DNA of 27,530 nt, from positions 1-27,530 of the IMG/VR virus record IMGVR_UViG_3300034789_000834. The stretch is one strand, 5' to 3'. The translations under genes were made by a program, and so were the position numbers. How positions within the stretch are numbered: position 1 is the first letter of the stretch; every line of letters starts with the position of its first letter. This stretch comes from a virus. The notes below the pieces were generated by a model. The model was not told the origin of the DNA. It saw only the letters and a program-made list of their open reading frames with translations, and did not search any database. Shown here piece by piece: positions 1 to 27,530 of this stretch.

Positions 1-39
1 TAAACGCCGGAGATCTTGACATCAGACTAGCATAACATC

Positions 40-567
40 ATGGCCACAATCGGCTATAACGAAGGTTATTACAGCAGATCAAAATGGAATGACTTAGCTT
101 TTCAAGGTAGAGCTATTATTACTGCTGTTAGCTCTGCACAAGCTCAAGGATCAATAGTAGTTTCTGCCGCTAGTGTTATTAGTGCTGTTTCTGATGCTAG
201 TGTTGTAGGTACAAAAATCTTTTTAGGATCTGCTTTTGTTCAAGCAAACTCTCAATTTATTTCTGCCGGACAAAGAGTTAGAACATCAACTGCTAATATA
301 GAAGCTGTTGCTTCTATTCATGCACACCCAACTTGCATTTATTTAGGACACAGCATTATTAATGCTGTTTCACAGGCAGAAGTAAATGGAACTATTATAA
401 AATTAGGAGCTTGTATTATTAACGCTGTCAGTAGTTTTACAGCTACCGGTAGGTTAAAATGGGAGCCAGAAACTTTAACAACTGAAACATGGACTGAACA
501 AGTAATACCTACTGAGTCTTGGACTCCAGTAAATATTTCTTCTGAAACATGGACCGAGCAGGATTGA
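40..567 (+). CDS. Repeat-built phage tail/fibre-associated protein
   Basis: 175 residues; family not recognised. Residues 24-143 are six tandem 20-residue units in perfect register: the A-V pair recurs at 29-30, 49-50, 89-90, 109-110 and 129-130 (A-N at 69-70), and Gly recurs at 37, 57, 77, 117 and 137 (Pro at 97). The C-terminus switches to a 10-residue period with Trp at 141, 151, 161 and 171, mostly as E-T/S-W-T-x. There are no long hydrophobic segments. Regular short beta-prone repeats suggest an elongated beta-structured shaft or surface protein; this is inference. An in-frame TAG at 28-30 blocks upstream extension. There is no clear SD before the ATG, and the stop lies one base before the next gene, a fibre, which supports a tail role. 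Confidence 0.8.
   Translation: MATIGYNEGYYSRSKWNDLAFQGRAIITAVSSAQAQGSIVVSAASVISAVSDASVVGTKIFLGSAFVQANSQFISAGQRVRTSTANIEAVASIHAHPTCIYLGHSIINAVSQAEVNGTIIKLGACIINAVSSFTATGRLKWEPETLTTETWTEQVIPTESWTPVNISSETWTEQD
109..468 (+). repeat. Six 60-bp (20-residue) in-frame coding repeats
   Basis: Six consecutive 60-bp units encode 20-residue repeats with conserved I-x-A-V-S near positions 4-8 and Gly at position 14. The DNA has diverged between units, so periodicity is clearest in protein. A separate 30-bp (10-residue) Trp-anchored period follows at about 460-564. Confidence 0.75.
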
Positions 568-568
568 T

Positions 569-1996
569 ATGGCAGATACACAGACTACCAACTTAAATTT
601 AATAAAACCGGAACCTGGAGCGGCGGAAAATACTTGGGGAATTTCGCTAAACTCTAACTTAGACGATATAGATGCAATTTTTGCTTCTGGCGGAACAGAA
701 GTAAATATGAGATTTAATTCTGCTAATTTTGATGATACTAAACAAATTAATTTTGGTACAGATGATGATGCCAATATAAGACATGACGGTAACAACACTA
801 AATTTACTCATAATGGATCAGGTGGTTTGTATATTGGAGCAGATACTTTTTGTCTGCAAAACGGAACGCATGATGAAAATTTTATCTGCATGGCCGACAA
901 TGGAGCAGTAGATTTATATTACGATAATGTTAAAAAATTAGAAACTACTGCAAATGGAGTAACGATTTCAGGAGATATGGTTCTAAATGGGACCGACTCA
1001 ATTAAAGTTTCTGCCGGAACTACAGCTCAAAGAAACGCATCTCCTGTTAATGGAATGTTTCGATACAACACCACAACAAATGAATTTGAAGGTTATCAAA
1101 ACAATGCTTGGGGAGCTATCGGCGGTGGTGGAACTACTGTTAATAATAATGCTGATAACAGAATAATTACCGGAAGCTCAACGGCAGACACTTTAGAAGC
1201 TGAAACAGATTTGACTTACAATGCCGGAACTTTGGCTCAAGGATCTGGAGATTTTACATTAGATATGGCAGGATCTATTATTCTTGACTCTAGCCAGAAT
1301 GTAAATTTATACGCTCAAGGTACTCACTACGCTTATCTTCAAAACGAAAACAGCGATTTTAGAATTGGCCCAATTATTCAAGATAAAGATTTTATAGTTA
1401 GGGGTAATGACGGCGGCACATATATAAATGGCTTAACTATTGATTTTTCTGATGCAGGAAGGGCAATCCTTAATGGTGGAGCAAACGTACCTAATAGTAA
1501 AGATATTGATTTTGGTACAGGCACAAATACTTGGACAGGAGAAAAAGGAGCAAAAATACAAAATCATAATAATGTTTTTTATATTCAATTTACTACTTTG
1601 TTTGCAACAAGAAATTCTTCTGGAACTTCTGTGACTAGCGTTGATACTTCTGGTAATGGAATTTTTAAAGGAAATGTAACAGCTTATGGAACTCCTTCTG
1701 ATATAAAATTAAAAGAAGATATTAAGGTAATTGATAATGCTGTAGATAAAGTAAAACAACTTCAAGGTATTACTTATACTTTAAAATCTGACGGTAACAG
1801 ACTTACAGGACTGATAGCACAAGATTTAGAAAAAGTATTACCAGAAGCGGTCTATACTGCTGAAACTATAGGAGATGAACTTAAAGGAGAAAAACCAGAA
1901 GAACATTTAGCTATTCGTTATGGAAACACAGTAGGTTTGTTGGTAGAAGCTATCAAAGAATTAGAAGCTAGAATAAAAGAATTAGAAAATAAATAA
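569..1996 (+). CDS. Tail fibre with S74 intramolecular chaperone (self-cleaving)
   Basis: 475 residues. Residues 1-38 form an N-terminal module (MADT, then KPE.GA..NTWG and NLD.IDAIF) shared with the fibre at 3788, probably the virion-attachment part. The middle is Gly/Asn/Thr/Ser-rich and beta-prone. Residues 377-475 match the endosialidase-type chaperone (peptidase S74): S-D-I-K-L-K-E-D-I, then L-x-G-I-x-Y, then G-L-I-A-Q-D-L-E-x-V-L-P-E, ending in a helical coiled coil. In this family the domain trimerises the fibre and cleaves itself off before the conserved Ser, here Ser377. AGGA sits five bases before the ATG. The stop overlaps the next start by one base (taATG). Role: receptor binding. 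Confidence 0.88.
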   Translation: MADTQTTNLNLIKPEPGAAENTWGISLNSNLDDIDAIFASGGTEVNMRFNSANFDDTKQINFGTDDDANIRHDGNNTKFTHNGSGGLYIGADTFCLQNGTHDENFICMADNGAVDLYYDNVKKLETTANGVTISGDMVLNGTDSIKVSAGTTAQRNASPVNGMFRYNTTTNEFEGYQNNAWGAIGGGGTTVNNNADNRIITGSSTADTLEAETDLTYNAGTLAQGSGDFTLDMAGSIILDSSQNVNLYAQGTHYAYLQNENSDFRIGPIIQDKDFIVRGNDGGTYINGLTIDFSDAGRAILNGGANVPNSKDIDFGTGTNTWTGEKGAKIQNHNNVFYIQFTTLFATRNSSGTSVTSVDTSGNGIFKGNVTAYGTPSDIKLKEDIKVIDNAVDKVKQLQGITYTLKSDGNRLTGLIAQDLEKVLPEAVYTAETIGDELKGEKPEEHLAIRYGNTVGLLVEAIKELEARIKELENK

Positions 1997-2625
1997 TGGC
2001 ATTACCGGCATCAGGAGCAATAAGTCTAAATCAGCTTCATGTTGAAGCAGGGGGAACTTCTGGAACAACTTGCTCAATGAATGATGCAGACATATTAGAT
2101 ATAGGGGATTTTCCTTTTAATGCCACAAGAGGATTAGATGATTGGTATGGTTATAAAGCAAAATGGATTATAACTATGTCCACAGGTCAAACGACTGTAA
2201 ATACAGCAGGAAGTGATTATGTAGCCGCTAACACAGAAAGATATAGGGGATATAATGGCTCAAGCGGTACAAGACCTTCGGGTACTACTTATGGCTCTTT
2301 AAATGATTATCAAGATCCAGACTATTTGAATAATAAAACAATACTTTCTTTAGAGGTTAATGGAAGCTCATCTGTAACTCAACCTGCACAAACCATAATG
2401 TTTTTACAATGTTCCGACGGTTGCTCAAACACAGATGCCGCCTTTAAAACACTTAAAGTAGGTGGCAGTACTTTCGCCAGAAGTAGTGCTACTTATTCAG
2501 ATAGTACGATAGAAAGTTGGAGTTGGCAGGTAGGACAACAATATGTGCCTAACAATACAACAGGAGCATTAACTCCTATGTCTGCTCCTGGTTCAAATAC
2601 AACAGTTACTTTTATAGGACAGTAG
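1996..2625 (+). CDS. Tail/virion accessory protein with MALP-SG-ISLNQ N-terminus
   Basis: 209 residues. The N-terminus (MALPASGAISLNQLHVEAGG, then an S-M-N-D-A-D segment and W-Y-G-Y) resembles the short N-terminal module of many marine phage tail and structural proteins, probably an attachment segment. The rest is Ser/Thr/Gly/Asn-rich and beta-prone with isolated cysteines (C-S-D-G-C near 137-141), compatible with a carbohydrate-binding or tip domain; that is inference. The start overlaps the preceding stop by one base and there is no good SD, so translation probably depends on coupling. It lies between a self-cleaving fibre and an unidentified protein, in a tail-fibre cluster. Confidence 0.7.
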   Translation: MALPASGAISLNQLHVEAGGTSGTTCSMNDADILDIGDFPFNATRGLDDWYGYKAKWIITMSTGQTTVNTAGSDYVAANTERYRGYNGSSGTRPSGTTYGSLNDYQDPDYLNNKTILSLEVNGSSSVTQPAQTIMFLQCSDGCSNTDAAFKTLKVGGSTFARSSATYSDSTIESWSWQVGQQYVPNNTTGALTPMSAPGSNTTVTFIGQ

Positions 2626-3677
2626 TGAGCAAGATAGAGCTAGAACAATTTGTAAAAATTCCAGGACAAGCTAGAAAAGATTATTCAACAGATGTTGCAA
2701 TTAATAATGATGTTGATGAAGATGATAAACCTTTTCAAAGATTGTCTATGTGGGTTACTGATCCGGTAAGCAAAGAAGATATAAGATTTGAATGGAATAA
2801 AACAGATAGTGCTTTGGCCTTAAGTAAAGAAAACGATAAATGTTATATAGACACAGATGCAGTTATTTATTATCAAAAAAATTGGGAAGTAGAAACTTAT
2901 AAAAACTTTTTAAATAACTCTACTTTGGTTCCGCCTGATCCAGAATTAGATGATTATAATATTAAGAAAAATATGGCCGTTCCTAAAAATCCTAATACTT
3001 ATGATGAAGTTTATGTAAATAAAAAATTAGTTAGAACGGATTACAACATTGGCTTACATCAAGCTCAACCGCTTATAGAAGAAGTAGAAAAAGTTTTTGG
3101 AAAAGATCAGGATTGGAAACAAAATAGATTTAATATTATTGGGACCTACACAGCTCACGAAGACGCTCCCCTAAGACCGCCTTATACAAATGAAAAAACT
3201 TATAGTTGGTACAATGTTTTTATAGAAATGCCGGAAGAAACATTAAATGCGTTTAATGTTCCTGATGTTGGCTACACATATAATGGTTGGCACGCCATAA
3301 AGTACAATACTGTATCTGGAAAAAAACAATTAAAAGTTGTTATTCAAGACGACGAATATACAAGCAATTATCAAGAACACCCAGATACTTTTATTCCTAG
3401 ACCACCTGTTCCTTATTATGCTTCTAAAAGTCATTTTTTTGCAAAAATATTTAATGAAGACGGAACAGAAGCAGATGAATATGATGTTTTTTTTGTAACT
3501 ACAAAAGATATTATGAAAGAATTTTGCGAAGAACAAAATTTACAATTTCCTATGCCAGAAAGCAGAGAAGATGATTTTGTTTGGATTTATGGTTTGGTGT
3601 ATGACAAAAATACTTTAGAAGTAAAACAAGTTAAAGGATATGTTCGCTATCCTACAGATGAAAGCGAATGGCTATAA
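2625..3677 (+). CDS. Hypothetical protein in tail-fibre cluster
   Basis: 350 residues, family not recognised. GTG start overlapping the previous TAG by one base, with AGGA five bases upstream. The protein is rich in Asp, Glu, Lys, Tyr and Trp, has no membrane segment or signal peptide, and has Pro/Tyr-rich stretches around the middle. It is less Gly/Ser-rich than the neighbouring fibres, so it may be a fibre-assembly factor, a cell-surface enzyme or a host-range accessory; no catalytic motif supports any one of these. Its last ten bases overlap a possible 34-residue ORF. Confidence 0.75.
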   Translation: MSKIELEQFVKIPGQARKDYSTDVAINNDVDEDDKPFQRLSMWVTDPVSKEDIRFEWNKTDSALALSKENDKCYIDTDAVIYYQKNWEVETYKNFLNNSTLVPPDPELDDYNIKKNMAVPKNPNTYDEVYVNKKLVRTDYNIGLHQAQPLIEEVEKVFGKDQDWKQNRFNIIGTYTAHEDAPLRPPYTNEKTYSWYNVFIEMPEETLNAFNVPDVGYTYNGWHAIKYNTVSGKKQLKVVIQDDEYTSNYQEHPDTFIPRPPVPYYASKSHFFAKIFNEDGTEADEYDVFFVTTKDIMKEFCEEQNLQFPMPESREDDFVWIYGLVYDKNTLEVKQVKGYVRYPTDESEWL

Positions 3678-3772
3678 AACTAGATACAAAAAAAATTGAC
3701 GAAAAATTCTATAAAAAACTAGAACAAGAAAGACTGTTAAGAAAAGAATTTAAAAAAAAATTCCATAACTAA
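3668..3772 (+). CDS. Possible 34-residue basic coiled-coil peptide
   Basis: ATG at 3668 inside the end of the previous gene, TAA at 3770-3772. The peptide starts MAIKLDTKKIDEKFYKKL and is very rich in Lys and Glu with a heptad-like pattern, so it could be one charged helix. It fills the gap between two virion genes exactly as a coupled mini-gene would. The upstream SD is weak. Short A-rich DNA readily gives Lys/Glu-rich ORFs by chance, so this is tentative. Confidence 0.4.
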   Translation: MAIKLDTKKIDEKFYKKLEQERLLRKEFKKKFHN

Positions 3773-3787
3773 GATATAATTTAACCT

Positions 3788-4717
3788 ATGGCAGACACAT
3801 TTACCAATATATTAAATTTAACCAAGCCAGAAGTAGGAGCGAGTACGAATACTTGGGGTGGTAAGATCAATGCAAATTTAGACGCTGTAGATGCTATTTT
3901 TAACTCGGCAGGAGCAGGAACTTCTGTAGGTTTAAATGTAGGCACAGGAAAAACTTTAAAAGTAGCCGGAACTTTAGATATTGACGGAACTATTGATTGT
4001 GAAGGCGGAACTATTGATAACACTACTATTGGAGCTAGTACACCGGCTCCAGGATCTTTTACTACTTTAGGAACTAATGGTTTAGCTACTCTAAGCAGTC
4101 TTACTGTTTCTGGAACTGCCACTTTGCCTACTGTAGATATAAATGGCGGAGCTATAGACGGAACGCCTGTTGGAGCTAATTCTGCTTCTACAGGAAATTT
4201 TAGTAGCGTTGGAATTACCGGAAATCTTAATACACTAGGAACTATACAAAAAAGCGGAACAAATATTTTTGATTTAATTTATCCGGTAGGATCTATTTAT
4301 ATAAATGCAACTAACAATAATAATCCTGGAACTTATTTAGGCATAGGAACTTGGGAAGAATTTGGACAAGGTAGAGTTTTAGTAGGTAAAAATACATCAG
4401 GAACATACGGAGTATTAGGATCTACTACAGGTCAAGAAACTTATGGTCAAACTATAGCTGTCAATCAATTACCGCCACACAAACACGCAGTACCAAACTC
4501 TGATTGTCAAAATTATGGAGCAATTCAAGGTTATACTAATAATAATCAACCGCTTAACAGGTGGTGTGATACTGACGGAATAGCAAATAACGCTCCTGCT
4601 CCAACAACAGGATCAACAATTTATAACACATCTGGAACAGCACAAAGTCAATCTCAATTAACGACAGACGCTAGACAACCTTCTATTGTTGTAAGAATGT
4701 GGAAAAGAATATCTTAA
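3788..4717 (+). CDS. Second tail fibre, Gp10/tail-collar-type C-terminus
   Basis: 309 residues. Residues 1-38 match the fibre at 569 at 25 of 38 positions, implying a common virion attachment site or duplication. Two GG-x-I-D-x-T/P-x-GA repeats (about 73-94 and 120-141) are typical of phage fibre shafts. From about residue 161 the sequence (YPVGSIYIN, then GTWEEFGQGRVLVG, L-P-P-H-K-H with His231 and His233, ending QPSIVVRMWKRIS) fits the baseplate Gp10 C-terminal/tail-collar family, a trimeric tip with metal-binding His in relatives. No SD; a TATAAT lies at 3775-3780, just before the start. Confidence 0.85.
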   Translation: MADTFTNILNLTKPEVGASTNTWGGKINANLDAVDAIFNSAGAGTSVGLNVGTGKTLKVAGTLDIDGTIDCEGGTIDNTTIGASTPAPGSFTTLGTNGLATLSSLTVSGTATLPTVDINGGAIDGTPVGANSASTGNFSSVGITGNLNTLGTIQKSGTNIFDLIYPVGSIYINATNNNNPGTYLGIGTWEEFGQGRVLVGKNTSGTYGVLGSTTGQETYGQTIAVNQLPPHKHAVPNSDCQNYGAIQGYTNNNQPLNRWCDTDGIANNAPAPTTGSTIYNTSGTAQSQSQLTTDARQPSIVVRMWKRIS

Positions 4718-4726
4718 TGTTAATTT

Positions 4727-6499
4727 ATGGCTTTAGTAGAAGTAACTCCACCTGCCGGAATAGTTAAAAACGGAACTGATTACGCAAATAAAAATAGATT
4801 TGTGGACGGAGATCTTGTCCGCTTTGAAAATGGCTACTTAAAACCGCTTGGTGGTTGGACCAAATTTAGAAACAATCCTTTAGGAACTTTTTTTTCTGCA
4901 ACTATAACTACTACTAGCGGAAGCAATACCATAACAGCGACAACTTCTGTCGCACATGGATTAGCAGTAGGAACTTCTTTTGTCATAGAAAACTATACAG
5001 CTACCGGTGGAATACCTGGAACAGAACTTAATGCTCAAACTTTTTCTATAGCTTCTGTTCCAAGCACTACAACTCTTACTTTTACAACTTCTACATCTGC
5101 GACTTCTTCTGCAACTTCTTCGGCTTTTAGAATAATAATTCCTAGTGTGCCAATAGGTATGTATTCTTATAATGCAAACAATGGAGAAGAAATTTTAGCT
5201 GTAGGAACTAGGGCAGGTGTTAATGTTTTTTATGAAGATACTTGGTACGACATAACTCCGGCAGGTTTTGTAGCTGATGATGTAATTACTTCTGTTGGGT
5301 ATGGAGCTTATCATTACGGAGTAGAAGATTGGGGAGATGCAAGAAGTCAATCACAAATACAATTTGATACTAAAAGTTTTTCTTTTGATAATTATGGAGA
5401 ACATTTAGTTTTTTGTTTTCCGTCAGACGGAAAGTTATATCAATGGCGACCTAATTCTAATACCGGTGTTCCAGATACTATAGCAACACAAATACCTAAC
5501 TCTCCTACAGGTTGTCAGGGCCTTGTAGTAAGTAACGAAAGACATTTAATAGCTTTGGGATCTTTAGGAGATCCTAGAAGAATAGCATGGTCAGATAGAG
5601 AAGATAATACTACTTGGACCGCTTCTGCTAGAAATACAGCAGGTAATTTACAATTAGCTTCTGGTGGTAAAGCAAATTTTGCTTACAGATTTGGCAAGGA
5701 CATAATTATTTTTACAGATATAGGCATAAATAAACTTTATTATGTTGGAAGTCCTTTTGTTTATGGTATTGAAGATGCAGGTATTAACTGTAAAGCAATA
5801 AGTCCTAGATCAATTATATCTTCTGGTGGTTTTTTATCTTGGATAAGTGAAAACTCATTTTTTACATACAACGGCCAACTTAGAGAATTAAAATCAGATG
5901 TTCACGATTTTATTTTTGACAATATACAAACTAATACTCAACAAGCTACTTTCGGAGCTCACAATATAGATTTTAATGAGATTTGGTGGTTTTTTCCTGT
6001 TGGAGAAGTAACTCAGTTATCTCCAAATAGATATATTATTTGGAATTATTTAGATAATGTTTGGAGTATAGGAGAATTAGATAGAGGAGCTTGGATAGAT
6101 CAAGGTGTATTTAAAAATCCTTTGGCTACAGATAGTAATGGATTTATTTATGAACATGACAAAAGACCATTACTTAACTCTCCAGGATTAGGTTCAAGAA
6201 AACCTTTTTGCAGAACAGGTCCTTTAGAAATAGGATCTGGAGATAAAGTAGCTCAAATAAATCAAATATTATCAGATGAAGAAACTACAAATTTACCGGC
6301 AATAACTTTAAGTTTTACAGGTCGTTTTAATCCATTAGGAGCTGAAACTGATTTTGGCAGTTTTAATTTTAATGCTAGTGGTTATACAGATGCTAGATTT
6401 TCAGCTAGACAAATTCAAATGAAAATAGAAGGAGATGTAACTCAAGATTTTCAAGTAGGAAAAATTAGACTAGATGTAAAAGCTAGAGGTCGAAGATGA
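4727..6499 (+). CDS. Tail hub/nozzle-type structural protein (P22 gp10-like)
   Basis: 590 residues. The N-terminal pattern PPAGIVKNGTDYANKNRFVD, then GDLVRF and KPLGGW, recurs in podovirus tail proteins annotated as phage stabilisation or tail-tube/nozzle proteins. Repeated beta motifs (YNANNGEEILAVGTRAGVNV, I-A-W-S-D-R-E-D, F-F-T-Y-N-G-Q, W-W-F-F-P-V-G) look like blades of a beta-propeller. An Ser/Thr-rich insertion lies at about 50-135. Such proteins close the head-tail channel and anchor fibres. This assignment rests on remembered family patterns rather than a search. The stop overlaps the next ATG by four bases. There is no SD. Confidence 0.72.
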   Translation: MALVEVTPPAGIVKNGTDYANKNRFVDGDLVRFENGYLKPLGGWTKFRNNPLGTFFSATITTTSGSNTITATTSVAHGLAVGTSFVIENYTATGGIPGTELNAQTFSIASVPSTTTLTFTTSTSATSSATSSAFRIIIPSVPIGMYSYNANNGEEILAVGTRAGVNVFYEDTWYDITPAGFVADDVITSVGYGAYHYGVEDWGDARSQSQIQFDTKSFSFDNYGEHLVFCFPSDGKLYQWRPNSNTGVPDTIATQIPNSPTGCQGLVVSNERHLIALGSLGDPRRIAWSDREDNTTWTASARNTAGNLQLASGGKANFAYRFGKDIIIFTDIGINKLYYVGSPFVYGIEDAGINCKAISPRSIISSGGFLSWISENSFFTYNGQLRELKSDVHDFIFDNIQTNTQQATFGAHNIDFNEIWWFFPVGEVTQLSPNRYIIWNYLDNVWSIGELDRGAWIDQGVFKNPLATDSNGFIYEHDKRPLLNSPGLGSRKPFCRTGPLEIGSGDKVAQINQILSDEETTNLPAITLSFTGRFNPLGAETDFGSFNFNASGYTDARFSARQIQMKIEGDVTQDFQVGKIRLDVKARGRR

Positions 6500-6861
6500 T
6501 ACAACCTGCTAGTAAAAATCAATACATACAAAATGTAACAAATGCAAAATTAGATGTTTCTAACACAGGAACATTTGAAACAATATATACAGCTCCAGGT
6601 ACTACTGAATTTGATTTTGCTGTTATAGAGTCTATTTTAGTAGGAGATGATAATGGTCAAGCAACTACTATAGATCTTGTAGTAACTACCGGATCTGCTA
6701 ATCATTTTTTATTCAAACAAAAAGATATATCGGCAAATGGTACTGTTGAATTGTTAAGTAGAGATCTTGTTTTAAAATCAGCACAATCATTAAAAATACA
6801 AGTTAGCCATGCAAATATTAATGTTTTTGTTAGTTTAGTAGAGTATGGAAAAGGAGATTAA
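6496..6861 (+). CDS. Small virion-associated beta protein (hypothetical)
   Basis: 121 residues, family not recognised. Composition (Thr, Val, Ile, alternating hydrophobic residues, T-x-Y-T-A-P-G-T near 30-36) suggests an all-beta sandwich, and its place inside the virion operon suggests a minor head or tail component. AGAGG lies six bases before the ATG, one of the few SD sites in this operon. It overlaps its left neighbour by 4 bases and its right neighbour by 17. Confidence 0.72.
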   Translation: MIQPASKNQYIQNVTNAKLDVSNTGTFETIYTAPGTTEFDFAVIESILVGDDNGQATTIDLVVTTGSANHFLFKQKDISANGTVELLSRDLVLKSAQSLKIQVSHANINVFVSLVEYGKGD

Positions 6862-7225
6862 AAAAGAAGAATGGGAAATTTATTGGGACCATTGTAAGCC
6901 AATTATAGAACCTGCTGTAAAATATCAACAATCTTATACTATAGATGATATAGAAGATAAAATAAGACATGGGTTTTTTCATTTATGGCCTGGAAAAAAC
7001 TCTGCCATGATTACTGAATTAGTAAATTTACCGCAAGAAAGAGTATATAACTTGCTTTTTGCAGGTGGTAAATATGACGAAATAGAAGGTATAATAGAAC
7101 AGATAGAGGTTTTTGCCAGAGCTATAGGTTGTTCAAAACTTATGGGTGGTGGAAGACCAGGTTGGCATAGAAAAATAAAACATTTAGGTTTTAAAAGAGA
7201 TTTTATTTTAACAAAAACATTATGA
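6845..7225 (+). CDS. GNAT-like virion protein (T7 gp13-like position)
   Basis: 126 residues. The fold pattern suggests the acetyltransferase (GNAT) superfamily: a mid-region strand H-L-W-P-G, then a helix running through I-E-Q-I-E-V-F-A-R-A-I-G-C, then GGGRPGWHRKIKHLGFKR near the C-terminus. This resembles small phage GNAT-like proteins encoded just before internal virion proteins, the position of T7 gene 13. Acetyl-CoA-binding residues cannot be confirmed, so enzyme activity is doubtful. It overlaps both neighbours (17 and 4 bases). Confidence 0.62.
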   Translation: MEKEIKKEEWEIYWDHCKPIIEPAVKYQQSYTIDDIEDKIRHGFFHLWPGKNSAMITELVNLPQERVYNLLFAGGKYDEIEGIIEQIEVFARAIGCSKLMGGGRPGWHRKIKHLGFKRDFILTKTL

Positions 7226-8121
7226 GTTTTAGCAAAAGCAAAGAAACAGATACCGCAAACGTCCCTACTTATTTAGAGAATTTATATACAGATGCTTCTG
7301 AAATAGGTCAAATAGCCGCAGGAGCAGAAATGCCTGTATATTCTGGTAATAGAGTAGCAGGATTAACTCCGGCAGAAATAGAAGCAGAAGCAGAAGCTAG
7401 AAGACTTTTTGGTACTTCTATGGCTTATGATCCAAGAACTAATTTAATGGAAATGATTGGTTTAGATGCTCCTTCTTACAATCCGGCTTCTTTGTTAGAA
7501 GGAAACATAACTGCCTATGAAAACAGATTTACTAATCCACTTATTAATACTATTGTTGATGATTTTGACAGAGTAAGAGATATGCGTGTTCAAAAAATTC
7601 AAGATGATGCAATCAATAGCGGAGCTTTTGGCGGAAATAGATCTGCTATTTTTGAACAAGAAGGCACTAGGGCCTTAGACGAAGAAATGCTTAAAACAAT
7701 AGCAGGAGTAAGAGAGTCTGCTTTTGATAGAGCTATGGATAGATTAGAAGCAGATACAAATAGAATAGACACTTCTAGAAGAATTGGAGCTGATCTTTAT
7801 GCTCAAAATTTAGATAGAAGATCTGGTTTATTAAATGATTTACTAGCAGATCAATACAACTTGCTTAATTTATCAGATGATTTCGGAACAAGAAGAAGGG
7901 GACTAGACCAACAACTAATAGATGCAGATATAGCTAGATTTGACGAAGAAAGAAATATACCACTAGAAAGATTAGGAATTTTAGCGGCGGCTTCTGGTCA
8001 AATTAGTCCAAGCGTAATCGGTAGAACTAGAACAAGTAGCTCTAAAGGACTAGATATATCAGATATTGGAGCTTTATTAACAGGAATAGGCAACTTAGGT
8101 GGTGGTGGTGGCGGCAACTAA
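7222..8121 (+). CDS. Internal virion / DNA-transfer-type protein
   Basis: 299 residues, mostly helical. The central N-S-G-A-F-G-G-N-R motif, followed by long Arg/Asp/Leu helices (about 110-260), is characteristic of a widespread podovirus family annotated as internal virion or DNA-transfer protein. The C-terminus is a Gly run (GNLGGGGGGN). The ATGA overlap with the previous gene and the taATG overlap with the next indicate coupled translation, with no SD. Probable role: ejected or core protein helping DNA cross the host envelope; inferred from pattern and neighbours. Confidence 0.7.
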   Translation: MSFSKSKETDTANVPTYLENLYTDASEIGQIAAGAEMPVYSGNRVAGLTPAEIEAEAEARRLFGTSMAYDPRTNLMEMIGLDAPSYNPASLLEGNITAYENRFTNPLINTIVDDFDRVRDMRVQKIQDDAINSGAFGGNRSAIFEQEGTRALDEEMLKTIAGVRESAFDRAMDRLEADTNRIDTSRRIGADLYAQNLDRRSGLLNDLLADQYNLLNLSDDFGTRRRGLDQQLIDADIARFDEERNIPLERLGILAAASGQISPSVIGRTRTSSSKGLDISDIGALLTGIGNLGGGGGGN

Positions 8122-9209
8122 TGATAGATCCTAAATTTAAAGATATGCTTACTCTTGCCAATATGGGAGTTACCCCAGATGCTTTGACAGCTTTTCAAAA
8201 TCACAGAGATAAAATCCAACAAGGAGAAGATGCTCTAAAAATGAGAAATAGTGTTTTATTTGGCAACACTTTTGCAAATCCTAGCTCACAAACTAATGCT
8301 ACTTTTATACCGCCACAAGAAGGAAGTATGTATGATCCACAAAATCAAAGAAGACAAGTAGCAACAAAACTAGATATGGCTATGACAAATACTCCTGATC
8401 GGTTTATAAATCCTTTGTTGTCGCCTGATACTTTTGCTAGACCTAGCGGCAGTACATTACTTAATAATGTAAATGCAAACTCAGCTCCAGTAATGTTTCA
8501 AAATTTAAATAAAGAAGCTGTAGCAGACAATCTTGAAAAAACTATAGGAGCTGTTGATAAAAGAGAAAATAAACTTGCTAAAAGAAGGGAAGCATTTGAT
8601 AAAGTAAGAAGGTTTGGCTTAGCTTTACAAGGCAAAGATCCAAATGCTATGGACATGAAAAAAGTTTTACAACAACTACAAATTCAATCAAGTCTTTTAA
8701 ATCAAAAAAACACACAATCAATTATTCAAGCAAGAGAAGATAAAATAAGCCAAGAAAATGACATTATAAATTATGCTATGTCTGAGTTAGCTAATGATCC
8801 AAATGTTACAAACAAAAAAATATATGAAAATAATAGAGGTTTGTTATTAGAGTATGGAAAAACTAAGTTAAAAGAAAAACCTAGTCAAGTATTAGTCGGC
8901 TATATACGAGGTAATATAATGAGTCCTAATAAATTTAAAGAAATATCAAATATAAATGTTATAAAAGATATGGTTGTAAATAATCCAGATATAGCAAATG
9001 TATCAGGCGATAAAGTACAGGAATTTTTTGATTTTGTGAAAGGAATTAGTTATAACGATTATGCAAATAATGTAAATGGAGCTAGAGATTTTATAAATCA
9101 ACTTATAAGATTGCCAAAAGATTTCATAACTGACGGAGAATATACATCTTTAGAAATACAACAAAGATTAAATTCTTTTATGAACCCCCTAAATATGCCT
9201 GTAAACTAA
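8121..9209 (+). CDS. Hypothetical internal virion protein
   Basis: 362 residues, family not recognised. Largely alpha-helical with Gln/Asn/Lys-rich segments, a probable coiled coil around 170-215, and no membrane segment. It sits between the AFGG-motif protein and the giant internal protein, where podoviruses encode core or ejection proteins (such as T7 gp14-gp16 or P22 gp7/gp20/gp16). The start shares one base with the previous stop, and a Gly-coding GGT/GGC run upstream replaces any SD. Confidence 0.68.
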   Translation: MIDPKFKDMLTLANMGVTPDALTAFQNHRDKIQQGEDALKMRNSVLFGNTFANPSSQTNATFIPPQEGSMYDPQNQRRQVATKLDMAMTNTPDRFINPLLSPDTFARPSGSTLLNNVNANSAPVMFQNLNKEAVADNLEKTIGAVDKRENKLAKRREAFDKVRRFGLALQGKDPNAMDMKKVLQQLQIQSSLLNQKNTQSIIQAREDKISQENDIINYAMSELANDPNVTNKKIYENNRGLLLEYGKTKLKEKPSQVLVGYIRGNIMSPNKFKEISNINVIKDMVVNNPDIANVSGDKVQEFFDFVKGISYNDYANNVNGARDFINQLIRLPKDFITDGEYTSLEIQQRLNSFMNPLNMPVN

Positions 9210-9215
9210 TGAATA

Positions 9216-12200
9216 ATGTCTTTATTAGATGATTTCAATGCCGGAAAAGATTTAAGTAAAAATAATTTTTTTGACCTAAACACCGAACAAACAAATTCCG
9301 AAACTACCTTAGAAACTACACCAGAAGAAAGCGTTGGTTTTGGTTCTAATGTTTTTAGAACATTAGTAGGAGCAGGAAGGGATTTAACTCAAGGAACTTT
9401 AGATTTTGCAAAATTTATAACACCTGATGCTTTAGATTATGGATTTATTTATGGAGATAATCCAAACACAGAAGAAGTAGAAAGCGGTTTAAGATTTGGT
9501 TACACAGGAAAAGACTCTGGTGTGCCAAGAGTAACTTTGCCAGAAGTAGAAGAACCTACATATTTTGGCGGTTCTTTTCTTAGAGATGTAACCCAATTTG
9601 CAGTACCTTTTTCTAAATTAAATACAGTAACAGCTCCTTTTAGAACTGTTGCCGGTCCAGGAACTTCAATAGGATCTAATATTGCAAATAGATTTTTAAC
9701 ACCTGGATTTGGAAAAAATACTTTAGATAGGTTTGGCTCTAATGTCGCTAGATATGGAACTTTAGGAGCAGTTACAGAGAATATAGCTTTTAGTCCTTAC
9801 GAACCTAGATTGTCTAATTTAGTACAAGAATATCCTATGTTACAAAATCCTATAACTGAATATTTACAATCAGATCCTAATGACAGCGAAGCAGAAGCAA
9901 GATTAAAAATGACTATAGAAGGGTTTGGATTAGGTATTCCTTTTGAATATATTAGTAGTGCCATAACTACATATTCTAGAAATAAAGCAATCGCAAGAGA
10001 GCAAAGAATAGCAGAAGGAATAGAAAAAAATAAACTTCCAGAAGGAGAAGATTTTGTAGGTCCTGCAAGACCAGAAAAACCTATAGAAACTACAGTAGAA
10101 GAAGTTATAAAAGATCAAAAATTAGATATACCTATTTATAGAGAAGACGGATCTTTAGATATAGATTTAGGAAAAAATAATTCAAAATTAGGAAATTATT
10201 TAAAAAAGGCAGAATTTAATGATGATGATGTTGCTTTTAATAAATTTATAAAACGCAGAGTAAGATCAGAGTCTTATGGTTATGGCAAAAAATTTAAAAA
10301 TCTTTTTGAAAGATACAATAGACTTTTTGGAGAAGGAAATGAAGAAAGAGGATTAGCAAACAGATTTTTAGCAGAAGAAATTTCTAAAATTAAAGTTAAA
10401 GCTGATAAAGATTGGAAAAAATATAAAGCAGGAAAAACACCAGAAAGTCCTTTAAACAACAGACTTCAAGAACCAGATATGCCAGAAGTTTTCCCTACTG
10501 CTAAAGGAGTTTTAAGACAGCTAAGACCTTTTACTTATGCACAATTAAAAGTAAGTGAAATAGGGGACTCTTTAGGACTTAATGATAGTAGAGGAAGGCC
10601 TAGTAGAGCTTATTACAAAAAAAGTAAACCTGATTACGAGTCAGAAACTCAAAAAATTGTAAGAGAAAAAAGAGAACAAGATGAAATTATGGACTCTTCA
10701 TGGTGGGACGGCCTTGCAGAACAATTTGAGCGACAAGGATTTGAGCTTAGTTACGATACCGCATCACAAGTATTAGCTAAAGGAGATGATAGTAATTCAG
10801 CAGAAAATGTATTAAAAAAATTAATAGAAGAAGACGCTTATAGACCAGATGATGCTTATAAGCTACTAGAATACGAAAGATTATTAGAAGGTATAGATCA
10901 AGAAAGACGCTTTTTAGAAGGAGAAGGTTTTGATCCAGATGAATTATTAGACGATCAAATAGACGCAATTCTTCTTAATACTCAAAAAAACTTAGATGAT
11001 AGACTTGATTTAAACCAAGAAATTTTTGAAAACTATACACCACCTAATTTAAGAGGAGATCAGGGATTGCCATTAGGAGAAGGAGCTGATGCTCCGCCTG
11101 GAACTCCACCACCACCTAGATCAGACGAAGGCCCTATACCAGAAGGGCCTATAGATCCAGATAAATTAGCTAATATAAATTTAACTAAATATGATTTAAG
11201 GCCAGAAGATATAGAAGCTCTAACAAGTCAAGCTATAAGAAATAATAATTGGGTTGGAGCTAGAAACAAAATGAAATTTGGTTCTGACGGAAGCATTTTA
11301 AGAGAAGACGCTTTAGCTTCTGGATTAACTATTGATAAATTTATTAATGCTCCTAGAAATTATAAATTTTCTCCGCAAGAAATTATGGCGGCTAGAATGA
11401 TGTTGCAATATTTGGCAAAACAAACTAGCGAATTATCTAGAACATTAAAAGCAAAAGTAGAATTAGGAGTTACGCCAAGCAATCAAGAACTTTACAATTT
11501 TCAATTACTAGAAATGGATTTAGGAGCTGTCGGAGAAAGAATTGTTGGAGAAACCGCATACGCAGGACAATTATTAAATTCTTTCAAATATGCTGTTGAA
11601 AATCTTACCGCAGTCCAAGCAAGAAAATTTGTAGATGATATTGTAGATGCTAGAAAAAATGAAAAGAATGACATTTTAGCAAGGGTTATGAACGCCGCAG
11701 AGTTAGATCCTGATGCTGTAGCTCTTAATGCACAAAGCTCAGTAAGGCCGCCAAGTGTTTTAGACATGACTCAAGAATTTTGGATTAACACTTTGCTTTC
11801 TGGTATTCCAACACAAGTAGTAAATGTAGGTAGTAATGCCATAGTGGCAGGTTTTAGACCTTTAGAAAGTTATCTTGCATCTGTATCAGGATTAGTAGGT
11901 AGGGCATTTGGCTCAAAAAAACCTAGACTGTCTTTTTCAGAGTCTAACGGAAGGGCGTTTGCTACTATTTATGGATTAAGAGATGCTATTAAATCATTTG
12001 GAAAAGCATTTTATGATCCGGAGTCGGTAAAAGATCCAAATACAAAATTAGAATTAGCTAGACAAAAAGCTATTAATACTCCTTTAAAAATTCCAGAGCA
12101 AGTGCCGCTAGTCGGTGGTTTTGATTTAATTGGAGATACAATCAGATTGCCAGGCAGAACTTTATTAGCAGGAGATACATTTTTTAAACAATTATCTTAT

Positions 12201-13586
12201 AACCAAGAAATTTACGGCAGAGCTTTTGATATAGCCGCAAAAAAAGGATTAAGAAATCCTAAAGACTTTATGACAGAAGTAAATAATTTGGTTTTACAAC
12301 ATAGAAACAATCCAACAGGAAAAGTTTTAGGAGATAATTTTGAAGAAATTGCTAGAGAACAAGGTCGTTATCAAACTTTTACTCAAGATTTAGGAGCTTC
12401 CGGTAGGGCATTTCAAAAAATGTTAAATGGAAATATGCAATTAGCAAAATTTATAGTGCCATTTGTAAGAACTCCTGTAAATATTGTTAAATTTTATGGA
12501 GAAAGAGTGCCTGTATTTAATACTTTTAGCAGAAGATTAAGGCAAGATTTTCTTGCCGGTGGTGTTAAAAGGGACGAATTTATAGCTAAATCAACTATAG
12601 GTTTAGGATTAGGTTATCTGGCTTATGAATTAGCTTCGCAAGGAAAAATAATTGGTGGTGGACCTACTGACAGGAGAGAAAGAAGTCAATGGCTACAAGA
12701 TAATGTTCCTTATTCCTTTGTTGGAGCAGACGGAAAAACTTATGAGTTTTTTAGATTTGAACCAGTAGCTATGATTTTTGGTATAAGTGCTGATTTACAA
12801 GGAGTAATGAAAGAAATATCTGAAAATCCAGAATTATATGGAGAAAACGGAGAATTTTTAAATGAAAAATGGGGAGATGCAATATTGCAATTAACATCAG
12901 GTATGCTTTTTTCATTACAAAGAAACTTAACAGATAAAACTTTTTTTAGAGGTATAACTGACTTTGTTAATGCTTTAGAAACAGACAACGCTTCTTCAAT
13001 GGAAGCATACATCAATAATTTTGCGGCTTCTTTTGTACCTACCATGCTTAGAAATATAAATGATTATCAAGATCCTTTTATTAGAGATGCTAGAGATGCT
13101 ATGGATAAAATAAAAGATGATTTGCCTTTCTTTAGTAATAAATATTTACCTAAGAAAAGAAACATTTTTGGAGAGCCAAAATTAAGAAGAAAGCAAGGTA
13201 GCCAAGTTTTTTCTCCAATTACTATTGACAGTACGCCGCCAGATCCTATGTTAGAAGAATTTAATAAAGCAAATTATTATCCTGGACAAATGAAAAGAAA
13301 CATAGACGGCGTAGAGTTAAATGAAAAACAATACGAGTATATGCTTTCAAGATTAGAAAATATAAATGGAAGAACAGCTAGAGAACTTTTTGAAAATTTA
13401 ACTAATAACTTTAATGATAGTATTCCGCCAAGATTTAGGAGAGATGAACTCACTAAACTTATGAGCGATATAAGAACATTTGCTAGAGAAAAAACTTTAA
13501 TAGCACTTACAAGAGATAAGAACAGTCCAATTTACGATCCTGTATGGGCCAAAAAATACGAAGATAAAATAAAAGATTTACAGTAA
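9216..13586 (+). CDS. Giant internal virion (ejection) protein
   Basis: 1456 residues, the largest gene here. The size, the place last among the virion proteins, and the central block near residue 850 (WINTLLSGIPTQVVNVGSNA, preceded by S-V-L-D-M-T-Q-E-F) fit the large internal proteins of marine podoviruses that form the ejection channel. Other features are a charged coiled-coil-rich region (about 250-620), a Pro-rich linker with acidic residues (about 615-650), and moderately hydrophobic helices around 1115-1145. No lytic transglycosylase catalytic motif was seen, unlike T7 gp16. It starts six bases after the previous stop and ends taATG with the nuclease gene. Confidence 0.78.
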   Translation: MSLLDDFNAGKDLSKNNFFDLNTEQTNSETTLETTPEESVGFGSNVFRTLVGAGRDLTQGTLDFAKFITPDALDYGFIYGDNPNTEEVESGLRFGYTGKDSGVPRVTLPEVEEPTYFGGSFLRDVTQFAVPFSKLNTVTAPFRTVAGPGTSIGSNIANRFLTPGFGKNTLDRFGSNVARYGTLGAVTENIAFSPYEPRLSNLVQEYPMLQNPITEYLQSDPNDSEAEARLKMTIEGFGLGIPFEYISSAITTYSRNKAIAREQRIAEGIEKNKLPEGEDFVGPARPEKPIETTVEEVIKDQKLDIPIYREDGSLDIDLGKNNSKLGNYLKKAEFNDDDVAFNKFIKRRVRSESYGYGKKFKNLFERYNRLFGEGNEERGLANRFLAEEISKIKVKADKDWKKYKAGKTPESPLNNRLQEPDMPEVFPTAKGVLRQLRPFTYAQLKVSEIGDSLGLNDSRGRPSRAYYKKSKPDYESETQKIVREKREQDEIMDSSWWDGLAEQFERQGFELSYDTASQVLAKGDDSNSAENVLKKLIEEDAYRPDDAYKLLEYERLLEGIDQERRFLEGEGFDPDELLDDQIDAILLNTQKNLDDRLDLNQEIFENYTPPNLRGDQGLPLGEGADAPPGTPPPPRSDEGPIPEGPIDPDKLANINLTKYDLRPEDIEALTSQAIRNNNWVGARNKMKFGSDGSILREDALASGLTIDKFINAPRNYKFSPQEIMAARMMLQYLAKQTSELSRTLKAKVELGVTPSNQELYNFQLLEMDLGAVGERIVGETAYAGQLLNSFKYAVENLTAVQARKFVDDIVDARKNEKNDILARVMNAAELDPDAVALNAQSSVRPPSVLDMTQEFWINTLLSGIPTQVVNVGSNAIVAGFRPLESYLASVSGLVGRAFGSKKPRLSFSESNGRAFATIYGLRDAIKSFGKAFYDPESVKDPNTKLELARQKAINTPLKIPEQVPLVGGFDLIGDTIRLPGRTLLAGDTFFKQLSYNQEIYGRAFDIAAKKGLRNPKDFMTEVNNLVLQHRNNPTGKVLGDNFEEIAREQGRYQTFTQDLGASGRAFQKMLNGNMQLAKFIVPFVRTPVNIVKFYGERVPVFNTFSRRLRQDFLAGGVKRDEFIAKSTIGLGLGYLAYELASQGKIIGGGPTDRRERSQWLQDNVPYSFVGADGKTYEFFRFEPVAMIFGISADLQGVMKEISENPELYGENGEFLNEKWGDAILQLTSGMLFSLQRNLTDKTFFRGITDFVNALETDNASSMEAYINNFAASFVPTMLRNINDYQDPFIRDARDAMDKIKDDLPFFSNKYLPKKRNIFGEPKLRRKQGSQVFSPITIDSTPPDPMLEEFNKANYYPGQMKRNIDGVELNEKQYEYMLSRLENINGRTARELFENLTNNFNDSIPPRFRRDELTKLMSDIRTFAREKTLIALTRDKNSPIYDPVWAKKYEDKIKDLQ

Positions 13587-14038
13587 TGCCTTGCCCTACA
13601 GAAAGAGTTGGGAAATGCGGAGAACATTTAACAGCTTCTTTTCTTTACTCATTTGGATCAGATCTGGTTACAATGCCACACGGATCTCACGCTGATATAG
13701 TTTTTGAATACAAAAATATTTTGTATAAATGCCAAGTAAAAACTGTTACCAAAAAAAAGAAATATATATCTAAACATAACGGCAGACATTATAGGACCGG
13801 TTGGTGTTGGGATATTAGAAGGGGTGGTAATACTAAAGAAAGAAGATATGGTACAAAAGGTACACACAATATAGATCTTTACGCTTTAGTCTGTCTTCCT
13901 TACAAAAATATAATATTTGTACCTTTCTTAAAAAAAACCAGAATAACTTTTAATGACAATGAAGTTAAAAACGCAGACTCAAAAGAAACTTTAAAATACA
14001 CTTTAGATTTAATTAAGCAAGATCAACTTGTTAGCTAA
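13586..14038 (+). CDS. PD-(D/E)XK endonuclease (resolvase-like)
   Basis: 150 residues. Catalytic pattern of the PD-(D/E)XK superfamily: Glu13 in the first helix (GEHLTASFLY), Asp37 in G-S-H-A-D-I-V-F-E, and Gln50-Val-Lys52 replacing E-x-K. A later N-I-D-L-Y-A-L-V strand and I-I-F-V-P strand match the PD-(D/E)XK_5/Hjc-like subfamily. Expected activity is metal-dependent DNA cleavage, possibly of Holliday junctions or branches during packaging or integration. It is the last gene of the virion operon and its final 30 bases overlap the convergent integrase. The start shares a base with the stop of the giant protein. Confidence 0.75.
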   Translation: MPCPTERVGKCGEHLTASFLYSFGSDLVTMPHGSHADIVFEYKNILYKCQVKTVTKKKKYISKHNGRHYRTGWCWDIRRGGNTKERRYGTKGTHNIDLYALVCLPYKNIIFVPFLKKTRITFNDNEVKNADSKETLKYTLDLIKQDQLVS

Positions 14039-15118
14039 CTCTACATTGTTTTTAGAAACTTCCTGTCTAATTTCTCCGTATCTTTGCATAGAAGATAAGC
14101 TCTGATGTCCTAATAAGTTTCCTACTTGCCTATGTCCTAAACCTGCTGACAAACAATATGTAGCGAATGAGTGTCTTAAATCATGTAATCTTAAATGCGG
14201 ACAATCACATTCTTTTCTAATTCTATCCCAAGTTTTTTCCGGAGATTTAATGCCAGTTATGGTTTTTTCGTTAGGATAGACTTCTATAATTTTATTTACA
14301 ATTTTCATAGCATTATCTGACAAATAGATAATTCTATCCTTGCCGGTTTTTTTACCTGTTTTGTATTGGTCAAAAGGTATTACAATTTTATTGTCTTTTA
14401 TCCAAGATCTTTGTGCGTTTGCTATCTCGCTTTTTCTAGCTCCTGTTAGTATGAGTAACCATATAAAAGATATGGACCTAATCTTTCCTGGCTCAAAGTT
14501 TTCTAATTCATTAAGTTTTTTGAATACTTTTAGTTTTTCTTTTTCGGTATAGCTAGTAGTAATTTTCTTTTCTGGATTACCTTTTATACTTCTGGCTATA
14601 TTATTTTCTATACCATAACATTCTTCATCAATAGCAAAATTTAAACTAGCTACTATAAATTTAAGGAATTTGTTTGCTTGTGATTTACTTTTTTTAGAAA
14701 TAAATGCAAAAACATTTTTAATATCTTTTCTTGTTAATTCATTTACATAGATAGATCCAAGATACTTTTTTGCATAATTTTGATATAAAGATTGATATTG
14801 TTTTGTTGTAGTTTCTTTTACATCTCTTGCCTTACAGTCTTTTATGTATTCAGAAAACAAAACATCATACTTAATTTCTGTTGCGTCTTTTGGATCTTCT
14901 ACTAAACCTTCTTCTATATCTTTGTAATGAGAATAAATTTTTATAGCTCTTTTGCGTATTTCGGTAATACTTTCATCTGGATAACGAGCTTCTATTTTTC
15001 TTTTTATTTTTTTTCCTTTGTTATGCCAAATTAAATAATAGTATTTAGATCCGTTTCTATATCTGGTTTTTAACTTATTAAATTTTTTATCAGCTATATG
15101 CCTATCTTTTTCTTCCAT
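14009..15118 (-). CDS. int: Tyrosine integrase
   Basis: 369 residues. All catalytic residues are visible: Arg228 (L-T-G-A-R-K-S-E-I), a beta-hairpin Lys in K-T-G-K-D-R-I-I-Y-L, His312 and Arg315 (H-D-L-R-H-S-F), His338 (L-L-G-H) and nucleophile Tyr347 (M-Q-R-Y). N-terminal arm-binding region about 15-70; SAM-like core-binding domain about 83-175; catalytic domain about 190-360. It should recombine phage attP with host attB. Strong SD (AAGGAG, spacing 7) follows the end of the PAPS-like gene. The 3' end overlaps the convergent nuclease by 30 bases with no terminator between them. No attP could be identified next to it. Confidence 0.95.
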   Translation of the reverse strand: MEEKDRHIADKKFNKLKTRYRNGSKYYYLIWHNKGKKIKRKIEARYPDESITEIRKRAIKIYSHYKDIEEGLVEDPKDATEIKYDVLFSEYIKDCKARDVKETTTKQYQSLYQNYAKKYLGSIYVNELTRKDIKNVFAFISKKSKSQANKFLKFIVASLNFAIDEECYGIENNIARSIKGNPEKKITTSYTEKEKLKVFKKLNELENFEPGKIRSISFIWLLILTGARKSEIANAQRSWIKDNKIVIPFDQYKTGKKTGKDRIIYLSDNAMKIVNKIIEVYPNEKTITGIKSPEKTWDRIRKECDCPHLRLHDLRHSFATYCLSAGLGHRQVGNLLGHQSLSSMQRYGEIRQEVSKNNVELANKLILLN

Positions 15119-15129
15119 GTTTTTCTCCT

Positions 15130-15966
15130 TTAATCATGGCAAAAACAACTCCTTGTATCATCATCAAATAATTCTATTTGTTTTTCTTCCAAGTTTGTTA
15201 AATTTACCAAGTCTATATAATTTCCGTCTTTTCTAAATGTTGCATTTATTTTTCTCTCTTGTTCAATCCACCATTCAGCTAAATCTGGTTTTTCTTTTAT
15301 AATTTTTGTTAAAGTTTTTCTACCTTTCAAATAACATAAATCACAATTACCGGCTAATGTTTTACCATTATTATTTGTAAGTTTTAAATCAAAGTTATTT
15401 TTTTGCCAAAAATTAAAAACATCTTGTATCGTTACTTTGTTAGTGTATAAAGGACAAACTGAGTCCCAAGAGTTTATATTATTATCATTTTGCCTGTTTT
15501 GTTTTGCTACTCTCATTGGCTCGTCATATCTCAACCCAACTACATTTGTCCATTCTTTATGACCTTTTTGTTTCATAAATCTTTTCATTACATTCATTTT
15601 GAGTTCTTGCGTACACATTCTCATTACTGGATTAGGCAACATATTTCTTCTTTCTATTAATGCAGAAAAAGGTTCTCCATTTCTACTAGCGGTTTCGTAT
15701 GAAACTTCTTTAGTCCTGTATATAGGCCTTTCATTTGATATTTCTAGTTCTAACCAATAAATATAACAGTCCCATTTATCAGCACAATCTTTTACAAAAT
15801 CTAAAGTTTGTGGCATTTCTTTTCCTGTGTTAGCAAAAACCACATAAACATCTTCTGGCAGAGTTCCTTTATGAGCTTCTATAATTTTTTTTAACATATA
15901 TCCAGATGTCCTTCCGCCGCTAAAACTAACAAGAGCAGGTCCTTCTATTTTGTATGCGTCAATCAT
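15130..15966 (-). CDS. PAPS-reductase-like PP-loop enzyme with Cys motifs
   Basis: 278 residues. Adenine-nucleotide alpha-hydrolase (PP-loop) fold: S-F-S-G-G-R-T-S at 14-21, F-A-N-T-G-K-E at 44-50, and V-G-L-R-Y-D-E at 143-149, all typical of PAPS reductase/DndC-like proteins. Cysteines Cys118 (M-C-T-Q), Cys171 (C-P-L-Y), Cys208 and Cys211 (N-C-D-L-C), Cys274 and Cys276 could bind Fe-S or act as redox thiols. Phage members are annotated as PAPS reductase family but their substrate is uncertain: sulfate assimilation, DNA phosphorothioation or RNA thiolation are possible. No DndA/B/D/E partners are visible. Overlaps DUF3310 by 8 bases. Confidence 0.85.
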   Translation of the reverse strand: MIDAYKIEGPALVSFSGGRTSGYMLKKIIEAHKGTLPEDVYVVFANTGKEMPQTLDFVKDCADKWDCYIYWLELEISNERPIYRTKEVSYETASRNGEPFSALIERRNMLPNPVMRMCTQELKMNVMKRFMKQKGHKEWTNVVGLRYDEPMRVAKQNRQNDNNINSWDSVCPLYTNKVTIQDVFNFWQKNNFDLKLTNNNGKTLAGNCDLCYLKGRKTLTKIIKEKPDLAEWWIEQERKINATFRKDGNYIDLVNLTNLEEKQIELFDDDTRSCFCHD

Positions 15967-16183
15967 TTTTTTTATGCACTAATTCTATTTCCATTTCTAA
16001 GTAATGTATTGCTTTATTAAGATCATCAATCCTACTGCCCTTATCTCTACTAATATATTTAACAGCATTACCACAACAATAAGATAGTTTGTTAGCCAAT
16101 ATATACTCTATTGGCTCTATGCCTAGTTTCTTGTAGTGATTACCTGCTACTTGTTTTTTTAGAGTTTTTGGTTTCCTTGACAT
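15959..16183 (-). CDS. DUF3310 protein
   Basis: 74 residues from the ATG at 16183; a longer form from TTG at 16231 is possible but starts deeper inside the upstream gene. The sequence (VAGNHYKKLGIEPIEYILAN, then C-C-G-N-A-V-K-Y-I-S-R and DLNKAIHYLEMEIE) is a clear DUF3310 (phage SaV-like) match, including the H-Y, P-x-E and NAVKYI-R motifs. The function is unknown; the family is very common in phage early or nucleotide-metabolism operons. It is nested out of frame in the upstream 41-residue gene for 44 bases and overlaps the PAPS-like gene by 8. Confidence 0.88.
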   Translation of the reverse strand: MSRKPKTLKKQVAGNHYKKLGIEPIEYILANKLSYCCGNAVKYISRDKGSRIDDLNKAIHYLEMEIELVHKKND

Positions 16184-16265
16184 TTTTTTTAAATATTTTA
16201 TCCCAATTTTTTTCAAAAGTTTTTTTATCAACTTTCATAGGACGAGGATCTGATCCTTTCGACAT
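16140..16265 (-). CDS. Small basic protein, MSKGS-PRP type
   Basis: 41 residues, found by reading the minus strand in a second frame. The start MSKGSDPRP followed by N-W-D-K-I-F matches a small conserved phage protein (M-x-K-G-S-x-P-R-P...F-x-x-x-W-D-x-I-F) that I recall being encoded next to DUF3310 in many phages. Very rich in Lys. The ATG shares a base with the stop of the upstream membrane-protein gene, and the end overlaps DUF3310 by 44 bases in another frame. Function unknown. Confidence 0.72.
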   Translation of the reverse strand: MSKGSDPRPMKVDKKTFEKNWDKIFKKNVKETKNSKKTSSR

Positions 16266-16393
16266 TATATTTTTGTGAGAATTGCGATTAGCAAGACATT
16301 AGTTATGAAAATTTCTCCTGCGAGTATCGAGTGATACCATACCCAACGAGCTTTATAAATATTTTCAATAGTAATTTCTTCGTCCTTTCTCAT
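16265..16393 (-). CDS. Small single-pass membrane protein
   Basis: 42 residues: a charged N-terminus (MRKDEEITIENI), then K-A-R-W-V-W-Y-H, then a hydrophobic helix of about 20 residues (about 22-41) ending the protein. It is first in the minus-strand integrase operon and coupled by taATG to the 41-residue gene. Similar tiny ARWVWYH-containing membrane proteins occur in phage operons as I recall, which raises confidence. It could be a holin-like or superinfection-related protein; nothing in the sequence decides this. Weak SD. Confidence 0.6.
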   Translation of the reverse strand: MRKDEEITIENIYKARWVWYHSILAGEIFITNVLLIAILTKI

Positions 16394-16459
16394 TTAATTA
16401 ATGTTTGCATTTCCTTAACATCTGTATATCATAATGGTTATGAGGAATAATATCTAGTC
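16394..16459. promoter_or_regulatory. Divergent control region, integrase operon / replication operon
   Basis: 66 bp between the leftward membrane-protein start and the rightward excisionase-like start. TTGCAT (about 16405) followed 16 bases later by TATCAT is a possible rightward promoter. AT-rich TTAATTAA lies just before the leftward start. The HTH protein encoded at 16460 is a natural candidate to bind here. Promoters are predicted by eye only. Confidence 0.4.
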
Positions 16460-16651
16460 GTGTCTAGCAATCAGAAGACATTTTTATCCAGGCAAGAGTG
16501 TGCTGAAAGGATCGGTGTTAGCGTGAGAACACTTGATCGTTGGCGTTTTTCTGGAGAAGGACCTAGTTATTACAAGATACAAAAAGCAGTAAAGTATGAG
16601 GAGCAAGATATTGAGAATTACTTGGATAGTCAAAAAATTATTACTTATTAA
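16460..16651 (+). CDS. Excisionase-like HTH (MerR-superfamily) protein
   Basis: 63 residues, GTG start. Residues 8-57 match the HTH_17/excisionase pattern: L-S-R-Q-E-C-A-E-R-I-G-V-S, then R-T-L-D-R-W, then G-P-x-Y-Y-K and V-x-Y-x-x-x-D-I-E-N-Y-L. These proteins bend DNA at attachment sites (Xis) or act as small regulators. It is transcribed away from the integrase operon as first gene of the replication operon, which fits either excisionase or a Cro/switch role. SD is poor (GAGG 14 bases upstream). Confidence 0.82.
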   Translation: MSSNQKTFLSRQECAERIGVSVRTLDRWRFSGEGPSYYKIQKAVKYEEQDIENYLDSQKIITY

Positions 16652-16654
16652 AAA

Positions 16655-17443
16655 ATGCCTGTCATACATCATGCAAAGATTGCTCCGTCTGGATTGGATA
16701 GATATACAAAATGCCCTGCATCACCAAAAGCATCAGAAGGTTATCCTTCTAGCAGTAGCGACGCTTCTCGTATTGGTAGTGTAGTACACGAAATGAATGA
16801 AATGAGATTACAAGGAAGATTTGAAGGTGTTGATTTCAAAGAGTATTGGTTAAACAGAGAAGTAGAATTTGAAGGTCATACAGTTAAGGTAGATGCAGAA
16901 ATGATAGATGCGTCTAATATATATTGTGAATATGTAGTAAAAAGAAAAAATGAAGAAAAAAAATCAAAACTCTATATTGAAGAAAGATTAGACGGACATG
17001 AAATACACCCAGACTTGTGGGGAACAACAGATATTCTAATAGTACAAAAAGACAAAATAATTATTATTGATTATAAGAATGGTAAATATCCAGTAGAAGT
17101 AGAAAATAATTTACAGCTAAGAGCTTATGGTCTTATGGCTTTATCAAAGTATTCAGAAAAAACAAAAGTAGAAATGGTTATAGTGCAACCTAGAGCGTGG
17201 CATAAAGACGGACCAATAAGATCTACAGAAATTTCTTCTGAAAATTTGGTAAATTGGGCGTTTGATTGGCTAAAGCCAAAAATAGATGCCTGTTTTGAAG
17301 ATGAACCTGTTTTTGTGGCCGGAGAACATTGTGTCTTTTGTCCGCATAAACTTAATTGCGATACTCATAAAGAGTATTTACTTAGTGAGGAGTACATTGA
17401 GCGAAAAAAACAACGAACTAAAAGAGCAATCTACAACAGATAG
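16655..17443 (+). CDS. DUF2800 Cas4/AddB-like nuclease with Fe-S cysteines
   Basis: 262 residues. Pattern of the PD-(D/E)XK RecB/Cas4 family: Cys20 (K-C-P-A-S), His45-Glu46, Asp126 (G-T-T-D), Asp139-Tyr-Lys141, Gln154 (Q-L-R-A-Y-G), then Cys226-x2-Cys229-x5-Cys235. The four Cys should hold a 4Fe-4S cluster and the acidic residues a metal for ssDNA/dsDNA exonuclease activity. DUF2800 members occur beside Sak4-type ATPases and DUF669-type SSBs in phage recombination modules, as here. Probable role: 5'-end resection for recombination-based replication. No SD. Confidence 0.87.
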   Translation: MPVIHHAKIAPSGLDRYTKCPASPKASEGYPSSSSDASRIGSVVHEMNEMRLQGRFEGVDFKEYWLNREVEFEGHTVKVDAEMIDASNIYCEYVVKRKNEEKKSKLYIEERLDGHEIHPDLWGTTDILIVQKDKIIIIDYKNGKYPVEVENNLQLRAYGLMALSKYSEKTKVEMVIVQPRAWHKDGPIRSTEISSENLVNWAFDWLKPKIDACFEDEPVFVAGEHCVFCPHKLNCDTHKEYLLSEEYIERKKQRTKRAIYNR

Positions 17444-17741
17444 CGAAGAAAAACCTTATCTGTCTTACGAACAAGACGGAGTGAAAAAGAATATTTATAA
17501 AAGCAATTTGGTAGATGCTGAACAAGAAATTACAGTTAAAGGTAATCAGTTAGCTTTAGCTGAGATTTGTGCTTGGACAATAAATGGTTTGGCACAACTA
17601 GAGCAAGACTCGGAACAAATTACACAAGCAAGAAAGATTGAACAGCTTACACAGTTAAAACAATCTTTTGAGTTTTTGCGTAATTATTCGTTTGAGTTAT
17701 TAAGAGTAACATTAGAAAAAGGAGAGAAAAATGACAATTAA
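17397..17741 (+). CDS. Hypothetical protein in recombination module
   Basis: 114 residues from TTG at 17397, chosen because GAGGAG lies four bases upstream; GTG at 17385 is an alternative. Longer versions would lie within the DUF2800 gene. No family recognised. It begins acidic/polar (MSEKNNELKEQ), then K-P-Y-L-S-Y-E-Q-D-G, then a helical C-terminal half with Gln/Leu/Glu heptads (about 55-110), perhaps a coiled coil. It overlaps DUF2800 by 47 bases and the ATPase by 11. Its position between nuclease and ATPase suggests a recombination accessory. Confidence 0.65.
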   Translation: MSEKNNELKEQSTTDSEEKPYLSYEQDGVKKNIYKSNLVDAEQEITVKGNQLALAEICAWTINGLAQLEQDSEQITQARKIEQLTQLKQSFEFLRNYSFELLRVTLEKGEKNDN

Positions 17742-18516
17742 AGCAATTAGAAAAGGAGCTAGTAAAAACCCTATGCGTATGGCTATATATGGACCTGCCG
17801 CAATAGGTAAAACAACTGCTGTATGTGAAATGCCAGATCCAATGATACTTACATTGGAAGAAGGTCTTATTACACAAACAGACGAAAACATTTGGAACAC
17901 AGAACCTATTGAAAGTTTCCCAGAGTTTATAGAATACCTTGAAGAAATCAGAGATAACGACGATTATAAAAGCAGAAAGACTTTAGCTATTGACTCTTTA
18001 GACTGGTTAGAAACTCTTGTTGAAAAGTATGTATCGGAAAAAGACGGCAAAGAGTCTATATCTGATTTTGAATGGGGGACAGGATATTCAAAAGCAAAAG
18101 AAACATTGACACAAGTTTTTGACCTTTTAGATCAAATTAGAACTAAAAGAAAAATGCGTGTGGTGTTTATCTGTCATGTCAAAGAAGATAGAAAAGAAAA
18201 GCCAGGACTTAAAGACTACCAAAAATATGAGCTGAAACTTAGGACTGGTTTTGGAGAAAAAGTAAAAGAATATCTAGATATGGTTTTGTTTTATAACTAC
18301 AAATTTGGAGAAGTTAAAACACAAGACGATAAGGGATCTTTAAAAACAAAAGTTACGCAATCTAAAGAAAGATATTTATTTACAGAAGATTGTATAAGTT
18401 ATTTTGCTAAAAACAGATATAACTTGCCGCCAGAGATTAAGGTTGAAAAAGGCAAGGTATGGAAAACTTTAGAACAAGAACTTAAAACTGCACTAGCCGG
18501 AGATAAAAATGGTTGA
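17731..18516 (+). CDS. Sak4-like RecA-fold AAA ATPase (AAA_24)
   Basis: 261 residues. Walker A G21-P-A-A-I-G-K27-T-T, Walker B T-L-A-I-D88-S-L-D, and V-V-F-I-C-H149-V, a RecA-like core lacking long N- or C-terminal domains. This fits the AAA_24/Sak4 single-strand annealing and strand-exchange family. It acts with an SSB and a nuclease in phage recombination, all encoded here. Strong SD (AAGGAG) before ATG. Overlaps the upstream gene by 11 bases and the downstream by 8. Confidence 0.85.
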   Translation: MTIKAIRKGASKNPMRMAIYGPAAIGKTTAVCEMPDPMILTLEEGLITQTDENIWNTEPIESFPEFIEYLEEIRDNDDYKSRKTLAIDSLDWLETLVEKYVSEKDGKESISDFEWGTGYSKAKETLTQVFDLLDQIRTKRKMRVVFICHVKEDRKEKPGLKDYQKYELKLRTGFGEKVKEYLDMVLFYNYKFGEVKTQDDKGSLKTKVTQSKERYLFTEDCISYFAKNRYNLPPEIKVEKGKVWKTLEQELKTALAGDKNG

Positions 18517-18724
18517 GCCAATTAAAAAAAGACTGCCTTCTTATGAAGGGTATGACCAAATACTTGGCAGAGTAAAAGGAATTATCAAAGAAAAAATAGG
18601 ATCTAGCGATTTACTTGATAAAGCATTGATGAAATGTTTGCTTGAAATAGAAAATCTAGAAATAGAAATATCTGAAACTGTAAGCGGTAGATACGAGTCT
18701 TTTGATAACAACGAAGAACATTAG
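18509..18724 (+). CDS. Hypothetical small protein
   Basis: 71 residues, not recognised. Helical and charged; L-L-D-K-A-L-M-K-C-L-L-E-I-E-N-L-E-I-E-I runs like an amphipathic helix. GGAG lies six bases before the ATG. It sits between the annealing ATPase and the SSB, with a coupled start (8-base overlap), so a part in the same complex is plausible but unproven. Confidence 0.68.
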   Translation: MVEPIKKRLPSYEGYDQILGRVKGIIKEKIGSSDLLDKALMKCLLEIENLEIEISETVSGRYESFDNNEEH

Positions 18725-18741
18725 TAAAAAGCGAGGTAAAT

Positions 18742-19347
18742 ATGACTAATTTCAAAAACTTAATAGAACAGGCAGAAGAAGAAAATGCTTCTATGTCTGA
18801 TTTTGTAGAATATCCAGAAGGTAGATACTTAATTAATTTTGTCCAGGCAGATGAAATTACAGATTTTGTATCTAAATCAGGGAAGACTTATGACGCTACT
18901 GATATAGAATTTCATGTAGAAGGTTGGTCTAACAAAACATTAAAGTCTAGGTATTTTACAGCTTACGACAAGGAAAATTCTGGAGAAGATAAACTGCATA
19001 AAGCGGCATTGAGCGGCACTATGAAACTGCAAAATATTCTTATGGCTATGGGTGTGAAACCAGAAGATTTCCCAGAAAGCATAGATCAATTTAACGAAGT
19101 CTTACAAGGTAAGAGTGCTACTTGTCTTTTGAAGAAAAGAGAATATGAAAGCAACGGACAAAAAAAATCTACATTAGATTTAGACGAAGACTTTGCAGGA
19201 CAAAATTGGAAAGTTGTAGGAGAAGAAAAACATATTGATATTTCTAGTCTTGGATCTTTTGAAGAAGAAAAAATTGAGAAAAAAGAAGAAGCTCCTGCTC
19301 CTGTAGAAACAAAGACTGAGGAGTTTGACGAAGAAATCCCCTTTTAA
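18742..19347 (+). CDS. DUF669-like ssDNA-binding protein
   Basis: 201 residues. A beta-rich body (about 25-155; E-G-R-Y-L-I-N-F, T-D-I-E-F-H-V-E-G, A-T-C-L-L-K-K-R-E-Y) is followed by a disordered Glu/Lys/Pro linker and an acidic tip E-E-F-D-E-E-I-P-F. This tip is the hallmark of SSBs, where it recruits partner proteins. Phage DUF669 proteins are the usual SSB beside Sak4-type ATPases. Good SD (GAGGT). Expected to coat ssDNA at forks and recombination intermediates. Confidence 0.8.
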   Translation: MTNFKNLIEQAEEENASMSDFVEYPEGRYLINFVQADEITDFVSKSGKTYDATDIEFHVEGWSNKTLKSRYFTAYDKENSGEDKLHKAALSGTMKLQNILMAMGVKPEDFPESIDQFNEVLQGKSATCLLKKREYESNGQKKSTLDLDEDFAGQNWKVVGEEKHIDISSLGSFEEEKIEKKEEAPAPVETKTEEFDEEIPF

Positions 19348-19350
19348 ATT

Positions 19351-19716
19351 TTGTTTGATATAAAAAACAACAGGCCTTCTTTATGTGCCTGTTGTTTAAA
19401 ACCTTCTGGAGCAATTTTATTGCAAATAGATGATAAGTATTATGGTGTCTGTAATAACGGACACCATATAGAAGAAATTAAAACAAGAGTGGGAAACAAA
19501 ATGGAAATAACCAGGCAGTCTAACTTAAATTATAAAAGTGTTGATTACGCAATAGCGGAAGTAAAGTCATTGTATCAACAATTAGCAAAAAAAAATAAAA
19601 CATACGAGCTTCATAAGTGGGAAGGAGAAGAAAGAAAAAAGTTTTTTAGAACACTAATTCTCTGTTATCTTGATTGCGAGAAAGCAAAAGCAAGTAATGG
19701 AGTAGATAGTGGCTAA
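19351..19716 (+). CDS. Cys-rich hypothetical protein before primase
   Basis: 121 residues from TTG at 19351; no SD. ATG at 19501 would give a 72-residue version without the Cys/His part. The N-terminus carries Cys12, Cys14, Cys15, Cys34 and His38/His39, a possible zinc ribbon, and the rest is helical with many Lys/Glu. It starts three bases after the SSB stop and overlaps the primase-helicase by 8 bases. A replication accessory is plausible; not recognised. Confidence 0.62.
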   Translation: MFDIKNNRPSLCACCLKPSGAILLQIDDKYYGVCNNGHHIEEIKTRVGNKMEITRQSNLNYKSVDYAIAEVKSLYQQLAKKNKTYELHKWEGEERKKFFRTLILCYLDCEKAKASNGVDSG

Positions 19717-21565
19717 TTACAAACAGCTCTTTGAAAAGAGAAAATCAAAAGAAAAAAAACTTACACGGCAAAAAGCAGATATATCTGATCTTATAAAACA
19801 GATGAACGCTGACGGCTTGTTAGTGGATAGCATAGACACTTCTGGCGGCATTGTAAGAGTGCCGGTAAAAGCTACTGCTATATCAAGGGACGATAAGACT
19901 TCGACAGGAGAAAAATCTGGTTGGTATTTCTTTCATCAAAATAATGAACATTGGATTTCTGTATATGGTAATTGGAGAACAAATCAACAATGGAAGTTTT
20001 ACAGCAATTCTATAAAAGAGCTTACTCCGGAACAGCAAACAGAATTAAATAAAGAAATAGAAATAAATCTGCAAAGGGCCAAGAAAGAAAGGGAGAAAAA
20101 GAATAATGAAGTTGCGAAGGAATGTGAGAGAATTTTTGAAAGTTCTAAAATAGTTAATGAGCATGAATACCTATCAAGTAAAGGGTTAAAAAATAATTAT
20201 GGATTGACAGAGATGAACGGATCACTTCTTTGTCCGGTGTATTCTACACAAAATACAAAAAAAGAATTAAGAAGTCTGCAATATATAACAACAGAGTCTA
20301 AGCGTTTTGCTTCTGCTTCTGAGGTTAAGTCTGGAATATACACAGTAGGCATAGGTTGGAACGATTGGTCTAATATAAAAACCATAGCGGTTACGGAAGG
20401 ACTCGCTACCTGTCTGAGCGTTTATGAGAGTACAGGTCTTCCGACAATATGTGTGTTTTCTGCAAATTTTGGATTAGTGGCTCTAGAGAACATCAGGAAG
20501 TTTTGTAATGCGGAGTTCTTAATCTGCTTTGACCATGACCAGAACGGCATAGGACAGGCAAAAGCTAAAGAGATTTGTGCTTCACTTAGCTCTTGCTTGA
20601 TAAGAATACCTAGCAAGGTGGGAGATTATAATGACTTGTACCAGGAAGAAGGACCAAATGCAGTCAAAAGTGAAATCCTCAGTAAAGGTTATAAGTTTTC
20701 ACAATACTCAATAAAAAACTTTGTAGGTACTCCGCCGCCAAGAAGGTGGTTAGTAGATCAGAGTTTAGAGCTATCTAAAATATCCTTGCTATGTTCTATA
20801 GGTGGTATAGGTAAATCCGGAATAACTTTGAAGGCCTGTTTAGACATAAATCAAGGTCATGGTAATTTTTTAGGCAATAAAATTATGGACAAGGGTAATT
20901 GTATTATCTTGTCTAGTGAAGATGATACTGACGAAGTTAGAAGGAGAATAGCGTTATTAGATAGAGATAACAGAAGATTTGAAACTGAATATGACACCTT
21001 TGTTATGTGTACTAGCGAAATGGGTAAGCCATTAACATTGATAAAACAAGACGCTATCAACGGATTGCATATAACTCCAGAAGCAATAGAGCTTTCTAAT
21101 TCTTTAGAAGACATTGAAGATTTAAAATTGATAGTCATAGATCCAGTACAATCTGTTGTGTCTGCACAATTAAATGACAATGAAGTAGCACAACTCTACG
21201 CACAATATGTAGCGTCATTGTCCGCTAAATTTGGTTGTAGCGTACTCTCGGTACATCATCTCAATAAAAGTGCATTGTCTAATACAAATGATGTTTTATC
21301 TGCCAGAAGCTCAATCAGGGGAGCTACAGCATTAACTGATAGCCATAGGGCAGTTTTTGTTATGTTCCTGGACTCAGAAGAGAACACAGAGCAAATTTGC
21401 TTTGAGCAAGGTATTCCATTTAACAGGTTAGCAGTAGTCAAGTCTGCTCTAGTAAAAGCCAATAGTGAAGCTGATATGAGTATCAAAACTTTAATTAGAA
21501 AAGGATTTGAACTTGAGCTTTTAGACGAAAAAAAGGGATCTGTTAATGATATTAACTGGGATTGA
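19709..21565 (+). CDS. TOPRIM primase - RepA-type helicase fusion
   Basis: 618 residues, GTG start with GGAG seven bases upstream. TOPRIM domain: Glu230 (A-V-T-E-G-L) and Asp275/Asp277 (C-F-D-H-D-Q-N-G). Helicase: Walker A G365-G-I-G-K369-S, Walker B V-I-D478-P, S-V-H-H at 514-517 and S-I-R-G-A near 535-539, matching RepA/AAA_25 hexameric helicases. The N-terminal about 100 residues (G-W-Y-F-F-H-Q...W-K-F-Y) lack a CHC2 zinc finger and resemble the DNA-binding part of plasmid/phage D5-type or DUF5906-like primases. It should prime and unwind DNA; no polymerase is encoded nearby. Confidence 0.88.
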   Translation: MANYKQLFEKRKSKEKKLTRQKADISDLIKQMNADGLLVDSIDTSGGIVRVPVKATAISRDDKTSTGEKSGWYFFHQNNEHWISVYGNWRTNQQWKFYSNSIKELTPEQQTELNKEIEINLQRAKKEREKKNNEVAKECERIFESSKIVNEHEYLSSKGLKNNYGLTEMNGSLLCPVYSTQNTKKELRSLQYITTESKRFASASEVKSGIYTVGIGWNDWSNIKTIAVTEGLATCLSVYESTGLPTICVFSANFGLVALENIRKFCNAEFLICFDHDQNGIGQAKAKEICASLSSCLIRIPSKVGDYNDLYQEEGPNAVKSEILSKGYKFSQYSIKNFVGTPPPRRWLVDQSLELSKISLLCSIGGIGKSGITLKACLDINQGHGNFLGNKIMDKGNCIILSSEDDTDEVRRRIALLDRDNRRFETEYDTFVMCTSEMGKPLTLIKQDAINGLHITPEAIELSNSLEDIEDLKLIVIDPVQSVVSAQLNDNEVAQLYAQYVASLSAKFGCSVLSVHHLNKSALSNTNDVLSARSSIRGATALTDSHRAVFVMFLDSEENTEQICFEQGIPFNRLAVVKSALVKANSEADMSIKTLIRKGFELELLDEKKGSVNDINWD

Positions 21566-21717
21566 TACCTTAGTTTCTGACCATAGGTACTCCCATAGAG
21601 CTATGCGTTTCTGGGTAGGCGTATGGTCATACAGACTTATATATACATATATAGGGAGAACAAAGGTTCTCCCATATAGGAGAAGGGAAGGCAGGTAAAT
21701 CTAAGCTAAGCTAAGAA
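21566..21717 (+). promoter_or_regulatory. Structured intergenic region: candidate origin or RNA switch
   Basis: 152 bp without a gene between primase-helicase and HTH protein. It contains outer repeats GACCATA/TATGGTC (21579-21585/21622-21628) enclosing CATAG-AG-CTATG, an AT-rich TATATATACATATATA stretch near 21640-21653, hairpin GGGAGAAC/GTTCTCCC (21654-21661/21666-21673), an overlapping hairpin TTCTCC/GGAGAA (21667-21672/21679-21684), CTCCCATA twice (21590, 21669) and CTAAG three times just before the next ATG. These features fit a replication origin or autoregulatory leader; neither is proven. Confidence 0.55.
21701..21715 (+). repeat. Tandem CTAAG x3
   Basis: Three exact head-to-tail CTAAG units end two bases before the ATG of the HTH protein at 21718, where an SD site would normally lie. 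It may be an operator iteron or a leader feature. Confidence 0.6.
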
Positions 21718-22182
21718 ATGAAACGGAAGGATAAATTTAAAAATTATTGGTGGATAAGCACGGAATATACAAGCATAGATAGTCCTTATATAAACTTAGC
21801 AACGGCATTAAAATTCACGAACTATACTAAACTAAAGGCGGTAATTTGGTCCTGGTTCCGATCTAAACTAGACAGGAAAGATTTAGGTTCAAGGGAAAAG
21901 ATTATTTTATGGATTATTTGTGAAAGGATAAAAGGCGTTTCTTTCTCATGTTGGGATAGTTATATTTATCTGGGTAAAGCTACCGGTATGAATAGGAAGA
22001 CAGTAGCTATTGCGGTTAATAACTTATCTAAGGCAGGATTAATAGTAATAGCTGTTGAAGGAGCTGTTCCGAGAGCTAAAAAGAAACTAGAAGCTCAGAA
22101 AAGATTTAAAAAGCATATTCTCTTGGTTGGCATTGGCTACGCCTTAGACAAGAAGCTAGAAGCGGATAAAGAAAAGGCCTAA
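21718..22182 (+). CDS. Winged-helix DNA-binding protein (replication initiator/regulator-like)
   Basis: 154 residues. Residues 58-112 form a helix-turn-helix unit like HTH_36/phage replication proteins: S-R-E-K-I-I-L-W-I-I, then Y-L-G-K-A-T-G-M-N-R-K-T-V-A-I-A-V-N-N-L with wing K-A-G-L-I-V-I. The Trp-rich N-terminus (N-Y-W-W-I-S) and basic C-terminus may help DNA binding. It has no SD and follows the structured gap, which it may bind as initiator or autorepressor. It is the last gene of the rightward operon, and its stop codon lies within the terminator hairpin. Confidence 0.72.
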   Translation: MKRKDKFKNYWWISTEYTSIDSPYINLATALKFTNYTKLKAVIWSWFRSKLDRKDLGSREKIILWIICERIKGVSFSCWDSYIYLGKATGMNRKTVAIAVNNLSKAGLIVIAVEGAVPRAKKKLEAQKRFKKHILLVGIGYALDKKLEADKEKA

Positions 22183-22198
22183 ATTAATAGGCCTTTTC
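22171..22198. terminator. Bidirectional intrinsic terminator
   Basis: Perfect 11-bp stem GAAAAGGCCTA / TAGGCCTTTTC (22171-22181 / 22188-22198) with loop AATTAA. Since the ends read AAAA and TTTT, either strand gives a GC-stem followed by a U-run. It separates the convergent rightward replication operon (its stop codon lies in the stem) from the leftward 17-gene island. Confidence 0.82.
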
Positions 22199-22199
22199 C

Positions 22200-22243
22200 G
22201 ATTAGCTCTTGCTTTTTGGGAAGGGAGAATAATCGAGCTAATC
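22200..22243. repeat. Second inverted repeat beside terminator
   Basis: GATTAGCTC (22200-22208) and GAGCTAATC (22235-22243) form a 9-bp stem with a 26-base loop. The right arm touches the last base of the final leftward gene's stop. It may back up termination or bind a protein. Confidence 0.55.
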
Positions 22244-22362
22244 TAATCTTTACTAAAAAATATTCTGTTTGCGTAGTCTTCTGCTTGTTTTTGGGTAAGT
22301 CCCTTCTCTAATCCTTCTTCGACGAGTCTATCAAGCATAAGCTGATTAATATAATTAGACAT
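22243..22362 (-). CDS. Small hypothetical protein, last of leftward island
   Basis: 39 residues: MSNYINQLMLDRLVEEGLEK, then G-L-T-Q-K-Q-A-E-D-Y-A-N-R-I-F-F-S-K-D. Helical; the segment after G-L resembles a T-x-x-Q-A-x-x-Y helix seen in small adaptor-like phage proteins, but nothing specific is recognised. GGAAGG precedes ATG at 22362 by about six bases. Overlaps the upstream gene by 8 bases and ends at the inverted repeat next to the terminator. Confidence 0.68.
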   Translation of the reverse strand: MSNYINQLMLDRLVEEGLEKGLTQKQAEDYANRIFFSKD

Positions 22363-22675
22363 CTATTACCTTCCCATAATTTTCATTTTGAGTTTGTATA
22401 TCTCTTTCTACTTCTTCCAGATCTTCTACAAACTCAAAAAAAGCAAAGTCTTTGTTTCCTAAAATATAGGTTTTTGCTTTTACGCAGTTATCATAACTTT
22501 CCAGGTAAGCAGTATCTCTTTCTGCTTCTGTATCAAACCATTGTTCTTGCACATCTATGGTTTCAATCATTTTTAGATTACCATTTTCTGCAACTTCAAC
22601 TATGGTTTTGTCTTTGTGATAACCTTTGTCAGTTTCTTTATGGTGGTAAATAGTTTCTTGTATTTTTACTTTCAT
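22355..22675 (-). CDS. Hypothetical early protein
   Basis: 106 residues, not recognised. Begins with alternating charged beta-like sequence (M-K-V-K-I-Q-E-T-I-Y-H-H-K-E), then a very acidic helix near the end (F-E-F-V-E-D-L-E-E-V-E-R-D). A strongly acidic small soluble protein of this kind can mimic DNA in phage inhibitors, but this is speculation. SD AAGGAG six bases before ATG. Confidence 0.75.
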   Translation of the reverse strand: MKVKIQETIYHHKETDKGYHKDKTIVEVAENGNLKMIETIDVQEQWFDTEAERDTAYLESYDNCVKAKTYILGNKDFAFFEFVEDLEEVERDIQTQNENYGKVIDV

Positions 22676-22703
22676 ATAATCTCCTTAAAATTAAATTTTA
22701 TTA

Positions 22704-22880
22704 TTAATCTGGTTTCTTTTCTACTATTTCGTGGGCCAAACCAGACATAAAACCGGCTAACTCATCTTGTGCCATTGTATTCAAACAGGTGGACATAAGT
22801 AAAATGGCTATCTGTTTTTTTCTGTATTCAGGTAAATCATTTAGCCACATGATTAGCCGCAACATATCTTCATCTGTCAT
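22704..22880 (-). CDS. Small hypothetical protein
   Basis: 58 residues: MTDEDMLRLIMWLNDLPEYR, then a helix K-K-Q-I-A-I-L-L-M-S and a second helix ending H-E-I-V-E-K-K-P-D. All-helical, no cysteine pair or membrane segment long enough to call. Strong SD AAGGAG seven bases before the ATG and an 11-base overlap with the upstream gene support a real coding gene although short. Confidence 0.72.
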   Translation of the reverse strand: MTDEDMLRLIMWLNDLPEYRKKQIAILLMSTCLNTMAQDELAGFMSGLAHEIVEKKPD

Positions 22881-23028
22881 TTTTTTTCTCCTTACATCTT
22901 TTTTCGTATAAATGTCTTTTGTGTTTTAAGCGGTTTATCTGGGTAAGCCACATAGTCTGAAATTCTAAGTTTTTAGATCTTCTTAGTGCTTTCTTTAATG
23001 CCGCCATGTTTTTAAAATAATCTTTCAT
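22870..23028 (-). CDS. Small basic helical protein
   Basis: 52 residues, very basic (MKDYFKNMAALKKALRRSKN...HKRHLYEKRCKEKK), isoelectric point clearly high, in contrast to its acidic neighbours. Predicted helices suggest a nucleic-acid or acidic-protein partner. ATGA overlap with the upstream gene; AGGGA lies six bases before the ATG. Not a recognised family. Confidence 0.7.
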   Translation of the reverse strand: MKDYFKNMAALKKALRRSKNLEFQTMWLTQINRLKHKRHLYEKRCKEKKNDR

Positions 23029-23336
23029 AGTATTCCCTGTGATTGAATGAATTTTTCGTATTCTTGTAATGCCTGGAGTGAGATTTCTTTGCGTATGAAA
23101 TCAGGTAAATCTTCTTCAATACAAAAATTATAAGTTTTGTTGGTTCTTAAAAATAAATAGCAATATGGGTAAAGCTCCCTACAAACTATTAAATCAACAC
23201 CATTAGAAAAGTAATAATGAGTATGAATAGCATAGTCGGTAAAATCTTCTACCACCTTATCAACTAATCCGTCTTTTATGTTTCTAACTTTTTTCAGTTC
23301 TTTTTTATATCTTTTTTTATATTCTTCTGGACTCAT
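23025..23336 (-). CDS. Hypothetical early protein
   Basis: 103 residues, not recognised. N-terminal charged helix (S-P-E-E-Y-K-K-R-Y-K-K-E-L-K), a Tyr/His/Cys-rich centre (H-T-H-Y-Y-F, C-R-E-L-Y-P-Y-C-Y), then an acidic C-terminal helix. It uses the GGAGAATAA-NN-ATG start cassette and its stop shares four bases with the next start. Confidence 0.74.
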   Translation of the reverse strand: MSPEEYKKRYKKELKKVRNIKDGLVDKVVEDFTDYAIHTHYYFSNGVDLIVCRELYPYCYLFLRTNKTYNFCIEEDLPDFIRKEISLQALQEYEKFIQSQGIL

Positions 23337-23338
23337 AG

Positions 23339-23710
23339 TTATTCTCCTTCTTCTAGTTTATTTAAAATAGGTATGCCGCAAGAATGACAAAACCAATCTT
23401 CTAAAGATATTCTTGGATTTTTCTTGTGCCATTTATCAATTTTTTCCACAGAACATTCTAATGTTTCTAATGGATTTCCTATCATATTATCCGCTTTATC
23501 TAGTTTGCCGCAGACAATACAGTTTCTATAGTCATAATCTTCCATTTTTATTTTATATGCTTCGTCAAAGTATCTGGTAATAGTTATAGGTACTTCGTAA
23601 AAATCCCCTGTTTTTTTATCTCTCCAGATTTCATCTTCTCCTGCAACGCCTTCTTCAACAAATTCCAGGTCTTCTACATCTATTCCCCAAATTTCTCTTA
23701 CTACGCTCAT
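23339..23710 (-). CDS. Zinc-ribbon hypothetical protein
   Basis: 123 residues. Cys64-x2-Cys67 (C-I-V-C-G) and Cys108-x2-Cys111 (C-H-S-C-G) 40 residues apart make a convincing zinc ribbon; a single Cys86 lies between. The N-terminal half is acidic with Y-E-V-P-I-T-I-T-R-Y beta strands. Possible regulator or protein-binding scaffold; no family recognised. Ends E-E-G-E with the SD of the next gene (GGAGAATAA) embedded in its last codons. SD GGAG five bases before ATG. Confidence 0.75.
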   Translation of the reverse strand: MSVVREIWGIDVEDLEFVEEGVAGEDEIWRDKKTGDFYEVPITITRYFDEAYKIKMEDYDYRNCIVCGKLDKADNMIGNPLETLECSVEKIDKWHKKNPRISLEDWFCHSCGIPILNKLEEGE

Positions 23711-23931
23711 GTTAGCTCCTTTATGGTACTTTTAAAATCGTAAGCCAGATGTTCTATAAATTCCCAAATTTGTTCTCCAGAATAATATTGAAATGGCTCC
23801 CATACATTTTCTACTAAGTGTATGTAAAGGTCTTGTTCTTCCCATTCTTCATATTCTTCTGGTAGATGTTCGGTTAAAAAAGTACCACTTGCGAAAATTA
23901 TCGCTTTTTTGTCTGTTATTTCTTCTATCAT
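23707..23931 (-). CDS. Acidic hypothetical protein
   Basis: 74 residues, strongly acidic and aromatic: E-H-L-P-E-E-Y-E-E-W-E-E-Q-D-L-Y-I-H-L-V-E-N-V-W-E-P-F. A Trp/Tyr/Glu-rich compact protein of this size resembles phage anti-restriction or DNA-mimic proteins in composition only. It uses the GGAGCTAA-C-ATG cassette and ends KELT with ATGA overlap into the zinc-ribbon gene. Confidence 0.74.
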   Translation of the reverse strand: MIEEITDKKAIIFASGTFLTEHLPEEYEEWEEQDLYIHLVENVWEPFQYYSGEQIWEFIEHLAYDFKSTIKELT

Positions 23932-23941
23932 GTTAGCTCCT

Positions 23942-24214
23942 TTATAAAATGCCTTTGTTAATAGCTTCGTTAATAATAAAAGGCATATTATTAGCTATAT
24001 ATTCTTGTTTGGTTTGGTACTTTTTTTTGGAATTAGGGTAAGTCTGTTTGTCGTATTCTTTACAATAATTGATCCAGAGCGTATCTACGAAAGGTTCTAA
24101 TTCTTTTGATGTTATCTTTCTGAGATTGCTCATTCTGTCTATTATCAATGCCGCTACAGTAAAAAAGATTATTCCTGTGCCTATCATGGCTAATGTATCA
24201 AGTGTAAGTGTCAT
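23942..24214 (-). CDS. Membrane-anchored hypothetical protein
   Basis: 90 residues from ATG 24214, chosen because GGAGAATAG-CC precedes it and the upstream stop lies right there; an 8-residue extension would overlap the previous gene. Residues 1-24 form one hydrophobic helix (L-A-M-I-G-T-G-I-I-F-F-T-V-A-A-L-I-I) followed by a basic, cytoplasmic-side segment and a helical tail rich in Lys, Tyr and Asn. Probable inner-membrane protein. Confidence 0.72.
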   Translation of the reverse strand: MTLTLDTLAMIGTGIIFFTVAALIIDRMSNLRKITSKELEPFVDTLWINYCKEYDKQTYPNSKKKYQTKQEYIANNMPFIINEAINKGIL

Positions 24215-24216
24215 GG

Positions 24217-24732
24217 CTATTCTCCTATAACAGAGCAAATGTCGTGGTCTATGTATCTAAGGATTAAGTCAGACTCCCAAGCTCCAATTTCTGCCGCACA
24301 ATATCCATAAACTTCGTCGTATTCTTCTTCAAGCTCGTTCCATTGATAGTCATAACCTTCTTCTTTCATAGCCGCCCTTATGAGTCGTTTTGTAGATTGC
24401 AAGGTATGTTCATCACGAATAATACACATACTGCATATATTAGGGTAAATCTCTACAGCTAATTCATTTCCTTCAAACTCGTTGAAGTAGATACAACCTG
24501 CGTCGTCGCAGTCATTGTCTATATGATATTCAATCTTATAGTCTTCAATGTTTATTGTTTTTAAATCTGGCGTTCCAATTAATCCTTCCAAGATATAGTT
24601 TTTGACTTCGCTTGTGTTTGGTTTGTTTAGCCAGTCATTTTTTACAGATACAATTTCAATATCTGAGTCGCTATAACCTTCTCCGTTGTAAGAGTAGGTA
24701 ATAATAAATTTAGTATGATTTTCTGATTTCAT
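24217..24732 (-). CDS. Hypothetical acidic early protein
   Basis: 171 residues, not recognised. Beta-rich N-half (K-F-I-I-T-Y-S-Y-N-G), then D-C-D-D-A-G-C, then N-I-C-S-M-C-I-I-R-D-E, two Cys pairs that could bind metal, then a very acidic helical C-terminus (W-N-E-L-E-E-E-Y-D-E-V-Y). It is directly downstream of the double-hairpin element, so it may be separately regulated. SD cassette GGAGAATAAAC-ATG; ends I-G-E with the next SD embedded. Confidence 0.75.
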   Translation of the reverse strand: MKSENHTKFIITYSYNGEGYSDSDIEIVSVKNDWLNKPNTSEVKNYILEGLIGTPDLKTINIEDYKIEYHIDNDCDDAGCIYFNEFEGNELAVEIYPNICSMCIIRDEHTLQSTKRLIRAAMKEEGYDYQWNELEEEYDEVYGYCAAEIGAWESDLILRYIDHDICSVIGE

Positions 24733-24752
24733 GTTTATTCTCCTTTAATTGA

Positions 24753-24827
24753 CTAGGACGCTCCTTAACAGTATCAACGAATGGCTAAGCGTACTGTATG
24801 CTTAGTTATCCTTTCAGAGCGTCCTAG
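24753..24827. other. Nested hairpin element (DNA or RNA structure)
   Basis: Perfect 11-bp stem CTAGGACGCTC (24753-24763) / GAGCGTCCTAG (24817-24827) encloses a second hairpin CTAAGC (24785-24790) / GCTTAG (24800-24805). The inner stem extends by a G-T juxtaposition and T-A pairs to a 3-base loop. The G-T pair is a wobble only in a plus-strand RNA; in a minus-strand transcript it would be an A-C mismatch. It fills the largest gap in the leftward island, just before the SD of the 171-residue gene. Confidence 0.65.
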
Positions 24828-24828
24828 C

Positions 24829-24854
24829 ATTATCATAGGGGGGGTTATGATAAT
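24829..24854. repeat. Hairpin with G7/C7 loop
   Basis: ATTATCATA (24829-24837) and TATGATAAT (24846-24854) form a perfect 9-bp stem around a loop of seven G and one T. Its right arm overlaps the stop of the coiled-coil gene, and it abuts the nested hairpin two bases away. The AT stem is weak as a classical terminator. Confidence 0.6.
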
Positions 24855-25279
24855 TCGTTTGTTATTTGGGAAACTATTTCTTCTAACCTATCTCTTACAT
24901 CATTTGGTATAAGTGCCAGAGTAAGTTTTTGTTCTACCTTCTTTCTAATGTCATAGACAGACGGCTCTAAACGTAGAACGCCGTCTTCGTCTGGGTAGTG
25001 TTCTTGAAAATACAAATTAATATCGTCCCTTTTGAGAGTGTATCTTAACTTGCTTACTTCGTTTCTGATTATGTTTTTTATGTCAGAGATTTCTTTATTT
25101 ATTTCTCTTTTCTTTTTGGAAAGTTTTTTTAAAGATTTTTCTAACTCCCTTGCAGACGCAAAAACGTCAGACTTTTGAAAGTCATTAACTTCTTTGTTTC
25201 TGCGTTTGATAATATTAGCTGTAATTTGTTCCGTTATAGCTTCTATTTCAAATTTTCTTAACTCTTTACTTTTAGCCAT
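24845..25279 (-). CDS. Coiled-coil hypothetical protein
   Basis: 144 residues, nearly all Lys/Glu/Ile/Leu-rich helix. Residues about 30-85 (E-K-S-L-K-K-L-S-K-K-K-R-E-I-N-K-E-I) form a strong coiled coil, then a short beta segment (Y-P-D-E-D-G-V-L-R-L), and a C-terminal helix. No family recognised. It uses the GGAGAATAA-CT-ATG cassette; its stop TAA lies within the G7-loop hairpin. Confidence 0.75.
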   Translation of the reverse strand: MAKSKELRKFEIEAITEQITANIIKRRNKEVNDFQKSDVFASARELEKSLKKLSKKKREINKEISDIKNIIRNEVSKLRYTLKRDDINLYFQEHYPDEDGVLRLEPSVYDIRKKVEQKLTLALIPNDVRDRLEEIVSQITNELS

Positions 25280-25281
25280 AG

Positions 25282-25671
25282 TTATTCTCCTTCTATGTTT
25301 TTATGTTTATCGGATATTACAAGATTGCTAAATACAAAGTCGTTTAAAATTCTAAGACTTTTATAAGTGCTTTCTTCTAATTCTTTTGTTGGTATGTCTT
25401 CAATCCAGATTAAACTTTCATCATCTCCAGACGGACAAATATTTTTTCCTTTGTGTGTAAATTCTTCGCAGTAATATTTAGCTTCGTAATATCCTAAGTT
25501 CATAACTAAATCGTCCACCGCATATTCGACCTGCGATTTTTTAATATGCCTAGTAAAATCTAATGTCCCTAAATAATAGCCAACATTAAACTCAGTTGTA
25601 TTTTCGCTGTCTAAAACTTCGTCTATTTCACTTTCGGTTATATGGCTTTTTGCTTCGTCTAAAATATTCAT
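25282..25671 (-). CDS. Hypothetical early protein
   Basis: 129 residues, acidic. N-terminal helix (M-N-I-L-D-E-A-K-S-H-I), then N-V-G-Y-Y-L-G-T-L-D-F, Y-Y-E-A-K-Y-Y-C-E-E-F, C-P-S-G-D-D-E and a helical C-terminus. Two cysteines do not form a motif. Uses GGAGAATAA-TT-ATG, whose bases are also the last codons of a 23-residue ORF, and ends E-G-E with the next SD embedded. Confidence 0.74.
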   Translation of the reverse strand: MNILDEAKSHITESEIDEVLDSENTTEFNVGYYLGTLDFTRHIKKSQVEYAVDDLVMNLGYYEAKYYCEEFTHKGKNICPSGDDESLIWIEDIPTKELEESTYKSLRILNDFVFSNLVISDKHKNIEGE

Positions 25672-25673
25672 AA

Positions 25674-25745
25674 TTATTCTCCGTTGATTATAAATTTGGG
25701 TAAGTCTGTTTCACTTTGAGAATTAAAAAAAAAGATCTGGAGCAT
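25674..25745 (-). CDS. Possible 23-residue peptide (leader or coupling ORF)
   Basis: ATG at 25745, TAA at 25674-25676: M-L-Q-I-F-F-F-N-S-Q, then S-E-T-D-L-P-K-F-I-I-N-G-E. It starts three bases after the previous stop and ends G-E with the same GGAGAATAA cassette as larger neighbours, which is the main support. No own SD; a poly-T run codes FFF. It may be a real micropeptide or a chance ORF carrying the next gene's SD. Confidence 0.4.
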   Translation of the reverse strand: MLQIFFFNSQSETDLPKFIINGE

Positions 25746-25748
25746 AAA

Positions 25749-25943
25749 TTAATTTTCATACTTACTCGCTTTCTTCAATTCTTTTAAATCAACCAACAAA
25801 ATATATTTGGCTTTGCCTTTTTTAATTATTGGTTCATCTAAAAAAATTCTGGCTTGACCTTGATACAAGCCGCAATAAATACCAAAAAGGTCTTTATTGC
25901 GAACCTGTATATAGTCGTTAATTTTAAGGTTTGGTTCTGTCAT
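25749..25943 (-). CDS. Small beta-barrel-like hypothetical protein
   Basis: 64 residues from ATG at 25943, chosen because longer starts lie inside the upstream gene; overlap 20 bases. Sequence M-T-E-P-N-L-K-I-N-D-Y-I-Q-V-R-N, then L-F-G-I-Y-C-G-L-Y-Q-G-Q-A-R-I-F-L, then Y-I-L-L-V-D-L-K-E-L has the strand order of an SH3/KOW-like barrel, by eye. SD is weak (AAGA). Possible nucleic-acid or protein-binding adaptor. Confidence 0.66.
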   Translation of the reverse strand: MTEPNLKINDYIQVRNKDLFGIYCGLYQGQARIFLDEPIIKKGKAKYILLVDLKELKKASKYEN

Positions 25944-26472
25944 GTCTTGATATTCTTTCAAGTTTGTCTTCGTCCACCTTAAACAGTCTTTCATCTGAAG
26001 CAAATTTCCAGGCCAGACCTTGTATGTTTCTATCTAAATAAATTGCCTGTCCTGTGCAACATCTTCCCCAATAAGAACAATTCCAGTAGTCAGTTTCTAG
26101 GATAGGTTCGTTTATTTCTTCTAGTCTGCTTTCGAACCAATCAGAAACTAAATACCATTCGAAAATCTCGTGGTTTGTGTCTTCTTCCATTCTAATTAAG
26201 TCGATACAATCTGCTTCTGTCATGTCCGGATTTTCAGATTTCATTCTTTCAATGTCATCTTCCCATTCAAATAGAATTTCTCCGTCTGTCATTGAGCCGT
26301 TTTTAATATCGTCATAATTAAAAATGCCTTTTGCCAGTAAATCATCAACTAAGTGTGATTGGTTTCTGTCAATGTGATTACGAATAAACATTTCTGTAAT
26401 GTTTTGTTTTTCTCCTTCTGGGAGCAAGTCCCATTCTTCCAAAGATATTCTTTTAGTCATAAATCCTTGCAT
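25924..26472 (-). CDS. Conserved-looking acidic early protein (W-rich YWGR-TGQAI segment)
   Basis: 182 residues. Residues 101-155 (H-E-I-F-E-W-Y-L-V-S-D-W-F, N-E-P-I-L, Y-W-G-R-C-C-T-G-Q-A-I-Y-L-D) resemble a domain I recall in hypothetical phage and plasmid proteins (W-x-V-S-x-W-L, then W-G-R-x-x-x-G-Q-A-I). Function unknown. The N-terminal half is acidic with a short helix-turn pattern (M-T-D-G-E-I...M-T-E-A-D-C-I). SD GGAG seven bases before ATG 26472; a second ATG four codons later is less well placed. Confidence 0.74.
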   Translation of the reverse strand: MQGFMTKRISLEEWDLLPEGEKQNITEMFIRNHIDRNQSHLVDDLLAKGIFNYDDIKNGSMTDGEILFEWEDDIERMKSENPDMTEADCIDLIRMEEDTNHEIFEWYLVSDWFESRLEEINEPILETDYWNCSYWGRCCTGQAIYLDRNIQGLAWKFASDERLFKVDEDKLERISRHDRTKP

Positions 26473-26475
26473 GGC

Positions 26476-26682
26476 TTAGCTCCTTCTTAAAGTCGGTTCA
26501 TTGATAAGGTACTTACATTTATACAAAGAGAAAAAAACATCTTTGTTATAAATGTCTTTTATCTTTTGTCCGTCTTTGTCTTTTATAAAGTACCGCCTTC
26601 CGTTTTTACTGTTTGGAGTTTTTCCGTAGTACTCAATGCAAATAGTAAAACCTTTATAGGTTCGTTCTTCGTAGTCGTGCAT
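26476..26682 (-). CDS. Small basic hypothetical protein
   Basis: 68 residues, basic and Tyr-rich: R-T-Y-K-G-F-T-I-C-I-E-Y-Y-G, then G-R-R-Y-F-I-K-D-K-D-G-Q, compatible with a small beta sheet. Not recognised. GGAGCTAA-T-ATG cassette, ending R-R-S with the next gene's SD (AGGAGCTAA) in the last codons. Confidence 0.7.
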   Translation of the reverse strand: MHDYEERTYKGFTICIEYYGKTPNSKNGRRYFIKDKDGQKIKDIYNKDVFFSLYKCKYLINEPTLRRS

Positions 26683-26683
26683 A

Positions 26684-26863
26684 TTAGCTCCTTTTGATTG
26701 CCCAAAGATTATTAAGTATCAATTCGTCGTTTAGGTCTTGGACATAACTTAAACTAATTGTTCTCCCAATGCGGCAAGAACACTTTTTAAATTGATTATT
26801 GGTAAATACAACGCCGTCCCCATGACAGCATTTTAGATCGTGAGCGTTAATTTCATTATTCAT
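26684..26863 (-). CDS. Small DnaJ-zinc-finger-like protein
   Basis: 59 residues, found by reading the minus strand. The short C-C-H-G-D-G (Cys12, Cys13) and K-C-S-C (Cys28, Cys30) spacing resembles one module of the DnaJ CxxCxGxG zinc finger or a treble-clef knuckle. The rest is helical, ending A-I-K-R-S. Starts ATG 26863 with GGAG five bases upstream. Overlaps the first island gene by four bases (ATGA). Possible small adaptor or inhibitor; unproven. Confidence 0.7.
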   Translation of the reverse strand: MNNEINAHDLKCCHGDGVVFTNNQFKKCSCRIGRTISLSYVQDLNDELILNNLWAIKRS

Positions 26864-27048
26864 ATTAGCTCCCTTTCTGCATAGTCAGATAATATATTTA
26901 CTATATCTATTGACGGCTTCATGGCGTTTTTGATTAGCAATTTTTTAAACTGCTCATCTTCACAACACAAATTAAAATCCGCCGTTGTGGTTGCTTCGAA
27001 TAAACTAGCGATTAAGTCTAGTTTGTCATTTTTGGCTTTAATACCCAT
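26860..27048 (-). CDS. First gene of leftward island, hypothetical
   Basis: 62 residues: basic N-terminus (MGIKAKNDKLDLIASLFEAT), Cys28-Cys29 pair, then helices and acidic end. Not recognised. AGGGAG precedes ATG by about seven bases. As first gene after the divergent control region it is probably the earliest transcribed. Ends RELI with ATGA overlap. Confidence 0.72.
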   Translation of the reverse strand: MGIKAKNDKLDLIASLFEATTTADFNLCCEDEQFKKLLIKNAMKPSIDIVNILSDYAERELI

Positions 27049-27160
27049 ATTTAAACTCCCTTATAAGTTATTAATATAGAGATGATACAGGACAAAGACA
27101 GACATAACAAGCCAAACAAAGACACAAAAGAGAAAAAAAACATTTAAAATAAACGGACAA
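27049..27160. promoter_or_regulatory. Divergent control region, leftward island / terminase
   Basis: 112 bp. AT-rich near the leftward gene (TTATAA, TTAATATAGAG), with candidate leftward -35 TTGTCC (27095-27090) and TAATAA about 16 bases on. The 56 bases from 27087 to 27142 on plus contain only one T, giving an unstructured A/C-rich leader for terminase. Direct repeat ACAAAGACA at 27092 and 27116, and GGACAA at 27090, 27155 and 27163. No SD before terminase. Confidence 0.5.
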
Positions 27161-27530
27161 ATGGACAATAAAGTTAATAAAGGCGGCAGAAAAGCAATAA
27201 AACTGGACGAAAGAGAAATTGAGCGTCTGAGCGGACTGGGACTCAATGAAAAGCAAATTGCAGATAACTTGGGCGTTTCATGGCGTACTTTTCATAGAAA
27301 GAAAAACCAAAAGTCAGTTTTGGCAGCTATATCAAGGGGACGAAGCAAGGCGTTAAAAAATGTTAGCAATAGTCTGTACGAACAAGCAACGAAGCCAGAA
27401 CCAAACATTCACGCTATTAAATTCTTTCTTTCAAATCGTGGGGAGCATGGACAATGGGCGGAAAGGGACTTATCTCTAAATGTAGATTTAAACTTGAACA
27501 ACATTTTAAAAGAAGCCAGACAAAGATTAG
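27161..27530 (+). CDS. terS: Terminase small subunit (partial, runs off window)
   Basis: First 123 residues; no stop before the edge. N-terminal K-G-G-R-K-A-I-K-L-D-E-R-E-I-E-R-L, then HTH at about 29-48 (L-N-E-K-Q-I-A-D-N-L-G-V-S-W-R-T-F-H-R), then R-G-R-S-K-A-L and the I-K-F-F-L-S-N-R-G...W motif near 86-99 are typical of small terminases of the phBC6A51 HTH type. It recognises phage DNA for packaging and delivers it to the large subunit, expected just to the right. No SD and an A/C-rich leader. Possible repeats in the leader could be its binding site. Confidence 0.8.
   Translation, partial: MDNKVNKGGRKAIKLDEREIERLSGLGLNEKQIADNLGVSWRTFHRKKNQKSVLAAISRGRSKALKNVSNSLYEQATKPEPNIHAIKFFLSNRGEHGQWAERDLSLNVDLNLNNILKEARQRL

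What the first reader, a model, noticed from the sequence alone, without database searches (positions are those of the whole stretch)
22243..27048. 17-gene leftward island of small, nearly unrecognisable proteins
Seen: 17 tightly packed minus-strand ORFs of 23-182 residues (median about 70), many strongly acidic and aromatic, two zinc-binding candidates, one membrane protein, one basic helix. None resembles a standard phage enzyme. Known: early phage genes that disable host RNA polymerase, restriction or abortive systems look like this. Inferred: an early takeover/anti-defence island, the likeliest place for an undescribed system.
Basis: partly seen in the sequence, partly recalled or inferred. 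Interest (0 to 1): 0.68.

Follow-up and report, generated by a model that had tools for sequence, protein, structure and literature searches.

The report
Hypervariable phage anti-restriction gene cassette
A marine virus of bacteria carries, between its DNA-copying and DNA-packaging genes, a backwards-facing block of 16 tiny real genes with almost no known relatives; in sister viruses the same slot holds ever-changing small genes, including known ones that protect viral DNA from bacterial restriction enzymes, so it is probably a swappable counter-defence slot.

Summary
Observation: confirmed, with small corrections. Sixteen supported minus-strand genes (39-182 aa, median 85) cover 95% of 22243-27048; the 23-aa ORF is spurious. 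Nearly all genes show purifying selection against a sister phage. Interpretation: partly supported. Shown: (1) the block sits between a RepO-like gene and the small terminase gene, and in 37 loci with both flanks visible this gap always holds a packed, mostly leftward cassette (0.9-5.8 kb, 4-16 small genes). (2) Turnover is extreme: 142 families in 30 distinct islands, mean pairwise overlap 6%, no saturation. (3) Recognisable genes in the slot are mostly anti-restriction or DNA modification: ArdA (4 contigs), ArdC (3 contigs), four kinds of DNA methyltransferase. These are concentrated in the slot; none was found in the terminase/structural region (540 kb). Not shown: none of the window's own 16 proteins matches a known anti-defence protein, and both structure models are too poor to use. 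Early expression rests only on a leftward sigma-70-like promoter and strong Shine-Dalgarno sites. Best reading: an accessory counter-restriction cassette, a new variant of the known phage/plasmid anti-defence hotspot, in a phage lineage with no close match in the phage collection searched.

The parts
22172..22197 (.). perfect inverted repeat AAAAGGCCTA-AATTAA-TAGGCCTTTT overlapping the RepO stop: likely two-way terminator between the convergent replication operon and island
   Evidence: 11-bp stem, -16.5 kcal/mol; identical in L003, L004, L010
22201..22240 (-). conserved stem in the 3' untranslated region of the island transcript (GATTAGCTC...GAGCTAATC)
   Evidence: loop carries a CUCCCUU stretch complementary to the island's SD-like sequences; meaning unknown
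22243..22362 (-). 39-aa gene, most widely shared family of the window's island (8 loci)
   Evidence: dN/dS 0.07 v L010
22355..22675 (-). 106-aa acidic gene, missing cleanly in L003/L005/L013
   Evidence: no relative among phages
22704..22880 (-). 58-aa helical gene, identical protein in L010 and L003
   Evidence: dN 0 with dS 0.20
22870..23028 (-). 52-aa basic gene (pI 10.5)
   Evidence: family in 6 loci
23025..23336 (-). 103-aa gene; related second copies 7380-7634 in L004 and 13177-13431 in L008
23339..23710 (-). 123-aa gene with CxxC...CxxC zinc candidate; fusion of two genes that are separate in L010 and L003 (a third gene lies between them in L003)
23707..23931 (-). 74-aa very acidic gene (net -14)
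23942..24214 (-). 90-aa gene with N-terminal membrane helix (by eye)
   Evidence: 100% identity to L010
24217..24732 (-). 171-aa acidic gene (net -24)
   Evidence: no phage relative; not ArdA by profile; model pLDDT 38
24845..25279 (-). 144-aa coiled gene, cleanly absent from L010/L002, present in L034/L110/L111
25282..25671 (-). 129-aa acidic gene
   Evidence: no phage relative
25749..25991 (-). 80-aa gene
   Evidence: relatives in L004, L010, L011
25924..26472 (-). 182-aa acidic gene, PHROG 26364 (unknown function); distant relatives in Vibrio, Pseudoalteromonas and Rhizobium phages; in L004/L011 C-terminal half of a 230-aa zinc protein
   Evidence: model pLDDT 42
26476..26682 (-). 68-aa gene, PHROG 36231 (unknown function, weak)
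26684..26863 (-). 59-aa gene, CC..GDG...CSC zinc-ribbon candidate
26860..27048 (-). 62-aa first gene of the leftward transcript
   Evidence: dS 1.05, dN 0.14
27082..27110 (-). sigma-70-like leftward promoter TTGTTA-17-TATCAT, 33 nt before the first ATG
   Evidence: p 0.05 against shuffles
21718..22182 (+). left anchor: RepO-like replication initiation gene
   Evidence: phrog_270 1.7e-8
27162..27530 (+). right anchor: small terminase subunit (cut by the window end)
   Evidence: phrog_309 4.5e-18

Best explanation
The island is a swappable accessory cassette at a fixed slot of a P22-portal-type marine phage lineage. It is read leftward from its own host-type promoter next to the small terminase gene and stopped by a two-way terminator at the replication operon. 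Its job is most likely to protect incoming phage DNA and the infection from host restriction and related defences: small, well-translated proteins that bind or mimic, and in sister phages ArdA, ArdC or DNA methyltransferases. Shown: real genes, fixed slot, extreme turnover, known anti-restriction genes in the same slot of relatives. Inferred: early expression, and that the window's own unknown proteins serve the same purpose. More speculative: the slot abuts the packaging start, so by the last-in-first-out rule of lambda-type packaging (general knowledge, not tested here) it may be among the first DNA to enter the cell.
For: Fixed slot and turnover: 37 of 37 loci with both flanks visible, 142 families in 30 distinct islands, Jaccard 0.06, rarefaction not flattening. 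Clean single-gene gains and losses and a gene fusion between phages about 93% identical. Known function in the slot: ArdC in L039/L040/L154, ArdA in L038/L079/L133/L135, DNA methyltransferases of four kinds (phrog_757, MT-A70, ParB-N6/N4, Dam). Such hits: 14 of 21 in the slot, which is 15% of the bases held; 0 of 21 from TerL onward, 65% of the bases (p about 1e-7, or 2e-5 after collapsing near-identical loci). The same layout recurs in named distant phages DSL-LC05 and ctNMl277, the latter with a cytosine methyltransferase. Promoter: leftward sigma-70 match at p<=0.1 in 17 of 43 gaps, rightward 3 of 43, 4.3 expected. SD: 13 of 16 v 3 of 12.
Against: No protein of the window's own island matches any known anti-defence family, nor ArdA by profile. 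Functional genes are known in only a minority of islands, and some methyltransferases lie just outside the slot or are read rightward. Expression timing is untested. The phage has an integrase, so the cassette could instead be read in the prophage.
Confidence: 0.6

Rival explanations
1. A moron-type prophage cassette: read from its own promoter in the lysogen and serving the host or the prophage (superinfection exclusion, defence against other phages), like the hotspot of P2/P4.
For: Opposite orientation to both flanking lytic operons, own promoter and terminator, tyrosine integrase in the same genome, 1-5 kb with high turnover between two conserved genes as described for P2/P4 hotspots (PMC9122126). 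The leftward cluster of the distant phage DSL-LC05 is annotated with a repressor.
Against: No credible PADLOC defence match in the nine island proteins tested (only weak coiled-coil matches for the 144-aa protein). Recognisable genes in sister islands protect incoming DNA rather than attack other phages. No repressor gene was recognised in the window or the marine islands, so stable lysogeny is unproven.
Confidence: 0.2
2. A general early host-takeover region (inhibitors of host polymerase, nucleases, metabolism) with anti-restriction genes as only one part.
For: Many unrelated small families, aromatic-rich, host-type promoter and strong SD, as in the T7 0.3-0.7 region (established knowledge).
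Against: No family with a known takeover function was found among the scanned families; the functions that are known are DNA protection.
Confidence: 0.17
3. Spurious or decaying ORFs, or passenger genes without a shared purpose.
For: Most families have no known relatives, and many are found in one island only (61 of 142).
Against: Purifying selection, packing, SD sites and conservation across sister phages; anti-restriction concentration.
Confidence: 0.03

Closest known systems
Anti-defence islands in the leading region of conjugative plasmids (PMC11541004)
   Same: Clustered ArdA-type genes, orphan DNA methyltransferases and many unknown small genes between fixed boundaries; placement thought to favour early expression
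   Different: Phage, double-stranded DNA entry; host-type promoter, Frpo sites not looked for; the window's own island has no recognised anti-defence gene
P2/P4 phage hotspots of antiviral systems (PMC9122126)
   Same: 1-5 kb, high turnover between two conserved phage genes, next to the packaging region
   Different: Those carry known anti-phage systems; here ArdA, ArdC and methyltransferases in relatives and no PADLOC system in the window's island
Phage accessory genes from highly variable regions screened in E. coli (PMC12373910)
   Same: Small proteins of variable loci, several shown to counter host immunity
   Different: Different phages and host; families here are untested
T7 early region with Ocr (gene 0.3)
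   Same: Host-polymerase promoter, small acidic proteins, anti-restriction role
   Different: Slot lies between replication and terminase genes; no Ocr relative found
ArdA and ArdC proteins
   Same: Present in the same slot of sister phages
   Different: None of the window's proteins belongs to either family

Membership tests
Phage/plasmid anti-defence island | cluster at a fixed place with defined boundaries | tested here: met
   RepO and TerS flank it in 37 of 37 loci
Phage/plasmid anti-defence island | known anti-defence genes concentrated at the locus across relatives | tested here: met
   ArdA, ArdC, methyltransferases; 14 of 21 hits in 15% of bases
Phage/plasmid anti-defence island | known anti-defence gene in this very copy | tested here: not met
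   no credible match in Pfam, PADLOC, PHROGs or PDB sequences
Phage/plasmid anti-defence island | early expression on entry | tested here: inconclusive
   sigma-70-like leftward promoter and strong SD only
Phage/plasmid anti-defence island | genes counter a host defence | not testable with these tools
   needs expression assays
P2/P4-type hotspot | small high-turnover locus between two conserved phage genes | tested here: met
   0.9-5.8 kb, Jaccard 0.06
P2/P4-type hotspot | carries anti-phage defence systems | tested here: not met
   no PADLOC system among nine of the window's island proteins; sister islands not scanned with PADLOC
ArdA / ArdC | a window protein matches the family profile or fold | tested here: not met
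   fold comparison not possible, models poor
T7-type early region | at the first-entering genome end, read by host polymerase, encodes Ocr-like mimic | tested here: inconclusive
   promoter suggests host polymerase; genome end not determined; no Ocr match

The most novel reading that the evidence does not exclude
The slot is an entry-first counter-defence cassette of a common marine phage lineage known only from metagenomes here, and most of its roughly 185 small protein families, including the window's 16, are undescribed inhibitors of bacterial defences, findable simply by their anchor genes.
Probability: 0.35. Interest if true: 0.75.

Novelty: new variant of a known kind. Interest (0 to 1): 0.52.

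Why it matters
It turns a list of orphan ORFs into an anchored locus: any phage with this RepO/TerS pair has its counter-defence candidates between them. Over 480 relatives of its terminase exist in IMG/VR, and the slot already yields ArdA, ArdC and several methyltransferases next to about 180 families, most without a name. It also suggests that restriction-type defences press on phages whose hosts, judged by AT-rich genomes and one Pelagibacter-labelled bin, may be streamlined marine bacteria; the host is not established.

Tried and rejected
Megablast of the island region against phage records: no match. tblastn of the 171-, 129-, 106- and 123-aa proteins against phages: no match; 182-aa in plasmids: none. 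Pfam, PADLOC and PDB searches of the island proteins: nothing credible. Profile comparison of the 171- and 182-aa proteins with ArdA: no similarity. AlphaFold2 models of the 182- and 171-aa proteins: mean pLDDT 42 and 38, too poor for a fold search, so none was run. A repeated start-box GGAGCTAAYATG looked like a cassette linker but is only weakly above chance (7 v 2.7 expected) and is better read as a strong SD site. Neighbourhoods of the distant relatives of the 182-aa protein in Vibrio and Rhizobium phages hold mostly unnamed small genes. Host search in genome contigs gave one phage contig in a Pelagibacter bin, not proof of host. Pile-up of contig ends near the island edges was considered as a sign of a genome end, but strain variation breaking the assembly explains it as well.

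Full report
What the window is. It is a 27.5-kb IMG/VR record, about 33% G+C. Rightward virion genes (tail fibre, internal virion proteins) are followed by a leftward tyrosine integrase and then rightward excisionase-like, exonuclease, Sak4-type annealing, SSB-like, primase-helicase and RepO-like genes. The island comes next, and the window ends inside the small terminase gene. A sister contig of 37 kb continues with terminase large subunit, portal and scaffold; a distant relative's portal is annotated as P22-like. The nearest named phages share under 50% identity in TerL.

Sixteen minus-strand genes of 39-182 aa fill 95% of 22243-27048. ATG ORFs of at least 50 aa cover 90% of the strand against a mean of 4% in shuffles, and the plus strand has none. 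Compared with the sister phage L010 the genes show low dN/dS; two proteins are 100% identical while silent sites change. The exception is the 123-aa gene, whose halves evolve fast. Strong Shine-Dalgarno sites precede 13 of 16 genes against 3 of 12 late genes. The 123-aa gene is a fusion of two genes that are separate in L010 and L003.

The slot is fixed, its contents are not. Sister phages about 93% identical gain or lose whole genes cleanly (22355-22675 absent in L003, L005, L013; 24845-25279 absent in L010). L004 and L011 keep both flanks and the leftmost genes but replace most of the rest. A scan with TerL found 483 relatives, of which the best 80 were kept. In all 37 loci where RepO and TerS are both visible (window and close sisters included), the gap holds a packed, mostly leftward cassette of 4-16 small genes over 0.9-5.8 kb. 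Their roughly 345 minus-strand genes fall into 142 families, 61 of them single; 30 distinct islands share on average 6% of families and the rarefaction curve does not level off. Adding loci with only the TerS side raises the count to 185 families. The gene caller was home-made, the loci are not independent samples, and family counts are therefore approximate.

What the slot does in relatives. Scanned against Pfam, NCBIfam and PHROGs, nearly all confident functional matches are DNA protection or modification: ArdC (PF08401 plus PF18818; full-length match to solved ArdC 6i89, 3.6e-38, with its HELTH metal site kept), ArdA (PF07275, 4.5e-29; a second copy matches Tn916 ArdA 2w82 at 1.9e-8), MT-A70, ParB-N6/N4 methyltransferase, Dam-type and phrog_757 methyltransferases. 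The rest are DUFs or weak matches to small zinc or AAA-type domains. ArdA lies in the same divergent position beside TerS in four contigs and ArdC in three. Of 21 such hits in the TerL loci, 14 lie in the slot (15% of bases) and none from TerL onward (65% of bases). The probe set was chosen from genes seen in or near the slot, so this measures concentration rather than an unbiased census. Named distant phages DSL-LC05 and ctNMl277 show the same layout, the latter with a cytosine methyltransferase.

Control signals. The leftward side of the TerS gap carries a sigma-70-like promoter (window: TTGTTA-17-TATCAT, 33 nt before the first ATG) more often than shuffles predict (17 of 43 gaps at p<=0.1), while the rightward side does not (3 of 43). 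At the other end a perfect 11-bp hairpin flanked by A and T runs overlaps the RepO stop and is conserved, fitting a two-way terminator. This supports transcription by unmodified host polymerase as a separate unit. It does not say when.

What remains unknown. None of the window's own proteins has a credible match in Pfam, PADLOC or PDB sequences, and PHROG matches are to families of unknown function. The 182-aa protein has distant relatives only in mostly unnamed neighbourhoods of Vibrio and Rhizobium phages. Structure models were too poor to search. So the step from 'this slot holds anti-restriction genes in relatives' to 'these 16 genes are anti-defence' is inference.

Comparison with the known. 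Plasmid leading regions are described as anti-defence islands with ArdA and orphan methyltransferases (PMC11541004); ArdC was shown to overcome restriction in conjugation (PMC7213743, abstract). P2/P4 hotspots are 1-5 kb high-turnover loci between conserved genes (PMC9122126). Variable-region phage genes were shown to counter immunity in E. coli (PMC12373910). The island works most like these. It is not a member of the ArdA, ArdC or T7 early-region kinds by any test made here. I rate it a new variant of a known kind.

Noticed in passing
15130-15966 (-): PAPS-reductase-like gene (PADLOC SspD 3e-14, DndC 2e-7) sits beside the integrase; the relatives that cover this junction lack it, their alignments jumping from about 15130 to 15968: a clean recent insertion, possibly a DNA phosphorothioation-type or moron gene. 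Some relatives carry about 90 bp of other DNA there.
   Followed up: partly
22201-22240 (-): Conserved stem in the 3' untranslated end of the island transcript whose loop is complementary to the SD-like AAGGGAGAATAAT resembling sites before many island genes; could be a regulatory RNA element or chance.
   Followed up: no
40-13586 (+) versus 22243-27048 (-): Late virion genes mostly lack Shine-Dalgarno sites while island genes have near-perfect ones (3 of 12 v 13 of 16).
   Followed up: partly
27100-27161 (+): The TerS gene is preceded by a TTAAAATAA/TATAAAATAAG-like box without a recognisable -35 in many sister phages: perhaps a promoter needing a phage factor.
   Followed up: no
L051 2821-4056, L069 2072-3286, L083 1009-2238, L096 2087-3259: Rightward ParB-N plus N6/N4 methyltransferase gene directly before TerS, the largest rightward gene seen inside the slot.
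   Followed up: partly
both island edges (about 22100 and 27200): Many contigs of sister phages end near the RepO or TerS edge of the island, as expected if strain variation breaks assembly there; a packaging end is not excluded.
   Followed up: no
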